From: Amycolatopsis acidiphila
Lineage (GTDB): Bacteria; Actinomycetota; Actinomycetes; Mycobacteriales; Pseudonocardiaceae
Assembly (NCBI RefSeq): GCF_021391495.1
Contig: NZ_CP090063.1
Coordinates: forward strand, 4,402,001 to 4,466,000
Reading direction: 5' to 3'
DNA length: 64,000 bases
The notes beneath the pieces are model-generated. The model ran no database searches. It was not told where the DNA came from and was given only the letters and a program-made list of their open reading frames with translations. Shown here one piece after another: positions 1-64,000 of the stretch (positions are counted from its first letter, which is position 1; each line of letters opens with the position of its first letter). The position numbers and the translations under genes were made by a program.

Positions 1-486
1 CAGCTTGACGTCACCGGCGCCGAGCGAGCTTCGCGACAGCGCGTGGACGAGCAGGTGGAGACCGCCGAACACCGCGCCGGCGGCAAGGGCGCGCACCGCC
101 AGGCCGATGCCCGGACCGGTCGTCGCCGAGGCACACAGCGCGATCGCCAGGATGGGGTAGGCGGGCAGGGTGAGCACGTCCGGCAGGCGGCGGTGCCGAA
201 GATCGGCCGCGGCCAGCGGGACGGCGAACGTCGTGAGGGCGAGGGGCACCGGTAGCCACCAGGACGGCCAGCCGTGGCCGAGCCAGCGCCACCCGACCAC
301 TGCCCAGAGGGCGGCGGTCATTGCGGCGACCGGGGCGAGGGGGACAGGAGCAGGAGCCCTTGCCCGGGCGAGGACGGCGGACGCGAGTACGGCGAGCGTC
401 GCGCCCGCCATGGCGAAGAGGGCGGTGATGGCGATGGCGGCAGCGACGGAGGTTGACTGGGTGATGGATGGCAGTTCGTTGATCAC
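1..486 (-). CDS. Prepilin peptidase (A24 family), 3' end beyond window
   Basis: Membrane aspartyl protease of the type IV prepilin peptidase family, which cleaves leader peptides of pilin-like proteins at the membrane. The visible 162 codons begin at a GTG at 486 preceded by GAAGG. They give several hydrophobic segments, the first catalytic Asp region (AADLRHRRLPDVLTLP, around residue 95) and, at the window edge, the GxGD-type motif GAGDVKL with the second Asp. The C-terminus lies outside the window. The protein lacks the N-terminal methylase/zinc domain of classical PilD, as in the short actinobacterial (TadV-like) forms. In Mycobacterium tuberculosis a comparable gene lies beside aroE; here about 10 kb separates them. 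Confidence 0.85.
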   Translation of the reverse strand, partial: MINELPSITQSTSVAAAIAITALFAMAGATLAVLASAVLARARAPAPVPLAPVAAMTAALWAVVGWRWLGHGWPSWWLPVPLALTTFAVPLAAADLRHRRLPDVLTLPAYPILAIALCASATTGPGIGLAVRALAAGAVFGGLHLLVHALSRSSLGAGDVKL

Positions 487-731
487 GGAATCGAGCCTTC
501 ACCAGGGACGATCGGTGCCGCAAGAACGGATTTTTACGAGTGGGCAACTCGTGCGGAATGGGGTTGCGGGGCCCTGGTGAGTGACGTGCGACCGGGTGGG
601 ACCGGCGTGCGACTGGGCCAATCGTGCGGATGAGGGCAGGTGCGGCAGGGCTGGTTGAGGTGCGACGGCGGTATCCGGTTGGGGCGTAGGCGGCAGCGGT
701 GGCTCAGGTGGCCGTGAGCGCGCGTGTGGGG

Positions 732-920
732 TGGCGAGCGGCGGGGTTGGTTGAGGCGGGAAGTCGCAGCGCCCGGTTGGGGGTAGGCGGCAGCCGTGCC
801 CCAGGCGGGCCAGCGGGAGCACCAGCGTGAAATGGCGAGCGGCGGGGTTGGTTGAGGCGGGAAGTCGCAGCGCCCGGTTGGGGGTAGGCGGCGACCGTGG
901 CCCAGGCGGGCCAGCGGGAG
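732..920. repeat. 88-bp imperfect direct repeat, two copies 101 bp apart
   Basis: Positions 732-819 and 833-920 are nearly identical over 88 bp, both starting TGGCGAGCGGCGGGGTTGG and ending CCAGCGGGAG; the few differences lie in the middle (CAGCCGTGCC versus CGACCGTGGC). A shorter relative of the start recurs at 932 and 984. Confidence 0.9.
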
Positions 921-1181
921 AGGACGTGAGGTGGCGAGCGGTAGCGCTGGCTGAGATGGGCAGCGGGAGCGCCCCATGTGAAGTGGCGAGTGGTAACCCT
1001 GGTTGAGGCCAGACGCGGCGGGCTGGCTACGCGGCAGATGGCAGCGCCAGCGTGACATGGCAGAGGCAACGCTGGGGGCAATGGCAAGCAGCAGCGCTGG
1101 TTTCAGGTAGCGACGGGCACGCTGGTGCAGACGGCGAACAGCGGTGGTCGGTTGCGCGAGCAGCAGCGGCGCTCAGTTGCG

Positions 1182-1287
1182 GCGGCGAAGTGGGACCGAG
1201 CGGCAACGCTGATCAGTGGCGGCGACCGGCAGCGCTCCGCTGACGCAGCAGGTAGCGGCGAAGTGGGACCGAGCGGCAACGCTGATC
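1182..1287. repeat. 33-bp perfect direct repeat, two copies
   Basis: The 33-bp stretches at 1182-1214 and 1255-1287 are identical (GCGGCGAAGTGGGACCGAGC and onward to CTGATC), 73 bp apart. They lie next to the 26-bp tandem array and share the GGCAACGCTG/GGCAACACCG theme with it, so they probably belong to the same decaying repeat family. Confidence 0.9.
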
Positions 1288-1356
1288 TGCGAGGCGAGCG
1301 ATAGCGCTAGCCGACGCGGCAGGCAAGGGCGGCGAAGTTGGGCAAGGAGCCGCAAC

Positions 1357-1538
1357 ACCGACGTGACACCGCAAGCGGCAGCACCGACCCGAGGCAGCAA
1401 GCCGCACCATGGACCCGGGGCCGCAAGCGGCAACACCGACCTGACGCTGCAAGCCACAACGCCAACCCGGGGCCGCAAGCCGTAACGCCAACCAGACACC
1501 ACAAGCCGCAACACCGACTCGGGGCAGCAAGCACGAGC
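1357..1538. repeat. 26-bp degenerate tandem repeat (minisatellite), about 7 units
   Basis: Units start at 1357, 1383, 1409, 1435, 1461, 1487 and 1513, exactly 26 bp apart, with ACCGAC or GCCAAC at the start and GCAAGC(C/G)GCA in the middle. Units differ at several positions, so the array is old. A 26-bp period is not a multiple of three, and the reading frames across it are broken, which argues against a repeat protein. Confidence 0.9.
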
Positions 1539-1572
1539 GGCCACGGCCCGGAACGAGACCCAAGAACCCCGA

Positions 1573-2208
1573 TCAGGGCTGCCAGCGCAGTACTGCCAGC
1601 CCGGAGGCGGTGCGGATCTCCAGCGACTGGATGTCGTTCGGGGACATGGACGTGTCCAGCGAGATCTTGGCCGTGCGGTTGGGGTCCGCCCACCAGCTGG
1701 CCAGGTCCTCCTCCGTCCCATCGGGCCGGACCGCGACCAGCCGGTAGTCCGCCCCGTACGCCGCGCCCTGGTACTCGCACGACATGTCCACCCTCGAGCC
1801 ACCCGAGACGGCGGCCACCGCCGCCGTCGCCTGGACCGGGGCCGCGATCAACGGGGTCATCGCCGTCCCGCCGACGCCACCTCCGGTCTGGGGCAGCACG
1901 ATCGCCAGCGCCACCGCCGCGGCCGCCGCCACCCCGACGCCGAACGTCGTGAACGTGCGGCGCCGGCGGATCTTGCGCACCGAGTGCAGCATCGACGGCA
2001 GCAACCCCGCCGGCGGCTCGCCCGTCTCGGCCATCTCCGGCCCCACCTGCGCCAGCAACCCCGGCAGACCGGCCAGCTCCTGCACCGACCGCGCGCACTC
2101 CGGGCACTCCTTGAGGTGCGCCTCGAAGGCGGCCCGGTCCTCCGGGGACAACGCACCGAGGACGTACGCCGCATCGTAGGTCTCGAACTCGTCCGCCGGC
2201 CTGCTCAT
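1573..2208 (-). CDS. Membrane anti-sigma factor with zinc-binding N-terminus
   Basis: The protein (211 residues) should sequester the ECF sigma factor encoded just upstream. The N-terminal domain has the zinc-associated anti-sigma motif HLKECPEC (about residues 30-37) after ALSPEDRAAFEAHL. One membrane segment follows a basic stretch (RKIRRRR) near residues 92-115. The extracytoplasmic C-terminal domain (GGSRVDMSCEYQGAAYGADY to the end) resembles the RskA/RslA sensor part. The ATG at 2208 overlaps the sigma stop codon by 4 nt (ATGA), so the two are translationally coupled. The Cys pair suggests a redox or zinc switch like M. tuberculosis RslA, by inference. Confidence 0.9.
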   Translation of the reverse strand: MSRPADEFETYDAAYVLGALSPEDRAAFEAHLKECPECARSVQELAGLPGLLAQVGPEMAETGEPPAGLLPSMLHSVRKIRRRRTFTTFGVGVAAAAAVALAIVLPQTGGGVGGTAMTPLIAAPVQATAAVAAVSGGSRVDMSCEYQGAAYGADYRLVAVRPDGTEEDLASWWADPNRTAKISLDTSMSPNDIQSLEIRTASGLAVLRWQP

Positions 2209-2717
2209 TGGGTCACCCCCCTCTCCTCCAGCGCGAGCCGCAGCGCGCGCAACGCGTAGTGCGTCCGCGACTTCACCGTGCCCGGCGCCACCCCGAGCAC
2301 GCCGGCCGCGTCCGCGACCGAGTACCCCTGGAAGTAGCACAGCCCCAGCACCTCGCGGTGAGCCGCGGACAGTTCCCCCAGTGCCTCCGCCACGAGCCAG
2401 CCCTGCAACGCCCGCTCCGTGCCGTCGGGCATGGCCAGCTCGGGCGGCGCGTCGGTCATCACCTCCGAGCGGGCGGCGGCCGAGCGCCACCCGTCGATCG
2501 CGATCCGCCGCGCCACCGTGAACAACCAGGCCCTGGCCGATCCCTGCGACTGGTCCAGGACCCGCGGGTGCTTCCACGCGCGCAACAGGGTCTCCTGCAC
2601 CAGGTCCTCGGCCCGGGCCCGGTCTCCTCCGGTCAGCCGCAACGCGTAGGACCAGAGCGCGGCCGCGTGATCGTCGTGCAGCGCGCGCATCAACTGGTCT
2701 TCCGCGGCCTCCTTCAT
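2205..2717 (-). CDS. ECF-type RNA polymerase sigma factor (SigL-like)
   Basis: A sigma-70 family ECF factor of 170 residues. Region 2 holds DLVQETLLRAWKHP and the following AWLFTVARRIAIDGWR; region 4 holds the helix-turn-helix YSVADAAGVLGVAPGTVKSR near the C-terminus. Its stop overlaps the anti-sigma start (ATGA), and its own ATG at 2717 overlaps the stop of the upstream membrane protein, so all three form one coupled operon. The promoter ahead of the operon matches the SigL consensus TGAACC-N16-CGT, suggesting autoregulation. Assignment to the SigL group is an inference from that promoter and the zinc anti-sigma partner. Confidence 0.92.
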   Translation of the reverse strand: MKEAAEDQLMRALHDDHAAALWSYALRLTGGDRARAEDLVQETLLRAWKHPRVLDQSQGSARAWLFTVARRIAIDGWRSAAARSEVMTDAPPELAMPDGTERALQGWLVAEALGELSAAHREVLGLCYFQGYSVADAAGVLGVAPGTVKSRTHYALRALRLALEERGVTQ

Positions 2718-3118
2718 ACCCGGGCGACCGCCCTTGCCCCGGTCCGCGCCTGCGCGAAGATCAGCGCGATCCCGAACACGACGCAGCCGGCCTCGGTCAC
2801 CACGCCCCACACCTCCGACGCCATCACGAACTCCTCGTGCACGCCCATCAGCCCGCCGGGCGTCAGCGAGATCAGGTACGCGCCCAGCGTCACCGCGCCG
2901 AACCCGACCGCCGCCAGCACCGGCAGCCAGTGGTGCCACACCGCCACCGCCACCGCGATCGCCACCCCGGCGACCACGTTGACCAGGAACAACGGCCCGA
3001 TCGTGGGGATGTCGGAGAAGCCCTCGTTCGCATACAGGTCGTAGTGCACCCACGCCGACCCGAGCAGGCCCAGGATCACCAGGACCCGCAGCACCCACGC
3101 CACCATGTCCGACCCCAT
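2714..3118 (-). CDS. Four-helix membrane protein, first gene of sigma operon
   Basis: A hydrophobic protein of about 134 residues with four predicted membrane segments: VLRVLVILGLLGSAWVHY, IGPLFLVNVVAGVAIAVA, WLPVLAAVGFGAVTLGAYLI and VVTEAGCVVFGIALIFA. I recognise no named family. Its stop overlaps the sigma factor start by 4 nt, so it is co-transcribed with the sigma/anti-sigma pair and may take part in envelope sensing. The start is uncertain: ATG 3118 sits too close to GAGGAG, and ATG 3106 (MVAWVL) is an equally good choice with GGGG upstream. Confidence 0.7.
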   Translation of the reverse strand: MGSDMVAWVLRVLVILGLLGSAWVHYDLYANEGFSDIPTIGPLFLVNVVAGVAIAVAVAVWHHWLPVLAAVGFGAVTLGAYLISLTPGGLMGVHEEFVMASEVWGVVTEAGCVVFGIALIFAQARTGARAVARV

Positions 3119-3149
3119 CTCCTCGCCGGAAAACCGTACAACCGTTCCC

Positions 3150-3212
3150 ACGAGGCACCCCCCGGATCGGTTCAAGACGCACCACCTTGAACCGATCCGG
3201 GGGTCACTGCGT
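3150..3212. promoter_or_regulatory. Palindromic divergent ECF (SigL-type) promoter pair
   Basis: A perfect inverted repeat with 18-bp arms (3159-3176 and 3186-3203, 9-nt spacer) lies between the sigma operon and the Rieske gene. Each arm contains TGAACC pointing outward. On the plus strand TGAACC (3188-3193) is followed after exactly 16 bp by CGT (3210-3212). On the minus strand TGAACC (3174-3169) is followed after exactly 16 bp by CGT (3152-3150). TGAACC-N16-CGT is the promoter published for M. tuberculosis SigL. The plus transcript would start only a few bases before the Rieske ATG. Confidence 0.8.
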
Positions 3213-3222
3213 GAACAGAGGC

Positions 3223-3675
3223 ATGACTGCTGAAACACCCACCCGTCGTACCGTCCTGACCACCGGGATCGCCGCGGCCGGTGCCGCGGCCGGTGCGGTC
3301 GCGCTCGCGGCCTGCGGCACCGACTCGGGGCCGTCCTCCAGTTCCGGCGGAGGTTCCGGCGACACGGTCGCGCCCGCGCCGTCGGGCACCGCCGTCGGCA
3401 CGATCTCCGACGTGCAGGTCGGCAAGTGCAAGTCGGTCACCGTGAACGGCCAGGCGGCCATCCTGGCCCGGCCCACCGAGAGCAGTGCGGCGTGCTTCAG
3501 CGCCATCTGCACGCACCAGGGCTGCACGGTCAACCCGGACGGCAACCAGCTCAAGTGCCCGTGCCACGGTTCCGTGTTCGACGCGCTCACCGGCGCGGTC
3601 GTGAAGGGGCCGGCGGAGTCGCCGCTGCCGTCGATCGCGGTCAAGGTCGACGGCAGCAGCGTCGTCACCGCCTGA
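3223..3675 (+). CDS. Secreted Rieske [2Fe-2S] lipoprotein
   Basis: A 150-residue electron-transfer protein predicted to be exported by the Tat route and lipid-anchored outside the membrane. The N-terminus has a twin arginine (TRRTVLTTG), an alanine-rich hydrophobic stretch and a lipobox (LAAC, about residues 29-32), then a Ser/Gly linker. The Rieske ligands are CTHQGC and CPCHGS (C-x-H then C-x2-H), with a Cys in each box available for the usual disulfide. The start at 3223 follows AGAGG but lies only about 10 nt from the -10 element, so the mRNA may be nearly leaderless. Divergent from the ECF sigma operon and probably a target of that sigma. Confidence 0.9.
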   Translation: MTAETPTRRTVLTTGIAAAGAAAGAVALAACGTDSGPSSSSGGGSGDTVAPAPSGTAVGTISDVQVGKCKSVTVNGQAAILARPTESSAACFSAICTHQGCTVNPDGNQLKCPCHGSVFDALTGAVVKGPAESPLPSIAVKVDGSSVVTA

Positions 3676-3680
3676 CGCCG

Positions 3681-4133
3681 CTAGGCCCAGACGAACAGCT
3701 GCTCACCGGCGGTCACGGCACCGTCGGTGAGCAGCTCCGACAGCCCTTCCGCGGCCGCGTCGAGCGCGACCACCGGCACCACGGGCGAGTAGCCCGCGGC
3801 ACGCACCGCGTCGGGGTTCCAGCGGATCAGCGGCTGCCCCGCCCGCACGGACTCGCCCTTCACCACGTGCAGGGTGAAGCCCTCCCCCTTCTGCTTCACC
3901 GTGTCGATGCCCAGGTGCACCAGCACGCCCTTGCCGTCGGCGCCCGCGACGACGAACGCGTGCGGGTGCAGGGTCACGACGGTGCCGTCGATCGGCGCCA
4001 CCGCCTCCTGTTCCCCGCCCGCGGGCTGCACGGCGACACCCGGCCCGACCATCGCCTGCGCGAACACCGGGTCGGGCACCTCGCTCATCGGCACCGCATT
4101 GCCCGGCACCGGGCTCGCCACGACCGTGCTCAC
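3681..4133 (-). CDS. crr: PTS sugar transporter EIIA, glucose/GlcNAc type (Crr)
   Basis: A soluble phosphocarrier of 150 residues that passes phosphate from HPr to the EIIB domain. The PTS EIIA-Glc fold is clear: the phospho-accepting His is in GVLVHLGIDTV (around residue 75), with the second conserved His in LHPHAFVVAG. The rest (FTLHVVKGESVRAGQPLIRW) matches the family, and the length is typical for a free EIIA. GTG start at 4133; ATG 45 nt downstream is an alternative. It lies 61 nt behind the EIIB gene and probably shares its transcript under DasR control. Confidence 0.9.
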   Translation of the reverse strand: MSTVVASPVPGNAVPMSEVPDPVFAQAMVGPGVAVQPAGGEQEAVAPIDGTVVTLHPHAFVVAGADGKGVLVHLGIDTVKQKGEGFTLHVVKGESVRAGQPLIRWNPDAVRAAGYSPVVPVVALDAAAEGLSELLTDGAVTAGEQLFVWA

Positions 4134-4194
4134 CGGCGCACCTCGCTGCGCCCGGCGCCCCTGCGAGCAGGTGCTGCCGCGTCGAATGATGCGC

Positions 4195-4431
4195 TCACAG
4201 CAGGTCCTGGATGTCCTCGGCGATCGTGTCGGCCTCCGGGCCCACCACGACCTGGACCACCGAGCCCATCTTCATCACCCCGTGCGCACCGGCCTTCTTC
4301 AGCGCCGCCTCGTCCACGACGGAGCCGTCCTGCAGCTCGCACCGCAGCCGCGTGATGCAGCCTTCGATGTCGATGATGTTCCCGGCGCCTCCGAGCGCCG
4401 CGAGAATCTTTTCCGGCCTGTCGTCGGCCAC
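4195..4431 (-). CDS. PTS EIIB, glucose/GlcNAc family
   Basis: A small free-standing EIIB protein (78 residues) that phosphorylates incoming sugar after receiving phosphate from EIIA. The signature around the phosphocysteine, DIEGCITRLRCELQD, is intact; the first Cys (about residue 30) is the active-site residue. The remainder, GVMKMGSVVQVVVGPEADTIAEDI, is typical. The GTG start at 4431 is chosen because GGAGG lies 8 nt upstream. The divergent region toward the regulator holds a DasR-type operator next to its likely -35 box. Confidence 0.88.
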   Translation of the reverse strand: MADDRPEKILAALGGAGNIIDIEGCITRLRCELQDGSVVDEAALKKAGAHGVMKMGSVVQVVVGPEADTIAEDIQDLL

Positions 4432-4477
4432 GGCGGCCTCCTTCTCCTCTGGTCTGAACACGTTCCCGTAACGGCGG

Positions 4478-4535
4478 TTGACACCCCAACGGTAGGCGGA
4501 GCATTCTGCCCCATCAAGAAATGGTCTAGACCGGA
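4478..4535. promoter_or_regulatory. DasR-responsive element with flanking divergent promoters
   Basis: AATGGTCTAGACCGGA at 4520-4535 contains the core palindrome GGTCTAGACC of the dre site bound by DasR in Streptomyces. It sits directly upstream of a minus-strand promoter for the EIIB-EIIA genes (TTGATG 4517-4512, 17-bp spacer, TACCGT 4494-4489). It lies downstream of a plausible plus-strand promoter (TTGACA 4478-4483, 18-bp spacer, CATTCT 4502-4507) for the regulator-EIIC genes. Bound regulator could therefore block both units. Confidence 0.85.
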
Positions 4536-4601
4536 ACGTACCAATCTTCGGTGCCAGGTGCGAGCCCTGGACCGAAGCCGAGACAAAACGGAGGTGGCGA
4601 C

Positions 4602-5369
4602 ATGGCGGCACCCGACGTCGCCGCCGACCGGGTGGTGGACGGCCCCACGCCGAAACACGCCCAGCTGCGGGAGATCCTGCGCCGCACCATCGAGCAGGAG
4701 CTCCCGCCCGGCTCGCCCATCCCGTCGGAGCGTGAGCTCGCCGAGCGGTACACCGTCTCGCGGCTCACCGTCCGCTCGGCCATCGGGAAGCTGGTCGAGG
4801 AAGGCCTGCTGACCAGGGCACGGGGCAAGGGCACCTTCACCGCGGCGCGGCGGATGGAGCTGCAGCTCTACCTCATGTCGTTCACCGGCGACATGCGCCG
4901 GCGCGGGCTCGTGCCCACCACCGAGGTGCTCGAACGGGCGGTGGAGGTCCCGCCACCGCCCACCGCGAGCGCGCTCGGCCTCGCCGGCGGCCGGCCCGCC
5001 TACCGGCTCCAGCGCCTGCGCCGGGCCGACGGCGTCCCGCTCGCGCTCGAGCGGGGCTGGTACCACCCCGGGCCGGTGCCCGGGCTGCTCGAGCTGGACC
5101 TCACCCAGTCGCTCTACGAGCAGATCGCACGTCAGTACGACCTCCGCTTCGACCACGCCCGGCAGACCGTCTGGGCCGAAGCGGCGGACCGGGAGACCGC
5201 GCGGCTGCTGGGCATCCGCGCGGGCGCCCCGCTCCTGGTCTTCCGCCGGATCTCCACCACCAGGGGAGAACCGGTCGAGGACATCACCTCGTGGTACCGG
5301 GGCGACCGGTACCAGGTGAGCATGCAACTGGACCCGACACTCCCCGCCGAACACGGAGGTATCCCGTGA
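4602..5369 (+). CDS. dasR: GntR/HutC-family regulator, DasR-like
   Basis: A transcription factor of 255 residues. The N-terminal winged helix (about 20-85) has PIPSERELAERYTVSRLTVR and GLLTRARGKGTF; the C-terminal UTRA effector domain (about 100-245) ends with DITSWYRGDRYQVSM. In Streptomyces, DasR senses GlcN-6-phosphate and represses GlcNAc uptake genes through GGTCTAGACC sites, and such a site precedes this gene. ATG 4602 is preceded by GGAGG at 4590-4594. The stop overlaps the EIIC start (GTGA), so regulator and transporter are co-translated. The DasR name rests on length, operator and PTS neighbours. Confidence 0.82.
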   Translation: MAAPDVAADRVVDGPTPKHAQLREILRRTIEQELPPGSPIPSERELAERYTVSRLTVRSAIGKLVEEGLLTRARGKGTFTAARRMELQLYLMSFTGDMRRRGLVPTTEVLERAVEVPPPPTASALGLAGGRPAYRLQRLRRADGVPLALERGWYHPGPVPGLLELDLTQSLYEQIARQYDLRFDHARQTVWAEAADRETARLLGIRAGAPLLVFRRISTTRGEPVEDITSWYRGDRYQVSMQLDPTLPAEHGGIP

Positions 5370-6592
5370 GCACCACCACCGCCGAAGGATCGACGAGAGG
5401 CAAGGGCAGGGGGGTCGCCGGGCTGCAGCGCTTCGGCCGCAGCCTGATGCTGCCCATCGCGACCCTGCCGGCCGCCGGCCTGCTCAACAGGCTCGGCCAG
5501 GACGACATGCTCGGCCGCTGGGACGCGACGAAGAAGGTCGCGGCCGTCTTCGCCGCGGCGGGCGGCGGCCTGTTCGACTGGCTGCCACTGCTGTTCGCCG
5601 TCGGTATCGCGGTCGGCTTCGCTCGCCGCGGCGACGGCTCGACCGGCGTCGCCGCGGTCGTCGGCTTCGTCGTGTTCAACAAGGTCGTGCAGGTGTTCGC
5701 GCCGATCAGCGACCTCGAAGGGTTCAAGGAAGGCTGGTACCTGCAGCCGATCAAGTGGCCCTACAGCGTGCTGGGCGGCGTGATCGTCGGCCTGGTCACC
5801 GCGGTGCTGTGGCAGCGGTTCCACCGCATCAAGCTCCCCCCGTACCTGGCGTTCTTCGGTGGCCGCCGGTTCGTGCCGATCATCAACGCGCTCGCCCTGC
5901 TGGTCCTGGGCGTCATCTTCGGCCTGATCTTCCCCGCCGTGGACAACGTCATCCAGCACGCGGGCAACGCGGTGACCGGAGCGCCGGTGATCGGTGGCGG
6001 CGTCTACGGCCTGCTCAACCGGCTGCTCCTGCCGATCGGGCTGCACCAGCTGATCAACGTGCCGGTCTGGTTCATCTTCAAGGGCGGCGACATCACCAAC
6101 TTCTTCAACGGGGACCCGAACGCGGGCGCGTTCACCACGGGCTTCTTCCCGATCTTCATGTTCGCGCTGCCCGCCGCGGCGCTGGCGATCTGGCAGACCG
6201 CCCGGCCGGAGCAGAAGAAGGTGGTCGGCGGCATCATGATCGCCGCGGCGCTGACCTCGTTCCTGACCGGTGTCACCGAGCCGATCGAGTTCGCGTTCAT
6301 GTTCGTGGCGTGGCCGCTGTACCTGATGCACGCCGTGCTCACGGGCATCTCGCTGGCGGTCTGCAACGCACTGGGCATCCACCTGAGCTTCTCGTTCTCG
6401 GCAGGCGCGATCGACTTCGCGCTCAACGCGGGGGCACCGGCGGCGGCGAAGGCGTGGTTGCTGATCCCGATCGGCCTGGTCTTCGCGGTGATCTACTACT
6501 TCGTGTTCCGCTGGGTCATCATCAAGTGGAACCTGCGCACCCCCGGCCGCGAGGAGGAGGGCGCGGAGGTCAGCGACACCACCAAGGTCTGA
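5366..6592 (+). CDS. PTS EIIC membrane permease, GlcNAc/glucose family
   Basis: The sugar-translocating membrane component (408 residues, about ten helices) of a PTS whose EIIA and EIIB are separate proteins encoded divergently. It starts with FGRSLMLPIATLPAAGLLNRLG, typical of the glucose superfamily, and carries the conserved GVTEPIEFAFMFVAWPLYLMH loop and FFPIFMFALPAAALA. The GTG at 5366 has GGAGG at 5355-5359 and overlaps the regulator's stop. A strong terminator follows. The DasR site upstream makes N-acetylglucosamine the likely substrate (NagE2-like); glucose cannot be excluded from sequence alone. Confidence 0.88.
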   Translation: MSTTTAEGSTRGKGRGVAGLQRFGRSLMLPIATLPAAGLLNRLGQDDMLGRWDATKKVAAVFAAAGGGLFDWLPLLFAVGIAVGFARRGDGSTGVAAVVGFVVFNKVVQVFAPISDLEGFKEGWYLQPIKWPYSVLGGVIVGLVTAVLWQRFHRIKLPPYLAFFGGRRFVPIINALALLVLGVIFGLIFPAVDNVIQHAGNAVTGAPVIGGGVYGLLNRLLLPIGLHQLINVPVWFIFKGGDITNFFNGDPNAGAFTTGFFPIFMFALPAAALAIWQTARPEQKKVVGGIMIAAALTSFLTGVTEPIEFAFMFVAWPLYLMHAVLTGISLAVCNALGIHLSFSFSAGAIDFALNAGAPAAAKAWLLIPIGLVFAVIYYFVFRWVIIKWNLRTPGREEEGAEVSDTTKV

Positions 6593-6607
6593 CGCACTCG
6601 GCGGACG

Positions 6608-6636
6608 GGCCCCGGCGCGAAATCCGCGCCGGGGCC
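6608..6636 (+). terminator. Rho-independent-type hairpin after EIIC
   Basis: A 12-bp perfect GC-rich stem (6608-6619 and 6625-6636) with a 5-nt loop, beginning 15 nt after the EIIC stop codon and followed by TTCGTCGT rather than a long T run, as is common in actinomycetes. Confidence 0.8.
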
Positions 6637-6655
6637 TTCGTCGTAGGGTGGGCGC

Positions 6656-7471
6656 GTGGACAGCGTGCGCGGGATCGACGAATGGCCGGTGGACAACGCG
6701 GCGGCGGCCGTGGTCGGGGCGAACGGCACCGTGCTCGGGCAGCACGGCGATGCGAACCGGCAGTACAGGCTGGCGTCGGTGACGAAGCTGCTCACCGCCT
6801 ACACCGCGCACATCGCGCTCGAAGAGGGCGTGGTCGAGCTGGACACCCCGGCGGGCCCCGAGGGCTCGACCATCCGGCACCTGCTCGCCCACGCCTCCGG
6901 CCTCGCCTTCAACGAGCACCGGCAGATGGCACCCGCCGGCACGCGGCGGCTCTACTCCAACGCGGGCTTCGAGGAGCTGGCCGAGGCCCTCGCCGAGCAC
7001 TCCGGCATCCCCTTCGCCGAGTACCAGTCCGAAGCGCTGTTCGTCCCGCTGGGCATGGGCGCGACGAAGATCGAGGGCTCCCCCGCGGCCGGCGCCGTCT
7101 CGTGCCTGCGCGACCTCGTCGCGTTCGCCGCCGAGCTGCAGGCACCGACCCTGCTCCACCCGGCCACGCTCGCCGCCGCGACCGAGGTCGCGTTTCCCGG
7201 GCTGAGCGGTGTGCTGCCCGGGTTCGGCCACCAGAAGCCCAACGACTGGGGGCTCGGGTTCGAGATCCGCAACGGGAAGAGTCCACATTGGACCGGTTCG
7301 GGGAGCTCGCCGCGCACGTTCGGTCACTTCGGCCAGTCGGGCACCTTCCTCTGGGTGGACCCGGTCGCCGGCGCGGCGTGCGTCGCGCTCACCGATCGTG
7401 CTTTCGGGCCGTGGGCGGGCGAGGTGTGGCCCCCGTTCACCGATGCGGTGCTGGCCGAACTAAAGGCTTGA
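6656..7471 (+). CDS. Serine hydrolase of beta-lactamase/PBP fold
   Basis: A 271-residue member of the class C beta-lactamase/esterase superfamily. The nucleophile box S-x-x-K is SVTK (about residues 39-42), the YxN box is YSNAGF near residue 100, and the third box is probably represented by GHFGQSGTFLW (HFGQ-type) near residue 225. No signal peptide is visible, so it is probably cytoplasmic and not a drug-inactivating enzyme; an esterase or D-amino-peptide hydrolase role is possible. GTG start at 6656 after GGGTGGG. It stands alone between the PTS terminator and a secreted protease gene. Confidence 0.8.
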   Translation: MDSVRGIDEWPVDNAAAAVVGANGTVLGQHGDANRQYRLASVTKLLTAYTAHIALEEGVVELDTPAGPEGSTIRHLLAHASGLAFNEHRQMAPAGTRRLYSNAGFEELAEALAEHSGIPFAEYQSEALFVPLGMGATKIEGSPAAGAVSCLRDLVAFAAELQAPTLLHPATLAAATEVAFPGLSGVLPGFGHQKPNDWGLGFEIRNGKSPHWTGSGSSPRTFGHFGQSGTFLWVDPVAGAACVALTDRAFGPWAGEVWPPFTDAVLAELKA

Positions 7472-7517
7472 CCCATTCGGGGCCAATCGGATGTTCCCGA
7501 CTTCAGTAGGGTATTGA

Positions 7518-9329
<1,812 letters not shown>

Positions 9330-9333
<4 letters not shown>

Positions 9334-9539
9334 CCGCCCGACGGTACCCGTTCGCTGATCGCGCGGAAGTACAGCAACCGCGGCGCGGTCCGCAGCAGCG
9401 GGCGCCCGCCGACCGTGAACGAGTCCTCGACCTGCTCGGTGCGGAAGTAGTCCGGGCGGTCGAACCAGGCGCTGGCGGCGTTCGTGACCGACTGCTCGTC
9501 GTAGGGCACGGCCAGCTCGTCGTACTGGGTCCGCGTCAC
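9330..9539 (-). CDS. Small hypothetical protein in coupled operon
   Basis: A 69-residue protein (starting VTRTQYDELAVPYDEQSV, ending FRAISERVPSGG) that I do not recognise. It is soluble, with no signal, cysteine motif or membrane segment. Its GTG overlaps the stop of the GrpB-like gene and its own stop overlaps the dehydrogenase start, both as 4-nt GTGA overlaps, which supports it as a real translated gene. A second in-frame GTG lies 3 nt upstream at 9542. Confidence 0.6.
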
Positions 9540-10105
9540 CACGCACGCTCCAGGATGTCGTCCACCACGCCGTTCTTGGCGTCGGCGTAGTTCTGGATGT
9601 ACTTCCAGGTGCGCGCCGCGAGCTCGCGCTTCGTGCTCGCGTACAGCTCGCGGTCGGTTTCGTGGGTGCGCAGGCGTTCCCGGAACCTCAGGTACCGGTC
9701 GATCTCCCCGCAACCGGGCGAGTAGACGTGCAGGTTGACGTCCGTGTCGGGTCCCTTGAAGCAGCGGTGCTCGTTCCAGTGCGGTTCGCGGATGGCGAGC
9801 CGGTAGCCCGCGGCTTCGAGCGCGGGGACGTACGAGGTCTCGTCGGCGGAGTCCGGGACGACGAGCAGGACGTCGATGACCGGCTTGGCGCACAGGCCGG
9901 GCACCGAGGTGGAGCCGATGTGTTCCAGCAGCACGACCCGGTCCCCCAGGACCGAGCGGATGCGGGTGGCTTCCCGCTCGTAGAGCCGGGGCCATCGCGG
10001 GTCGTACTCGGCGAGCGTGACTGTCGTGTCGAGCACGGGTGGTTCGGCCACCCAGGAGGCGTGGATCTCCTCGTCGGACGACGGGGTCCGTCCAGGCTTG
10101 GGCAT
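9536..10105 (-). CDS. GrpB/UPF0157 family protein, nucleotidyltransferase fold
   Basis: A 189-residue protein of the GrpB family, which shares the nucleotidyltransferase fold. Diagnostic sequences are YDPRWPRLYEREATRI, EHIGSTSVPGLCAKPVIDVLLVV (about 60-85) and HWNEHRCFKGPDTDVNLHVY. The biochemical role is unknown for the family. ATG 10105 follows GAAGAAGGGA. It is the first gene of a coupled group with a 69-residue protein and a hydroxyacid dehydrogenase. Confidence 0.85.
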   Translation of the reverse strand: MPKPGRTPSSDEEIHASWVAEPPVLDTTVTLAEYDPRWPRLYEREATRIRSVLGDRVVLLEHIGSTSVPGLCAKPVIDVLLVVPDSADETSYVPALEAAGYRLAIREPHWNEHRCFKGPDTDVNLHVYSPGCGEIDRYLRFRERLRTHETDRELYASTKRELAARTWKYIQNYADAKNGVVDDILERAW

Positions 10106-10141
10106 GACTGTCCCTTCTTCAAGGCAGTCGGCCAACGTAAC

Positions 10142-10990
10142 TCAGGCGATGGGCAGCGGCAACACGTTTTCCGTGGCGGCCCGCAGCGCGTCGCGCATCG
10201 CCGCCCGTGGCGCCGGCTGCCCGGTGAACTGCTCGACCTGCCCGAAAGCCTGGTGCAGCAACATGTCCAGGCCCGTCGCCACCCGGCCGCCACGCGCCGC
10301 GACCGCTTCCGCGAGCGGCGTCGGCCACGGGTGGTAGATGACGTCGAGGACGCAGTCCGCCGCGGCCAGCTCGGCCGCGTGCTCCGCGACAGCGGCCGGC
10401 GGGACGGTCGACACGAGCACCGACGCGTCGGAGACGGCCTTCGCGAAGTCCACCTCGGCCCAGACGAGCACCTCGGTCTCGACCCCCGCCCGCTGCGCCG
10501 CGGCGATCGTCTCGCCTGCCCGTGCGGGATCCCGCACGACCAGCCGGGCCCGCGCGACGCCCAGCTCGGCGAACGCGACGACCGTGGCCGCCGCGGTGCC
10601 ACCCGCCCCGAGGATCACCCCGGTCGAACCGGTCGCTGCGGTGAAGCCGCCCGCGAAGCGCAGCGCGCCGACGACGCCGTCCACGTCGGTGCAGTCGGCG
10701 AACCAGCCGGAGTCCTCGCGCACCAGCGTGTTCGCCGCGCCCGCGGCACGCGCCCGCGCGGACGCCCGCGTCGCGAACTCGAGCGCGGCCCGCTTCCCGG
10801 GCATGGTGACCGAGAGCCCGGCCCACTCGGGGCCGAGCGCGGAGACGAACCCCGCCAGCCCGGCCGCATCCAGCTCGACGCGCTCGTAGGTCCAGTCGGC
10901 CAGCCCGAGCGCCCGGTACGCGGCCTCGTGCAGCACCGGCGACAGCGAGTGCGCCACCGGCTTGCCGAGCACCGCCGCTCTAGTACGCAC
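10142..10990 (-). CDS. aroE: Shikimate dehydrogenase
   Basis: Reduces 3-dehydroshikimate to shikimate with NADPH in aromatic amino acid synthesis. The substrate-binding SLSPVLHEAAY (near residue 16), MPGK with its catalytic Lys, and the catalytic Asp in DCTDVDG are present, as is the cofactor loop GAGGTAAAT. The length of 282 residues is usual. GTG 10990 (AGG upstream) overlaps the end of mltG by 11 nt; GTG 10972 is a shorter alternative. Part of the conserved actinobacterial alaS-yqgF-mltG-aroE group. Confidence 0.93.
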   Translation of the reverse strand: MRTRAAVLGKPVAHSLSPVLHEAAYRALGLADWTYERVELDAAGLAGFVSALGPEWAGLSVTMPGKRAALEFATRASARARAAGAANTLVREDSGWFADCTDVDGVVGALRFAGGFTAATGSTGVILGAGGTAAATVVAFAELGVARARLVVRDPARAGETIAAAQRAGVETEVLVWAEVDFAKAVSDASVLVSTVPPAAVAEHAAELAAADCVLDVIYHPWPTPLAEAVAARGGRVATGLDMLLHQAFGQVEQFTGQPAPRAAMRDALRAATENVLPLPIA

Positions 10991-12551
10991 CGCGCTGCCT
11001 CGCGAGCTCCTTGTTCTGCTTGTGCTCGTCCAGCGTCGTGGCGAAGCAGGACACCCCGTTCTTGTCGCACTTGACGAAGTACAGCCAGGACCCTTCGGTG
11101 GGCTGCAGGGCGGCCTGGATCGCGTCCGAGCTGGGCGAGCCGATCGGGGTGGGTGGCAGGCCCGCAACCGAGTAGGTGTTGTAGACCCCCGGGCGCCCGC
11201 GGTCGGCGTCGGTCGTCGTCACGACCGGCTTGTCGAGCAGGTAGTTCACCGTCGAGTCCAGCTGCAGCCGCTGGTTCTGGGCGAGCCGGTTGTAGATGAC
11301 CCGGGAGATCTTCCCGAAGTCCTGGGTGACCGCCTCCCGCTCCACCAGCGACGCGATGATCAGGATCTGGTACGGGTTCTGCCCCTGCACCGACGAGGAC
11401 GCCGCGAGCCCGGCGGCCTGGATCTTGGTCGCCGACTCCTTGAGCACGAAGCCGAGCAGCTCGTCGGCCTTCCAGCCCGGCTTGACGTCGTACACCCCGG
11501 GGGCGACCAGGCCCTCGATGCGGCGGGCGTCGGTGCCCTTGGCGGCGGCGCTCGCCGCCCAGTCGGGCACGCCCATCGCGGCCAGGTCCGCGGACGCGGC
11601 GACCTTGCGCAGGTCCTCCGCGGACACGCAGGTGCTCTGGCCGTTGAGCTGGGCGCACGAAGCCTTCGACAGCAGCGTGAACACCCCGGGCGTGACGCTG
11701 CCGTCGGGCTGGGTCACGTCGTCGAGCTGGGTGCCGGCGCGGACCTGCAGTACGCCGACGCGCGCCCCGGACGAGGTCAGCTTCGCCACGGCCGCGGCGC
11801 CGGACATCTTCGTCTTCATCACGTAGTAGCCCGGCTGCAGGCTCAGCACCTTGGAGTTGTCCTCGCTGGCCTTGACGAACGCCTTGCTGCTCGCGACCAC
11901 CCCGGAGGTCGTCAGCTCCGTGCCGATCGCGTTCGTCGAGTCGCCCTGGCCGATCTCGATGACGACGTCGGAGTCCCCGGTGCCGTCGAAGTCGGCGTAG
12001 CCGAAGACCTTGTCGATGCCGTACCACGCGCCGCCGCCGATCAGCACGATCACCGCGAGCGCGCCGACCCAGCGGAATATCCGGCGGCCCCGCTTGGTGC
12101 GGCGCGGCGGTTCGTCCTCGTCCTCCGGCGGCTCGATGTACTCGGGCTCGGCACGCTCGTCGTCCTCGGCGTAGTCGTCCTCCGCGTACTCCTCCGCGTA
12201 CTCCTCCGCGTAGTCGTCCTCGGCGTAGTCGTCCTCGTAGTAGCCGTCGTAGTCCTCGACCGGGATGACCTCGGTCGGCGTCTCGTCCGGCGGGATCGGC
12301 CGCGGCCGGCGCGGCCGCGGAGGCGGCGGCTGGCGGCGGTCGTCGAACAGGTCCAGGCCGTGGTCGGACATCGGGGGGCGCCGCACGGGCGGGCGGCGCA
12401 CCGGAGGCGGCGGGGGCGGCGGCGGGGGTTCGTGCGGCACCGCGCGCGCGTGCCGCGGCGGCTGGCCGCGCGGCGGCAGGGGCGGGGGCGGCGTGCCCTC
12501 CGGGCGCCGCCGTCGGCCACCGGGCGGTGGCGGCGGAAGCTCTCGGCTCAC
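10980..12551 (-). CDS. mltG: Endolytic murein transglycosylase MltG
   Basis: A single-pass membrane enzyme that cleaves nascent peptidoglycan strands. The 523 residues start with a long cytoplasmic tail: proline-rich (PPPPPP runs) to about residue 90, then an acidic stretch with repeated DDYAE/EEYAE units (about 105-130). The membrane helix [19 protein letters not shown] follows basic residues near 165. The YceG domain carries the catalytic Glu in ASLVEREA and ends with [13 protein letters not shown]. The GTG overlaps the yqgF stop (GTGA). The low-complexity tail is longer than in E. coli MltG but usual in actinobacteria. Confidence 0.93.
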
Positions 12552-13039
12552 GTTCGGCCCTCCCGAGCGAGATAGGCGGCCCGGCCGTCCAGCCAGCCCT
12601 GCAAGATCTCGACCGCGGCGGCCTGGTCGACCACCGCCCGCTGCTTGCGTCCCTTGACGCCGCGCTGCGACAGCATGCGGGCCGCGCTGACCGTGGTCAA
12701 GCGTTCGTCGGCCAACCGTACCGGGACCGGAGCGACCCGGCCCGCGAGCTGTCCGGCGTAGGCAACGGCGATCTCCGCGGCGGAGCCGTGGCGGTCCGCC
12801 AGTGTTCTGGGCAGTCCCACGATCACCTCCACCACCTCGTGCTCGGTGACGAGCCGGGCCAGCTGGTCGAGATCACTGTCGCTGTGCGCATCACGCGAAA
12901 GGGTAACGAGTGGGGTCGCGAGCACGGGCGCGGGATCGCTCAGCGCGACGCCGACGCGGACGGAGCCGACGTCCACAGCGAGCCGGCGACCGGCCCCGGG
13001 ATCGGACTCCCCGGGCCGGTCGGCGTTGCGTGCGGTCAC
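12548..13039 (-). CDS. ruvX: RuvX/YqgF family pre-16S rRNA nuclease
   Basis: A 163-residue RNase H-fold protein proposed to process 16S rRNA ends, formerly annotated as a Holliday junction resolvase. Family sequences are [17 protein letters not shown] with the first catalytic Asp, [30 protein letters not shown] with Glu, and [14 protein letters not shown] with the last Asp. GTG at 13039 overlaps the alaS stop, and its stop overlaps mltG, so translation is coupled on both sides. Confidence 0.93.
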
Positions 13040-15696
13040 CCCGCGGCGACCGCGGTCCGCAGCGCGGCGATCGCCTGCTCGATGCCCGCCGGGTTCGTGC
13101 CGCCGCCCTGCGCCATGTCGGGCTTGCCGCCGCCGCGCCCGCCGATCTCCGGGGCGAACGAGGGCACCAGCTTGCCGGCCGCGAAGCCCTTGTCCCTGGC
13201 CTCCTGGGTGGTGGCCACGACGAAGCTCAGCTTTCCTCCCTGCGGCGCGAACAGCGCGACGACTGCCGGACGCGAGCCGAGCCGGTTGCGCACCTCCATC
13301 GCGAGCGCGCGCAGGCCGCCGCCGTCGATCTCGCCGCCGACCTGCTCCGCGACCAGCAGCACGCCGTTCAGGTCGCGCGCGGAGTCCGCGAGCGAGCCCG
13401 CCGAGCCCAGCACCTGCTGGGTCTTGAGCTGCTCGATCTCCTTCTCGGCGTTGCGCAGCCGGGTCAGCACGTCCTCGACGCGCGAGGGCAGCTCGGCCGT
13501 CGGCACCTTCAGCGTGCCCGCCAGCTGCGAGACCAGCAGCTGCTCCTTGCGCACGTGCTTGAGCGCGTCGGTGCCGACCAGGGCCTCGACGCGGTGCACG
13601 CCCGACCCGATCGAGGCGTCGCCGACCAGCTTGACCAGGCCCAGCTCGCCGATGCGGCCGACGTGCGTGCCACCGCACAGTTCGCGCGAGTAGTCGCCCA
13701 TGTCGACCACACGCACGTCGTTGCCGTACTTCTCGCCGAACAGCGCCACCGCGCCCAGCTCGAGCGCCTTGTCCTTGGTCGTGACGTAGGTCTGCACCTC
13801 GACGTCGTTCTGGAGGTAGTCGTTGACCTCCTCCTCGACCTCGGTGAGCACGTTCGCCGACACCGGGCCGGGGGTGGTGAAGTCGAACCGCATGCGCCCC
13901 GGCGAGTTGAGCGAGCCGGCCTGCGCCGCGCGGCGGCCGTACGCGCCGCGGACGGCGGCGTGCACCAGGTGCGTCGCCGAGTGCGAGCGGGCGATCGAGC
14001 CGCGGCGGGCGCCGTCGACCGAGCCGGTCACCTCGGTGTCCAGCCCGATCTCGCCCTCGGTCACCTCCACGCGGTGCACGAACAGGCCCGGCACGACCTT
14101 CTGCACGTCGAGCACGTTGGCCTCGCCGCCCTCGCCGACGAGCACGCCGGTGTCGGCGACCTGGCCACCGCTCTCGGCGTAGAACGGGGTGCGGTCCAGG
14201 ATCAGCTCGGCCTTGTCGCCCGCACGGACACTGCGCACGCCCTGGCCGTCCTTCAGCAGGCCGATCACCTTCGCGCCGGCCTGCAGGTCGGTGTAGCCGA
14301 GGAAGTCGGTCTCGCCGTGCTGCTCCAGCAGCTCCCGGTACACCGAGAGGTCGCCGTGGCCCTTCTTGCGGGCCGCCGCATCGGCCTTCGCGCGCTGGCG
14401 CTGCTCCTCCATGAGCGTGCGGAAGCCCGCCTCGTCGACCTCGAGGCCCTGCTCGGAGGCCATCTCGAGGGTCAGGTCGATCGGGAAGCCGTACGTGTCG
14501 TGCAGCTGGAACGCCTTGTCCCCGGCGAGGATGTTCCGGCCCGCGGACTTGGTCTGCTCGGCGGCGAGGTCGAAGATCCGCACGCCACTGGTGAGCGTGG
14601 CGAGGAAGGCCTCCTCCTCCACCCGCATCACGTCGCTGATGCGGTCGAAGTCGCGGGCGATCTCCGGGTACGACGGGGCCATCGCGTCGCGCACCACCGC
14701 GGCGAACTCGGGCAGCACCGGCTCCTGCACCCCCAGCAGGCGCATCGAGCGCACGATGCGGCGCAGCAGCCGCCGCAGCACGTAGCCGCGCGCCTCGTTG
14801 CCCGGGGTCACGCCGTCACCGATCAGCATCACGCCGGAGCGGGCGTGGTCGGCGATGACGCGGAAGCGGACGTCGTCGACGTGGTCGGCGCCGTAGCGGC
14901 GGCCGGAGAACTCCTCGGCCTTCGCGATCACCGGGCGCACCAGGTCGGTCTCGTAGACGTTCTCCACGCCCTGCAGCAGGTACGCCACCCGCTCGACGCC
15001 CATGCCGGTGTCGATGTTCTTCCTCGGCAGCGCACCGAGCACGGGGCCGCCCTTCTTCGGGCTCACCTCGCCCCGGACCTCCTGCATGAAGACCAGGTTC
15101 CAGATCTCCAGGTAGCGGTCCTCGTCCATCGCCGGGCCGCCGTCGCGGCCGTGCTCGGGGCCGCGGTCGTAGTAGATCTCCGAGCAGGGGCCGCCGGGGC
15201 CGGGCACGCCCATGTCCCAGTAGTTGTCGTCCGCGCCGCGCAGCTGGAGGCGGCTCTCCGGGATGTCGGTCGCCTTGCGCCACAACGCGGTGGTCTCGGC
15301 GTCGTGCTCGTAGACCGTCGCCCAGATCCGGCCCGGGTCGAGGCCGAGGCCGCCGTCGGCCTGCGACTTCGTGATCAGGTCCCAGGCGAAGGAGATGGCG
15401 CCTTCCTTGAAGTAGTCGCCGAAGGAGAAGTTCCCGGCCATCTGGAAGAACGTGTTGTGCCGGGTGGTCTTGCCGACCTCGTCGATGTCGCCGGTGCGCA
15501 CGCACTTCTGGATGCTGGTCGCGCGCGGGTAGGGCGGCGGGACCTCACCGAGGAAGTACGGCTTGAACTGCACCATGCCCGCGTTGACGAACAGCAGCGT
15601 CGGGTCGTCGAGGATGAGCGACGCGCTCGGCACCCGGGTATGGCCGTTCTTCTCGAAGTGTTCGAGGAAGCGCTTGTTGATCTCGTGTGTTTCCAC
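13036..15696 (-). CDS. alaS: Alanine--tRNA ligase
   Basis: Charges tRNA-Ala and hydrolyses mischarged Ser/Gly. The 886 residues run in the standard order: class II catalytic core ([41 protein letters not shown]), tRNA-recognition region, editing domain with [12 protein letters not shown] and [13 protein letters not shown] zinc-site residues, and the C-terminal oligomerisation/DHHA1 domain ([13 protein letters not shown]). GTG start at 15696 preceded by GGAAA. It heads the alaS-ruvX-mltG-aroE group with 4-nt overlaps, though the two small membrane genes just upstream may share its transcript. Confidence 0.98.
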
Positions 15697-15777
15697 TGGT
15701 CTTTCCTTGGGCTGGGCGGCACGACGTGCGCCGCGCCGGGTCTGGCAGGGTGCGGCGACGGCGGAGAGCGCGAAGGG

Positions 15778-16080
15778 TCAGCTCTCCGCCCGGCGCGCTC
15801 GCGTCGGGCGCGGCCGCGCGGCGTGCCGCCCGTCGGCGGGCCGTGCCGAGGGCACGCCCGACCGCTGCTCCACCATGTCCCGCAACTCCTGCTCGCGCTC
15901 GCTCATCCCGGTCCGGATGTCGGCGCCGAACGAACCGATGGCGCCCGCCAGCTCCTGCATGGCGTCGCCCAGGTTCGAGGCCAACCCGGCCGGTGTTGCC
16001 TGGCGAGCAGTCCTGCTCGCCTTGCGGGAGACCGCGACCCCGGTCGCGACGCCCACTCCCAGCCAGAATAGCCGCTTCAT
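15778..16080 (-). CDS. Small membrane-anchored hypothetical protein
   Basis: A 100-residue protein with an N-terminal hydrophobic segment (FWLGVGVATGVAVS), a helical middle (LASNLGDAMQELAGAIGSFGADIR) and a basic, proline/arginine-rich tail. No catalytic motif is visible. The ATG at 16080 overlaps the stop of the upstream DUF948 gene by 4 nt. A similar small gene often sits between DUF948 and alaS in actinobacteria, so it is likely conserved; the function is unknown. Confidence 0.75.
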   Translation of the reverse strand: MKRLFWLGVGVATGVAVSRKASRTARQATPAGLASNLGDAMQELAGAIGSFGADIRTGMSEREQELRDMVEQRSGVPSARPADGRHAARPRPTRARRAES

Positions 16081-16487
16081 GACTTGCCGCTCCCCTTGCG
16101 ACCGCGGCGCGAGTGCTTGCCCTCGATGCCGGCCTTGGCCTTGCGGCGCGCACGGATGGCCTTGCTGATGCCGTAGGACAGTGCCGCCGTCTTCACCAGC
16201 GGACCGCCGAGGGTCGCGGTGAACACCGACGACAGCGCGGACACGTTGCCGGTGACCGCCTGGGCGTTGGCCGTGATCCCGTCGACCCGCTCGAGCTGGG
16301 TGTTGACGTGCGTGATGGTGTCGTTGGCCCCGATCAGCAGCGGGTCGGTGTTCTGGTGTGCCTTGCGGATCGCGATGGTCGCCTCGTCCAGGGTGCGGCC
16401 GAGCTTGATCAACGGGATCGCCAGCAGCACCACCAACAGCACGAATGCGCCTGCGGCGATCAGCGCGGCGATCTGCCCAGCCGACAC
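16077..16487 (-). CDS. DUF948 family membrane-anchored protein
   Basis: A 136-residue protein with an N-terminal transmembrane helix (AALIAAGAFVLLVVLLAIPLI), a predicted helical/coiled region (LDEATIAIRKAHQNTDPLL to NAQAVTGNVSAL) and a very basic C-terminus (RARRKAKAGIEGKHSRRGRKG). This is the DUF948 layout; its role is unknown. GTG start at 16487 with GGAGGGACC upstream. It is coupled to the next small gene and lies upstream of alaS on the same strand. Confidence 0.85.
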   Translation of the reverse strand: MSAGQIAALIAAGAFVLLVVLLAIPLIKLGRTLDEATIAIRKAHQNTDPLLIGANDTITHVNTQLERVDGITANAQAVTGNVSALSSVFTATLGGPLVKTAALSYGISKAIRARRKAKAGIEGKHSRRGRKGSGKS

Positions 16488-16528
16488 GGTCCCTCCTCGA
16501 AGTGGCGACGGCGTGAATGCCGGTCAGG

Positions 16529-17425
16529 CTACCGTGCGTCGCCGCCCCGGGCTGGCCCGCCCCGCCGGGCCTGGCGCCCGCGCGTGCCGTAGTAGAGCGT
16601 CGCCATGTCCTCGTCGGCGTGCCCGGCGTCCATCGCGGCCTTCAGATGCCCCAGCGCGGCGCGGACGCCGCCGAGGTCGAGCGCGTCCCCGGCGGCGTCG
16701 AGCACCAGCTGCGCGTCCTTCGCGGCATGCCGGGTGGCGAAGCTGAGCGGGAACTCGCGGGAGATCATCGCGCCGCCCTTCAGGTGCGCGTACGGCACGT
16801 CCAGGCTGCCGCCGCTGATCGACTCGAGGAACAGCTCAGGGTCCACGCCCAGCTGCTCGGCGAGGCTCACGCTCTCCGCGGTCGCGTTGGTCAGCGCGAG
16901 CACCCAGGCGTTCGCGACCAGCTTCAGCTTGCTCCCGGCACCGGCGGGACCGACCCACATGGTGCGGCCGCCGATCGCGTCGAACACCGGCGCGCAGCGG
17001 TCCTTCAGCTCGTCGGGTCCCGACGCGAGCACGACGAGCTTGCCCTGTTCCGCGGGCTGCTTGGTGCCGAGCACCGGCGCGTCGACGAAGGCGACCCCGG
17101 CCTTCTCGGCGAGTGCGGCGAGCTTCCCGGTCCACTCGACACCGACCGTGCTCGTCTGCAGCCAGACCGCGTCGCCGGGGACCGCCTCCAGCGCGCCCCC
17201 GGCGACCTCGTGCACGGTGGGCCCGTCGGCGAGCATGGTGAGCACGAAGTCCGCACCCGCCACCGCGTCGGCCGGGGTGTCCGCGACCTCGGCGCCGTCG
17301 ACCTGCTCCGCCTTCTCGCGGCTGCGGTTCCACGCCCGGACCTTCAGCCCGGCGGCGGCGAGGTTGGCCGCCATGGGGCCGCCCATGATCCCGGTCCCCA
17401 GCACGGCGACGGTGGTGTCGGTCAT
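16529..17425 (-). CDS. NAD(P)-dependent beta-hydroxyacid dehydrogenase
   Basis: A 298-residue member of the 3-hydroxyisobutyrate/6-phosphogluconate dehydrogenase family. The N-terminal Rossmann motif is VAVLGTGIMGGPMAANLAAAG; the substrate loop is FVDAPVLGTKQPAEQGKL; the catalytic Lys is in AGSKLKLVANAWV. The all-helical C-terminal half follows. The ATG at 17425 is chosen over an in-frame GTG 6 nt upstream because GGAG has proper spacing only to the ATG. Divergent from the SDR gene at 17529. Substrate unknown. Confidence 0.88.
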   Translation of the reverse strand: MTDTTVAVLGTGIMGGPMAANLAAAGLKVRAWNRSREKAEQVDGAEVADTPADAVAGADFVLTMLADGPTVHEVAGGALEAVPGDAVWLQTSTVGVEWTGKLAALAEKAGVAFVDAPVLGTKQPAEQGKLVVLASGPDELKDRCAPVFDAIGGRTMWVGPAGAGSKLKLVANAWVLALTNATAESVSLAEQLGVDPELFLESISGGSLDVPYAHLKGGAMISREFPLSFATRHAAKDAQLVLDAAGDALDLGGVRAALGHLKAAMDAGHADEDMATLYYGTRGRQARRGGPARGGDAR

Positions 17426-17491
17426 CAGCACACTCCTCGTTCTCGCGGTTCGCTCGCCGCGTTCCCGATGACGGCCCCGCCGAAACCCTCC

Positions 17492-17522
17492 TTGACTTCG
17501 AGTTATGTCGAGGTTTCATGCT
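17492..17522 (+). promoter_or_regulatory. MerR-type promoter with 19-bp spacer and dyad
   Basis: TTGACT (17492-17497) and CATGCT (17517-17522) are separated by 19 bp, the long spacer typical of MerR-activated promoters. Within the spacer an imperfect dyad, CTTCGA-N6-TCGAGG (17496-17513), provides a binding site. The predicted transcript begins at or beside the ATG at 17529. No MerR gene lies within the window. Confidence 0.6.
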
Positions 17523-17528
17523 GGCGGC

Positions 17529-18212
17529 ATGGACAACGGCACGCACGTCGCAGTCGTCACCGGCGCCTCCCGGGGCCTCGGCCTCGCCCTGACCAGGGAG
17601 CTCGTCCGCCGTGGCTGGCGGGTGATCGCGGACGCCCGCGACGGGGACCGGCTCGACGCCGCGCTGTCGGGGTTGACGGGAGTCACCCGGATACCGGGCG
17701 ACGTGACCGATCCCGGGCACCGCGGGGAAATCGCCGAAAGCGCACCCGATGGGGTGGATCTGCTCGTCAACAACGCGAGCGCGCTGGGTCCCAGCCCGCA
17801 GCCCGCGCTCGCCGGCTACCCGCTCGCCGAGCTGGAGCGTGTCTACGCCGTCAACACGATCGCCCCGCTCGCCCTGATCCAGCTGCTGCTACCGGGGCTG
17901 CGCCGCCGCCGGGGCCGGATCATCGACATCAGCTCGGACGCGGCGGTCGAGCCGTACGAGGGCTGGGGCGGCTACGGCTCGGCCAAGGCGGCGCTCGACC
18001 AGCTCACCGCGATCCTCGCCGCCGAGGAGCCGGCGGTGCGCGTGTACGCGTGCGACCCCGGCGACATGAACACCGACCTGCACCAGCAGGCCTTCCCCGG
18101 CGAGGACATCTCCGACCGGCCCGCACCGGAGAGCGTCGTGCCCGCACTGCTGCGGCTCGTCGAGCGCGACCTGCCCAGCGGTCGCTACCAGGCATCGGCG
18201 ATCCCGGTATGA
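17529..18212 (+). CDS. Short-chain dehydrogenase/reductase
   Basis: A 227-residue SDR. The cofactor motif is TGASRGLG (about residues 12-19), followed by NNASALG. The catalytic residues are in SSDAAVEPYEGWGGYGSAKAAL, where the Y-x3-K tetrad element is YGSAK. ATG 17529 agrees with a leaderless transcript from the MerR-type promoter just upstream; an in-frame ATG at 17505 would overlap that promoter. Its stop overlaps the QueA-like gene (ATGA), so the two are co-translated. Substrate unknown. Confidence 0.87.
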   Translation: MDNGTHVAVVTGASRGLGLALTRELVRRGWRVIADARDGDRLDAALSGLTGVTRIPGDVTDPGHRGEIAESAPDGVDLLVNNASALGPSPQPALAGYPLAELERVYAVNTIAPLALIQLLLPGLRRRRGRIIDISSDAAVEPYEGWGGYGSAKAALDQLTAILAAEEPAVRVYACDPGDMNTDLHQQAFPGEDISDRPAPESVVPALLRLVERDLPSGRYQASAIPV

Positions 18213-19225
18213 CCATCCCCTTCACGCTCCCGCCGGACAGCGAGGCGGGTCGTCCGCCGGAACGACGCGGCCTGCGGCGCGACGGCGTGCGGCTGCTCGT
18301 CGCCCGCCCGGGTGGGATCGAGCACCGGCGCTTCCGCGACGTGGCCGAGCTGCTCGAACCCGGCGACCTGGTCGTGGTGAACACCTCGGCGACCCTGCCC
18401 GCCGCCCTGGACGCGGTGCGGGACAACGGAAGTCCGGCGCCCGTGCACGTGTCCACGCCGCTGGACGACGGCGACTGGGTGGTCGAGGTGCGCCGGACCG
18501 ACGCGAGCGGGCCGGACCTCTCGCTGCGGGCGGGCGAACGCCTGGGCCTGCCGGGCGGGGTCACCTTGACGCTCGTCGGGCCGTACCTCTCGGCGCGGCT
18601 GTGGCGGGCGAGCGTGTCGCCGAAGGTGTCCGCACAGCACTATCTGCCCGAACACGGGCGGCCGATCGGCTACGGCTACCTCACCGGCCGGTTCCCGTTG
18701 CGGGACTACCAGACCGTGTACGCCACCGAGCCCGGCAGCGCCGAGATGGCCAGCGCCGGGCGCCCGTTCACCGAGCCCCTGCTCGTGCGCCTGATGGCCC
18801 GCGGGGTCATCGTCGCCCCCGTCCTGCTGCACGCCGGGGTGTCGAGCCCGGAGCTGCACGAACCGCCGAACGCGGAACGGTTCGCCGTGCCCGCGGCGAC
18901 CGCGCGGCTGGTGGACGTGGTGCGCGCGGCCGGGCAGCGGGTGGTCGCGGTGGGCACCACCGTCGTGCGAGCCCTGGAGAGCGCGGCGGGACCGGACGGC
19001 GCGATGCACGCGGCGAGCGGCTGGACCGAGCTGGTGCTCGGCCCGGACCGTCCCGCTCGCGTGGTCGGCGGGCTGGTCACCGGGCTGCACGTGCCCGAGG
19101 CGAGCCACCTCCTGCTGCTGGAGGCCGTCGCCGGGCGGCGCCTCGTCGAGGCGGCCTACGCTGCGGCCGTCGAGCGCCGGTACCTGTGGCACGAGTTCGG
19201 CGACTCGACCCTCTTCCTGCCGTGA
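18209..19225 (+). CDS. QueA-like SAM:tRNA ribosyltransferase-isomerase
   Basis: A 338-residue protein of the QueA family, which in other bacteria transfers ribosyl from SAM to 7-aminomethyl-deazaguanine in tRNA. Family sequences are LLEPGDLVVVNTSATLPA, YGYLTGRFPLRDYQTVYATEPGSAEMASAGRPFT and GTTVVRALES, and ARVVGGLVTGLHVPEASHLLL near the end. Full-length QueA is around 340-350 residues, so it is complete. It is coupled to the SDR gene by an ATGA overlap. No other queuosine gene is present in the window, so the true substrate may differ. Confidence 0.8.
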   Translation: MTIPFTLPPDSEAGRPPERRGLRRDGVRLLVARPGGIEHRRFRDVAELLEPGDLVVVNTSATLPAALDAVRDNGSPAPVHVSTPLDDGDWVVEVRRTDASGPDLSLRAGERLGLPGGVTLTLVGPYLSARLWRASVSPKVSAQHYLPEHGRPIGYGYLTGRFPLRDYQTVYATEPGSAEMASAGRPFTEPLLVRLMARGVIVAPVLLHAGVSSPELHEPPNAERFAVPAATARLVDVVRAAGQRVVAVGTTVVRALESAAGPDGAMHAASGWTELVLGPDRPARVVGGLVTGLHVPEASHLLLLEAVAGRRLVEAAYAAAVERRYLWHEFGDSTLFLP

Positions 19226-19231
19226 GAGCCC

Positions 19232-19257
19232 CCGCCGTATAGGTCGTTATACGGCGG
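19232..19257. terminator. Bidirectional hairpin between convergent genes
   Basis: A perfect 10-bp inverted repeat, CCGCCGTATA (19232-19241) and TATACGGCGG (19248-19257), with a 6-nt loop. It sits between the QueA-like gene and the rarA stop at 19258, so it can serve both. Confidence 0.8.
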
Positions 19258-20619
19258 TCATTCGCCGCGGATCGTGCGGCGCAGCCTCGGCACCCGCTCG
19301 GCCAGCGTGCGCTCGGCACCACGCTGCGTCGGGTTGTAGTAGTCCTGCCCGACCAGCTCGTCCGGCGGGTACTGCTGCGGGAGGACGCCCTCGGGCACAT
19401 CATGCGGATACCGGTAACCCTGCGCGTTGCCGAGCTTCGCCGCGCCCGCGTAGTGCCCGTCGCGCAGGTGCGGCGGGACGGTGCCGATGCGCCCGGCCCG
19501 GACGTCCGCCAGCGCGCTGTCGATGCCCGTCACCACGGCGTTGGACTTGGGCGCGGTCGCCAGGTGGATCGTCGCCTGCGCCAGCGCGAGGCGGCCCTCG
19601 GGCATGCCGATGAACTGCACGGCGTGCGCCGCGGCGACGGCCGCCTGCAGCGCCGTCGGGTCGGCGAGGCCGACGTCCTCGCTGGCGTGCACGACGAGGC
19701 GCCGCGCCAGGAACCGCGGGTCCTCCCCCGCCTCGATCATCCGCGCGAGGTAGTGCAGCGCGGCGTCCACATCGGACCCGCGGATGGACTTGATGAACGC
19801 GCTGATGACGTCGTAGTGCTGGTCGCCGTCCCGGTCGTAGCGCACCGCCGCTTTGTCCACTGTGGACTCGACGGTGGCCAGGTCGATGGTCCGGTGCTCG
19901 GTGGCCGCGGCGGCGTCGGCGGCCGCCTCGAGCGCGGTGAGCGCGCGGCGGGCGTCCCCGGAGGCCAGCCGGACCAGGTGCTCCTCGGCTTCGCCGGTCA
20001 GCTCCAGCTCCCCGCCCAGCCCGCGTTCGTCGGCCAGCGCGCGGTCGATGAGCTCGCGGACGTCGTCGTCGGTCAGCGGGCGCAGCTGCAGCACCAGCGA
20101 CCGCGAGAGCAAGGGCGAGACCACCGAGAACGACGGGTTCTCCGTGGTGGCGGCCACCAGCAGCACCGTGCGGTCCTCGACCGCGCCGAGCAGCGCGTCC
20201 TGCTGGGTCTTGGAGAACCGGTGGACCTCGTCGATGAACAGCACGGTGTTCTCGGAGTTGTACAGCCGTCGCCGCCGCGCTTCCTCGATGACCCCGCGCA
20301 CCTCTTTCACCCCGGCCGAGAGCGCCGAGAGCGCCACGAACCGGCGCCCGGTCACCGTGGACACGAGGTTGGCCAGCGTCGTCTTTCCGGTCCCGGGCGG
20401 GCCGTAGAGCAGGACCGAGGCCGGGGCCGCGCCTTCGACCAGCCGCCGCAGGGGCGCGCCTTCGCGCAGCAGGTGCTGCTGCCCCACCACCTCGTCGAGC
20501 GACCGTGGCCGCATCCGCACCGCCAGCGGCGACCCGGCGGGCACGACCGGCTCCCGCGGCGCCCCGACCGGATCGGGCCGTTCGAGGTCGGGGTTCACCG
20601 TGAAGAGTTCGTCCTGCAC
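19258..20619 (-). CDS. rarA: Replication-associated recombination protein A (AAA+ ATPase)
   Basis: A 453-residue clamp-loader-related ATPase (RarA/MgsA) acting at stalled replication forks. Walker A is [13 protein letters not shown] (about residue 72), Walker B is [19 protein letters not shown], sensor 1 is ATTENPSF and the arginine region SRSLVLQL follows. The C-terminal tetramerisation domain includes [20 protein letters not shown] and [20 protein letters not shown] start at 20619. Length is usual. Confidence 0.96.
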
Positions 20620-20653
20620 GACTCCACGTTAATCGGCGGGTCCGACACGGCGC

Positions 20654-21520
20654 TCACGGCTCCTGCGCCGTGAGCTCCAGCTCGATCGCGGCCGGCTGCC
20701 GCTCGTGCCGGCCCAGGTAGGACTGCTTGGCCGAGGCGGCCATGATGCCCGCCGCGTACGGCAGCAGGTCCCGGCCGCGCCGCCACAGCCACGGGATGCC
20801 TTTCACCACGAGCCAGCCGACGTGATCCACGGTCCGCGGCCGGATCCCGCCCGAGCACACCAGGCTGACCGGCTCCACGATCGCGACACCCGCCTCGGCC
20901 AGCAGGCCGGTCAGCCCGCGGGCCAGCATCCGGTGCCCCAGCTCGGAGGGATGCAACCGGTCCACGCTCCACGACGACAGGTCGTACGCGCCCGGCAGCG
21001 CCGCCAGGTCCAGGCACGGCGCGCGGTGGCGGGCGACCACGCTGTCGATCGCTGCGTTCAGCTCCTCGATGCGCGCCCGCAGCGCGCGGGAAAGCGGGCC
21101 CGGCAGGCGGAAGACCCGGCCGTGGTCGTGGAAGCGCACCGGGACGACCACGGCGCCCCGCGCGCGCAACGTGGTCACGACGTGGTCGAGGTCCGCGGCC
21201 ATCGCGGCGGCGTCGAAATCCGAGCGCAGGGTGTCGTTCATGCCGGCGATCACCAGCGCCACGTCCGGCCGGTGGGCGGCGGCCGCGGGCAGCTGCTCGG
21301 CACGCACGCAGCGCATCCGCGCGCCGGTGAAGGCGGTGTTCAGGTAGCCGTCGGGCGCCACGTCCAGCGCCCGCGCCACGAAGGGGCCGACGCCGCGCCA
21401 GCCACGGCCGGGCACGGGATCGCCGAGCCCCACGGCCGTCGAGTCGCCGAGCACGGCCAGTCGCCGCGCCCGCCGGGGCATCGCTTCGGTCAGGGGGATC
21501 TGCTCGCTCAGCGCGGTCAC
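20654..21520 (-). CDS. SGNH/GDSL hydrolase family protein
   Basis: A 288-residue esterase-type protein. Block I has the nucleophile Ser in RLAVLGDSTAVGLGDP (about 25); block III is IAGMNDTL with Asn; block V has Asp and His in SVDRLHPSELGHRMLA. A C-terminal extension of about 80 residues (GVAIVEPVSLVCSGGIRP to the end) lies beyond the usual fold. No signal peptide is seen. GTG 21520 is used; an in-frame ATG lies 42 nt downstream. Substrate unknown. Confidence 0.85.
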   Translation of the reverse strand: MTALSEQIPLTEAMPRRARRLAVLGDSTAVGLGDPVPGRGWRGVGPFVARALDVAPDGYLNTAFTGARMRCVRAEQLPAAAAHRPDVALVIAGMNDTLRSDFDAAAMAADLDHVVTTLRARGAVVVPVRFHDHGRVFRLPGPLSRALRARIEELNAAIDSVVARHRAPCLDLAALPGAYDLSSWSVDRLHPSELGHRMLARGLTGLLAEAGVAIVEPVSLVCSGGIRPRTVDHVGWLVVKGIPWLWRRGRDLLPYAAGIMAASAKQSYLGRHERQPAAIELELTAQEP

Positions 21521-21585
21521 GCCTACAGACCATCGGCCACGCACACTCACCGGCGGTGAGCGCCGGGTAACGAGGCAGAGACCTC

Positions 21586-22746
21586 TTACCGAAATGCTGG
21601 GTACAGCGGCAGCGCGAGCCCGGGACCGTAGTGCTCGTCGAGCCCGGCGGCGACCGCGGCGGCGTGCGCGGCGATCTCGTCCTCGCCCAGCCGGGTGGCA
21701 TCGGCGTCGAGGTTGCGCCACCATGTGACGAGGGCGGCCGGCTTCGCGCCGTCGCCCGCCAGCACGCGCCAGGTGTTCACCCAGACCAGCAGCAGCTGGT
21801 GGTCGAGCAGGTGGGTGAACAGCACGTCGCTGTCGGACAGCCCCGGCCAGACGCCGACGACCTCCGAACGCCACGCGGCGACCATCGCCTCGCTCATCCC
21901 CGCCGGCAGCGCGAGCGGCTCGGCACAGGACGCGAACGGCACCCGCAGGTGCGCGGCATCGATGAGCGCGTTGCGCACCCGGCCGCGCTCGAAGTCCAGG
22001 AACCGCACGCCGCCGCTGGTCACCAGGTTGTTGTCCGGGCTCAGGTCCACCGGGCTGAACGCGCGGTAGGCCAGCGACTTCGCTCGCACGCACGCCGCTT
22101 CGGCGAAGCGGCGCACCGAAGCCGGGGTGGACACGCCGACGTGCTCCTCGATCAGCGCCGGCAGCTGGGCGCACGCGGTGACCGGGGCGCTGTCCTCGTG
22201 CTTGACCGGACCGCCGAGCCGGCGCAGCAGCGCGTCGAAGTCGGCCTCGCGGCTGGCCGTGGTCGCGTGCATCCGGCCGAGGGACCGGGCCCAGGACAGC
22301 AGCGACCGCTCGGCCGCCCTGGCGTCGTGGCCGAGGAGCTTGTCCCGCAGGGTGGGCGCGTGGCCCAGGTCGTCGATGACCAGCACCCGCTGCGTCCCGT
22401 CGTGGGCCAGCAGCTCCGGGCACATCCGGTCCTCGGCGGGCAGCGCGGTGAACAGCTGGTAGCTCACGGCCTCCTGGGCGAACGGGTCGGGCGCCCCCTT
22501 CGGCGCCGGGTCCGGGTAGTGCTTGATCACCAGCGTGCGGGGCAGCCCGAAGGGCGAGGAGGCGATTCTCGCGCGGACGACCGTCGCCGGGCCGCTGCCC
22601 GGGAGGTGCTCGGGTTCGACCAGGGCGATGGCGCTGCCGAACCGGTGTTCGAGCACGACCTCGCCCGCCGCGACCGCGGCCGCGACGGCCGGATCGTTGG
22701 TCGCGGCCGTGCCTGCTGTGCCTTCTTCGGAAGTGTCCACGGTCAT
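21586..22746 (-). CDS. Aminoglycoside-phosphotransferase-fold kinase
   Basis: A 386-residue protein with the choline/aminoglycoside kinase fold. The ATP-binding Lys is in RTLVIKHYPDP, the hinge in RVLVIDDLGHAPTL, the catalytic loop in AYRAFSPVDLSPDNNLV and the metal-binding Asp in GGVRFLDFERGRVRN. The catalytic loop is S-P-V-D-L-S-P-D-N-N, lacking the HGD of many drug kinases, so a metabolite substrate is likely. ATG 22746 is used; an upstream in-frame GTG at 22788 would add 14 residues. Confidence 0.72.
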   Translation of the reverse strand: MTVDTSEEGTAGTAATNDPAVAAAVAAGEVVLEHRFGSAIALVEPEHLPGSGPATVVRARIASSPFGLPRTLVIKHYPDPAPKGAPDPFAQEAVSYQLFTALPAEDRMCPELLAHDGTQRVLVIDDLGHAPTLRDKLLGHDARAAERSLLSWARSLGRMHATTASREADFDALLRRLGGPVKHEDSAPVTACAQLPALIEEHVGVSTPASVRRFAEAACVRAKSLAYRAFSPVDLSPDNNLVTSGGVRFLDFERGRVRNALIDAAHLRVPFASCAEPLALPAGMSEAMVAAWRSEVVGVWPGLSDSDVLFTHLLDHQLLLVWVNTWRVLAGDGAKPAALVTWWRNLDADATRLGEDEIAAHAAAVAAGLDEHYGPGLALPLYPAFR

Positions 22747-22792
22747 CGTCTTCGACCCTACTAGTGGCCCAGTACCCTTCTCCACCACAAAT

Positions 22793-23737
22793 TCAGCCCG
22801 TGGAAAGCGATCGTCCGGCTGCGCGCACCCGTTGCCCCCGGCGGCGCAGGGCGAGTACCACCGCCGCGGCCGCGACGATGCCGAGCAGGTTCACCACGAG
22901 CTGCCCCAACGACTGCAACGAGCGCGCCCAGTCCCCGGTGACGGCCGCGACGGCGGCGTAGCCGGCCGCCGGCACGGTGGTGACCGAGATGAACACCCCC
23001 ACCAGCGCGGCGGACTTCGCCGAGGTCATCGCGAGCATGCCGGCCGCGCCCGCCAGCAGCGCGACGATCAGCGAGTACCAGCCCACGTCGTAGACGAAGT
23101 CCACGGCCTGGTGCCCGGACCGGAAGTCGGTCACGTCCAGCAGTCCGACCCACTCGCTGAGCAGGGTCACCAGCCCCGTCACGACCATCGCGACCGGGAA
23201 GCCCACGGCGAGCGCCAGGCACGCGCGGCGCAGCAGGTCCCACCGGCGCAGCACCAGGCCCAGGGCGACGGCCGCGAGCGGCCCGAACTCGGGGCCCACG
23301 ACCATCGCGCCGACGATCGTCACCGGCGAGTCGGTGATCACCCCGACCGACGCGAGCAGGCACGCGATGACGAGGAACGCCTGGAACGTGGCGTTCAGCC
23401 GCGACTCCTCGCCCGTCGTGCTGAGCAGCTCCTCCCAGACCACCGCGTCGGCGCTCTCCCCCGGCGCGTCCTCCTCGGCCTTGTCGGCCGCGTCCGAGAG
23501 CGCGGTGTCGATCGCCTCCAGCGTGATCCCGCCGTGGTGGTCGATGTCGAGCCCGCACAGCTGGTCGATGACCTCGTCGGCCGCCTCGCGGGCGACGTCC
23601 GCCTCGATCAGGTCACCGGCGGGGGCGAGCGCGGCACCGCGGTGCACGACCAGGTGCGCCGTGCCCGGCTGCGCGCGCAGCCGCTCGAGTGCCTGCTCGG
23701 TGCTTCCCGCCGGGCTGATCACCCGAAGGTGCAGCAC
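22793..23737 (-). CDS. DUF389 membrane protein
   Basis: A 314-residue protein with a soluble N-terminal domain (about 1-110, including GLDIDHHGGITLEAIDTALSD) followed by six or more helices (LVIACLLASVGVITDSPVTIVGAMVVGPEFGPL onward). The TDS..IVGAMVVGPE signature marks DUF389, an uncharacterised family. GTG start at 23737. It lies between aspS and the kinase gene and is not overlapped with either. Confidence 0.88.
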   Translation of the reverse strand: MLHLRVISPAGSTEQALERLRAQPGTAHLVVHRGAALAPAGDLIEADVAREAADEVIDQLCGLDIDHHGGITLEAIDTALSDAADKAEEDAPGESADAVVWEELLSTTGEESRLNATFQAFLVIACLLASVGVITDSPVTIVGAMVVGPEFGPLAAVALGLVLRRWDLLRRACLALAVGFPVAMVVTGLVTLLSEWVGLLDVTDFRSGHQAVDFVYDVGWYSLIVALLAGAAGMLAMTSAKSAALVGVFISVTTVPAAGYAAVAAVTGDWARSLQSLGQLVVNLLGIVAAAAVVLALRRRGQRVRAAGRSLSTG

Positions 23738-23785
23738 GGGCTCACGCCGTGTTCTTGCGGGACACCCGCACCCGGTCGGTCCTCG

Positions 23786-25594
23786 TCACCGCGCTGCTCC
23801 CTCGCGGTCGCCGCCCGCAGCGCCTCCAGCCGGCTTCGGCGGCCGGGCGTCGATGCCCGCCTCCTTGCGCTGCTGCTCGGTGATGGGCGCCGGAGCGGCG
23901 GTCAGCGGGTCGTAGCCGCCGCCGGTCTTCGGGAACGCGATGACGTCGCGCAGCGACTCTGCACCGGCCAGCAGCATGGTGATCCGGTCCCAGCCGAAGG
24001 CGATGCCGCCATGCGGCGGCGCGCCGAACTGGAAGGCGTCGAGCAGGAAGCCGAACTTCTCCTGCGCCTCCTCCTCCGACAGGCCCATCACCTCGAACAC
24101 GCGCTTCTGCACGTCGGCGCGGTGGATACGGATCGAGCCGCCGCCGATCTCGTTGCCGTTGCAGACGATGTCGTAGGCGTAGGCGAGCGCGTTGCCCGGG
24201 TCGGACTCGAACTTGTCGATCCACTCCGGGTTCGGCGAGGTGAACGCGTGGTGCACGGCGGTCCACCTGCCGGCGCCGACCGCCACATCGTCGCCGATCT
24301 CCTCGACCGGGGCGAACAGCGGTGCGTCCACCACCCACACGAACGACCACTCGCTCTCGTCGATGAGGCCGAGGCGGTGGCCGATCTCGACGCGGGCGGC
24401 GCCGAGCAGCGCACGGGCCGAGCTCGGCGTGCCGGCGGCGAAGAACACGCAGTCCCCCGGCTTGGCCCCGACCTTGGCGGCGAGGTGCTCGCGCTCGCTG
24501 TCGGAGATGTTCTTCGCGACCGGACCGGAGAGCGTGCCGTCCTCGGCGATCAGCACGTAGGCCAGGCCCTTCGCGCCACGCTGCTTGGCCCACTCCTGCC
24601 ACGCGTCGAGCTGGCGGCGCGGCTGGCCGCCGCCTCCGGGCATCACGACGGCGCCGACGTAGGGCGCCTGGAACACCCGGAACGGGGTGTCGGCGAAGTA
24701 GTCGGTGAGCTCGGTGAGCTCGAGGCCGAAGCGCAGGTCCGGCTTGTCGGTGCCGTAGCGGGACATCGCGTCGGCGTAGGTCATCCGCGTGATGGGCCGC
24801 GGGACCTCGTGCCCGATCAGCTTCCACAGCGCGGCGACGATGTCCTCGCCGACCCTGATGACGTCGTCCTGCTCGACGAAGCTCATCTCGATGTCGAGCT
24901 GGGTGAACTCCGGCTGGCGGTCGGCGCGGAAGTCCTCGTCCCGGTAGCAGCGCGCGATCTGGTAGTACCGCTCCATGCCGCCGACCATCAGCAGCTGCTT
25001 GAACAGCTGCGGCGACTGCGGCAGCGCGTACCAGGAGCCGGGCCGCAGCCGGGCCGGGACCAGGAAGTCGCGCGCGCCCTCGGGGGTGGACCGGGTCAAC
25101 GTCGGGGTCTCGATCTCGACGAAGTCCTGCGCGTGCAGCACCTCGCGCGCGACCCGGTTGGTCTCGCTGCGCAGGCGCATGTTGAACGCCGGCCCGCTGC
25201 GGCGCAGGTCGAGGTAGCGGTACTTCAGCCGCACCTCCTCGCCGACGTCGACCCGGTCGTCGATCGGGAACGGCAGCACGGCGGACTCGGACAGCACCTC
25301 GAGCCCGGTCGCGAGCACCTCGATCGCGCCGGTCGGGATCTCGGCGTTCTCGTTGCCCTCGGGCCGCTTGCCGACCTCGCCGACGATCCGCACGCAGAAC
25401 TCGGAGCGCAGCTGGTGCGCGCGCTCGGCCATCTCGCCCTCGCGGAAGACGACCTGCGCGACCCCGCTGGCGTCCCGCAGATCGATGAAGATCACCCCGC
25501 CGTGATCGCGCCGCCGGGCGACCCACCCGGTGAGCGTGACGATCTGGCCGGCGTGCTCGGCACGCAGGGTGCCGGCGTCGTGGGTGCGAAGCAC
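23786..25594 (-). CDS. aspS: Aspartate--tRNA ligase
   Basis: Class II synthetase of 602 residues charging tRNA-Asp, and in actinobacteria without AsnRS sometimes tRNA-Asn. The OB-fold anticodon domain starts [22 protein letters not shown]; motif 2 is [25 protein letters not shown] (split here by normal spacing); motif 3 is [16 protein letters not shown]. The bacterial insertion (GAD) domain lies between. GTG start at 25594. The C-terminal tail ([22 protein letters not shown]) is low complexity. Confidence 0.97.
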
Positions 25595-25691
25595 TGCGGT
25601 TGCTCTCCTTGACGGGACAGGTGGCTAGCAGGCGATTTGCTGCTCGTCAAGGCTAACGAACGCCGCGGGGGGCGGTGCCACCAGGTTTGTC

Positions 25692-27527
25692 CTACAGCAG
25701 CTTCATCTGTTCCGGCTCGGGCGCGGGGGCGGCCTCGCGCGGCTCCGGGACGCGGTGCCCGGCCTCGTTCTGGTCGCGGGCGAAGCCGTGCCGCCGCAGC
25801 AAGGGGCCCACGCGCGCGGCGAGCACCCGCCGGTAACGCCCGCCCGCGTAGCTGCCCCGGCCGTAGATCTCGCGGTAGCGCGGCACCAGCTCCGGATACT
25901 CGCGGGCGAGCCACTGCGCGTACCACTCGCGCGCGCCGGGCCGCAGGTGCAGCGCGAGCACGGTCGCGCTCGTCGCCCCGGCGTCGGCGACCGCCGAGAG
26001 CAGCTCGTCGAGCTGCTCGGTGGAGTCGGTCAGCCCGGGCAGCACCGGCGCGATCATCACCCCGCAGGGCAGCCCGGCGTCCCGCAGCCGCCGCACCAGC
26101 TCGAGCCGGGCCTGCGGGCTCGGGGTGCCCGGTTCGACGCGGCGTTGCAGCTCGCGGTCGAGCAGCGCGATGGAGACGCCGAGGCCGACGTCGACCTGCT
26201 TCGCGGCGGCCTGCAGGAGCGGGATGTCGCGGCTCATCGTGGTGCCCTTGGTGAGGATCGAGAACGGCGTGCCCGACCCGGCGAGGGCGCGGATGATGCC
26301 GGGCATCAGCTGGTAGCGGCCTTCGGCACGCTGGTACGGGTCGGTGTTCGTGCCCATCGCGACGTGCTCGCGCTGCCAGCCCGGTCGCCGGAGCTGGGTG
26401 GCGAGCACCTCCGGCGCGTTGATCTTCACGACCACCTGGGTGTCGAAGTCGTGGCCGGCGTCGAACTCCAGGTAGGTGTGGGTGTTGCGGGCGAAGCAGT
26501 TGTGGCTGACGACGCCGTTGGCGATGAAGTCGCCGGTGCCGGTGGTGATGTCGTAGAGCGGCTCCTCGGCGCCGAGCGGTTCGATCGAGGCGACCGCGTG
26601 GCCCGGCTCGACCGGCAACCCGTCCAGGGACAGCTTGCGTGTGGTGGCCGCGCCGGTCGCGTGGAAGAACCTCAGCTGTTCGGCGAGCCCACCGCTCAGC
26701 CGGACGACCCGCACGCCTTCCCCCTCGACCGCGAAGCCGAAGCCGAAGTGCTCGAGCGCCGAGGAGAACCCCTCGATGGTGTCCGCCCGCGCGCTCGTCA
26801 CCCGGACCGTGCCCTCGCCGCAGCTGCCGTCCGCGTCGAAGGTGCCGGCGAGAAACCCCTTTCGCCAGTCATCCGCCGTTTGCCGGCCCGCCGTGGCCGC
26901 GGCCTCGGCGAGGTAGCGGGCGGTCCGGTCCAGCACGTCGGAGTTTCCCAGCGCGAGGCGGCGGCGGTTGTCCCCGCTCATCGCGGCGAGGTACCCGGCG
27001 CGGTATCCGGCCGTCTCCTCCGGCGCCGTCGCGAAGCGGCCGGTGCCCATCAGCCGCTCGCCGCCGCGTAGCTCCTGCACGTGCACCCAGCCGTGCTCGC
27101 CGAGGAACCGGTGGTCGCCACTGGCGACCAGCTCGGTGCCGTCGGCGAGGCGGAGGCGGTAGGCGGGCTTGCGGGTCTGCCAGTGCGCGAGGACCTTCGT
27201 GCGCACGTACCGTCCGTCCTCGGTGCCGTAGATCTGGTCGCCGGGCTCCAGGCCGGCCAGCGGTTTCGTGCGGCCGTCGCCCATCAGGACCGGGGTGTCC
27301 CCGCCCAGGCAGTAGACGCAGGAATGGCTGCAGCCGCGGTAGGGGTTGACGGTCCAGCGGAACGGGACGGCCGACTCGCCGGGCACCCGGTTGAGCACCG
27401 AGCGGGCCCGGACCTCGTGGAACGTCACGCCGGCGAACTCCGGCGACCGGACCGAGCGCACCAGTCCGTCGAGCCCCAGCAGGGCCTGTTGCGGGTCGGT
27501 GCCCGCGCGTTGGCTGTCCCACCTCAT
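25692..27527 (-). CDS. Rv2578c-family radical SAM protein interrupted by an intein
   Basis: The translated product has 611 residues, 271 of which (73-343) form an intein. The spliced protein would be 340 residues, usual for the Rv2578c/SplB-like radical SAM family. The host cluster motif reads NPYRGCSHSCVY, then Cys 344 and FARNTH after splicing, giving C-x3-C-x2-C. The rest of the barrel includes MGTNTDPYQRAEGRYQLM and FSILTKGTTMSRDIPLL. ATG 27527 is used. The function is unknown; the family is broadly conserved in actinobacteria. Divergent from an ArsR-type regulator. Confidence 0.93.
   Translation of the reverse strand: MRWDSQRAGTDPQQALLGLDGLVRSVRSPEFAGVTFHEVRARSVLNRVPGESAVPFRWTVNPYRGCSHSCVYCLGGDTPVLMGDGRTKPLAGLEPGDQIYGTEDGRYVRTKVLAHWQTRKPAYRLRLADGTELVASGDHRFLGEHGWVHVQELRGGERLMGTGRFATAPEETAGYRAGYLAAMSGDNRRRLALGNSDVLDRTARYLAEAAATAGRQTADDWRKGFLAGTFDADGSCGEGTVRVTSARADTIEGFSSALEHFGFGFAVEGEGVRVVRLSGGLAEQLRFFHATGAATTRKLSLDGLPVEPGHAVASIEPLGAEEPLYDITTGTGDFIANGVVSHNCFARNTHTYLEFDAGHDFDTQVVVKINAPEVLATQLRRPGWQREHVAMGTNTDPYQRAEGRYQLMPGIIRALAGSGTPFSILTKGTTMSRDIPLLQAAAKQVDVGLGVSIALLDRELQRRVEPGTPSPQARLELVRRLRDAGLPCGVMIAPVLPGLTDSTEQLDELLSAVADAGATSATVLALHLRPGAREWYAQWLAREYPELVPRYREIYGRGSYAGGRYRRVLAARVGPLLRRHGFARDQNEAGHRVPEPREAAPAPEPEQMKLL
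26499..27311 (-). mobile_element. Intein with LAGLIDADG-type endonuclease domain
   Basis: A 271-residue in-frame protein insert. Block A starts at Cys 73 (CLGGDTPVLMGDG). Block B is ELVASGDHRFL with its conserved His (139). The homing endonuclease region has AGYLAAMSGDN (about 177-187, degenerate first motif) and GFLAGTFDADGS (about 224-235, well-kept second motif). Block F is LYDITTGTGDFIANG and block G ends VVSHN (Asn 343), followed by extein Cys 344. All splicing residues are intact, so self-splicing should occur. It interrupts the motif just before the third cluster cysteine. Confidence 0.95.
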
Positions 27528-27556
27528 GCCCGCCAGTCGAACATGCGTTCGATTCT

Positions 27557-27613
27557 CTGTCAAGCGGATTGACAGGGAACCATCTGGTTGCCTATCGTCC
27601 AGACATGCAACCA
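27557..27613 (+). promoter_or_regulatory. Promoter with two palindromes ahead of the ArsR-SRPBCC gene
   Basis: A consensus promoter TTGACA (27569-27574), 18-bp spacer, TATCGT (27593-27598). Its -35 lies in a perfect inverted repeat CTGTCAA-N5-TTGACAG (27557-27575). A second dyad TGGTTGC-N15-GCAACCA (27585-27591, 27607-27613) straddles the -10 and start region, well placed for repression by the ArsR-type product of this gene. Confidence 0.65.
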
Positions 27614-27624
27614 AGGAGTTGCCC

Positions 27625-28461
27625 ATGAGCGAGCTGGACGCGGTCTTCCGGGCGCTGGCGGATCCGAGCAGGCGGCGCCTGCTGGACAGCCTCAACGAGC
27701 GCAACGGCCAGAGCCTGAGCGAGCTGTGCGCGGGGCTGACCATGACCCGGCAGGCCGTGACGAAGCACCTGGCGGTGCTCGAAGGGGCGCGGCTCGTCGC
27801 GATCGTGCGGCGGGGCAGGGAGAAGTTGCACCACCTCAACGCCGAGCCCATCAACGAGATCGCCGAACGCTGGATCAGCAGTTACCACCGCGAGCACGCG
27901 CATGCGCTGGCGGACCTGAAACGAGCACTGGAGGACGACATCGTGAGCCGTACCGAGTTCTTCTACGTGACCTACATCCGCACGACGCCCGAGCAGCTGT
28001 GGCGGGCGCTGACCGAGCCCGAGTTCACCCTGCGCTACTGGGGCGCGGAGCTGAAGTCCGACTGGCAGCCGGGCTCCCCGATCCTCTGGCGCGAGGGCGA
28101 TGGCGACTACCGGGACCTCGACCAGGTCGTGCTGACCGCGGAGCCGCCGCGGGTGTTGTCCTACACCTGGCACAACTACCAGCCGCAGCACGCGGAGCTC
28201 TTCGGCTGGAGCGACGAGCAGCTGGCGGTGCTGCAGCAGGAGAAGCGGTCCAAGGTGACATTCGAGATCGAGCCCGCCGGGGAGGCGTCGAAGCTGACCG
28301 TCCGGCACGACGGGTTCGACACGGAGACCGAGATGCTCAAGGCGCTCAGCGGCGGGTGGCCGGTGATCCTGTCGAACCTGAAGACCCTGCTCGAGACGGG
28401 CGAGGTCCTGCCGGAGGCGGCCCCGGCCCCCGCGTCGGCGGAGTCCCTCCGGCGGGGGTGA
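27625..28461 (+). CDS. ArsR-type regulator fused to SRPBCC (AHSA1) domain
   Basis: A 278-residue two-domain protein. Residues 1-100 are an ArsR winged helix (FRALADPSRRRLLDSL, LTMTRQAVTKHLAVLEGARLV); no metal-binding Cys pair is seen, so it is probably not metal-sensing. Residues 110-260 form an AHSA1/SRPBCC domain (YIRTTPEQLWRALTEPEFT, WPVILSNLKTLLETG), a hydrophobic ligand-binding fold. In many genomes these two are separate adjacent genes; here they are one. ATG 27625 has AAGGAG. Likely autoregulated through the dyads upstream. Confidence 0.9.
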   Translation: MSELDAVFRALADPSRRRLLDSLNERNGQSLSELCAGLTMTRQAVTKHLAVLEGARLVAIVRRGREKLHHLNAEPINEIAERWISSYHREHAHALADLKRALEDDIVSRTEFFYVTYIRTTPEQLWRALTEPEFTLRYWGAELKSDWQPGSPILWREGDGDYRDLDQVVLTAEPPRVLSYTWHNYQPQHAELFGWSDEQLAVLQQEKRSKVTFEIEPAGEASKLTVRHDGFDTETEMLKALSGGWPVILSNLKTLLETGEVLPEAAPAPASAESLRRG

Positions 28462-28558
28462 GCGGGGGGCCCGGGGGTGTCCCTATGGGGTTGTCAAGCG
28501 ACTGCCGCGTTGGGGGCTGTCTGCGGGTGTCGGTAGTGGGTTCCGTTTCGGAGCATGG

Positions 28559-29608
28559 CTAACCCGCCCGCTTCACCAGGTCCCGCACCAGTTCGGCGAC
28601 CTCCGTGGGGGTGAACTCCAGCGCGTTCTCCCCCACGGACACCTCGAAGCTGCACCGCGACGGGTCCGGCGACGAGCGCGCCCGCAGGAACAACTGCACG
28701 CCCCGCTCCGCGATCAGCTCCTCCCCCGCCCGCTCGGCCGCCGCCCGCGGGGCCGGCACGTGCACGTGGAACAGCGGCGTCTGCGGCGGGTCCGGGAACA
28801 CCCGCGCGGCACCGTCCGCGTTCACCGCCGCCGCGAGGGCGATCGCGTGCTCGCGGAACTCCGCCATCCGCGGCAGCAGCCGCTCGAGCCCGGCGAGCGG
28901 GCCCAGCGCCAGCGGCCACGCGTCGGGGATCGCGCCGCCCAGCCTGCGGCGCCACACCGACGCCTCCGCCACCAGCGCCTCCGGGCCCGCGAGCACCGCG
29001 CCCCGGGTGCCCTGGATTCCTTTGTAGAGCGACACGTACACCGAGTCGAAGAGCCCGGCGATCTCCGGCAACGGCCGCCGGTAGTAGGTCTGCGCCTCCC
29101 ACAGCCTGGCCCCGTCGAGGTGCGCAGCCGCACCACCGGCACGCGCCAGCGCCACCTGCTCGCCCAGCTCCGCCCACTCCGGCAGCAGCCCGCCCAGATC
29201 CCGCTGCGGCAGCTCCCACACCACCGCCACCAGTGGCTCGGCCACCGCCGCCAGGTCGGCCGTGCGCAGCAGCTCGTTGCGGTCGCCCGCCGGGTGCAGC
29301 CGCAGCCCGTGCACGGCGTTGTAGCCCTGCAGCTCCCAGTTGTCCAAATGCGACTGCGGATGCGCCGCGAACGCCCACCTGCCCCGCCGCTCCGCGTGCA
29401 CCCGCAGCGCGGCCTGCTGCGCCATCGTCCCGCTCGGGAAGAACACCGCCGCCGCCGTGCCCAGCAGCTCCGCGATCCGCCCCTCCAGCCGCGCGACCGG
29501 CTCCTCCGGCGGCGTCTGCTCGTCGACCAGTTCGAGCCACTCGCGCAGCAGCGCGGCCGGCCTGCGCCGGATCGGGGCGTGCAGGGCCAGGGAACGCCGG
29601 ATCTCCAT
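28559..29608 (-). CDS. PLP-dependent beta-eliminating lyase / threonine aldolase family
   Basis: A 349-residue fold-type I PLP enzyme. The cofactor-binding features are FFPSGTMAQQAALR (phosphate loop, about 65-80), AAHLDGARLWEA with the Asp that contacts the pyridine ring, and the Schiff-base Lys in YVSLYKGIQGTRGAVL. These match the beta-eliminating lyase family that includes low-specificity threonine aldolases. The ATG at 29608 is used. Monocistronic and divergent from the aldehyde dehydrogenase gene. Substrate unconfirmed. Confidence 0.87.
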   Translation of the reverse strand: MEIRRSLALHAPIRRRPAALLREWLELVDEQTPPEEPVARLEGRIAELLGTAAAVFFPSGTMAQQAALRVHAERRGRWAFAAHPQSHLDNWELQGYNAVHGLRLHPAGDRNELLRTADLAAVAEPLVAVVWELPQRDLGGLLPEWAELGEQVALARAGGAAAHLDGARLWEAQTYYRRPLPEIAGLFDSVYVSLYKGIQGTRGAVLAGPEALVAEASVWRRRLGGAIPDAWPLALGPLAGLERLLPRMAEFREHAIALAAAVNADGAARVFPDPPQTPLFHVHVPAPRAAAERAGEELIAERGVQLFLRARSSPDPSRCSFEVSVGENALEFTPTEVAELVRDLVKRAG

Positions 29609-29732
29609 GCCGGGGATCCTGCCACCATCCACCGACAGTTCCATGCTCCCGCTCAGTGGAAGAGCCCCTGGGCAGGCTACGTCGACCCGAACACACTGGA
29701 CAGCCAAAATCGCAGCTAAGCCAGGAGTGACA

Positions 29733-31193
29733 GTGAGTTTTCTCGACGACGAGAAGTGGACCGGCCGAGTGTGGACCGGCCGCTGGGAGCGGGCGGCCGG
29801 CGGGGACTCGCCGGTCATCGAGCCCGCCACGGGCGCCGAACTGGGCCGCGTCGGCCTCGCGACGCCCGCGGACCTGACCCGGTCGGCCACGCTGGCCGCC
29901 GAGGCGCAGCGGGAGTGGGCGGCGACGCCGTTCCAGGAGCGGGCGGCGATCCTGCGCCGCGCGGGCGACCTGTGGCAGGAGCACGCCGACGAGCTGCGGA
30001 CCTGGCTCGTGCGCGAGGCCGGGAGTATCCCCGGCAAGGCGGACTTCGAACTGCACGTCGCCGCGCAGGAGTGCTACGAAGCGGCCGCGCTGCCCTCGCA
30101 CCCGACCGGTGAGCTGCTGCCGAGCGAGGCCCCGCGGCTGAGCATGGTCCGCCGGGTGCCCGCGGGCGTGGTCGGCGTCATCTCGCCGTTCAACGCGCCG
30201 CTGATCCTCTCGATCCGGTCGGTCGCCCCCGCGCTGGCGCTGGGCAACACCGTCGTGCTCAAGCCCGACCCCCGCACCGCGGTGTGCGGTGGCGTGGCGC
30301 TGGCGCGGGTCTTCGAGGAAGCCGGCCTGCCCGCCGGGGTCCTGCACGTCCTGCCCGGCGGCGCCGACGTCGGTTCCGCGCTGGTCGAGGACCCGCACGT
30401 GCGGGTCATCTCGTTCACCGGCTCGACCGCCGCCGGCCGCTCGGTCGGCGAACTGGCCGGGCGCCACCTCAAGCGGGCGCACCTGGAGCTGGGCGGCAAC
30501 TCGGCGCTGGTCGTGCTCGAGGACGCCGACCTGGAGGAGGCGATGAGCGCCGCCGCGTGGGGCTCGTTCTTCCACCAGGGCCAGATCTGCATGACGACCG
30601 GCCGCCACCTCGTGCACGCCTCGCTCTACGACGAGTACGTCGAGCGGCTGGCGGACAAGGCCGACCACCTGCCGGTCGGCGATCCCGCGGCCGGACAGGT
30701 CGCGCTCGGCCCGATCATCGACGCCAGCCAGCGCGACAAGATCCACTCGCTGGTCACCCGCAGCGTGGAGGCCGGCGCGAAGCTCATGGCGGGTGGTACC
30801 TACGAGAACAACTTCTACCACGCCACCGTGCTCGCCGACGCGGGGCCGGGCGTGCCCGCCTACGACAACGAGGTGTTCGGGCCGGTCGCGCCGGTGACGA
30901 AGTTCTCCACTGTGGACGAAGCCGTGAAGCTCGCTTCCACCAGCGAGTACGGCCTGTCATTGGGAATCATCACCGCCGACGTCCACAACGGACTCGCGCT
31001 CGCCGACCGGATCCCGACGGGAATCGCGCACATCAACGACCAGACGGTCAACGACGAGGCGCTCGCGCCGTTCGGCGGGGTCGCCGCCTCCGGCACCGGC
31101 TCCCGCTTCGGCGGCCCGGCGGCCAACATCGAGGCGTTCACCGAAGCGCGCTGGGTCACCGCCCGCGGCGACGTGGCGGGCTACCCGTTCTGA
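29733..31193 (+). CDS. NAD(P)-dependent aldehyde dehydrogenase, benzaldehyde type
   Basis: A 486-residue aldehyde dehydrogenase. Family motifs are VVGVISPFNAPLILSIRSVAPALALGNTVVLKP, FTGSTAAGRSV, catalytic Glu in HLELGGNSALVVLED and catalytic Cys in FFHQGQICMTTGR, with PFGGVAASGTGSRFGG near the end. It resembles the benzaldehyde/vanillin dehydrogenase subgroup (XylC, Vdh), by inference from the ICMTTGR context. GTG 29733 has AGGAG. A strong hairpin terminates it. If it is a vanillin dehydrogenase it would complement the van/cou genes at 55-64 kb, but it is 26 kb away. Confidence 0.88.
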   Translation: MSFLDDEKWTGRVWTGRWERAAGGDSPVIEPATGAELGRVGLATPADLTRSATLAAEAQREWAATPFQERAAILRRAGDLWQEHADELRTWLVREAGSIPGKADFELHVAAQECYEAAALPSHPTGELLPSEAPRLSMVRRVPAGVVGVISPFNAPLILSIRSVAPALALGNTVVLKPDPRTAVCGGVALARVFEEAGLPAGVLHVLPGGADVGSALVEDPHVRVISFTGSTAAGRSVGELAGRHLKRAHLELGGNSALVVLEDADLEEAMSAAAWGSFFHQGQICMTTGRHLVHASLYDEYVERLADKADHLPVGDPAAGQVALGPIIDASQRDKIHSLVTRSVEAGAKLMAGGTYENNFYHATVLADAGPGVPAYDNEVFGPVAPVTKFSTVDEAVKLASTSEYGLSLGIITADVHNGLALADRIPTGIAHINDQTVNDEALAPFGGVAASGTGSRFGGPAANIEAFTEARWVTARGDVAGYPF

Positions 31194-31199
31194 GTGAAA

Positions 31200-31231
31200 G
31201 GGCGAACAGCCGGGACCCCGGCTGTTCGCCC
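31200..31231 (+). terminator. Strong hairpin after aldehyde dehydrogenase gene
   Basis: A 15-bp perfect inverted repeat, GGGCGAACAGCCGGG (31200-31214) and its complement (31217-31231), starts 7 nt after the stop codon. It also lies just beyond the end of the convergent symporter gene and may serve both. Confidence 0.85.
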
Positions 31232-31253
31232 ACCCCCAGTGCGCCGGACGCGG

Positions 31254-32789
31254 TCACGGAACGGGCTCGGCAGCGGGCCTGCTGTCGCGGCGGCGTGGAA
31301 AGGCCCGCGCGGCGAGCTCGTCATAGGGCACGCCCTGGGCGCCCGGCCGGTTGCCTCCCGCGAGGCTGCCCAGCCACGCGCACAGGAAGCCCGCGGGCAC
31401 CGACACCAGCGCCGGGATCGACAGCGGGAACAGGTGGTGCGGGCCGAGCACGTCCGGGCCGACGATCACCAGGCCCACCGACACGACGAGGCCGCCGATC
31501 AGCCCCGCGGTCGCCCCGACCCGGTTGAAGCCGCGCCAGTAGATCGTCAGCACCAGCACGGGCATCGTGGTGCTGGCGGCGATGGCGAACGCGACGTTGG
31601 CCAGGAACGCGATGTTCCAGGTCTTCATGAACAGCGCCAGCACGATCGCCACCGCCGAGATGCCGAGGCCCGCGAACCTCCCGACGACCAGCTGGCGTCG
31701 CTGGCTGATCCGCCCGCGATGCAGCACGGTGTTGTACAGGTCGTGCGCGACCGCGCCCGAGGACGCGATGGACAGGCCCGCCAGCACGGCGAGGATGGTC
31801 GCCATCACGACGCCCACCACGATCGCGAACAGCAGGTTGCCGCCGACGACCTCGGCGAGCCGCGCGGCGGCGAGGTTGCCCGCCTTGTTGTCCTTCAGGA
31901 TCTGGTCGCGGCCGACCTCGTTCAGCGCCGCGTAGCCGAAGATCGGCAGCAGGATGAAGAACACCGCGTAGATCCACATCGCGAGCTGCGCGGACTTGCG
32001 GGCGGCCCGGGCGTCGCGGACGGTCAGGAACCGCACCATCACGTGCGGCAGGCCCATGATGCCCAGTGCCACGCCGATGTTGAGCGACACGTTGTTGAGC
32101 CCGGTGACCACGCTCGTGTGCTGCGGGGTGACCACCGCCGCGCCGTGTTCGCGCTCCGCCTGGATCATCGCGCCGACCGGGTTCCAGCCGGTGCGGGACA
32201 TGATCACGCCGAAGAGCACCAGCACGGTCACGATCAGCAGGATCGCCTTGAACACCTGGATGTAGGTCGTGCCGACCATGCCGCCGACGAACGTGTACAG
32301 CGTCATCAGCAGGCCGATCACGATCACCGCGACCGGGAAGCTCACCCCGAGCAGCAGCTGGGCGAGCACGCCCGCGCCGACGAACTGGATCATCATGTAC
32401 ACGACCGAGAGCACGAGCGACGCCACGGCGACCACGCCGCGCAGCAGCCGCCCGTCGAACCGCGCGGCCACCGCGTCGGCGAGGGTGAACCGGCCGAGGT
32501 TGCGCAGCGGCTCGGCGATCACCAGCAGTATCAGCAGGTAGGCGATCGGGATGCCCAGGGTCAGGTAGACCCCGCTGAACCCGCCGAGCGCGACGGCGCC
32601 GGTGATGCCGAGGAACGACGCGGCCGAGAGTTGGTCGCCGGCGAGCGCCAGCGCGTTCTGCCAGCCGCTGACCCGCCTGCCCGCCACGTAGTGGTCGGCG
32701 GTGGACCGGTTGCGCCGCGCGGCGACGCTGGTCAGGCCCAGGGTGACCGTGACGATGACGGCGACCACGACCACCGCGAGCACGTTCAC
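31254..32789 (-). CDS. Sodium:solute symporter, acetate/monocarboxylate type
   Basis: A 511-residue SSS-family transporter with about 13 helices. It begins with VNVLAVVVVAVIVTVTLGL; the core contains DHYVAGRRVSGWQNALALAGDQLSAASFLGITGAVAL, the ActP/MctC-type Na+ site, and YTFVGGMVGTTYIQVFKAILL. Order and length match cation acetate symporters. The GTG at 32789 overlaps the stop of an upstream small membrane protein gene (GTGA), a pairing (DUF485 plus ActP) known from acetate uptake operons. Acetate, pyruvate or propionate are likely substrates. Confidence 0.88.
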   Translation of the reverse strand: MNVLAVVVVAVIVTVTLGLTSVAARRNRSTADHYVAGRRVSGWQNALALAGDQLSAASFLGITGAVALGGFSGVYLTLGIPIAYLLILLVIAEPLRNLGRFTLADAVAARFDGRLLRGVVAVASLVLSVVYMMIQFVGAGVLAQLLLGVSFPVAVIVIGLLMTLYTFVGGMVGTTYIQVFKAILLIVTVLVLFGVIMSRTGWNPVGAMIQAEREHGAAVVTPQHTSVVTGLNNVSLNIGVALGIMGLPHVMVRFLTVRDARAARKSAQLAMWIYAVFFILLPIFGYAALNEVGRDQILKDNKAGNLAAARLAEVVGGNLLFAIVVGVVMATILAVLAGLSIASSGAVAHDLYNTVLHRGRISQRRQLVVGRFAGLGISAVAIVLALFMKTWNIAFLANVAFAIAASTTMPVLVLTIYWRGFNRVGATAGLIGGLVVSVGLVIVGPDVLGPHHLFPLSIPALVSVPAGFLCAWLGSLAGGNRPGAQGVPYDELAARAFPRRRDSRPAAEPVP

Positions 32790-33031
32790 GACCGGTCCTC
32801 CCAGCGGTTCGCCCAGCGCGTGTACAGCGCGGCGCCGGCGAGCGGGAAGACGATGGCGAACGCGGCGGCGACATACCCGGCTCCGACCGAACCGACCTTG
32901 CCGTCGAACCAGGGCGTGAACGCGGTGAGCACCGGCACCGCCATGAACAACGCGAGCGCGCCGAGACCGCCGAAGAAGGCGATCCGTCTCCTGACCGCGA
33001 GCTCGGTGTCGGGACGCTTCTTCTCGGCCAT
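32786..33031 (-). CDS. Small two-helix membrane protein (DUF485-like)
   Basis: An 81-residue protein with two hydrophobic helices (IAFFGGLGALALFMAVPVLTA and VAAAFAIVFPLAGAALYTRWA). It resembles the DUF485 proteins that are encoded ahead of acetate symporters, although I assign the family by position and size more than by motif. Coupled to the symporter gene by a GTGA overlap. ATG start at 33031. Probably a symporter accessory subunit. Confidence 0.78.
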   Translation of the reverse strand: MAEKKRPDTELAVRRRIAFFGGLGALALFMAVPVLTAFTPWFDGKVGSVGAGYVAAAFAIVFPLAGAALYTRWANRWEDRS

Positions 33032-33091
33032 CAGCCGAGGATGGCGACCTGGCGCCGCGGGGGCAACGAGATCGTTTCGCTGGTTGAGACC

Positions 33092-34945
33092 TCAGCCGAC
33101 GAGGCGGTCCACGAAGCACCAGCGCCAGTCCTCGCCGGGCTCGTAGCTGCGGATCACCGGGTGCCGGGTGTCGTGGAAGTGCTGGGTCGCGTGCCGCCGG
33201 GGCGAGGAGTCGCAGCAGCCGACGTGGCCGCACTCCAGGCACAGCCGCAGGTGCACCCACGTCGTGCCCTCCCGCAGACAGTCCTCGCAGCCGGTGCCGT
33301 CGGAGGTCGCCTTGCCGGGCTGGGCGAGGTGCGCGCACGAGCCCGCGGTCGCGGCCGGGGTGCGCAGCTCGCGGCCGGTGGCGCGCGGGTTGTCCTCCTG
33401 CGGGTCCAGGATCGACTCCTCGATGTCGAGGCTGCTGAGGACGTTCCGGAGCACCTCGTCGTCGACCCTGGCCTCGTCGCGCGCGGAGAGCAGCACCTTC
33501 CGCTCGGCGTCGAGCATCTCCGAGCGCAGCCGCCGGTAGGCCGCGCTCGGCGTCTCGTGCAGGCTGCTGCCCGCACCGAGCCGTTCCCAGGCCGAGTCCG
33601 AGCGGTAGGCCTGCGTGTCCTCGAGCCGGGCGATCACCTCGGGCGGGTCGTCGGCCGTCCGGACCTCGTTGAGCCGGTCGAGGCCAGCGCGGGTCATCTC
33701 GTGCAGCAGCGCCGCCTGCTGCAGGGCGTCCTCGCCGGGGTCCGGCGCGGGCAGGTCGAGGCGGCGGACGAGCTTGGGCAGCGTGGTGCCCTGCAGCAGC
33801 AGGGTCCCGGCCACGACCACGAACGCGGCGAGCACGAGCACCCCGCGCTCCGGGGTGCCGGCGGGCAGCACGAACGCGGCGGCGAGGGTGACCACGCCGC
33901 GCATCCCGGCCCAGGCGATCGCCGCGGAGTAGCGCCACGGCAGCGCCCAGCTGGGCAGCACCCGCCGGGCCAGCGCCGTGCCGAAGACCCACACGATGCG
34001 GCTGACGATCGTGACCGCCAGTACCACGGCGCAGATCCCGCCGATGACCCAGCCGGACAGACTGCTGTCGGCGACCTGGCTGAGGATCTGCCGCAGCTGC
34101 AGGCCGATCAGCAGGAAGACGCTGTTCTCCAGGAGGAACTGGATGGTGCGCCAGTTGATCCGGCTGGCCAGCCGCGAGGGCCCGGCCAGCAGGCGCGGGG
34201 TCTGCTGGCCGAGGATCAGCCCGGCCACCACGACCGCGAGCACCCCGGAGCCGTGCACGGCCTCGGCGGGCAGGTAGGCGGCGAACGGCACCACCAGTGA
34301 CGCCGCGGTGTCGAGCACCGGGTCGACCAGCCGCTTGTGCAGCTGCACCGCGAGCCAGCCGACCAGCACGCCGACCAGCACGCCGCCCACGGCGGCGAGC
34401 AGGAAGTCCAGCCCGACCTGCCAGAGCGCGATGGAACCGGCGATGGCGGCGATCGCCGTGCGCAGGGCGACCAGCGCGGCGGCGTCGTTGAGCAGGCTCT
34501 CGCCCTCCAGGATGCGCACCACCTGCCGCGGCATGCCGACGCGGCGGGCGACGGCGCTCGCCGCGACCGCGTCCGGCGGGGCGACGATCGCCCCGAGCGC
34601 GAACCCGGCGGCCAGCGGCAGGCCCGGCACGACGAGCCAGGCCACGAGGCCGACGGCGAGCGTGGTGAAGGCGACGAGCCCGACCGACAGCAGCGCGATC
34701 GGGGTCCGGTTGGCCCGGATCTCCACCAGCGACGTACGCAGGGCCGTCGAGTACAGCAGCGGCGGCAGCAGCCCGACCAGCACCAGCTCGGGGTCGAGCT
34801 GGTAGCCGGGCAGGCCGGGCACGAACGACCCCGCAACGCCGACGAGGACGAGGCACAGGGGCGGGGACCAGTCGAGGCGGCGGGCGATCCCGGTGACCAC
34901 CAGGACCACGACGACCAGGCTGAGGATCTGGGTGGCTAGCTGCAT
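33092..34945 (-). CDS. NhaP-type Na+/H+ antiporter with C-terminal UBP zinc finger
   Basis: A 617-residue protein of two parts. Residues 1-400 are a CPA1 antiporter with about 12 helices; the ion-binding region has GAIVAPPDAVAASAVARR (FAPD-type Asp) and ILEGESLLNDAAALVALR. A linker of about 130 mostly helical residues follows (VRRLDLPAPDPGEDALQQ onward). The last 80 residues hold a UBP-type zinc finger: CAHL, CEDC, CLECGHVGCCD, HATQHFHDTRHPVI. ATG 34945 is used. The finger is cytoplasmic in this topology and might sense or bind a partner. Divergent from an M20 peptidase gene. Confidence 0.92.
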   Translation of the reverse strand: MQLATQILSLVVVVLVVTGIARRLDWSPPLCLVLVGVAGSFVPGLPGYQLDPELVLVGLLPPLLYSTALRTSLVEIRANRTPIALLSVGLVAFTTLAVGLVAWLVVPGLPLAAGFALGAIVAPPDAVAASAVARRVGMPRQVVRILEGESLLNDAAALVALRTAIAAIAGSIALWQVGLDFLLAAVGGVLVGVLVGWLAVQLHKRLVDPVLDTAASLVVPFAAYLPAEAVHGSGVLAVVVAGLILGQQTPRLLAGPSRLASRINWRTIQFLLENSVFLLIGLQLRQILSQVADSSLSGWVIGGICAVVLAVTIVSRIVWVFGTALARRVLPSWALPWRYSAAIAWAGMRGVVTLAAAFVLPAGTPERGVLVLAAFVVVAGTLLLQGTTLPKLVRRLDLPAPDPGEDALQQAALLHEMTRAGLDRLNEVRTADDPPEVIARLEDTQAYRSDSAWERLGAGSSLHETPSAAYRRLRSEMLDAERKVLLSARDEARVDDEVLRNVLSSLDIEESILDPQEDNPRATGRELRTPAATAGSCAHLAQPGKATSDGTGCEDCLREGTTWVHLRLCLECGHVGCCDSSPRRHATQHFHDTRHPVIRSYEPGEDWRWCFVDRLVG

Positions 34946-35017
34946 CAGCCTTTTCAGGGTTTCTCCGGGGAGGAAAAGGCCTCCGTGGCCAGGGGTGCTG
35001 CGTGCTCGTACATCCGA

Positions 35018-36208
35018 ATGGTGATGATATCCGCCCCGCAGGCCGGGAAACCCGAACCGCCGCCCGCCCCCCTGCGGCTGTGGGCGTCGCGAGCACTGCC
35101 CGCCATGGCGCGGGACCTGCGGTTCCTGGTCGGACTGGAGACGCCGAGCGAGGACAAGGCACTGCTCGACGCCGGGCTGAGCGCGATCGAGGGCTGGCTC
35201 GTCGAACGCCTCGGCCCGCCCGGCGAACTCCACCGGCACGACGGCGGTGCGCACGGCGACGTGCTCGAAGCCAGCTACCCCGGCGAGGCGCCCGGGCACG
35301 TGCTGTTCCTGTGCCACTACGACACCGTCTGGCCCGCGGGCACACTCGCGGACTGGCCGTTCCGGCGGGCGGGGACGATCGCGAGCGGGCCGGGCACCTT
35401 CGACATGAAGCTCGGCATCGTGCAGGCGGTGTGGGCGCTGCGCGGCGCGCGGGCGCTCGGGCTGCGGGTGCCGACCGTCCGGCTGCTGCTCAACGGCGAC
35501 GAGGAGATCGGCAGCCCGGTGGGCCGCGCGCACATCGAGCGGCTGAGCGAGGGCGCGCTCGCGACGCTGGTGTTCGAGGCGTCGCTGGACGGCGCGGTGA
35601 AGACCGGCCGCAAGGGGGTGGGCCTGTTCGAGGTCACCGTCGTCGGTGTCGAGGCGCACGCCGGGCTCGACCCCCTCGCCGGAGTCAGCGCGATCCACCA
35701 GCTCGCCGAGCTGATCCCGGTGCTCGCCGCGCTCGGCGACCCGGCGAAGGGCACCACGGTCAACGTCGGGCTCGTCAACGGCGGCACCGCGCTCAACGTC
35801 GTCGCCGGGAAGGCAGGCTGTGGCCTCGACATCCGCGTCGCCGACCCGGCGGAGACGGCCCGGCTCGACGCCGCGCTCGCCGCGCTGCGGCTGTCGGACC
35901 CCCGCGCGCGGCTGACCGTGCGCGGCGAGTGGAACCGGCCGCCGATGGTGCCGAACCCGGCCACCCGGCGGCTGTTCGAGCTCGCCCGCCGGGTCGGCGC
36001 CGGGCTGGGGCTCGACCTGGCACAGGTGTCGGTCGGGGGTGCGAGCGACGCGAACTTCGTGTCCGCGCTGAACCGTCCCGTGCTCGACGGGCTCGGCGCG
36101 CTCGGCGGAGGCGCCCACGCCCGCCACGAGCACGTGCTGCTCGACCACCTGCCGGTGCGCACCGCACTCGTCGCGGGCCTGCTGAGCGCCCTCAGCCCTG
36201 CGGGATGA
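35018..36208 (+). CDS. M20 family metallopeptidase
   Basis: A 396-residue zinc exopeptidase of the carboxypeptidase G2/ArgE type. Metal-binding residues are visible: His and Asp in LFLCHYDTVWPAGT, Asp in PGTFDMKLG, Glu-Glu in LNGDEEIGSPVG, and Glu in LVFEASLDGA; the last His is in ARHEHVLLDHLP. The dimerisation domain lies in the middle. The start is uncertain: ATG 35018 lacks a clear ribosome site, ATG 35024 and an upstream GTG at 34985 are possible. Its end overlaps the convergent monooxygenase by 17 nt. Confidence 0.85.
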   Translation: MVMISAPQAGKPEPPPAPLRLWASRALPAMARDLRFLVGLETPSEDKALLDAGLSAIEGWLVERLGPPGELHRHDGGAHGDVLEASYPGEAPGHVLFLCHYDTVWPAGTLADWPFRRAGTIASGPGTFDMKLGIVQAVWALRGARALGLRVPTVRLLLNGDEEIGSPVGRAHIERLSEGALATLVFEASLDGAVKTGRKGVGLFEVTVVGVEAHAGLDPLAGVSAIHQLAELIPVLAALGDPAKGTTVNVGLVNGGTALNVVAGKAGCGLDIRVADPAETARLDAALAALRLSDPRARLTVRGEWNRPPMVPNPATRRLFELARRVGAGLGLDLAQVSVGGASDANFVSALNRPVLDGLGALGGGAHARHEHVLLDHLPVRTALVAGLLSALSPAG

Positions 36209-37769
36209 CCACCCGTCCGAGCGCGCGCTGCAGCGCTTCCTCGACCTCGGCGCGGCTCGTGACCACCGCGGCGACGTAGGCGTCCGGGCGGATGAGCCAG
36301 TACTCGCCGGGCCGCGCGCCGAGCGCTCCGGCGAGCGCGCCGGTCGTGTCGATGTCCGCCAGCGCCAGCGCCGGCACCGGCAGCCCGGTCACGTCGGCAT
36401 CGGCGGCGGCCAGCACGAGGAAGCCGTCCCTTGCCAGCTCCCGGAAGCGCTTACCCTCCACTGTGGACACCGGGACGTCGGGGACCAGGATGCCCGGCCC
36501 CGCCGCCGGCACGCTCCCCCGCGGCGGCCGCCCGGCGAACGGGCGCGACGGGTCCGGGGTGACCAGCGGCGAGGTGACGTACCAGAACGGCTCCGAGAGC
36601 CGCCCCGAGTCGACCCTGGCCTGCATGGCCGGGTCGCCCGCCGCGGTCGAGAGCCCGCGCAGCCGCACCTCGCGCTGCTCGTCGCTGCGCGGCACCAGGA
36701 AGTCCATCGTCGCCGTGGTGACCTCGATGTTCTCCACCGCCGCCGCGTGCCGCTCCTCGTGGTAGGACTCGAGCAGGTCCTGCCCCGCGCGCCCGTGCAG
36801 GACGTACGCGAGCTTCCACGCGGCGTTCTCGGCGTCGCCGACGCCGGAGTTGAGGCCACGGGCCCCGAACGGCGAGACCAGGTGGGCGCAGTCGCCGGCG
36901 AGCAGCACCCGGCCCACCCGCATCCGGTCCACCACCCGGGAATGGAAGCGGTAGACCGACTTCCACACGATCTCGTACGGGGTGTCCCCGATGATCGCCC
37001 GGATCCGCGAGTCGAGCGCTCCACCGGCCTCTTCGCCGGCCAGGTCGTAGTCACCGGGGACCTGCCAGTCGATCCGGAACGTCGAGTCCGGGCACGGGTG
37101 GATCAGCACCTGACGGCCCGGGTTCCAGGACGGGTCGAAGTGGAAGCGCCGCTCGTGCGCCCAGCCCGGCAGGTCGGCGCGGATGTCGCAGATGAGGAAC
37201 CGGTCGTCGAAGGAATGCCCGTCGAAGGAGACCCCGAGCAGCCGCCGCAGGCCGTCCCCGCGCGCGCCCCCGCAGGCGACGGCGTACGCAGCGCGGATCT
37301 CCTGCCCGTTCGCGCAGCGGACCGTCACCCCGTTCGCGTCCTGTCGCAGGTCCTCGACCTGGTGGCGCCACCGGACGTCGATCAGCGGCTGGGCGGCGAT
37401 CAGCTCGTCGAGGATCTCCTCCGTGCGTGCCTGGGAGATGTTCACGAACGGCGGGAACGCCGAGCGGCCGGCGTCGCCCAGGGTGTACGCGAAGAGCTCC
37501 TCGTCCCGGTAGAACGTGCGCGCGGTCGTCCAGGTGACGCCCTCGTCGGCGATGCGGCGGCCCGCGCCCACCGCATCCCACACGTCGAGCACGTCGCGCT
37601 GCTGGCAGATCGCCTTGGAGCCGACGAGGTCCCGGCACGGGCGGCCGTCGAGCAGCACCACCGGCACCCCCCACCGGGCGAGCAGCAGCGCCGTGGTCTG
37701 CCCGACCGGCCCGTTGCCGATGACGACCGATGCCCTCCGGGACCCACTGCCTGCGCCGCCCCGGGTCAT
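36192..37769 (-). CDS. FAD-dependent aromatic monooxygenase
   Basis: A 525-residue flavoprotein of the phenol/3-hydroxyphenylpropionate hydroxylase family. The FAD-binding motif is VVIGNGPVGQTTALLLARWG (about 15-34), the second FAD motif is VLLAGDCAHLVSPFGARGLNSG (about 285-306), and DCAH is the GD motif. The extra C-terminal domain has a thioredoxin-like look, typical of this group. The ATG overlaps the stop of the preceding MBL-fold gene by 4 nt, so the two are a coupled operon whose promoter faces the MarR gene. It may hydroxylate a phenolic ring; substrate unknown. Confidence 0.88.
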   Translation of the reverse strand: MTRGGAGSGSRRASVVIGNGPVGQTTALLLARWGVPVVLLDGRPCRDLVGSKAICQQRDVLDVWDAVGAGRRIADEGVTWTTARTFYRDEELFAYTLGDAGRSAFPPFVNISQARTEEILDELIAAQPLIDVRWRHQVEDLRQDANGVTVRCANGQEIRAAYAVACGGARGDGLRRLLGVSFDGHSFDDRFLICDIRADLPGWAHERRFHFDPSWNPGRQVLIHPCPDSTFRIDWQVPGDYDLAGEEAGGALDSRIRAIIGDTPYEIVWKSVYRFHSRVVDRMRVGRVLLAGDCAHLVSPFGARGLNSGVGDAENAAWKLAYVLHGRAGQDLLESYHEERHAAAVENIEVTTATMDFLVPRSDEQREVRLRGLSTAAGDPAMQARVDSGRLSEPFWYVTSPLVTPDPSRPFAGRPPRGSVPAAGPGILVPDVPVSTVEGKRFRELARDGFLVLAAADADVTGLPVPALALADIDTTGALAGALGARPGEYWLIRPDAYVAAVVTSRAEVEEALQRALGRVVIPQG

Positions 37770-38728
37770 GACTGCAGCTGGTCCCACACCTCGCGGTCCC
37801 GCTCGGCCGTCCAGATCACCGGCCGCTCGACCCCGGACAGCTCGTCCCACAGCCGCGACACGTCGAACGGCAGGCAGTGCTCGAAGATCGGCCACCTGCC
37901 GTACCGGGGGGCCAGCGCGGCGTGGGTGCGCTCGAACGCCTCCTTGAGCGTGCCGTCGGCCTCCTGCACGGCACCGACCTCGCGGATCATCACCCGCAGG
38001 AAGTCGCGGGTCTGCTCGATCGCGGCGTCGACCGCGTCCCGGCCCCGGCTGACCGCGCCCCGGCCGCCGACCAGCGCCTCGGCGCCCAGCGCCCGCAGCC
38101 GGTCCAAAGTGGACGACGACCAGTCGCGGTGGAAGGCGTCGCCGGTGTAGAGCGCCGCCTCGGCCTCGACGAGATCCCCGGCGTAGAGGATCTTCTGCCG
38201 GGGCAGCCAGGCCACGATGTCGCCCTCGGTGTGCCCGCGACCGCAGTACTGCAGCACCAGATCGCCCCGGCCGCCGCCGAGGTCGATGGTGAGGCGGTCG
38301 GAGAAGGTGAGCGTCGGCCAGGTCAGCCCTGGCACCGAGTCGGCGGCCTTGGCCAGGCGCGGCATCCGGCCGAACTCGCTCTCCCAGTCCTGCTTGCCGC
38401 GCTCGGCGACGAGGGCCCGGGTGTTCTCGTGGGCCACGATCACCTCGGCGTCGAACGCGGAGGCGCCCAGCACGCGGACGGCGTGGTAGTGCGACAGCAC
38501 GAGGTACCGCACCGGCTTGTCGGTGTGCTCCCGCAGCCTGGCCAGCCAGTCCCGGGCGGCGACCGGCGTAGCGAGCGCCTCGAAGCAGACCAGGAAGTCC
38601 TCGCCCTCGATCGCGCCGATGTTGGGGTCGCCCTCCGCGGTCAGGGCATACACCCCGTCGTCGAGCACCTCGAGGGTCTGCTCCTTCTCCCCCAGGTCCG
38701 CCGAGGACGCGAACGCCTTCCGGGCCAC
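37766..38728 (-). CDS. MBL-fold hydrolase with atypical metal motif
   Basis: A 320-residue metallo-beta-lactamase-fold protein. The usual HxHxDH signature is replaced by LSHYHAVRVLGAS (about 80-92), so the Asp and second His are absent; other sites are seen in GRGHTEGDIVAWLP and ILYAGDLVEAEAALYTGDAFHRDW. This variant is a known subgroup near aromatic degradation genes. The GTG at 38728 has GGAGG correctly spaced; the TTG at 38743 does not. Co-translated with a flavin monooxygenase and divergent from a MarR regulator. Confidence 0.85.
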   Translation of the reverse strand: MARKAFASSADLGEKEQTLEVLDDGVYALTAEGDPNIGAIEGEDFLVCFEALATPVAARDWLARLREHTDKPVRYLVLSHYHAVRVLGASAFDAEVIVAHENTRALVAERGKQDWESEFGRMPRLAKAADSVPGLTWPTLTFSDRLTIDLGGGRGDLVLQYCGRGHTEGDIVAWLPRQKILYAGDLVEAEAALYTGDAFHRDWSSSTLDRLRALGAEALVGGRGAVSRGRDAVDAAIEQTRDFLRVMIREVGAVQEADGTLKEAFERTHAALAPRYGRWPIFEHCLPFDVSRLWDELSGVERPVIWTAERDREVWDQLQS

Positions 38729-38863
38729 GACGCCCACCTCCAACTGGTGAAAGCTTTGACTATTCGGTCACGCCGACTGTAACCCAGGTCACGCCTCAAC
38801 GGAAGACTACGACGGGGGCGGCGCTCGCGCGGCGTTCTTGCGGGGCTGCCTAGGCTGGGCCCC

Positions 38864-39403
38864 ATGTCCGCCGAACCGGCCGCGCCCGAGGACCTCGACT
38901 ACCTGACCTTCGTCGACTATGCGATCGCGAAGACGACCGCCGAGCTGCCGGAGGTCGACGCGACCGCGATGCGCCTCGGGCTGACCCTGCACCGGCTCAC
39001 CAGCGCGCTGGTCTACGACTGGGAGTCGACGGTGCACCGGCCGCGGGGGTGGAGCTGGGGCGGGTTCCGGGTGCTGTTCGCGCTGTGGCTGGCGGGGCCG
39101 ATGGAGGCCAAGCGGGTGGCGCGGCTGTCGGGCATGAGCCGGGCCGCGGTGTCGGCGCTGGTGAACACCCTCGAACGGGACGGGCTGGTGTCGCGCAAGC
39201 AGGCCGAGCACGACCGGCGCGCGGTGCTGCTCAACCTGACCGAGGCCGGCCACGCCGCGATCACCAGCGCGTACGAGGCGCACAACGAGCGCGAGCAGGC
39301 GTGGGCCAACGCGCTGAGCAAGCCCGAGCAGACCATCCTCATCGGACTGCTGGAGAAGCTGACGACCAGCTCCGCCGCGACCGAGGCCAAGCGCCGTTTT
39401 TGA
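38864..39403 (+). CDS. MarR-family transcriptional regulator
   Basis: A 179-residue winged-helix regulator. The DNA-binding part is RVLFALWLAGPMEAKRVARLSGMSRAAVSALVNTLERDGLVSRKQAEHDRRAVLLNLT (recognised as the MarR HTH and wing). It starts 135 nt from the MBL/monooxygenase operon on the other strand and probably represses it in response to an aromatic ligand. A TTGACT-N16-TGTAAC promoter lies in the gap. Its last codons and stop are part of a 16-bp tandem duplication. Confidence 0.92.
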   Translation: MSAEPAAPEDLDYLTFVDYAIAKTTAELPEVDATAMRLGLTLHRLTSALVYDWESTVHRPRGWSWGGFRVLFALWLAGPMEAKRVARLSGMSRAAVSALVNTLERDGLVSRKQAEHDRRAVLLNLTEAGHAAITSAYEAHNEREQAWANALSKPEQTILIGLLEKLTTSSAATEAKRRF

Positions 39404-39422
39404 TCAGCGCCGTTTTTGATCA
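39391..39422. repeat. 16-bp perfect tandem duplication at marR stop codon
   Basis: GCGCCGTTTTTGATCA occurs at 39391-39406 and again at 39407-39422 without a gap. The first copy encodes the last residues (RRF) and the TGA; the second is downstream, so the protein is not altered. It suggests a recent slippage event. Confidence 0.95.
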
Positions 39423-39493
39423 AGGGCTTGACCGTGCCGGCTGGCCAGGCCGAGCGGGCGCCCCAGTCCCTCAGGACCGTGCGGCTCGGGACC

Positions 39494-39979
39494 TCAGGAC
39501 AGTGCGGCCTCGATCGCCGCCACGACCTCCGGCGCCTCCGGCTCCGTGCGCGGACGGAACCGGGCCAGGACCTTGCCCTCGTCGGTGACCAGGAACTTCT
39601 CGAAGTTCCACTGCACGTCCCCCGCGGCGCCGTCCGCGTCCGGGGTCTGCACCAGCTCCGCGTACAACGGGTGCCGCTCAGGGCCGTTGACGTCGGTCTT
39701 CTCGAACATCGGGAACGTCACCCCGTACGTCGCCGAGCAGAACTGCGCGATCTCCCCCGACGTGCCCGGCTCCTGCCCCCCGAACTGGTTGCACGGGAAC
39801 CCGGCCACCGTGAAACCCTTGTCACCGAAGCGTTCCTGGAGGCGTTCGAGCCCGGAGTACTGCGGGGTCAGCCCGCACTTCGACGCCACGTTGACCACGA
39901 GCACCGCCTTGCGGCCCAAGCCGCCGAGTGTCGCGGATTCGCCCGAAAGGGTGCGCAACGAGATGTCGCCGAGTGCCAT
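39494..39979 (-). CDS. Glutathione/thioredoxin peroxidase family protein
   Basis: A 161-residue thiol peroxidase that reduces hydroperoxides. The peroxidatic residue is Cys, not selenocysteine, in NVASKCGLTPQYSGLE (about residue 35), with Gln in AGFPCNQFGGQEPG and Trp-Asn in VQWNFEKFLV. The second Cys in FPCNQF may act as the resolving thiol, as in thioredoxin-dependent members; actinobacteria have mycothiol rather than glutathione. ATG 39979 preceded by GGAGGA. Monocistronic. Confidence 0.95.
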   Translation of the reverse strand: MALGDISLRTLSGESATLGGLGRKAVLVVNVASKCGLTPQYSGLERLQERFGDKGFTVAGFPCNQFGGQEPGTSGEIAQFCSATYGVTFPMFEKTDVNGPERHPLYAELVQTPDADGAAGDVQWNFEKFLVTDEGKVLARFRPRTEPEAPEVVAAIEAALS

Positions 39980-40066
39980 GATCCGTCCTCCGTCAGCTGA
40001 TCAGCCTGCAGCTCCACCGTGCACCCGGCGCCGGCCACTTCCCCTCGTACGTGACCGACGACACAC

Positions 40067-40273
40067 TCACTCGGCGCTGCGCGGCCCCGGCACGGTCGCG
40101 ACGCCCTCGGCGGGCTTGAGGCCGAGCGCGTCCAGCAGGAGCGCGCAGTCGTCCGCGTCGGCCGCCGACGACGCCACGGCGCGCACCGCGCGGCGCCGCT
40201 GGTCCAGCACGGCAGCGGTCTCCTCGAAGATGTCGCGCGGCGCGGCGGTCACCGCAAAACCGTTGTCTCGCAT
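40067..40273 (-). CDS. Small hypothetical protein
   Basis: A 68-residue protein (MRDNGFAVTAAPRDIFEE to PGPRSAE), helical and without membrane segment or catalytic motif. I do not recognise a family. It has a strong ribosome site, GGAGGGG, spaced well before ATG 40273, which supports it as real. Divergent from the alpha/beta-hydrolase-like gene at 40353. Confidence 0.6.
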   Translation of the reverse strand: MRDNGFAVTAAPRDIFEETAAVLDQRRRAVRAVASSAADADDCALLLDALGLKPAEGVATVPGPRSAE

Positions 40274-40352
40274 GCGTTTCCCCTCCACTGGTCCCGAACC
40301 CGTGTAACGGCAGGCCACCCGGGGTAGCCGGACACCGGAGAAAGGAGCGGTA

Positions 40353-40910
40353 ATGAGCTACTCCCCTGACCCGGTACGCGCCGAGGGCCCGGCCGTCGTC
40401 ACCGAAGGTACCCCTGACGGCCCGATCGTGCTGGTGCTCGATCCGGGGGGCGAGGCCAAGCACGAGGGCCTGCCTGCGACCTGGCGCGAGCAGCTCGACA
40501 GCTGGCTGGTCGTCTGGTGCCGGGTGCCCGCCGAGGGCGGCCTCACCGCGGCCGACGAACTGCTCGCCGACCCGCCGGGCAACGGGAAGACCGTGCACAT
40601 CCTCAGCAGCGGCCCCAGCACCGACGAGGCGCTGCGCCTCGCCGAGGCCCACACCGAGTCGGTCCGCTCGGTGCTGCTGGTCGACCCCGGCGCGACCGGG
40701 TTCGTGGCGGCCGGGGACGGCGAGGACGTCGCCCAGCAGTGGGAACGCGAGACCGAGCAGCGGCGGTGGGCGCTCACCCGCTCGGGCATCGACGTCCGGG
40801 TGATCGCGCACAGCTCCGGCGGCGAGCGGGACCGCATCCCGGCGCCGCTCCCTCTCGGCCACCCGGACGTGGTGACCGCCGTGAAGAAGGCCATTGCCGA
40901 GTTCAGCTGA
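40353..40910 (+). CDS. Alpha/beta-hydrolase-like protein, degenerate
   Basis: A 185-residue protein that seems to follow an alpha/beta hydrolase plan (GPIVLVLDPGGEAKHEGLPATWREQL, VHILSSGPSTDEALRLAEA, VRSVLLVDPGATGFVAAGDGED), but there is no GxSxG nucleophile box: the position reads SSGPSTD. It may be a non-catalytic relative. ATG 40353 has AAAGGAG. A small acidic protein gene follows after 16 nt. Family uncertain. Confidence 0.6.
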   Translation: MSYSPDPVRAEGPAVVTEGTPDGPIVLVLDPGGEAKHEGLPATWREQLDSWLVVWCRVPAEGGLTAADELLADPPGNGKTVHILSSGPSTDEALRLAEAHTESVRSVLLVDPGATGFVAAGDGEDVAQQWERETEQRRWALTRSGIDVRVIAHSSGGERDRIPAPLPLGHPDVVTAVKKAIAEFS

Positions 40911-40926
40911 GACGAAGGAGAACAGC

Positions 40927-41112
40927 GTGACCCTTCCCGAGGAGCCCCTCGACACGGAAGCGCCGGTGGAGGACGTGCTCGAGCAGCGCCAGGAGGTCGA
41001 CGACCCGGCCGCGGGCTTCGACACCGAGGTGCCGATCGAGGCCGACCCGAGCGACGTCGCGGAGCAGCAGGCAGTCGTCGATCTCGGCGACCCGGACGAG
41101 GTGCAGGGGTAG
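40927..41112 (+). CDS. Small acidic hypothetical protein
   Basis: A 61-residue highly acidic protein (PEEPLDTEAPVEDVLEQRQ to DLGDPDEVQG) with repeated V-E-D-V and E-V-P-I-E elements. No family is recognised. GTG 40927 has AAGGAG 6 nt upstream and follows the hydrolase-like gene by 16 nt, so the two are probably co-transcribed. Its codon use matches neighbouring genes. Confidence 0.6.
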   Translation: MTLPEEPLDTEAPVEDVLEQRQEVDDPAAGFDTEVPIEADPSDVAEQQAVVDLGDPDEVQG

Positions 41113-41206
41113 CTCGAACGGACGCATTGACAATGCTTTACCCGCAGGACGAGTATCGCGTTGAGTTTTGTTGGTTTCGCCGCCGAACCCAACGCTGGGG
41201 TGTCCG

Positions 41207-44143
41207 ATGTCGTTCGTTTCGCGTGTCTTCGGGATCTTCGCCGCCGGGCTGCTCGCCGCCGGCACCCTGTCGGTTCCGGTGAGCACGGCCGCGCCCGGCG
41301 CGCCGGCCCGGAGCACCGACTTCGACTCGGGCTGGCGGTTCGCGCTCGCCAACACCACGGGCGCGGACGCCCCCGAGCCGCCGCCGGGTGACCGCGCGTG
41401 GCGACCGGTGGACCTGCCGCACGACTGGAGCATCGGGCTCGATCCGGTGCAGAGCGCGAACACCACCGCCGGCACCGGGTTCCTGCCCGGCGGCCTCGGC
41501 TGGTACCGCAAGGCGTTCACGCTCCCGCCGTCGCTCGCGGGCAAGAAGGTGTCGATCGAGTTCGACGGCGTGTACATGGACTCGACCGTGTACTTCAACG
41601 GCCAGGCGATCGGCAGCCACGCCTACGGCTACACCGGTTTCGCGCTGGACCTGACCCCGCTCGCGCACACCGACGGCCGCACGCCGAACGTGCTCGACGT
41701 GAAGGTGCGCAACCAGGTGCCCAGCAGCCGCTGGTACTCCGGCAGCGGTATCTACCGCGACGTGCACCTCGTCGTCACCGATCCCGCGCACGTCGAGCGG
41801 CACGGGACCACCGTCACCACGCCGGGCCTCGCCGACACGATCAAGGCCGGGTACGCGGCGGTGCACGTCGACACCACCACGAGCGGTGCCGGCGGCGCCG
41901 AGCTGACGACCACCGTCCGCGACGCCGAAGGCCGCGCCGTGGCCCGGGCCTCGGCGCCCGTCACCGCGGCCACCACCGGCACCGACCTGCGCGTGAGCCA
42001 CCCCGTGCTGTGGTCCACCGACCGGCCCTATCTGTACACAGTGGACACCCAGTTGTCCGTGCGGGGCAAGGTCACCGACAGCACGACGACCACGTTCGGC
42101 ATCCGCTGGAGCACCTTCGACCCCGACCACGGCTTCTCCCTCAACGGCAAGGCGATGAAGCTGCAGGGGGTGAACCTGCACCACGACCTCGGCGCGCTCG
42201 GCTCGGCGACCGACTACGGCGCGGTGCTCCGCCAGCTGGAGATCATGAAGAGCATGGGCGTCAACGCGTTGCGCACCTCGCACAACCCGCCCTCGCCGCA
42301 GGTGATCGAGGCCTGCCAGCGGCTCGGGATCGTGATGATGGTCGAGGCGTTCGACACCTGGCGCACGCCCAAGGTCGCCAACGACTACGGCCGGTTCTTC
42401 GACGCGAACAGCGACGCCGACATCGCCGAGATGGTGAACTCCGCGAAGAACTCCCCCGCGGTGGTGATGTGGTCGATCGGCAACGAGATCCCGGACTCCA
42501 CGTCGGTGAGCATCGGCGTGCCGATCGCGCGGCGGCTGATCGCCGACGTCCGGGCGATCGACCCCACCCGGCCGATCGTGATGGGCTCGGACAAGTACCG
42601 CAGCGTGCCCGCCGACGGCTCGGCGCAGGACCAGATCCTGAAGATGCTCGACGGGATCGGCCTCAACTACAACACCGCGGCGTCGGTCGACGCGTTGCAC
42701 GCCAAGTACCCGACGAAGTTCCTCTTCGAGTCCGAGTCCTCGTCCGAGACCTCGACGCGCGGCGAGTACGACAGCCCGGACCAGCTCAACAGCGGGGAGG
42801 ACTACACACCGGGCAAGCGCGGGGCGTCCTCCTACGACAACAACCTGTCCTCATGGACCTACAGCGGCGAGTACGGCCTGAAGAAGGACCGCGACCGCGA
42901 GTACTTCGCCGGGCAGTTCCTGTGGTCGGGCATCGACTACATCGGCGAGCCCACCCCCTACGACAACGTGTTCCCCGTGAAGTCCTCGTTCTTCGGCGCG
43001 GTGGACACCGCCGGGTTCCCGAAGGACCAGTACTACCTGTTCCGCAGCCAGTGGACGAGCGACCCGATGGTGCACCTGCTGCCGATGGACTGGACCGCGC
43101 ACAAACCGGGCGAACCGGTGAGCGTGTGGGCGTACAGCAACGCGGACACCGTCGAGCTGTTCCTCAACGGCAAGTCGCTCGGCTCGCGGTCGTTCGACTC
43201 GAAGACGACGACGTACGGCAAGAAGTACCTCGAGACCACCGGCGCGACCGGTGACGACAAGACCGTCACGGGCGGGCCCTATGCGGGCAGCTACACCAGT
43301 CCCAACGGGAGCGCGGGGCGGCTGCACCTGACGTGGACCGTGCCGTTCGCCCCGGGCCGGCTGGTCGCCGTCGCCAAGCGCGGCGGCAAGGAGGTCGCGC
43401 GCGACGTGCTCGACACGGCGGGTGCGCCGGCGGCGGTCAAGCTGAGCACGCAGGACTACGGCTCCCTGTCGTTCGTCACCGCGGACGTCGTGGACGCGCA
43501 CGGGGTGCTGGTGCCCGACGCCGCGAACGAGCTGACGTTCCGGGTCACCGGCGGGAAGCTGCTCGGCCTGGACAACGGGCAGGAGGAGAGCGCCGAGAAC
43601 TACCGGTCCAGTTCGCGAGCGGCGTTCCACGGCAAGGCGCTCGCGATCGTGTCGGCGGGCGCCCGGGTCAGCGTGACCTCGCCGGGGCTGCGGTCGCCCG
43701 AGGGTGCCGGGCCGCCGGTGCGCGTGCCCGCCGCCGACGCAAGCTTCTCGGGCGCGGCGGACACGATCCCGGCGGCCATGCTCGACGGCGACCTGTCCAC
43801 GGGCTGGTCGAACTACTACCGCAAGGACCCGACGGCGCTGCTGCCCGCGGTGAGCAGCCCGCACGCGAGCGACTGGGTCTCGGTGGCGTGGCCCACGGCC
43901 CGGCGCACCGGCAGCGCCGCACTGTCGTTCACGACGGACGCCACGACCGCCTTGCCGTCGTCGATCGCGGTGTCCTATTGGGACGGTTCCCGGTTCGTTC
44001 CCGTTCGCGGCCAGCACGTCACATGGGCGGCGGGCTCGAACCAGCCCACCCGCGTCGAGTTTGACCCGGTCGTGACGACCAGGCTGAAGTTCGAGCTGAC
44101 CAGCGGCGGGAGGTTCCTGCGCGTGGCGGAGCTGGCGGCCTGA
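41207..44143 (+). CDS. Secreted glycoside hydrolase family 2 (beta-galactosidase-like)
   Basis: A 978-residue exported glycosidase. A signal peptide spans about residues 1-26 (VFGIFAAGLLAAGTLSVPVS). The jelly-roll N-domain (VDLPHDWSIG, GGLGWYRKAF), the immunoglobulin-like domain and the TIM barrel follow in the normal GH2 order. The acid/base Glu is in MWSIGNEIPD (residue 427) and the likely nucleophile is Glu 510 in FLFESESSSE. C-terminal modules include VDAHGVLVPDAANELTFRVTGG and a discoidin-like region with LDGDLSTGWSNYY. ATG 41207 follows GGGGTG; a TTG 39 nt upstream is unlikely. Probably acts on plant polysaccharide; the exact sugar is unknown. Confidence 0.9.
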   Translation: MSFVSRVFGIFAAGLLAAGTLSVPVSTAAPGAPARSTDFDSGWRFALANTTGADAPEPPPGDRAWRPVDLPHDWSIGLDPVQSANTTAGTGFLPGGLGWYRKAFTLPPSLAGKKVSIEFDGVYMDSTVYFNGQAIGSHAYGYTGFALDLTPLAHTDGRTPNVLDVKVRNQVPSSRWYSGSGIYRDVHLVVTDPAHVERHGTTVTTPGLADTIKAGYAAVHVDTTTSGAGGAELTTTVRDAEGRAVARASAPVTAATTGTDLRVSHPVLWSTDRPYLYTVDTQLSVRGKVTDSTTTTFGIRWSTFDPDHGFSLNGKAMKLQGVNLHHDLGALGSATDYGAVLRQLEIMKSMGVNALRTSHNPPSPQVIEACQRLGIVMMVEAFDTWRTPKVANDYGRFFDANSDADIAEMVNSAKNSPAVVMWSIGNEIPDSTSVSIGVPIARRLIADVRAIDPTRPIVMGSDKYRSVPADGSAQDQILKMLDGIGLNYNTAASVDALHAKYPTKFLFESESSSETSTRGEYDSPDQLNSGEDYTPGKRGASSYDNNLSSWTYSGEYGLKKDRDREYFAGQFLWSGIDYIGEPTPYDNVFPVKSSFFGAVDTAGFPKDQYYLFRSQWTSDPMVHLLPMDWTAHKPGEPVSVWAYSNADTVELFLNGKSLGSRSFDSKTTTYGKKYLETTGATGDDKTVTGGPYAGSYTSPNGSAGRLHLTWTVPFAPGRLVAVAKRGGKEVARDVLDTAGAPAAVKLSTQDYGSLSFVTADVVDAHGVLVPDAANELTFRVTGGKLLGLDNGQEESAENYRSSSRAAFHGKALAIVSAGARVSVTSPGLRSPEGAGPPVRVPAADASFSGAADTIPAAMLDGDLSTGWSNYYRKDPTALLPAVSSPHASDWVSVAWPTARRTGSAALSFTTDATTALPSSIAVSYWDGSRFVPVRGQHVTWAAGSNQPTRVEFDPVVTTRLKFELTSGGRFLRVAELAA

Positions 44144-44201
44144 GCGGCACGTTCTGGCAGCATGGGTTTCCGAGACCGTCACCCCTGCTGTGAGGAGACC
44201 C

Positions 44202-45434
44202 GTGGACCTGGTCACGCTGCGCCGCGACGTGCACGCGCATCCCGAACCCGCGTTCTGCGAGCTGCGCACCGCCGCGCTCGTGCTGGCGCACCTGCGGGAG
44301 CTGCCCGCGGAGATCCGCACGGGCGCGCTGGCGCTCGACGGGATCCCGGCCTATCCGGACGAAGCGGCGCTCGCGCGGTTCGCCGGCCTGGCGATCGACA
44401 GCGGGGCCGACGCCGGAGACGTCACGGCCCTCACGCGCGAGGGCACCGCGATCGTGGCCGAGCTGGCCGGGTCGCGCCCGGGGCCGACGTGGGCGCTGCG
44501 CTTCGACATGGACGCCCTGCCGGTGACCGAGGCCGGGGAGAGCAGGCACCTGCCCGCCGCGGAGGGTTTCCGGTCCAGCTACGAAGGGTTCATGCACGCC
44601 TGCGGGCACGACGGGCACGTCGCGATCGGGCTGGCACTCGCCGGGCGCCTCGCGGACCGGGACTTCGCCGGGAAGGTCCGGTTCCTGTTCCAGCCAGCCG
44701 AGGAGGGCGGCCGCGGCGCGCGGGCGATGCTCGGCGCGGGCGTGGTCGACGGCGTGGACCGGTTCGCGGCACTCCACCTGGGCCTGGACCTGCCGGCGGG
44801 CACCGTGGCGGCGGGCATCACGGGCATCTTCGCGACGACCAAGATGCGCGCGCGGTTCACCGGCGTCGCCTCGCACGCCGCGGCCGCGCCCCAGGACGGC
44901 CGCAACGCGCTGCTCGCGGCGGCGACGGCGGTGCTCGGGATCCACGGGCTGCCGCGGTTCTCGACCGCCGACACCCGGGTCAACGTGGGCACCCTGCGGG
45001 CCGAGGGCAACGTGAACATCGTGCCGGCGCTGGCCGAGCTGACGTGTGAGGCACGGTCGCGGGACGGCGCGGTGAACGCCGAGCTGACCGAGCGGGTCAA
45101 GCAGGTGCTGCGTGGTGCGGCGCTGGCGCAGGGCGTCGAGGTGGACATCGAGGAGACCGGCGGCTCGACGTCGCTCGACTGCGACGGCGAACTGCTCGAC
45201 GCGGTGCTCGAAGCCGCGTCGAGGACCGGTCACCCGGCGGTCCGGCTGCACCAGATGGGCGGCAGCGACGACGCGAGCCTGTTCGCCGAGGCCGTCCAGC
45301 GCCAGGGTGGGCTCGCGACCTACACGGTCGTCGGCGGCGGAAACCCGGCGCCGCACCACAACCCGTACTTCGACGTCGACGAGGCCGCGCTCCCGGTGGC
45401 GGTGGATGTGCTGGAGGCGCTCGTCCGCGGGTGA
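44202..45434 (+). CDS. M20D amidohydrolase (hippurate hydrolase-like)
   Basis: A 410-residue metal-dependent amidohydrolase. Family markers are LRRDVHAHPEPAFCELRT at the start, DMDALPVTE, HACGHDGHVAIGLALA and FQPAEEGGRGARAMLGAGV, and a C-terminal YTVVGGGNPAPHHNPYFDVDE. Members hydrolyse N-acyl amino acids or peptidyl amides in the cytoplasm. The GTG at 44202 has AGGAG 4 nt upstream; the GTG 12 nt earlier is less favourable. Monocistronic between the GH2 gene and a broken sugar kinase gene. Confidence 0.9.
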   Translation: MDLVTLRRDVHAHPEPAFCELRTAALVLAHLRELPAEIRTGALALDGIPAYPDEAALARFAGLAIDSGADAGDVTALTREGTAIVAELAGSRPGPTWALRFDMDALPVTEAGESRHLPAAEGFRSSYEGFMHACGHDGHVAIGLALAGRLADRDFAGKVRFLFQPAEEGGRGARAMLGAGVVDGVDRFAALHLGLDLPAGTVAAGITGIFATTKMRARFTGVASHAAAAPQDGRNALLAAATAVLGIHGLPRFSTADTRVNVGTLRAEGNVNIVPALAELTCEARSRDGAVNAELTERVKQVLRGAALAQGVEVDIEETGGSTSLDCDGELLDAVLEAASRTGHPAVRLHQMGGSDDASLFAEAVQRQGGLATYTVVGGGNPAPHHNPYFDVDEAALPVAVDVLEALVRG

Positions 45435-45441
45435 GCCTTGC

Positions 45442-46331
45442 TCAGGCGCCGCGCGGTGGCAGGGACTCGTCGGTAACGATGGCGCCCGGGTGGGTGATCA
45501 CCTTCGCGGCGATGGCGTGGCCCGCCGCGGCCGCGGTGCGCGGGTCGGCGCCGTCGAGGCGTGCGGCCAGGTAGCCGGCGTTGAAGGCGTCCCCCGCCGC
45601 GGTGGTGTCCACTGTGGACTCCACGGCGACGGCGGGGACCAGCACCGGCGGCGCGCCGTCCCAGACTACGCAGCCGTTGCCGCCGTCCTTCACCGCGATC
45701 TCCGCCACTCCCCACTCCCGCAGGCGTGCCACCGTCGCCGCGGGCGTGGGGTCGGCGAACAGCGCGTGCTCGTCGGAGAACGTCGGCACGGCGATGCTCG
45801 TCAGCTCCCAGGTGCGCCGGACGGCGTCGCGCGCCAGCTCCGCGGACTCCCAGCCCGCGGCCCGGTAGTTGCTGTCGAACATCACCCGCGCGCCACGCGC
45901 CCGAGCCGTCGCCAGCGCGGCCCAGAGGCGTTCGCGAGCCGCGACCGTCAGCAGCTGCAAGGTGATCGCCGAGAGGTACAGCACGTCGTAGCCGGAGAGG
46001 TCCGGGGCGATTCCGAGCGGTAGTAGGTGAAGCTGCGCTCGCCGTGCTCGTCGGTGCGGACGAGGTACAGCCCGGGCTGCGCCCCCGGCACACGATCGAC
46101 CAGCCGCGTGCCCAGCCCCTCGCCGCGCATCGCGGCGAGGATGCCCGCGCTGTAGTCGTCGTCGCCGAGGCGGGTCAGGTAGTCGACCTCGACCGCCTCC
46201 GGCGGGGTGAGCCGCGCGAGGTAGACCGCGGTGTTGAAGGTGTCTCCCGCGTAGCCGAGGGACAGCGTCCGGGCGCCGGTGTGCGTCAGCTCGATCATGC
46301 ACTCGCCGACGGCGAGCACGCGGGTCGTCAA
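45442..46331 (-). pseudogene. PfkB-family sugar kinase (KDG kinase-like), frameshifted
   Basis: Two overlapping reading frames together give one PfkB kinase of about 296 residues. The first frame (ATG 46331) encodes VLAVGECMIELTHTGARTLSLGYAGDTFNTAVYLARL to SFTYYRSES. The family then continues in another frame with APDLSGYDVLYLSAITLQLLT and ends with DTTAAGDAFNAGYLAARL, the ATP/catalytic motif. The frame changes near 46007-46008, as if one base were deleted from TCGGCCCCGG. It resembles 2-keto-3-deoxygluconate kinase. The lesion may be real or a base-calling error. Divergent from an IclR gene. Confidence 0.85.
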
Positions 46332-46355
46332 GTTCGGTTACCTCTGTCTCGAGCG

Positions 46356-46381
46356 TTCCGGAGAACGGAATAGTATTTCGG
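46356..46381. promoter_or_regulatory. Candidate IclR-family operator
   Basis: TTCCG-N5-CGGAA (46356-46370) is a perfect inverted repeat, and the right half forms a second imperfect dyad, CGGAA-N5-TTTCGG, to 46381. It lies midway between the divergent kinase and IclR genes. Confidence 0.5.
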
Positions 46382-46424
46382 CGAGCTGAATGGCAGCCTA
46401 GATCCCGGGCGAAAGGGGCGTCAA

Positions 46425-47171
46425 ATGCCGGTCAGCGCGGAGGGCAGCGCGCTCCGGGCGCTGCGCGTGCTCGAAGCCGTGGGCGCGGCGGGCGGGCCGC
46501 ACCGGCTGGGCCGGATCGCCCAGGAGACCGGGGTGACCAAACCGAGCACGCACCGGATCCTGCACGGGCTGGTCGCCGCCGGGTACGCGGCGACCGACGG
46601 CGACGGGACATACGGGCTCGGCCCGCGGGCCTTCGCGTTGTCGGCGCTGTTCGCGTCCGGACAGCACGGCGAACCGGTCCTGCGCCGCCTGCGGGACGAG
46701 ACCGGTCAGCCGGTGCACGTGGCGCTGCGCAGCGGCAACCAGGCGATCTACGTGCAGAAGCTCGACACCGACCGCCCCTACCGGATGGCCTCGCGCGTCG
46801 GCGGCCAGATTCCCTTGCACTGCACGGCGATCGGGAAGGCCATCCTCGCGCACCTCGACCCGGCGCAGCGGCGCGCGCTGCTGGCCGAGACGGGCCTGCC
46901 CGCGCCAACGGCGCGCACCCACACAGACCTCGCCGCCCTCGAAGCCGAGCTGCGGAAGGTGCGGGCACTCGGCTACGCGGTCGACGACGAGGAGAACGAG
47001 GAAACCGTCCGCTGCATCGGCGCGCCGCTGCTCAATGGCGCCGGTACACCCGTCGGCGGGGTCAGCGTCTCGACGCTCACCTTCGCGGTGCCCGCCGGCG
47101 AGCTGCTCGCCCACGTCCCCCACCTGCTCGGCGCGGCCCGCCTGCTCGCGCGGGCTACACCTAGAGCGTGA
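46425..47171 (+). CDS. IclR-family transcriptional regulator
   Basis: A 248-residue regulator. The N-terminal winged helix includes ALRALRVLEAVG, RIAQETGVTKPSTHRILHGLVAAGYA (about 10-60). The effector domain has VQKLDTDRPYRMASRVGGQIPLHCTAIGKAILAHL and VRCIGAPLLNGAGTPVGGVSVS. It lies divergent from the sugar kinase gene, in a KdgR-like arrangement, and probably responds to a sugar acid. The end overlaps the VOC gene by 11 nt. Confidence 0.9.
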   Translation: MPVSAEGSALRALRVLEAVGAAGGPHRLGRIAQETGVTKPSTHRILHGLVAAGYAATDGDGTYGLGPRAFALSALFASGQHGEPVLRRLRDETGQPVHVALRSGNQAIYVQKLDTDRPYRMASRVGGQIPLHCTAIGKAILAHLDPAQRRALLAETGLPAPTARTHTDLAALEAELRKVRALGYAVDDEENEETVRCIGAPLLNGAGTPVGGVSVSTLTFAVPAGELLAHVPHLLGAARLLARATPRA

Positions 47172-47634
47172 GCGGCTTGACCGGCGAGCCGATGGCCTCG
47201 GGGGTGTCCCAGTCCACCCCGGGAATGTCGACGTAGAGCTCGATCTCGTTGCCGTCGGGATCGGCGATGTACAGGCTGTGCGTGGCGGTGTGGTCGCTCA
47301 TCCCCAGTACCGGGGTGCCGGTCTGCTCGAGCTTCGCCAGCGCCTCGCGCAGCTCGTCGTCGGTGGTGCCGATCTTGAGGCCGAAGTGGTAGAGCCCGAC
47401 GCGGCGCCCCTCGGGCTGGGCCGCGGCGTCCTCGCCGACCTCGATCAGCAACAGCTCGTGGTGCGTGCGCCCGGACGGCGCGTTGAACGCCGCGAACGGC
47501 TTGCGGTCCAGCTCGCCGTCGACGCCGCGGGCGGGCAGGATCTGCCGCCAGCCGAGCACGTCCCGGTAGAAGCGGGTGGACCGCTCGATGTCCCGGACGT
47601 AGAGCACCAGATGCCCGAGCTCTCTGACCTCCAC
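47161..47634 (-). CDS. VOC-family dioxygenase-like protein
   Basis: A 157-residue vicinal-oxygen-chelate protein with two beta-alpha-beta-beta-beta modules. Metal-binding candidates are His in ELGHLVLYVRD, His in VGLYHFGLKIG and Glu in NEIELYVDIPG; DPDGNEIELY is typical of catechol dioxygenase relatives. The GTG at 47634 has GGAGG 6 nt away; one codon upstream is another GTG. TTGAA-N2-TTCAA at 47653-47664 upstream looks like an operator. Substrate unknown. Confidence 0.85.
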   Translation of the reverse strand: MEVRELGHLVLYVRDIERSTRFYRDVLGWRQILPARGVDGELDRKPFAAFNAPSGRTHHELLLIEVGEDAAAQPEGRRVGLYHFGLKIGTTDDELREALAKLEQTGTPVLGMSDHTATHSLYIADPDGNEIELYVDIPGVDWDTPEAIGSPVKPLTL

Positions 47635-47652
47635 CACACACCTCCGGTGAAT

Positions 47653-47664
47653 TTGAATCTTCAA
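47653..47664. promoter_or_regulatory. Candidate operator TTGAA-N2-TTCAA ahead of VOC gene
   Basis: A 12-bp palindrome (47653-47664) lies about 19 nt before the VOC start and just downstream of a minus-strand -10-like TATGCT. Such TTGA..TCAA sites are bound by many MarR regulators, but no MarR gene is adjacent. Confidence 0.4.
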
Positions 47665-47707
47665 CCGGTAAGCATACGGGAAGGACCTCGCCCGTGCCGG
47701 ACACCGT

Positions 47708-48258
47708 TCAGCGCCGCACCAGGTACCGCAGGTGGGTGACCCGCTTGCCCTCGACCACCTGGACCGGCCCGTCGAGCCGGACGCTGGGGTCGATGTCGTC
47801 GAAGTAGCCGATGCCGCGGCCGAGGAACACGGGCACGAGGTCGATCCTGACCTCGACGAGCAGCCCGGCGTTGAGCGCCAGCTGCGCCACCGACGCGCCG
47901 GACAACCCGATGTTCCCGCCGCCGGCGACCGCCTTCGCCTGGCGGACCGCGCTGGGCACGCCGTCGTGGACGAAGGTGTACGGCACGCCGTCCTCGATGG
48001 GTGGCCAGCTCTCCGGCGGCGCCCGGGGCGTCACGACGAAGGTCGGCTGCCCGCCGGGCGGCCGCCCGCCCCAGCCGTTCGTGTAGTCGAAGACGCCGCG
48101 CCCGCACACGAACGCGCCGGGCTCACCTTCCTTCGTGGGCATCGTCCCGGTCCAGTACCGCGCACTGGGCTCGGTCATGTGAACAGTGGTCCGACGTGCC
48201 CGTCCACGTCGGCGATGAACCCGTCCAGTGACGTCGAGAAGCTCGCGAACACGGTCAT
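47708..48258 (-). pseudogene. Dihydrofolate reductase/RibD-like gene, decayed
   Basis: The N-terminus (ATG 48258, MTVFASFSTSLDGFIADVDG, then HVGPLFT) matches the start of DHFR/RibD C-terminal domain proteins but stops at 48175 after 27 residues. A second frame from ATG 48178 continues the family: GAFVCGRGVFDYTNGWGGRPP and VTHLRYLVRR. Compared with the family, about 20 residues after GPLF are missing and the frame changes, consistent with a small internal deletion. The two pieces share a 4-nt ATGA, so coupled translation of two fragments is possible but probably non-functional. Confidence 0.75.
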
Positions 48259-48303
48259 GGCAGACAAGACCTGGCGCGGGCGGGAAACTCATCGCCGCCC
48301 GGG

Positions 48304-48570
48304 TCAGGCGTCGTGGTCCGTGGCGATCACGGTGGCGAGCGCGCTCAGCGCCGCTTCGGCCTCGGCGCCGTCGGCACGCAGCACGACCTCGTCCCCACCG
48401 CGCGCGCCGAGGCCCATCACCGACAGCAGGCTCCGCGCGTCGACGGGCTCGCCGTCACCGACGCCGATGGTCACCGGCACCGGCTGCGCCGCGGCGGCCT
48501 TGACGAACAGGGCGGCCGGGCGGGCGTGCAACCCCACCGACGAACCGACGATCACCCGGCGTTCCAGCAT
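48304..48570 (-). CDS. ptsH: PTS phosphocarrier protein HPr
   Basis: An 88-residue HPr that receives phosphate from enzyme I and passes it to EIIA. The active-site His is in VGLHARPAALFVKAAA (about residue 15), and the regulatory serine region reads ARSLLSVMGLGARGG. Length is standard. The ATG has GAGGAG upstream. A DasR-type site lies 59 nt ahead, so it probably belongs to the same regulon as the PTS genes at 3.7-6.6 kb. Enzyme I is not in the window. Confidence 0.95.
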   Translation of the reverse strand: MLERRVIVGSSVGLHARPAALFVKAAAAQPVPVTIGVGDGEPVDARSLLSVMGLGARGGDEVVLRADGAEAEAALSALATVIATDHDA

Positions 48571-48628
48571 CACGACTCCTCGAGGAAAAGACCCAGCGGG
48601 TTGCCCCGACGATACCCAACGTGCGCCG

Positions 48629-48644
48629 AAAGGTCTAGACCACA
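48629..48644. promoter_or_regulatory. DasR-responsive element upstream of ptsH
   Basis: AAAGGTCTAGACCACA holds the core palindrome GGTCTAGACC (48632-48641), the same core as at 4520-4535. It lies 59 nt upstream of the HPr start and overlaps the stop codon of the LacI gene, whose TAG is part of the site. Confidence 0.85.
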
Positions 48645-49666
48645 CTCGCCCGCCGCGGGGCACCGGTACTGCCGCGCACCATCAGCTTCGGCTGCAGCAC
48701 CAGCTCCCGCGGCGCCAGGCCCGGGTCCTCCAGCCGCTCGACGACGGTGCGCACCGCCAGCTCCGCCTGGCGCAGCGGATCCTGCCGCACGGTGGTCAGG
48801 TCGATGTGCGAGAGCTGGGCGAGGTTGCTGTCGTCGAAACCGGCCACCGACAGGTCGCCCGGCACGTCCAGGCCCGCCCGCCAGGCCGCGTCCAGGAAGC
48901 CGACCGCGGACCGGTCGTTGCTGGCGAAGACGGCGGTCGGCAGCCGGTCGCGCTCGGCCAGCAGCACTGCCGCCGCCCGCGCCCCGGCGTCCTCGGTGTG
49001 GTCGCCGGGCAGTACCCGGATCTGCTCGGCCAGCCCGTGCCGCCGCATCGCGCCCAGGTACGCGCGGCGGCGCTCGGCCGCCCCCGCCTCGTCCCCGCCG
49101 TCGATGTGCAGGATCGCCGAGTGCCCCAGCTCGACCAGGTAGTCGATGACCTGGCGGACCCCCTTGGCCTCGTCGACGTGCACCGAGTCGACGGAGGCGC
49201 CGGGAAACCGGCGGCCGACCACCACGGCCGGCACCCGCTCGCCCAGTTCGGCGACGTAGTCGGCCTCGAGGTAGCCGCCGAGCAGGAGCAGCCCCTCGCA
49301 GCGGTGGCCCAGCAGCGCGTCGACCGCGTGGTGCTCGTCGCGCGCCGGGAGCGCGGCCGAGAGCAGGATCTCGTAGCCGAGCTGCTCAGCGGCCGGGTAC
49401 ACCGCCTCGATCAGGTCGGCGTGGAAGGCGTTGCGGATGGTGAACACCACCCCGAGCATCCGGCTGCGCGCGCGGGCGAGCATGCGGGCGGCGCTGTCGG
49501 GCCGGTAGCCCAGCTCGCGGGCGGCGGCGAACACCTTTTCCCTGGTCTCGTCGCTCGCGCCGGGCTCGTTGCGGAAGACCAGGGAGACCAGCGCGCGAGA
49601 CACGCCGATGCGGGCCGCGACATCGGCCATCGTCGGGCGCCGCTCCCGCGCGCGGTTGCCTGCCAT
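48635..49666 (-). CDS. LacI-family transcriptional repressor
   Basis: A 343-residue regulator. The HTH and hinge are PTMADVAARIGVSRALVSLVFR and AARELGYRPDSAARMLAR; the periplasmic-binding-like effector domain follows (LGVVFTIRNAFHADLIEAV, VFASNDRSAVGFLDAAWRAGLDVPGDLSVAGFDDS). It is transcribed away from the ABC importer operon and probably represses it through the palindrome at 49747-49766. ATG 49666 follows GGGGA. Its stop codon overlaps the DasR site of ptsH. Confidence 0.93.
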   Translation of the reverse strand: MAGNRARERRPTMADVAARIGVSRALVSLVFRNEPGASDETREKVFAAARELGYRPDSAARMLARARSRMLGVVFTIRNAFHADLIEAVYPAAEQLGYEILLSAALPARDEHHAVDALLGHRCEGLLLLGGYLEADYVAELGERVPAVVVGRRFPGASVDSVHVDEAKGVRQVIDYLVELGHSAILHIDGGDEAGAAERRRAYLGAMRRHGLAEQIRVLPGDHTEDAGARAAAVLLAERDRLPTAVFASNDRSAVGFLDAAWRAGLDVPGDLSVAGFDDSNLAQLSHIDLTTVRQDPLRQAELAVRTVVERLEDPGLAPRELVLQPKLMVRGSTGAPRRASVV

Positions 49667-49711
49667 TCCCCGATCCTGCCTTCCCCCGCCCGAACCGATA
49701 CGCCGAGGGTC

Positions 49712-49766
49712 TTGACACGTCAGTGTGAGCCGCAGCATAGTACCGCCTACTAGAGCGCGCTAGTAG
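49712..49766 (+). promoter_or_regulatory. Promoter and LacI-type operator of the ABC importer operon
   Basis: TTGACA (49712-49717), 18-bp spacer, CATAGT (49736-49741). A 20-bp palindrome CTACTAG-N6-CTAGTAG (49747-49766) begins at the predicted transcription start, a classic repressor position. It lies between the divergent LacI gene and the substrate-binding protein gene. Confidence 0.8.
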
Positions 49767-49811
49767 TGCGCGGCAGCGCGCCCCCTCCCCGCACAAAGAG
49801 GTGCACGCCAG

Positions 49812-50810
49812 ATGAGCAACAGCAACCGCCGGCTCGCCTTCGTCGCCACGCTCGCGGCGGCCGCACTCGCCGTAACCGGCTGCAGCAGTGGTGGCGGCAA
49901 GCAGGCCGAGCAGCAGAACGCTGCCGCCAACGCCGGGACCGCGGGCACGGCGAAGATCCGGATCGCGATGATCACCCACGAGACGCCCGGCGACACGTTC
50001 TGGGACATCGTCCGCAAGGGCGCGCAGGCCGCCGCGGCCAAGGACAACGTGGACCTCGTCTACTCCAACGACCCGGCGGGCCCGAACCAGGCGAACCTGG
50101 TGCAGAACGCGGTCGACCAGAAGGTGGACGGCATCGCGATGACCCTCGCCCACCCGGACGCGATGACCGGGGTGATCGGCAAGGCGAAGGCGGCGGGCAT
50201 CCCGGTGGTCGGGTTCAACGCCGGCATCGACAACTGGGCGCAGGAGGGGCTGCTGGAGTACTTCGGCTCCGACGAGACGATCGCCGGGCAGGCCTTCGGC
50301 GACCGGCTCAACCAGGTCGGCGCCAAGCACGCGCTGTGTGTGATCCACGAGCAGGGCCAGGTCGCGCTGGAAGCGCGCTGCGCCGGGCTCAAGCAGGCCT
50401 TCAAGGGGCAGACCGAACTGCTCTACGTCAACGGCCAGGACGCCACCGCGACCCAGTCGACGATCCAGGCGAAGCTGCAGCAGGACAAGGGGATCGACTT
50501 CGTGGCGACGCTCGGGGCGCCGGTCGCGCTGCTGGCCGTGCAGTCGGTCACCGGCGCGGGCAGCTCCGCGAAGGTCGCGACCTTCGACACCAACAAGGCG
50601 CTGGTGCAGGCGATCAAGGACGGCACCGTGCAGTGGGCGGTCGACCAGCAGCCCTACCTGCAGGGCTACCTCGCGGTGGACTCGCTGTGGCTCTACAAGT
50701 TCAACGGCAACACCGTCGGCGGCGGCAAGGCGACGCTGACCGGCCCCGCGTTCATCACCAAGGACAACATCGACTCGGTCTCCCAGTTCGCCAACGCCGG
50801 CACCCGCTAG
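49812..50810 (+). CDS. Sugar ABC transporter substrate-binding lipoprotein
   Basis: A 332-residue binding protein of the ribose/inositol type (peripla_BP_4). The signal peptide ends in a lipobox AVTGC (about residues 19-23). The fold is marked by IRIAMITHETPGDTFWDIVRKGAQAAA, DGIAMTLAHPDAM and GIPVVGFNAGIDN. The ATG has GAGG 11 nt upstream. First of an operon with permease, ATPase and two dehydrogenases. Sugar or polyol specificity cannot be read from sequence. Confidence 0.92.
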   Translation: MSNSNRRLAFVATLAAAALAVTGCSSGGGKQAEQQNAAANAGTAGTAKIRIAMITHETPGDTFWDIVRKGAQAAAAKDNVDLVYSNDPAGPNQANLVQNAVDQKVDGIAMTLAHPDAMTGVIGKAKAAGIPVVGFNAGIDNWAQEGLLEYFGSDETIAGQAFGDRLNQVGAKHALCVIHEQGQVALEARCAGLKQAFKGQTELLYVNGQDATATQSTIQAKLQQDKGIDFVATLGAPVALLAVQSVTGAGSSAKVATFDTNKALVQAIKDGTVQWAVDQQPYLQGYLAVDSLWLYKFNGNTVGGGKATLTGPAFITKDNIDSVSQFANAGTR

Positions 50811-50827
50811 CGGCGCGAGGAGGAACG

Positions 50828-51883
50828 ATGACGCAGGCAACCGCTCCCCTGCCCGCCGCGCCGGAGGCCGGCCGGGCGCCTGCCCGGCCGCGCTCCTTCG
50901 GGCGCCGGGTGATCGCCCGGCCCGAGCTGAGCTCGCTGCTCGGCGCCGTCGCGGTGTTCGCGTTGTTCTTCGCGGTCGCCCCGCCGTTCCGCGAGGCGGC
51001 GTCACTGTCCACTGTGCTCTATTCCAGCTCGACGATCGGCATCGTCGCGGTCGCCGTGTCGCTGCTGATGATCGGTGGCGAGTTCGACCTCTCCGCCGGG
51101 GTCGCGGTCACCAGCTCGTCGCTGACCGGGGCGATGGTGGCCTTCCAGCTCAACCTCGACGTGTGGGCCGGGGTGGTGGCGGCGCTGGTGCTGTCGCTGG
51201 GGATCGGGTTCCTCAACGGCTACCTCGTGATGCGCACGAAGCTGCCCAGCTTCCTGATCACGCTCGCCACGTTCCTGATGCTGCAGGGGCTCAACCTCGC
51301 GATCACGAAGCTGGTCACCGGCAACGTCGCCACCGACTCGATCGCCGACATGGACGGCTTCGACTCCGCCCGCGCGGTGTTCGCCTCGGAGGTGCACCTC
51401 GGCGGCGTGGCGATCAAGGTGACGGTGTTCTGGTGGATCCTGTTCCTCGCGATCGCCACCTGGGTGCTGCTGCGCACCAGGGCCGGCAACTGGATCTACG
51501 CCGTGGGCGGCCAGGCCGACTCCTCGCGCGCGGTGGGCGTGCCGGTCAAGCGCACCAAGATCGGGCTGTTCATGACGGTCGGGTTCGGCGCCTGGTTCGT
51601 CGGGATGCACCAGCTGTTCGCGTTCGACAGCGTCCAGTCCGGCCTCGGCATCGGCAACGAGCTGCTGTTCATCGCGGCGGCGGTGATCGGCGGCTGCCTG
51701 CTCACCGGCGGCTACGGCTCGGCGATCGGCGCCGGGATCGGCGCGCTGATCTACGGCATGACCACCCAGGGCATCGTCTACGCGGGCTGGAACCCGGACT
51801 GGCTGAAGTTCTTCGTCGGCGCGACCCTGCTGCTCGCGACCCTGCTCAACATGTGGGTGCGGCTGCGCACCTCGCGGAGGTGA
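50828..51883 (+). CDS. Sugar ABC transporter permease
   Basis: A 351-residue membrane protein of the RbsC/BPD_transp_2 family with about nine helices. Diagnostic are LLMIGGEFDLSAGVAVTSSSLTGAM, IGFLNGYLVMRTKLPSFLITLATFLMLQG and GGCLLTGGYGSAIGAGIGALIYGMTTQGI. ATG 50828 after GAGGA. It is 17 nt behind the binding protein gene and 7 nt ahead of the ATPase gene. Confidence 0.93.
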   Translation: MTQATAPLPAAPEAGRAPARPRSFGRRVIARPELSSLLGAVAVFALFFAVAPPFREAASLSTVLYSSSTIGIVAVAVSLLMIGGEFDLSAGVAVTSSSLTGAMVAFQLNLDVWAGVVAALVLSLGIGFLNGYLVMRTKLPSFLITLATFLMLQGLNLAITKLVTGNVATDSIADMDGFDSARAVFASEVHLGGVAIKVTVFWWILFLAIATWVLLRTRAGNWIYAVGGQADSSRAVGVPVKRTKIGLFMTVGFGAWFVGMHQLFAFDSVQSGLGIGNELLFIAAAVIGGCLLTGGYGSAIGAGIGALIYGMTTQGIVYAGWNPDWLKFFVGATLLLATLLNMWVRLRTSRR

Positions 51884-51890
51884 GGCGGCG

Positions 51891-52709
51891 ATGACCGCGA
51901 AACCCGTGGTGGAGCTCGACGGCGTCGGCAAGAGCTACGGCAACATCTCCGCGCTGCGCGGGGTCACCCTGACCGTGCGGGAGGCCGGGGTCACCTGCGT
52001 GCTCGGGGACAACGGCGCGGGCAAGTCCACCCTCATCAAGATCATCTCCGGGCTGCACGGCCACGACTCGGGGCGCTACCTGGTGGACGGCGAGGAGGTC
52101 CGGTTCGGCTCGCCGCGCGAAGCGCTCGACCGGGGTATCGCCGCGGTGTACCAGGACCTGGCGGTGGTGCCGCTGATGCCGGTGTGGCGCAACTTCTTCC
52201 TCGGCTCCGAACCGACGACCGGGGTGTGGCCGCTGCGGCGGCTCGACGTGCGCAAGATGCGCGAGACCACGGACGCGGAGCTGCGGAAGCTGGGCATCGA
52301 GCTGCCCGACGTCGACCTGCCCATCGGCAGCCTGTCGGGCGGGCAGCGCCAGTGCGTCGCGATCGCGCGGGCTATCTACTTCGGCGCGCGGGTGCTGATC
52401 CTCGACGAGCCGACCGCGGCGCTGGGGGTCAAGCAGTCGGGCGTGGTGCTCAAGTACATCGCCGCCGCCCGCGACGCCGGGCTGGGGGTCATCTTCATCA
52501 CCCACAACCCGCACCACGCGTTCATCGTCGGCGACCGGTTCGTGGTGCTGCGCCAGGGCGAGGTGGAGCTGGACACGGCGCGCGACGAGCTCACCCTCGA
52601 CGACCTGACCCACCACATGGCGGGCGGCGCCGAGCTCGACGCGCTCAAGCACGAGCTGGACCGGATCCAGGCGCCGGAGATGGGGGCGCTGCACGAGGCC
52701 GCCCGGTGA
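51891..52709 (+). CDS. Sugar ABC transporter ATP-binding protein
   Basis: A 272-residue ATPase with one ABC domain, whereas ribose-type importers often have two in tandem, so a homodimer is expected. Walker A is LGDNGAGKSTLIK, the Q-loop AVYQDLAVVPLM, the signature LSGGQRQCVAIARA and Walker B RVLILDEPTAALG; the H-loop is FITHN. ATG 51891 after GGAGGTGAGGCGG. The stop overlaps the following dehydrogenase start (GTGA). Confidence 0.94.
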   Translation: MTAKPVVELDGVGKSYGNISALRGVTLTVREAGVTCVLGDNGAGKSTLIKIISGLHGHDSGRYLVDGEEVRFGSPREALDRGIAAVYQDLAVVPLMPVWRNFFLGSEPTTGVWPLRRLDVRKMRETTDAELRKLGIELPDVDLPIGSLSGGQRQCVAIARAIYFGARVLILDEPTAALGVKQSGVVLKYIAAARDAGLGVIFITHNPHHAFIVGDRFVVLRQGEVELDTARDELTLDDLTHHMAGGAELDALKHELDRIQAPEMGALHEAAR

Positions 52710-53860
52710 CCGGGGTCGCGGTCATCGGCGCGGGCATGGCGGGCCGGGCGCACGCGGCGGCCTACCGCGCGGCGAGCACCGTCTTCGGCCTCGACCGGCC
52801 CGAGATCCGGCTCGTCGCGGTCGCCGACGTCAACACCGCGCTCGCCGAGGACGTCCGCCGCCGCTACGGGTTCGCGCGGGCCGAGGCGGACTGGCGCGCG
52901 CTCGCGGCGGCCGAGGACATCGACGCGGTGAGCGTCGTGGTCGCCAACGAGCTGCATCGCGAGCTGGTGGAAACCCTGCTGGCGGCGGGAAAGCACGTGT
53001 TGTGCGAGAAACCGCTGGCATCGTCGGTGGCGGACGGGCAGGCCATGGTCGCGGCGGCGCGGCGAAGCGATCGTGTCGCGGCGATCGGCTACACCTACCG
53101 CCGCTCCCCCGCCGTCAGCGCGATCCGGGACGAGCTGGCGAGCGGGCGGCTGGGCGAGCCGGTGCACTTCGCGGGCCGCGCGTGGTACGACTACGCACTC
53201 GACCCGCTGACCCCGATGAGCTGGCGCTACCGGGGCGGCGCCGGTACCGGCATCCTCGCCGACACCGGCAGCCACCTGGTGGATCTGGCGGAGTACCTGT
53301 GCGGCCCGGTCCGCGAGGTGCGCGGCGCGGTGTTCGCGACGGTGGTGCCCGAACGGCCGGTGCCGGCCGGGCCGACCGTGGGGCACGTGCGGGCCGAGCT
53401 GACGGGCGAGCGCTCGGCGGTGGAGAACGAGGACCTGGCGACCTTCACGGCGCGCTTCGCCGGCGGCGCGGTTGGCACGTTCTCCGCGTCCAGGGTCGCG
53501 CACGCGCTGCCGGACGGCCTGGGCTTCGACCTGTTCTGCGGCAACGGTTCCGCGGCATTCGACCTGCAGCGGGCGAGCGAGTTCGCGATCTCCGGCCCGG
53601 CGGGCGAAGGGCGCAGGCAGGTGTTCGCCGGGCCACGGCACCCGTATGTCCACAACGGACTCGCGGTCGACTCGCCCGGTGCTGGCCACGGCACCGGCGA
53701 CATGTTCACCTTCCAGGCCCGCGCGTTCCTCGACGAGATCGCCGGGCTCAAGGAGCTGCCGCCGTGCGCGAGCCTGGCCGACGGGCTGCACGGGCTGCGG
53801 GTGCTGGCCGCAGTGGTGGAGTCCGCCCGGCGGGATGGCGGGGCCGTCGAGGTGGCCTAA
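52706..53860 (+). CDS. Gfo/Idh/MocA-family oxidoreductase
   Basis: A 384-residue NAD(P)-dependent dehydrogenase of sugars or inositols. The N-terminal Rossmann motif is VAVIGAGMAGRAHAAAYRAA; the catalytic E-K-P motif is HVLCEKPLASSVADGQAM; the second domain has TYRRSPAVSAIRDELASGRLGEP and the Asp-x3-His (DTGSHLVDLAEYL). Coupled to the ABC ATPase by a GTGA overlap, so it likely oxidises the imported sugar or polyol. Confidence 0.93.
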   Translation: MTGVAVIGAGMAGRAHAAAYRAASTVFGLDRPEIRLVAVADVNTALAEDVRRRYGFARAEADWRALAAAEDIDAVSVVVANELHRELVETLLAAGKHVLCEKPLASSVADGQAMVAAARRSDRVAAIGYTYRRSPAVSAIRDELASGRLGEPVHFAGRAWYDYALDPLTPMSWRYRGGAGTGILADTGSHLVDLAEYLCGPVREVRGAVFATVVPERPVPAGPTVGHVRAELTGERSAVENEDLATFTARFAGGAVGTFSASRVAHALPDGLGFDLFCGNGSAAFDLQRASEFAISGPAGEGRRQVFAGPRHPYVHNGLAVDSPGAGHGTGDMFTFQARAFLDEIAGLKELPPCASLADGLHGLRVLAAVVESARRDGGAVEVA

Positions 53861-53869
53861 CCTCGCAGC

Positions 53870-54643
53870 ATGATCGGTGTGGTGCACCCCGGGGAGATGG
53901 GCGCGGCCGTCGCGCACCTGCTCGACGACGTCGCGTGGGCGTCGGAAGGGCGGAGCGCGGACACGCGGCGGCGCGCGGAAGGCCTCACGGACCTGGGCAC
54001 CGTCGCCCGGCTGAAGGCGGAATGCTCCGTGGTCCTGTCGGTGTGCCCGCCGCACGCCGCGGTGGCCACGGCGCAGGCGTTCGGCGACTACGACGGGCTG
54101 TACGCGGACCTCAACGCGGTGAGCCCGGCGACGGCGGCACAGATCGCCGGACTGGTGCCGCGGTTCGTCGACGGCGGCATCATCGGGCCGCCGCCGCATG
54201 CGCCCGGCACGACCCGGCTCTACCTCTCGGGCGCCGAGGCGGGCACGGTGGCGGCGCTGTTCGACGGCACGATCCTCGACGCCCGCCTCGCTCCCGACGC
54301 CTCGGCGCTGAAGATGGTCTACGCCGCCTGGACGAAGGGCACCACCGCGATGCTGCTCGCCGTGTGTGCGGCCGCCCGGAACCTGGGGGTCGAGGACGCG
54401 CTGACCGAGGAGTGGCGGCTGAGCCGGCCCGAGCTGCCCGCCCGTGCCGAGGACGCGGGCAGGCTGGGCCTGGAGCGCGGCTGGCGGTGGGCGTTCGAGC
54501 TGGAGGAGATCGGGCGCACGTTCGCCACGGCGGGGCTTCCGGACGGCTTCGGCGCCGCAGCCGCGGAGGTCTACCGGCGGCTGCCCCGCGACGGCGCTGC
54601 CGATCTGGCCGCCGCGCTCGCCCTGCTGTCCAGCTCCGCGTAG
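53870..54643 (+). CDS. 6PGDH-like dehydrogenase with DUF1932 domain
   Basis: A 257-residue oxidoreductase: an N-terminal NAD-binding domain (IGVVHPGEMGAAVAHLL) with VLSVCPPHAAVATAQAFGD, then a middle part carrying FVDGGIIGPPPHAPGTTRLYLSG (substrate site) and a helical C-terminal domain (LKMVYAAWTKGTTAMLLAVCAAARNLG). The Lys in ALKMVYAAWTKG is the likely catalytic residue. It follows the Gfo/Idh gene by 9 nt and is probably the last gene of the importer operon. Confidence 0.83.
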   Translation: MIGVVHPGEMGAAVAHLLDDVAWASEGRSADTRRRAEGLTDLGTVARLKAECSVVLSVCPPHAAVATAQAFGDYDGLYADLNAVSPATAAQIAGLVPRFVDGGIIGPPPHAPGTTRLYLSGAEAGTVAALFDGTILDARLAPDASALKMVYAAWTKGTTAMLLAVCAAARNLGVEDALTEEWRLSRPELPARAEDAGRLGLERGWRWAFELEEIGRTFATAGLPDGFGAAAAEVYRRLPRDGAADLAAALALLSSSA

Positions 54644-54701
54644 CCGGCCACCTCGGCCGGGACCGGGACGTGCCGGGCACCGCCGACCTACGATCAAGGC
54701 C

Positions 54702-55325
54702 ATGAGCAATCCCCACCTCGACCAGCAGCCCGAGACCGCGGGGGCGCCGCTCGCCGGGGCGCGCGCGGCGGCGCTCGTCGTGCACGGCCGCGGCCAGACG
54801 CCGGACTACATGAAGGCCGTGCTCGACCGGGTCGCGCTGCCGGAGCTGGCGTACCTCCTGCCGTCGGCCGCGGACAACACCTGGTACCCGCAGAGCTTCC
54901 TGCAGCCGGTCGAGCAGAACCAGCCGCGGCTGGACCAGGCGCTGGAAACCGTGGCGGTCATGCTCGGCCGGATCGCCGGCGCCGGGGTGCCGCCCGAGCG
55001 GACGTTCCTCGTCGGGTTCTCGCAGGGGGCGTGCCTGCTCGCGGAGTTCCTCGTGCGCGACCCCCGCCGCTACGGCGGCGCGGCGATCCTCACCGGTGGG
55101 TACGTCGGCCCGGATCGCCGCTCCCCCAACGGTTCCCTCGACCACATGCCGGTGTTCCTGGGCACCAGCCGGCACGACGAGTGGGTGCCGCCCGCGCGCG
55201 CCGAGGAGACGGCGGAGCTGCTGCGCGCGATGTCCGCCGACGTGACGTTCCGGGTCTACGACGACCGGGAGCACCTGGTCAACGACGACGAGGTCGCGCA
55301 GGTCCGCCGCCTGCTCAGCGCCTGA
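54702..55325 (+). CDS. Alpha/beta hydrolase, phospholipase/carboxylesterase type
   Basis: A 207-residue serine hydrolase. The nucleophile is in LVGFSQGACLLAEF (G-x-S-x-G); Asp is in GTSRHDEWVPP and His in DDREHLVNDDE. It is similar to the MhqD-type esterases found next to ring-cleaving dioxygenases of the MhqO type, and here the convergent neighbour is such a dioxygenase with only 3 nt between the stop codons. ATG 54702 is used. The role is probably quinone or aromatic-ester handling, by inference. Confidence 0.85.
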   Translation: MSNPHLDQQPETAGAPLAGARAAALVVHGRGQTPDYMKAVLDRVALPELAYLLPSAADNTWYPQSFLQPVEQNQPRLDQALETVAVMLGRIAGAGVPPERTFLVGFSQGACLLAEFLVRDPRRYGGAAILTGGYVGPDRRSPNGSLDHMPVFLGTSRHDEWVPPARAEETAELLRAMSADVTFRVYDDREHLVNDDEVAQVRRLLSA

Positions 55326-55328
55326 CGC

Positions 55329-56279
55329 TCAGCGCGAGATCGGTTCCAGCTGCGCGAAGATCTCCTCGCGGCGGTCCTCGAACTGTTCGGGCAGCTGGAA
55401 CCGCGACCCCAGCTCCTGTGGCGACTCGTCACAGGTCCAGCCGCCTTCGGCGTGCGTGACCGCCAGCTCGAACAACGCGCCGCCGGGGGTGCGCACGTAC
55501 ACGCTCTTGAAGTACTTGCGGTCCTTCAGCTCCGAGATGTCGGTGTAGCCCACGCCCTCGATCTCGAACTTGAGCTCGTCCTGGTTCCGCAGCGTCTCGG
55601 CGTTCCACGCGAAGTGGTGGATGGTCCCCGACCCGTAGCGCCAGGTGCCCGGCTCCTCACGGCGGTTCACCACCAGCTCGACGGCACCGCCCTGCCCGGG
55701 CCCGCCGACCGTGTGCACCACCCGGTCGCCTTCCTCCACCAGCGACTTGCCGTAGAACGAGTCCGCCAGGAACTCGACCATGTTCTCCGGGTTCGACACG
55801 TGCACGCCGACCCCGTGGATGCCGTGGATCGCGTGCTCAGCCGGCACCCCGGCGCCGGTGTGACCCTCGCGCGGATCATCGTCGACGCCGACCATCACGT
55901 ACTCGATGCCGCACGGGTGCCGGAACAGCAACCGCCGCCGGCCGAACACCTCGGCATTCTCCGTCTCCACCCGGTGCCCGGACAGCCGGCGCTCCCAGTA
56001 GTCCAGCGAACCGGCCGGGACGGCCAGCTGCACCTCCCGCGCCTGGTTGGTGCCGCGGCGCCCGATGATGCCCGCCTTGGCGAACGGGAACGTGGTCAGC
56101 ACCGAGCTGGGATCGCCGTTCGCGTTGCTGTAGTAGAGGTGGTAGATCGGCAGGGAACCGTCGAACAGCACCGTCTTCTTGATGAACCGAAGACCGAGGA
56201 CGTCGACGTGGAAGTCGACGTCCTCCTGCGCCGAGCCGACCGACATGGTGACGTGGTGGCTGCCGTTGAGATGAGCCAT
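55329..56279 (-). CDS. VOC ring-cleaving dioxygenase (MhqO-like)
   Basis: A 316-residue extradiol-type dioxygenase of the glyoxalase superfamily, with two VOC modules. It starts with LNGSHHVTMSVGSAQEDVDFHVDVLGL; metal ligands are probably His 9 region (GSHHVTM), His in TIHHFAWNAE and Glu in GGALFELAVTHAEGGW. In Bacillus the MhqO type opens hydroquinone-like rings. It is the last gene on the minus strand of the van/cou region, 24 nt after the IclR gene, so it may be co-transcribed. Substrate unproven. Confidence 0.88.
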   Translation of the reverse strand: MAHLNGSHHVTMSVGSAQEDVDFHVDVLGLRFIKKTVLFDGSLPIYHLYYSNANGDPSSVLTTFPFAKAGIIGRRGTNQAREVQLAVPAGSLDYWERRLSGHRVETENAEVFGRRRLLFRHPCGIEYVMVGVDDDPREGHTGAGVPAEHAIHGIHGVGVHVSNPENMVEFLADSFYGKSLVEEGDRVVHTVGGPGQGGAVELVVNRREEPGTWRYGSGTIHHFAWNAETLRNQDELKFEIEGVGYTDISELKDRKYFKSVYVRTPGGALFELAVTHAEGGWTCDESPQELGSRFQLPEQFEDRREEIFAQLEPISR

Positions 56280-56303
56280 CGTCCGCTCCTCACTCCGTTG
56301 TGT

Positions 56304-57077
56304 CTACTGCGGAAGCCCGTGCCCCAGTGCCCGCGCGATACCCCGCGCGGCGGTCTGCACCAGCGGCGCCAGCGCCGCCGGTTCCGCGCCCTGCGCGCGG
56401 ACGACGAGTGACACCGCGGCGAGGACCGTGCCGTCCGCCCCGGTGATGGGCGCCGCCACCGACACGCTGTCGGTGGTGACCTGCCCGTAGCTGACCGCGT
56501 ACCCGTTGCGCCGCACGGCCGCGAGCGTCTCCCGCAGCTGGGTGGAGCCGGTGACGGTCTTCTCGGTGAACGCGTGCAGCGGCGCGCCCAGGATCTCCTC
56601 CTGCACCTGCGCCGGGGCGTGCGCGAGCAGCACCAGGCCGACGCCGGTGGCGTGCAGTGCGAACCGGCCGCCCACCCTGGTCAGCACCGGCACCGCGTGC
56701 CGCCCCGCGATGCGCTCCACGAACACCAGCTCGAGGCCCTCGCGCACGGCGAGCTGCACGTTCTCGCGGGTCACCTCGTAGAGGTCCTCCAGGAACGGCA
56801 TCGCGGCCTCACGCAGACCGAGCCCGCGCGGGGCGAGCGAGGCGACCTCCCACAGCCGCAGCCCGATCCGGTAGCGGCCGTCGGCGCCGCGTTCGAGCGC
56901 GCCCCAGGCGACCAGCTCGGCGGCCCGCCGGTGCGCGGTGGCCAGTGAGATCCCGGCACGGCGGGCCAGCTCGGACAGCGTCAGCGCCGGGCTCGCCGGG
57001 GTGAACGCGTCGAGCAGCGCGAGCACCTTGCTGGTGACCGAGCGGTTCGGGACCACACTGTCCTCGCCGGTGCGCAC
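56304..57077 (-). CDS. IclR-family transcriptional regulator
   Basis: A 257-residue regulator with an N-terminal winged helix (VTSKVLALLDAF, LSELARRAGISLATAHRRAAELVAWG) and an IclR effector domain (ENVQLAVREGLELVFVERIAG, VSYGQVTTDSVSVAAPI). The GTG at 57077 follows GAGGTGAGGC. It lies 16 nt downstream of vanB and 24 nt ahead of the dioxygenase. A perfect palindrome upstream of vanA is a likely target. Regulator of vanillate demethylase by inference. Confidence 0.9.
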   Translation of the reverse strand: MRTGEDSVVPNRSVTSKVLALLDAFTPASPALTLSELARRAGISLATAHRRAAELVAWGALERGADGRYRIGLRLWEVASLAPRGLGLREAAMPFLEDLYEVTRENVQLAVREGLELVFVERIAGRHAVPVLTRVGGRFALHATGVGLVLLAHAPAQVQEEILGAPLHAFTEKTVTGSTQLRETLAAVRRNGYAVSYGQVTTDSVSVAAPITGADGTVLAAVSLVVRAQGAEPAALAPLVQTAARGIARALGHGLPQ

Positions 57078-57093
57078 GCCTCACCTCGGCTCT

Positions 57094-58065
57094 CTACAGG
57101 TCCAGGACAAGCTTAGGCCCCCGGCAGCGCGACACGCAGATCATCATGGTGTCGTTCGCGGCCTGCTCCTCCTCGGTCAGCAGCGAGTCACGGTGGTCCG
57201 GCACCCCTTCCAGCACGGTGGTCTCGCAGGTGCCGCAGGTGCCCTCCTGGCACGACGAGAGCACGGTGATCCCGGCCTCCTCGACCGCGTGCAGGATCGA
57301 GTAGTCCGCCGGCACGGTGATCGTCACGCCCGACTGCGCCAGCTCGACCTCGAACGTGACCTTCTCGCCGTCGTCGGCGCCCTCCTTCGGGGAGAACCGC
57401 TCGACGTGCAGCGCGCCGGAAGGCCAGGCGGCACAACGCTGTTCGACCGCGGCGAGCAGCGGCTCGGGGCCGCAGCAGTAGACCGCGGTGCCCGCCCGCG
57501 GCTCGCCCAGCAACGTGTCCAGGTCGAGCAGGCCGGTCTCGTCCTGCGGGAAGACGCCGACGCGGTCGCCGTAGCGCTCGGACAGTTCCTCGCGGAAGGC
57601 CATCGAACCGCGCGACCGTCCACCGTAGACCAGCCGCCAGTCCGCGCCGCGCGCCTGCGCCGCGGCGATCATCGGCACGATCGGCGTGATGCCGATCCCG
57701 CCGGCGATGAACAGGTACCGCGGCGCGTCCACGAGCGGGAAGTGGTTGCGGGGACCGCGGATCCGCAGCCGGTCCCCGTCGGCGAGCGCTTCGTGCACGT
57801 GCCGCGAACCGGCGCGCCCGCCGGGCTCGCGCAGCACGGCGACCTGCAGGACCGACCGGTCCGCGGGGTCGCCGCACAGCGAGTACTGGCGCACCAGGTC
57901 CGGGCGCAGCACCAGATCCAGGTGCGCGCCCGGCTCCCACGGCGGCAGCGGCTCGCCCTCGGGGTGGCGCAGCGTCAGCCGCAGCACGCCGTCGGCGAGG
58001 ACTTCCTTGCGGGCCAGCAGGACGTCGAGCTCCAGCTCGGTCCGCGGCGTGGTCGGGGCACTCAT
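57094..58065 (-). CDS. vanB: Vanillate demethylase reductase (VanB-like)
   Basis: A 323-residue flavin/iron-sulfur reductase that feeds electrons from NAD(P)H to the oxygenase VanA. Domains in order: FMN-binding barrel (VRQYSLCGDP, about 65-74), NAD-binding domain (GGIGITPIVPMIAAA, about 120) and C-terminal plant-type ferredoxin domain with Cys motif CQEGTCGTC, then C in MICVSRC. The ATG overlaps the stop of the 71-residue gene (ATGA). RBS GCAGGAG. Belongs to the PDR/VanB family; the demethylase role follows from its pairing with a VanA-type oxygenase. Confidence 0.88.
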   Translation of the reverse strand: MSAPTTPRTELELDVLLARKEVLADGVLRLTLRHPEGEPLPPWEPGAHLDLVLRPDLVRQYSLCGDPADRSVLQVAVLREPGGRAGSRHVHEALADGDRLRIRGPRNHFPLVDAPRYLFIAGGIGITPIVPMIAAAQARGADWRLVYGGRSRGSMAFREELSERYGDRVGVFPQDETGLLDLDTLLGEPRAGTAVYCCGPEPLLAAVEQRCAAWPSGALHVERFSPKEGADDGEKVTFEVELAQSGVTITVPADYSILHAVEEAGITVLSSCQEGTCGTCETTVLEGVPDHRDSLLTEEEQAANDTMMICVSRCRGPKLVLDL

Positions 58066-58277
58066 GAAACTCCTGCGAGGTGTCGTTCGGGTGCGGGCGG
58101 TGCGGGCCGCGGCGCGTGGCCGTCGGGATGGCCCAGCAGCCACTCCCACAGCTCGACCGGGTCCTCCGACTCGTGCTCGGCGCCGCAGTGGCAGACGCCG
58201 ACGAGCACGTCGGTACCGAGCTTCCAGTGGACGCGGTACACGGTGTCGCCGTGCAGCATCTGCACGCGGCCGGTCAT
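58062..58277 (-). CDS. Small protein between vanA and vanB
   Basis: A 71-residue protein (MTGRVQMLHGDTVYRVHW onward) with a CHCGAEHESEDPVELWEWLLGH core containing a Cys-x-Cys. Both ends are coupled by 4-nt ATGA overlaps: its start to the vanA stop, its stop to the vanB start. I recognise no family. The precise packing suggests a stoichiometric accessory of the oxygenase, perhaps a metal or cluster protein. Confidence 0.7.
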   Translation of the reverse strand: MTGRVQMLHGDTVYRVHWKLGTDVLVGVCHCGAEHESEDPVELWEWLLGHPDGHAPRPAPPAPERHLAGVS

Positions 58278-59320
58278 TTCGCGGGGACCTTCGCCGCTTC
58301 GCCCGCCATCTTCTTGAGGATGCGGCGCGCGGCCAGTGCGCCGGTGTCGATGTTCACCGACAGCTCCTGGTAGCCCTCGGGCTCGGCCTGGATGACCTGC
58401 TCCAGGATGTCGAGCGCCTCGACGTCCTGGAGCACCACGGTGCGGTTGTTCTCGGCGAGGAAGTCCGTCACGCCCTGGTCCTCCAGCGCGAAGTCCCTTG
58501 CCACGGCCCAGAAGTCGTGGGTGCTGCTCTCGGTCTCCGGGGTGATCGCGTAGACGACCTCGACGTGGAAGCCGTTCGGGTCGCTGCCGTCGGGCTCGGG
58601 CAGCACGCCCACCGGCGCGATCCGGCTGTGCAGCAGGTACAGGCACGGCGGGTGGTACTCGATGTCCTGCCAGCGCGTGATGCGGCCCTCGACGCCCGTC
58701 GACTTCGCGTAGAACGGCGGGCAGGCCGCGTCGTCCATGTGGCGGCTGACGTAGAGGATCCGGTGCTCTTCGTCGACCTCGGTGGTGATCGGCGTGTCCG
58801 CGACCTCCGGCGTGCCGATGTAGCCGCCGTGCAGGTAGGTCTCGTGCGAGAGGTCGAGCAGGTTGTCCACCAGCAGCTCGTACCGCGCCTTGAGCGGCTC
58901 CAGCCCGCCCACCGTGGTGTAGGCGGGGTCGGCCAGCCACGGCGCCCGCGGGATCAGCCCCGGGTCCGCCAGGTCCTTCTCGCCGATCCACACCCACACG
59001 AAGGAGTCCTGCTCGACGACCGGGTACGCGGGCACCCGTGCGGTGCGCGGGATCCGGGCCTGTCCGGGCACGAACACGCACGTCCCGCCCTGGTCGTAGG
59101 TGAACCCGTGGTATCCGCACACGACCTTGTCGCCGTCGAGGCGGCTCTCGGACAGCGGGTAGCGGCGGTGCACGCAGCGGTCGGCCAGGCCCACGACCTC
59201 GCCGGCCTCGGTGCGGTAGAACACGATCGGCTCGCCGAGGATCGTACGGGCCAGCAGCTCGCGCCCGACCTCTTTGCCGTAGGCCGCCACGTACCACTGG
59301 TTACGCACGAACGAACTCAT
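58274..59320 (-). CDS. vanA: Vanillate O-demethylase oxygenase (VanA-like Rieske)
   Basis: A 348-residue Rieske non-heme iron oxygenase. The Rieske cluster ligands are CVHRRYPLS and CGYHGFTY (C-x-H, 16 residues, C-x2-H, about 50-75). The iron-binding helix is VDNLLDLSHETYLHGG (D-x2-H-x4-H type, about 158-172). The length and NQWYVAAYGKEVG start resemble VanA. RBS AGAGGAG before ATG 59320. A palindrome (59391-59407) lies upstream. It removes the methyl of vanillate as formaldehyde to give protocatechuate; other methoxyarenes are possible. Confidence 0.88.
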   Translation of the reverse strand: MSSFVRNQWYVAAYGKEVGRELLARTILGEPIVFYRTEAGEVVGLADRCVHRRYPLSESRLDGDKVVCGYHGFTYDQGGTCVFVPGQARIPRTARVPAYPVVEQDSFVWVWIGEKDLADPGLIPRAPWLADPAYTTVGGLEPLKARYELLVDNLLDLSHETYLHGGYIGTPEVADTPITTEVDEEHRILYVSRHMDDAACPPFYAKSTGVEGRITRWQDIEYHPPCLYLLHSRIAPVGVLPEPDGSDPNGFHVEVVYAITPETESSTHDFWAVARDFALEDQGVTDFLAENNRTVVLQDVEALDILEQVIQAEPEGYQELSVNIDTGALAARRILKKMAGEAAKVPAK

Positions 59321-59390
59321 CTGCGGCTCCTCTGGGGGTAGATGCGACGGTTTCACTGTCGCCGCCGCCACACCGCCGCGACCAGCAGTC

Positions 59391-59407
59391 TTTTCAGCTG
59401 CTGAAAA
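59391..59407. promoter_or_regulatory. Perfect palindrome upstream of vanA
   Basis: TTTTCAGC-T-GCTGAAAA, a 17-bp palindrome (8-bp arms, one central base), lies between couL and vanA, 71 nt before the vanA start and just after the couL stop. It is a good candidate operator for the IclR regulator encoded at the end of the van genes. Confidence 0.65.
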
Positions 59408-59408
59408 C

Positions 59409-60920
59409 TTATTTGAGGAGCCGCCGCAGGATCTTCCCGGTCGGGGACTTGGGGATCTCGCCGACGAACTCGACGAACCGCACCTTCTTGTAGGGCGCGA
59501 CGCGCTCGGCGACGAATGCCATGAGCGCGTCCGCGTCGACCGGGCGCGCGGTCACCACGAAGGCCTTCGGCGCCTCCCCGCCCTCGGCGTGCGGCACGCC
59601 GACGACGGCGGCGTCGAGCACGTCGGGATGGGTCAGCAGCACCGACTCCAGCTCCGCGGGCGCGACCTGGTAGCCCTTGTACTTGATGAGCTCCTTGAGC
59701 CGGTCGACCACCCAGAACACGCCGTCGGCGTCGACGCGCAGCAGATCGCCCGTGTGCAGCCAGCCGTCGGTGACCGTCGCCGCCGTCGCCGCCGGGTCGT
59801 CCAGGTACCCGGCCATCACCTGCGGGCCGCGGACGAGCAGCTCACCGGTCTCGCCCGCCGCGACGTCCTCGTCGGTGCCGGGCCGGACCAGCCGGGCCTC
59901 GGTGTTCGGCGAGAGCACGCCGATGCTGCCCGGCGGGGTCGTGGCGAAGGCGTCGTCGAACACCTGGTGCGTGCCCGGGCTCGCCTCGGTCATGCCGTAG
60001 CCCTGCCGGATCAGGCATCCCAGGCGTTTCTCCGCCCGCTCGGTCACTTCCACGTCCAGCGGCGCCGCGCCGCACAACGCGTACCGCAGCGACGAGAGGT
60101 CGTAGTCGTCGACCTCGGGCGCGGTGGCCAGGGTGAGCACCATGGGCGGGGCGAAGTAGGCGCGCGTCACGCGGTGCCCCGCCAGCGTCCGCAGGTACTC
60201 GGCGAGCTCGAACCGCGGCAGCGTGACGACGGTGGCCCCGCCGAGCAGGCCCGAGTTGAGGATGATCGTGTGCCCGTAGATGTGGAAGAAGGGCAGCACC
60301 GCCGCCTGCACGTCCTGCGGGCCGACGCGCCAGCCGGCCCGGGTCTGGGCGAGGTTGGCCACGAGGTTGCGGTGGGTGAGCCGGACGCCCTTCGCCGTTC
60401 CGGTGGTGCCGCTGGAGAACGGCAGCACCGCGACCGTCGTGGCCGGGTCCGGCCGCGGCGCGGGCGGGGTGCCGCCGGTGGGCAGCGCGGTCAGGGCGAG
60501 CACGTCCTCGACGCCGGCGCCGGCCGCGGCCTCGCGTGCCTTGTCCCTCGCCTCGTCCGAGGCGATCAGCATCTTCGCCTTGGCGGCGAGCAGCTGCCTG
60601 GTCACCTCCGGCACGGTCAGCACCGGGTTGACCGGGGTGACCGCGGCCCCGGTCGCGATCACGGCGTGCAGCGCGACCGCGTACCGCGGCTGGTTGTGGC
60701 TCATCAACGCGACGACGTCGCCGGGACCCACCCCGCGCGCGGCGAGCCCGGCCGCCGTCGCGTACACCGACGACCGCAGCTCGGCGTAGGTGATGCTCTC
60801 CCCGGTGCGGCCGTCGACCAGGGCGGGTTTGTCCCCGTACCGCCGCGCGCCGCCGATCACGTACTCGGTGAGCGTCACGTCCGGGATCTCGATGTCGGGA
60901 AGCGGGCTGCGGTGGAGCAT
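59409..60920 (-). CDS. couL: Hydroxycinnamate--CoA ligase (CouL/4CL-like)
   Basis: A 503-residue ANL-superfamily acyl-CoA synthetase. The ATP loop is LPFSSGTTGTAKGVRLTHRN, the adenylation motif QGYGMTEASP, the hinge TDGWLHTGDLLRVDADGVFWVVDRLKELIKYKGYQV (shown here by its parts) and the catalytic Lys is in PKSPTGKILRRLL. It resembles plant 4-coumarate:CoA ligases. It follows the MaoC gene on the same strand. Role: activates p-coumarate or ferulate to the CoA ester, inferred from the cou-type gene set. ATG 60920 is used. Confidence 0.85.
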   Translation of the reverse strand: MLHRSPLPDIEIPDVTLTEYVIGGARRYGDKPALVDGRTGESITYAELRSSVYATAAGLAARGVGPGDVVALMSHNQPRYAVALHAVIATGAAVTPVNPVLTVPEVTRQLLAAKAKMLIASDEARDKAREAAAGAGVEDVLALTALPTGGTPPAPRPDPATTVAVLPFSSGTTGTAKGVRLTHRNLVANLAQTRAGWRVGPQDVQAAVLPFFHIYGHTIILNSGLLGGATVVTLPRFELAEYLRTLAGHRVTRAYFAPPMVLTLATAPEVDDYDLSSLRYALCGAAPLDVEVTERAEKRLGCLIRQGYGMTEASPGTHQVFDDAFATTPPGSIGVLSPNTEARLVRPGTDEDVAAGETGELLVRGPQVMAGYLDDPAATAATVTDGWLHTGDLLRVDADGVFWVVDRLKELIKYKGYQVAPAELESVLLTHPDVLDAAVVGVPHAEGGEAPKAFVVTARPVDADALMAFVAERVAPYKKVRFVEFVGEIPKSPTGKILRRLLK

Positions 60921-60955
60921 CACTCGACTCCTCACTGAAGTCCGAGCAGCGGGAA

Positions 60956-61405
60956 CTAGCGGTAGAAGCGGGCGAGTAGCTGTGCGACGCAGGCCGGCTT
61001 GCCCGCACCCTCGATCTCGACCACGAGATCCGCGGTGATCTGGAGGCCGTCGCCGGCGACCTCCTCGACGTCGGCGAGCCTGCCTGCCGCCCGGATCCGG
61101 GCGCCGGCGGCCACCGGTGCGGGGAAGCGCACCTTGTTCAGGCCGTAGTTGACCTTCGTGGTGACGTCCTCGACGTCGAGCAGCTCCGTCCACAGTGGAA
61201 TGACCAGGGACAGCGTCAGGTAACCGTGCGCGATGGGCCCGCCGAAGGGGCCCTGCTTCGCCTTCTCGACGTCGACGTGGATCCACTGGTGGTCGTCGGT
61301 GGCGTCGGCGAAGGTGTCGATCCGGTCCTGGCTCACCGTCTTCCACCCACTGGTGCCCAGATCCGTGCCTGCGAGCTTCTTCAGCTCCTCGAACGTGGCC
61401 CTCAC
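60956..61405 (-). CDS. couM: MaoC-type enoyl-CoA hydratase (CouM-like)
   Basis: A 149-residue single hot-dog-fold protein. The hydratase motif is FADATDDHQWIHVD (about 35-48, Asp and His catalytic), followed by GPFGGPIAHGYLTLSL. Adds water across the double bond of hydroxycinnamoyl-CoA. The GTG at 61405 overlaps the couO stop (GTGA), so the two are coupled. The cou role is an inference from gene order. Confidence 0.85.
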   Translation of the reverse strand: MRATFEELKKLAGTDLGTSGWKTVSQDRIDTFADATDDHQWIHVDVEKAKQGPFGGPIAHGYLTLSLVIPLWTELLDVEDVTTKVNYGLNKVRFPAPVAAGARIRAAGRLADVEEVAGDGLQITADLVVEIEGAGKPACVAQLLARFYR

Positions 61406-62274
61406 GCCGTCTCCTCCAGCTTCAGCACCCGCACCGCGTTGTCCTTGAGGATCTTCGGCCGCACGTGCGGCTTCAGGTCGAGCTTCGCGAAGTCCGCGAG
61501 CCACCGGTCCGGGGTGATGAGCGGGTAGTCCGAACCGAACAGCACCTTGTCCTGCAGCAAGGAGTTCGCATAGCGCACCAGCTGCGGCGGGAAGTACTTC
61601 GGCGACCAGCCCGACAGGTCGATGTAGACGTTGGGCTTGTGCGTCGCGACGGCGAGCGCCTCGTCCTGCCAGGGGAACGACGGGTGCGCCATGATGATCG
61701 TCAGGTCCGGGAACCGCACGGCGACGTCGTCGAGCAGCATCGGGTTGGACAGCGACAGCCGCACTCCCCCGCCGCCGGGCATGTTCGCGCCGATGCCGGT
61801 CTGTCCCGTGTGGAACAACGCCGGGATGCCGTACTCCTGCGCCACTTCGAGCAGCGGGTCGGCGGTGCCGTCGTCCGGCGCGAAGTCCTGGATGCTCGGG
61901 TGGAACTTCAGCCCGCGCACGCCGTGGTCCTCGACGAGCCGCCGCAGCCGCCGCGCGCCCGCCCTGCCCTTGTGCGGGTCGATGCTGGCGAACGGGATCA
62001 GCACGTCGGAGTGCTTCGCGGCGCCTTCGGCGATCTCCTCGTTCGACAGCGCCTGATGCCCGCTGAAGTACTCGATGTCCACCGTGAACACCACCGCACC
62101 GATCCGGCGTTCCCGGTAGTACGCGGCGATTTCGTCCAGGGTCGGTCGTTTCGTGCCGGCGCCGAAGTGCTTCGAAGCCGCCTCGAGGAAGTCGTCGGGC
62201 AGCGACAGGTGCCCGTGCTCGTCGGTCTCGATGTGCACGTGCACGTCGATCGCGTCGAGTTGCTGGTGATCCAC
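61402..62274 (-). CDS. couO: Amidohydrolase-fold hydrolase (CouO-like)
   Basis: A 290-residue amidohydrolase_2 family protein. Metal-binding candidates are the His pair in DAIDVHVHIETD, His in LKFHPSIQ, His in LFHTGQTG and MAHPSFPWQDEAL, and Asp in VLFGSDYPL. In the Rhodococcus cou pathway the equivalent protein was proposed to cleave the beta-ketoacyl-CoA (retro-Claisen reaction) to give benzoate and acetyl-CoA. GTG 62274 has AAGGAG. It lies 10 nt after the SDR gene. Confidence 0.85.
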   Translation of the reverse strand: MDHQQLDAIDVHVHIETDEHGHLSLPDDFLEAASKHFGAGTKRPTLDEIAAYYRERRIGAVVFTVDIEYFSGHQALSNEEIAEGAAKHSDVLIPFASIDPHKGRAGARRLRRLVEDHGVRGLKFHPSIQDFAPDDGTADPLLEVAQEYGIPALFHTGQTGIGANMPGGGGVRLSLSNPMLLDDVAVRFPDLTIIMAHPSFPWQDEALAVATHKPNVYIDLSGWSPKYFPPQLVRYANSLLQDKVLFGSDYPLITPDRWLADFAKLDLKPHVRPKILKDNAVRVLKLEETA

Positions 62275-62284
62275 GATCTTCTCC

Positions 62285-63169
62285 TTATTCAGCCGGCAGG
62301 TTCTCGCCCACGGTCTCGAGCTCGGCGCCGACCGTCGTGGGCCACGCTTCGGCGATCGCGTCCGCACTCCAGCCACCCTCGGCGTAGGCGGCGGCGACCT
62401 GCTTCGGATGCGACCACAGCGAGAGCCGGTCACCGCCGATGCCGATGGCCTGCCCGGTGACGCCGGCGGCCGCGTCGGAGGCGAGGAACGCCACGAGCCC
62501 GGCGGCGTCCTCGGGTGTGCCGAACGCCAGCGCCCTGCGCGCGAACGACGGCACCGGCTCACCGGCTCGCAGCGCGTCGACGTAGCCCTTGAGCCCGGGA
62601 ATGGTCTCGGTCATCGCGGTGGCGGCGACCGGGACGACCGCGTTCACGGTGATCCGCGCCCTGGCCAGCTCCATCGACCAGGTCCGCGCGAACCCGACGA
62701 TGCCGGCCTTGGCCGCGGAGTAGTTGGTCTGCCCGAAGTTGCCGCGCTGCCCGGCCGGGGAGCCGACCAGGATCAGCCTGCCGCCCTCGCCCTGCTCGCG
62801 CATCCGCCGCACGGCCGCGCGGGCGCAGGTGAAGGTGCCGCGCAGGTGCACGTCGACGACCGTGTCGAAGTCGTCGTCGGTCATCTTCCACAGCACCTTG
62901 TCGCGCAGCACGCCCGCGTTGGTGACCAGCACGTCGAGCCGGCCGAACTCCCCGACCGCGCGGCGCACGAGCGCTTCGGCCAGCGTGGTGCCGCCCACCG
63001 CACCGACCTCGGCGACCCCGCCGACCTCCTTGGCCGCCGCCTCGGCGGCGTCCGCGTCCACGTCGTTGACCACGACCTTCGCGCCGTTCGCGGCGAGCTC
63101 CCTGGCGTAGGCGAGGCCGAGGCCGCGCCCGCTGCCCGTCACGATCGCGACCTTGCCGGTCAGGTCCAT
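62285..63169 (-). CDS. couN: SDR 3-hydroxyacyl-CoA dehydrogenase (CouN-like)
   Basis: A 294-residue short-chain dehydrogenase. The cofactor motif is TGSGRGLGLAYARELAANG, then VNDVDADAA and NAGVLRDK; the catalytic residues are in VGSPAGQRGNFGQTNYSAAKAGIVGF (Ser, Tyr and Lys of Y-S-A-A-K). The C-terminal extension (SHPKQVAAAYAEGGWSADAIAEAW) is typical of the beta-oxidation/MFE SDR group. First gene of the minus-strand operon; oxidises the 3-hydroxy-acyl-CoA made by the MaoC hydratase. Divergent from the MarR gene. Confidence 0.87.
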   Translation of the reverse strand: MDLTGKVAIVTGSGRGLGLAYARELAANGAKVVVNDVDADAAEAAAKEVGGVAEVGAVGGTTLAEALVRRAVGEFGRLDVLVTNAGVLRDKVLWKMTDDDFDTVVDVHLRGTFTCARAAVRRMREQGEGGRLILVGSPAGQRGNFGQTNYSAAKAGIVGFARTWSMELARARITVNAVVPVAATAMTETIPGLKGYVDALRAGEPVPSFARRALAFGTPEDAAGLVAFLASDAAAGVTGQAIGIGGDRLSLWSHPKQVAAAYAEGGWSADAIAEAWPTTVGAELETVGENLPAE

Positions 63170-63207
63170 GGGTCGAGCCTCCTCGTCGAACGTTCTGCCG
63201 AGAAGTA

Positions 63208-63245
63208 GATGTACTCAACAATCGTTATAACTGTCAACCATTGTT
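63208..63245. promoter_or_regulatory. couN promoter and dyad in the couN/couR gap
   Basis: On the minus strand TTGACA (63237-63232), 18-bp spacer, TACATC (63213-63208) forms a good promoter for the operon starting at 63169. AACAAT (63217-63222) and ATTGTT (63240-63245), separated by 17 bp, frame the -35 element and may bind the MarR product. Confidence 0.6.
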
Positions 63246-63300
63246 TCCGTCATGTGGTTTGCTGGCAGAATGGGCTCGCAGCTCACGGGGAGGAGGAGTC

Positions 63301-63738
63301 ATCGGCACTTCGGGGAACGGCACCCGCCCCACGCTCGACACGGACGCGGGGTTCCTGCTGGCGCGCGCGGGGGGCAAGGCCATCCGGGCGGTCAACCGGG
63401 CGCTCGAGCCGTTCGGCCTGCGCACCCGGCACTTCACCGTGCTGATGGCGGCCGCGGAGCACGGCGGGCTGTCCCAGCGAGAGCTCGGCGACCTGCTGGG
63501 CATCGACCCGAGCGCGGTCGTGGCACTCGTGGACGACCTGCAGCGGGCGGGCCTCGTCCGCCGCGACCCGCACCCGGAGGACCGGCGCACCCGGCTAGTG
63601 GTGCTCACCGGCGTGGGCGAGAAGACGTTCGACCAGGCGACGGAGGTGGCGCTGAAGGTCGAGGACGAGGCCTTCGCCCCGCTCGACGCCGGCGAGCGCG
63701 CCACCCTGATCGAGCTGCTGCGGCGCATCGCGCGCTGA
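63301..63738 (+). CDS. couR: MarR-family regulator of cou genes (CouR-like)
   Basis: A MarR repressor of about 145 residues. The HTH is VLMAAAEHGGLSQRELGDLLGIDPSAVVALVDDLQRAGLVRR, with the wing RDPHPEDRRTRLVVLTGVGEK. No ATG, GTG or TTG lies in frame near the very strong ribosome site GGGGAGGAGGAG (63287-63298); the first in-frame codon after it is ATC (63301), so a rare AUC start is proposed. The only alternative is a TTG at 63241 without a ribosome site. CouR in Rhodococcus releases DNA on binding p-coumaroyl-CoA. Confidence 0.82.
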   Translation: MGTSGNGTRPTLDTDAGFLLARAGGKAIRAVNRALEPFGLRTRHFTVLMAAAEHGGLSQRELGDLLGIDPSAVVALVDDLQRAGLVRRDPHPEDRRTRLVVLTGVGEKTFDQATEVALKVEDEAFAPLDAGERATLIELLRRIAR

Positions 63739-63805
63739 CCCGCCGTGTCTGCTGCGACATGGATCACGTCATCTCAATCGGTGAGCCTTGTCGCCCTATC
63801 GGGGG

Positions 63806-63835
63806 AAAATCAGTTAGCATAGGTCAACTAATTTT
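63806..63835. promoter_or_regulatory. 30-bp palindrome upstream of MFS gene, likely CouR operator
   Basis: AAAATCAGTT-N10-AACTAATTTT (63806-63815 and 63826-63835), with 9 of 10 arm positions matching, lies between the MarR gene and the MFS transporter gene. Its AT-rich arms stand out from the surroundings. Confidence 0.7.
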
Positions 63836-63877
63836 CCTCTTAGGTCAATGGCGACGTGAGCTTCCCTGGTTGGAGTG

Positions 63878-64000
63878 ATGGAAGTGCAGTCTGCCCAGCA
63901 GACGGTGGACGCCCCGGTCGAACCGCGCCGGCACAAGCGCACCTGGTCGGTCGACGAGCTCGGCCCGCGGTACAAGTGGATCGCGTTGTCGAACACGACG
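63878..64000 (+). CDS. couT: MFS transporter, N-terminus only (CouT-like)
   Basis: The first 41 codons of a transporter that runs past the window end (MEVQSAQQTVDAPVEPRR, then RYKWIALSNTT). The sequence KWIALSNTT marks the start of helix 1 of DHA2-type MFS exporters and importers in actinobacteria. ATG 63878 has GGAG only 3 nt away, so GTG 63884 with better spacing is possible. By position it may be CouT, the hydroxycinnamate transporter; only its tail end is missing evidence. Confidence 0.65.
   Translation, partial: MEVQSAQQTVDAPVEPRRHKRTWSVDELGPRYKWIALSNTT

Follow-up and report, generated by a model that had tools for sequence, protein, structure and literature searches.

Hydroxycinnamate and vanillate genes of Amycolatopsis acidiphila in one string, probably as two separately switched blocks

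The window (the whole stretch of DNA analysed, 64,000 nt of A. acidiphila contig NZ_CP090063.1) contained a compact run of genes resembling hydroxycinnamate (cou) and vanillate (van) determinants, and this raised the question of whether the run was a single operon ending in ring cleavage or a set of units lying side by side. Gene families, gene order, and conserved palindromes point to the latter: two adjoining, separately switched blocks for lignin-derived hydroxycinnamates would probably be present, with downstream steps and a side branch assigned as set out below.

Layout of the string and the hydroxycinnamate block

Nine minus-strand genes, all open, spanned 55329–63169 in the order couN–couO–couM–couL, vanA–small ORF–vanB–iclR, and a VOC-type dioxygenase gene. 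This order, given in a preliminary description, held with refined starts, and its upper limit of 88 nt for intergenic gaps proved exact: the gaps from couN to the dioxygenase gene were 10, −4, 35, 88, −4, −4, 40, and 24 nt, the largest being couL–vanA, with overlaps (−4 nt each) at three junctions, couO/couM among them; the 40-nt vanB–iclR gap was counted from an iclR start one codon inside the GTG. The features were as follows:

54702..55325, plus strand: Abhydrolase_2 carboxylesterase/phospholipase gene (PF02230), convergent with the dioxygenase gene
55329..56279, minus strand: VOC-fold ring-cleaving dioxygenase gene, PcpA/MhqO (hydroquinone) family
56304 to about 57056 (GTG; 57077 also possible), minus strand: iclR (PF01614/PF09339), presumed VanR1-like regulator
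57094..58065, minus strand: vanB, reductase with FAD_binding_6 (PF00970), NAD_binding_1 (PF00175), and Fer2 (PF00111)
58062..58277, minus strand: small ORF, 71 aa, CxC...P...WxW...HP core, unnamed family
58274..59320, minus strand: vanA (PF19112 VanA_C, PF00355), Rieske oxygenase of vanillate O-demethylase, presumably of actinobacterial type II
59392..59406: palindrome TTTCAGCAGCTGAAA in the couL–vanA gap, presumed VanR1/IclR operator
59409..60920, minus strand: couL (PF00501/PF13193), AMP-forming acyl-CoA ligase, presumed hydroxycinnamate–CoA ligase
60956..61405, minus strand: couM (PF01575), MaoC-type hydratase, 4-nt overlap with couO
61402..62274, minus strand: couO (PF04909, E 4.6e-53), amidohydrolase, presumed hydrolytic acetyl-CoA release
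62285..63169, minus strand: couN (PF00106/PF13561), SDR, presumably the side-chain route's 3-hydroxyacyl-CoA dehydrogenase
63217..63245: CouR-type box AACAATCGTTATAACTGTCAACCATTGTT (plus-strand sequence), covering the couN −35
63241..63738, plus strand: couR, MarR regulator, start codon uncertain
63804..63837: palindrome GGAAAATCAGTTAGCATAGGTCAACTAATTTTCC, upstream of the transporter gene and separate from the CouR-type box
About 63875..64000, plus strand: so-called couT, MFS exporter type, 872 aa, continuing 2.5 kb past the window

The Pfam matches of couL, couM, couN, and couO placed a ligase, a hydratase, a dehydrogenase, and an amidohydrolase together in one block, which would presumably turn hydroxycinnamoyl-CoA into acetyl-CoA plus an aromatic acid. 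The order couN–couO–couM–couL was kept in three relatives (G002, G003, and G011), and couO matches (E ≤ 1e-70) were present in 17 of the 19 genus genomes, 13 of them at ≥83% identity (window included) and the other four at 55–69%.

The opposite strand carried the MarR gene couR; the closest solved relatives of its product were the Rhodococcus jostii RHA1 CouR structures 3FM5 and 5CYV (E 8e-23). The alignment (GLRTRHF versus GLRVRSY of 3FM5; residues numbered by allowing for the 3FM5 and 5CYV chains being offset by 2 residues) kept the positions of both Arg36 and Arg38, which have roles in DNA binding in RHA1 CouR (PMC4737184), and also those of Asp65 and Ser67, with Gln68 changed to Ala. The CouR-type pattern CAA[TC]NNTTGACANNNNNAA[CT]NATTG occurred once per locus in all seven genus loci having couR at ≥70% identity (window included) and in none of the nine other loci scanned, including L113 with its 43% couR match; the box here was a single copy within a 20-kb stretch, located between couN and couR, with couN as the first gene after it (−35 and −10 boxes were read by eye).

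One of the closest known systems is the RHA1 cou cluster, for which couN, couR, couT, and couH transcription units and the proteins CouL, CouO, and CouR have been described (PMC4737184). The two loci shared a CouR-like regulator divergent from couN, an inverted repeat across the couN −35, and the amidohydrolase and ligase families, but they differed in three aspects: (i) the repeat, which was cATTGA-N5-TCAATg in RHA1; (ii) the van genes directly downstream in the present locus; and (iii) the opposite transporter gene, here of EmrB/QacA exporter type and devoid of the box. The name couT for this last gene was accordingly unsupported: its product matched TIGR00711 at 179.8 bits (below the cut-off of 230.2), PF07690, and PF13620 (three times), which makes it an EmrB/QacA-type (DHA2) MFS exporter with three carboxypeptidase-regulatory-like domains, and no CouR box lay upstream of it, whereas in RHA1 couT has one as well as couN. 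The transporter-gene palindrome GGAAAATCAGTTAGCATAGGTCAACTAATTTTCC was near-identical by eye in all eight other genus loci compared, among them G005, G015, and G016, where no couR matched.

The vanillate block and the palindrome ahead of it

The vanA gene encoded a Rieske oxygenase with VanA_C and the motifs CVH-x16-CGYH and DLSHETYLH, and it was adjacent to the FNR/ferredoxin reductase gene vanB with only the small ORF between them. The best 80 of 527 loci of vanA relatives were kept, a sample that therefore favours close relatives; across these 80, VanA identity was 73–87% (83% in Rhodococcus rhodnii), vanB lay downstream of vanA in 77, and the vanA–small ORF–vanB arrangement was found in 76. 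The protein may thereby group with the type II VanA proteins of RHA1 and Streptomyces NL15-2K. It is very unlikely that this VanA/VanB-like enzyme demethylates a substrate other than vanillate, such as syringate: the best solved relative of VanA was indeed a dicamba O-demethylase (3gb4), and the VanA of R. ruber R1, from another clade, takes syringate (PMC9867520), but vanA–x–vanB–iclR fits the Streptomyces scabies tags SCAB_15301, 15321, and 15331 (spacing inferred), and vanillate builds up in the S. scabies vanA mutant, a single exconjugant that was complemented (PMC6904314). In that species, ferulate, unlike p-coumarate, induces transcription of vanA, vanB, and iclR, and the cou- and van-set products, except that of iclR, were present only in ferulate-supplemented proteomes (PMC6904314).

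The locus is most novel in its unnamed 71-aa protein, whose gene separates vanA from vanB. This gene was present in 78 of the best 80 of 527 vanA loci and, a few exceptions aside, accompanied every close vanA in the samples searched. The protein had no Pfam or NCBIfam match and no PDB sequence match at E ≤ 1; among its 1058 homologs, the named ones of the best 120 listed were all 'hypothetical protein'. The family was mostly of 50–100 residues with a conserved CxC...P...WxW...HP core, as aligned in two sets: (i) 22 of 31 diverse sequences, with L047 (without both cysteines) left out, and (ii) the window's protein plus 43 of the best 120 listed of the 1058. The predicted model had a mean pLDDT of 79.8 (88–95 in the core blocks), and a fold search with it gave 41 PDB matches at E ≤ 10 and none at E ≤ 0.001. 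A small protein–VanB fusion was rejected: the 467-aa frame in L049 that resembled one ran through an N stretch, and Streptomyces sp. NBC_00342 has the small ORF unannotated and unfused between vanA and vanB. The accessible portions of PMC4737184, PMC6904314, PMC9867520, PMC9582017, PMC9618137, and PMC5209329 made no mention of a small gene at this place.

With a chance somewhat short of even, type II VanAB may be a three-gene system, the small protein then serving the Rieske oxygenase as a third functional partner (in metal-binding assembly, electron transfer, or product handling) that has a diverged form with a second VanA-like subfamily. The VanAB step is often rate-limiting for O-demethylation in engineered strains; should the type II enzyme depend on the small protein, constructs with only vanA and vanB may have omitted a component.

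The iclR gene was directly 3′ of vanB on the same strand (gap ≤40 nt), and in 57 of the best 80 of 527 loci an IclR match followed vanA on the same strand. The nearest NCBIfam of IclR was the PcaR/PcaU/PobR subfamily, below cut-off. The second regulator proposed for the string was of the right kind, since in R. opacus PD630 the IclR protein VanR1 is encoded directly after vanB, shares the vanB promoter, and activates PvanA on vanillate (PMC9582017). The two loci were alike in having an iclR gene immediately after vanB; in contrast to the present locus, no cou junction or small gene is mentioned for PD630 in the accessible portions of PMC9582017.

The palindrome TTTCAGCAGCTGAAA lay within the 88-nt couL–vanA gap, 2 nt past the stop codon of couL. 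With ≤1 mismatch and at a similar distance upstream of vanA, it was found in 36 of the best 80 of 527 relatives; the other 44 comprised 29 with a looser CTTCCG-type palindrome and 15 with neither. It tracked the type of the linked IclR: among 61 of the 80 loci (19 without a same-strand IclR match were left out), IclR of ≥72% identity occurred in 33 of 35 loci with the palindrome versus 1 of 26 without it, these sequences being related by descent, so that a p-value for the contrast is no true probability. A scan of the 8.18-Mb genome gave two occurrences of the palindrome, against 0 in the control. The second site (TTTCA-N5-TGAAA, 327774–327788) had another IclR gene on one side and an aminotransferase gene on the other; it was therefore dropped as a further vanillate target, being more likely that IclR's own, and the vanA palindrome was thus not exclusive to vanA.

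Because the conserved palindrome in the gap tracked the linked IclR type, vanA is probably governed by a VanR1-like switch separate from the CouR-controlled block ahead of it, with IclR as the presumed VanR1-like activator acting there, and the nine-gene string is probably not one plain operon. A single CouR-controlled operon, with vanAB as its downstream part and the palindrome as a relic, is unlikely. It would accord with the gaps of ≤88 nt, the three overlapping junctions, and a consensus scan of 55200–63900 that returned no sigma-70-type promoter (0.4 in shuffles) and no terminator (2.2 in shuffles); however, the conserved couN promoter region escaped the scan as well, which makes its negative outcome weak and uninformative evidence, lending support neither to a transcript start in the couL–vanA gap nor to a termination ahead of it, and the palindrome was intact, its distance to vanA was similar to that in relatives, and the matching IclR type was kept alongside.

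Linkage in relatives and the ring-cleaving enzyme

This vanA was present in 8 of the 19 genus genomes, and in 7 of these 8 couO lay no more than about 3.5 kb away, on the contig and strand that carry vanA, a closeness that chance positions in chromosomes of about 8 Mb would not produce. The cou–van linkage was known in kind: couN or couO was found in the examined flanks of 29 of the best 80 of 527 vanA loci, and S. scabies carries both sets, SCAB_15301–15331 (vanA, vanB, and iclR) and SCAB_15591–15621 (hydratase, ligase, amidohydrolase, and dehydrogenase), in one region by locus tag, although some 26 tag steps apart there and in a single string here (PMC6904314). The full nine-gene string was found in only one of the 19 genus genomes, and two others carried remnants, which suggests an old arrangement now decaying. 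For the genus-locus maps and flank counts, weaker matches were removed by bit-score thresholds.

The last gene of the string had been taken as the ring-cleaving end of the route, an assignment that its family did not support. Its product matched near full length 4huz PcpA (E 1.5e-70) and 3oaj MhqO (E 2.6e-43), and the alignment to 4huz kept the HH (residues 8–9), IHH, and FE columns, among which we take the iron ligands His, His, and Glu to be; it is of the PcpA/MhqO, i.e., 1,4-dihydroxybenzene (hydroquinone), family. Relative to these two enzymes, the present gene was distinguished by its location behind a vanillate block, with a hydroquinone-type compound as the predicted substrate. PcaH-family matches numbered none in the string, whose enzyme was VOC-fold, and five in the genome, a single one (at 6.445 Mb) being over cut-off; a PobA match over the family cut-off likewise lay elsewhere in the genome. 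Protocatechuate would thus probably be opened by PcaHG elsewhere on the chromosome. No dioxygenase gene of this kind was near vanA in any of the 80 named loci (best 80 of 527). In 7 of the 14 other genus genomes mapped, the van or cou locus included the convergent esterase (≥67% identity), which is MhqD-like as judged from family and position; an eighth, G002, had a 40% match.

Cleavage of methoxyhydroquinone or hydroquinone by the last dioxygenase, after decarboxylating hydroxylation of vanillate or 4-hydroxybenzoate, would give the locus a second, protocatechuate-free route. This is conceivable but doubtful: the PcpA/MhqO family membership agrees with it, as does a G002 cluster (AraC / dioxygenase–hydrolase–HsaA-like monooxygenase) adjoining couL with match ends 7 nt apart, but no decarboxylating 1-hydroxylase was found within the string, and MhqO-type enzymes are also known in quinone detoxification. 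The dioxygenase gene beside couL in G003, cut or shifted at both ends, was rejected as an independent cou–dioxygenase link because the intervening gap held two vanB fragments (nt 495–529 at 91% and nt 900–953 at 78% identity), indicating that the adjacency arose by loss of the van block.

Proposed route and its meaning

The preferred reading thus remains that of two blocks: (i) couN–couO–couM–couL, under CouR repression that hydroxycinnamoyl-CoA relieves, would convert ferulate to vanillate and p-coumarate to 4-hydroxybenzoate, each with acetyl-CoA, and (ii) vanA, the small protein gene, vanB, and iclR would demethylate vanillate to protocatechuate, driven mainly from a promoter of their own on which the VanR1-like IclR acts through the couL–vanA palindrome, while transcription running on from couN may add a low level. 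PcaHG would then take up protocatechuate, which 4-hydroxybenzoate would reach by way of PobA; both enzymes are encoded elsewhere on the chromosome. The PcpA/MhqO-type dioxygenase with the convergent esterase would form a side branch opening hydroquinone-type by-products. Of this picture, the gene content, the palindromes and their conservation, and the locations of the PcaH and PobA genes were observed, and the substrates, the direction of regulation, the pairing of proteins with palindromes, and the transcript structure are inferred. The earlier interpretation stood in part: gene families and order fit a path from ferulate to vanillate to protocatechuate, and more generally from hydroxycinnamate through hydroxybenzoate or vanillate, with an IclR of the right kind; the single operon, the ring-cleaving end, the couT name, and the novelty of the linkage were not supported.

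Both ferulate and p-coumarate count among the major soluble lignin monomers. The locus packages the side-chain and O-demethylation steps together, apparently with one operator each. The two palindromes would make it possible to ask, directly and at low cost, whether the blocks respond to different signals, a CoA ester and vanillate, respectively.

Gene order and putative route of the string

The host genome was a single 8.18-Mb contig, the window covering bases 4402001-4466000. Gene order and gap measurement bore out the preliminary description of a nine-gene minus-strand string with gaps of at most 88 nt; with the most likely starts, the successive gaps were 10, -4, 35, 88, -4, -4, 40, and 24 nt.

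55329-63169, minus strand: couN, couO, couM, couL, vanA, 71-aa ORF, vanB, iclR, and VOC-fold dioxygenase gene, in this order

Pfam gave family-level support for all assignments except the 71-aa ORF, and the string was accepted as real and functionally coherent; the earlier readings of operon, transporter, and ring cleavage needed correction. By family, CouL would form the CoA ester, CouM would hydrate it, CouN would catalyze the oxidation, and CouO would release acetyl-CoA, so that ferulate would yield vanillate and p-coumarate would yield 4-hydroxybenzoate; VanAB would then convert vanillate to protocatechuate. The VanA product contained the VanA_C domain, together with what we take to be the expected Rieske and iron-site motifs. 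A side-chain route of that kind is described for RHA1 (PMC4737184, available portion).

The dioxygenase had been counted as a ring-cleaving member of the lignin-monomer module; its best solved relatives were PcpA (2,6-dichlorohydroquinone 1,2-dioxygenase; E 1.5e-70) and MhqO (E 2.6e-43), and protocatechuate opening most likely takes place outside the string, because the same genome carried PcaH above the family cut-off at 6.445 Mb (the adjoining weaker match being taken as PcaG) and PobA above its cut-off at 7.55 Mb. The string dioxygenase gene was convergent with an Abhydrolase_2 esterase gene, a pairing that we presume to resemble the mhq genes of Bacillus, and it was read as a side branch that may handle hydroquinone. 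Around the 80 named vanA loci, the flanking sequence fetched contained no dioxygenase homolog above 150 bits. A 72% identical paralog was located at 5.78 Mb of the same genome, in the following cluster:

L007 (fetched paralog locus) 7530-11719: AraC gene divided from PcpA/MhqO-like dioxygenase gene, alpha/beta hydrolase gene, and HsaA-like flavin monooxygenase gene (AraC / dioxygenase - hydrolase - HsaA-like)

A cluster of this composition adjoined couL in the genus genome G002, the match ends lying 7 nt apart. Judged from their translations, the genes of 49812-54643 encode the binding protein, permease, and ATPase of a sugar-type ABC transporter, along with a dehydrogenase of the Gfo/Idh-like kind and an NAD-binding DUF1932 protein; they seem to make up a catabolic set of their own for sugars or polyols.

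Linkage of cou and van genes in other genomes

The linkage survey covered the best 80 of 527 vanA loci with flanks of up to 10 kb (9.5 kb or more to either side of vanA for 65 of the 80); the closest named relatives in this set were from Amycolatopsis species, with 84-87% identity for the top five. Either couN or couO was present in the flanks of 29 loci, on the same strand in 24 and within 3.5 kb in 17. Several Micromonospora loci displayed the reversed order vanA-small-vanB-iclR followed by couN-couO-couM, and van and cou match ends were closest, 92 nt apart, in L052, which had this order. Streptomyces scabies likewise has van genes plus a cou-type hydratase, ligase, amidohydrolase, and dehydrogenase set. 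According to the available part of PMC6904314, (i) only cells supplemented with ferulate yielded VanA and VanB (SCAB_15301 and 15321) and the four enzymes of that set (SCAB_15591 to 15621), (ii) vanA, vanB, and the iclR gene (15331) were induced by ferulate and not by p-coumarate, and (iii) vanillate accumulated in a vanA mutant. Because of these linked loci and the S. scabies precedent, the cou-van region is already known in substance, and its linkage in kind; the exact window string occurred in no other genome examined.

Under strict cut-offs, couO, vanA, and the dioxygenase gene were matched in 17, 8, and 9 of the 19 genus genomes, respectively. Seven of the eight vanA genomes, the window's included, had couO and couL within a few kilobases upstream of vanA, and none of couN, couM, and couR was matched at this locus in the other six. 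All eight were mapped, and only the window joined couN-O-M-L to van and dioxygenase genes. In two further genomes, couN-O-M-L was followed by remnants: (i) in G011, vanB (matched over 324 residues) came 74 nt later, with vanA absent; and (ii) in G003, the remnants were a pair of vanB fragments, with nucleotide identities of 91% and 78%, and a dioxygenase gene cut or shifted at both ends. These arrangements were located at L106 4599-5570 (vanB directly behind couL in G011) and L123 3015-3700 (van-block scar between couL and the esterase gene in G003). Read most simply, the group would descend from an ancestor with a window-like string that was later lost piecemeal.

Candidate control elements of the two blocks

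A reading of the string as one operon needs correction: TTTCAGCAGCTGAAA lies two bases beyond the couL stop codon, and the palindrome upstream of vanA tracked the type of linked IclR. TTTCA-N5-TGAAA (at most one mismatch) occurred upstream of vanA in the window and in 36 of the 80 relatives (37/81 in all); measured to a common reference point in vanA, nearly all copies lay 99-123 nt ahead of it and one lay 73 nt ahead. A looser palindrome, CTTCCG-N5-CGGAAG (at most two mismatches), was found in 29/81, and neither in 15/81. The comparison with IclR type covered the 61 loci in which an IclR match lay on the same strand: identity to the window IclR reached 72% or more in 33 of 35 loci with TTTCA-N5-TGAAA versus 1 of 26 without it. 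The whole genome held this palindrome in two places; the second (L098 4775-4789) is flanked on one side by a gene for another IclR and on the other by an aminotransferase gene, which by eye looks like class III.

The window iclR is placed after vanB like VanR1 of R. opacus PD630, which lies directly 3' of vanB under the same promoter and activates that promoter on vanillate (PMC9582017, available portion), and we infer a regulator of the VanR1 kind. The van promoter region would begin where the cou block ends, a boundary marked solely by the palindrome because a consensus scan of 55200-63900 returned no promoter and no terminator. Separate switching of the cou block by CouR and of the van block by the VanR1-like IclR is considered fairly probable, a confidence lowered slightly because the scan found nothing in the couL-vanA gap.

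The solved structures nearest to the couR product were 3FM5 and 5CYV of RHA1 CouR (E 8e-23), both named as its own structures in the CouR paper; two arginines needed for DNA binding by CouR (PMC4737184, available portion) were kept in the window product. The box pattern CAA[TC]NNTTGACANNNNNAA[CT]NATTG, which overlaps the TTGACA -35 box preceding couN or couO, occurred once per locus in all seven genus loci with couR of at least 70% identity (window, G001, G002, G003, G004, G011, and G012). Because the pattern was built from these loci, its presence there is by construction, and the test lies in the remaining loci: none of the nine others scanned contained it, including G006 with a 43% couR match. 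The sequences of the RHA1 CouR box and the window box differ.

The opposite plus-strand transporter gene had been named couT, a name rejected because its upstream palindrome is unlike the CouR-type box and its family is that of EmrB/QacA-type exporters (TIGR00711 match below cut-off; three carboxypeptidase-regulatory-like domains). This palindrome was near-identical in all eight other loci displayed, three of which had no couR match. The gene for this fusion of an exporter with carboxypeptidase-regulatory-like domains, preceded by a strongly conserved palindrome of its own, spanned 63875-64000 and L006 9875-12493; beyond it, L006 16127-18648 held two tandem styrene-monooxygenase-type FAD oxygenase look-alikes (by eye). 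The exporter gene also adjoined van in L101, a locus with no cou match close by.

The small protein encoded between vanA and vanB

Of all the parts of the locus, the 71-aa ORF, which matched no Pfam or NCBIfam family, is the most surprising.

58062-58277, minus strand: small protein with conserved core CxC...P...WxW...HP

A small protein was encoded beside vanA in 78 of the 80 loci, being missing in L048 (contig end) and L071 (none by profile search), and its gene was often unannotated or labelled hypothetical. Lengths were mostly 50-100 residues (range 46-130); a 467-residue version was discarded as an artefact of reading through an N run. In the 79-sequence alignment, D23, P40, W44, and H50 were invariant, C29, C31, and W46 were kept in 78 (L047 lacked all three), and H54 was kept in 72. 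The predicted structure comprised three short strands plus a helix; confidence was good for the core, and no known fold matched. A metal-binding helper of the Rieske oxygenase would be a guess at its role.

The small protein tracks vanA across Actinobacteria. Its profile matched 20 of 121 genomes of the order sample, all 20 with VanA at E<=1e-80 and 19 with the gene at most about 130 nt from vanA; the twentieth, a weak match in G081, was separated from a VanA-like gene (46% identity) by about 1.1 kb. The phylum sample of 296 genomes contained the small protein in seven, all with vanA, and vanA in eight. Close vanA genes without it were those of L071, G086, and G315, the latter two also lacking vanB in the 5.5-6 kb fetched around vanA. 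Among 72,556 plasmid records, it was present in four, always adjoining vanA or a vanA fragment; a VanA relative of some kind was found in 54, most outside Actinobacteria, and actinobacterial VanA records without a small-protein match included Streptomyces sp. NBC_01431 (58% VanA) and three Rhodococcus records. Weak forms were also found near VanA-like genes in L028 and L121 (G103), and no convincing form accompanied those in L026 and L120 (G055). A diverged form was seen near a second VanA-like subfamily in L028, L119, and L121.

The main fresh content of the locus is the internal palindrome together with this small vanillate-associated protein without a family name.
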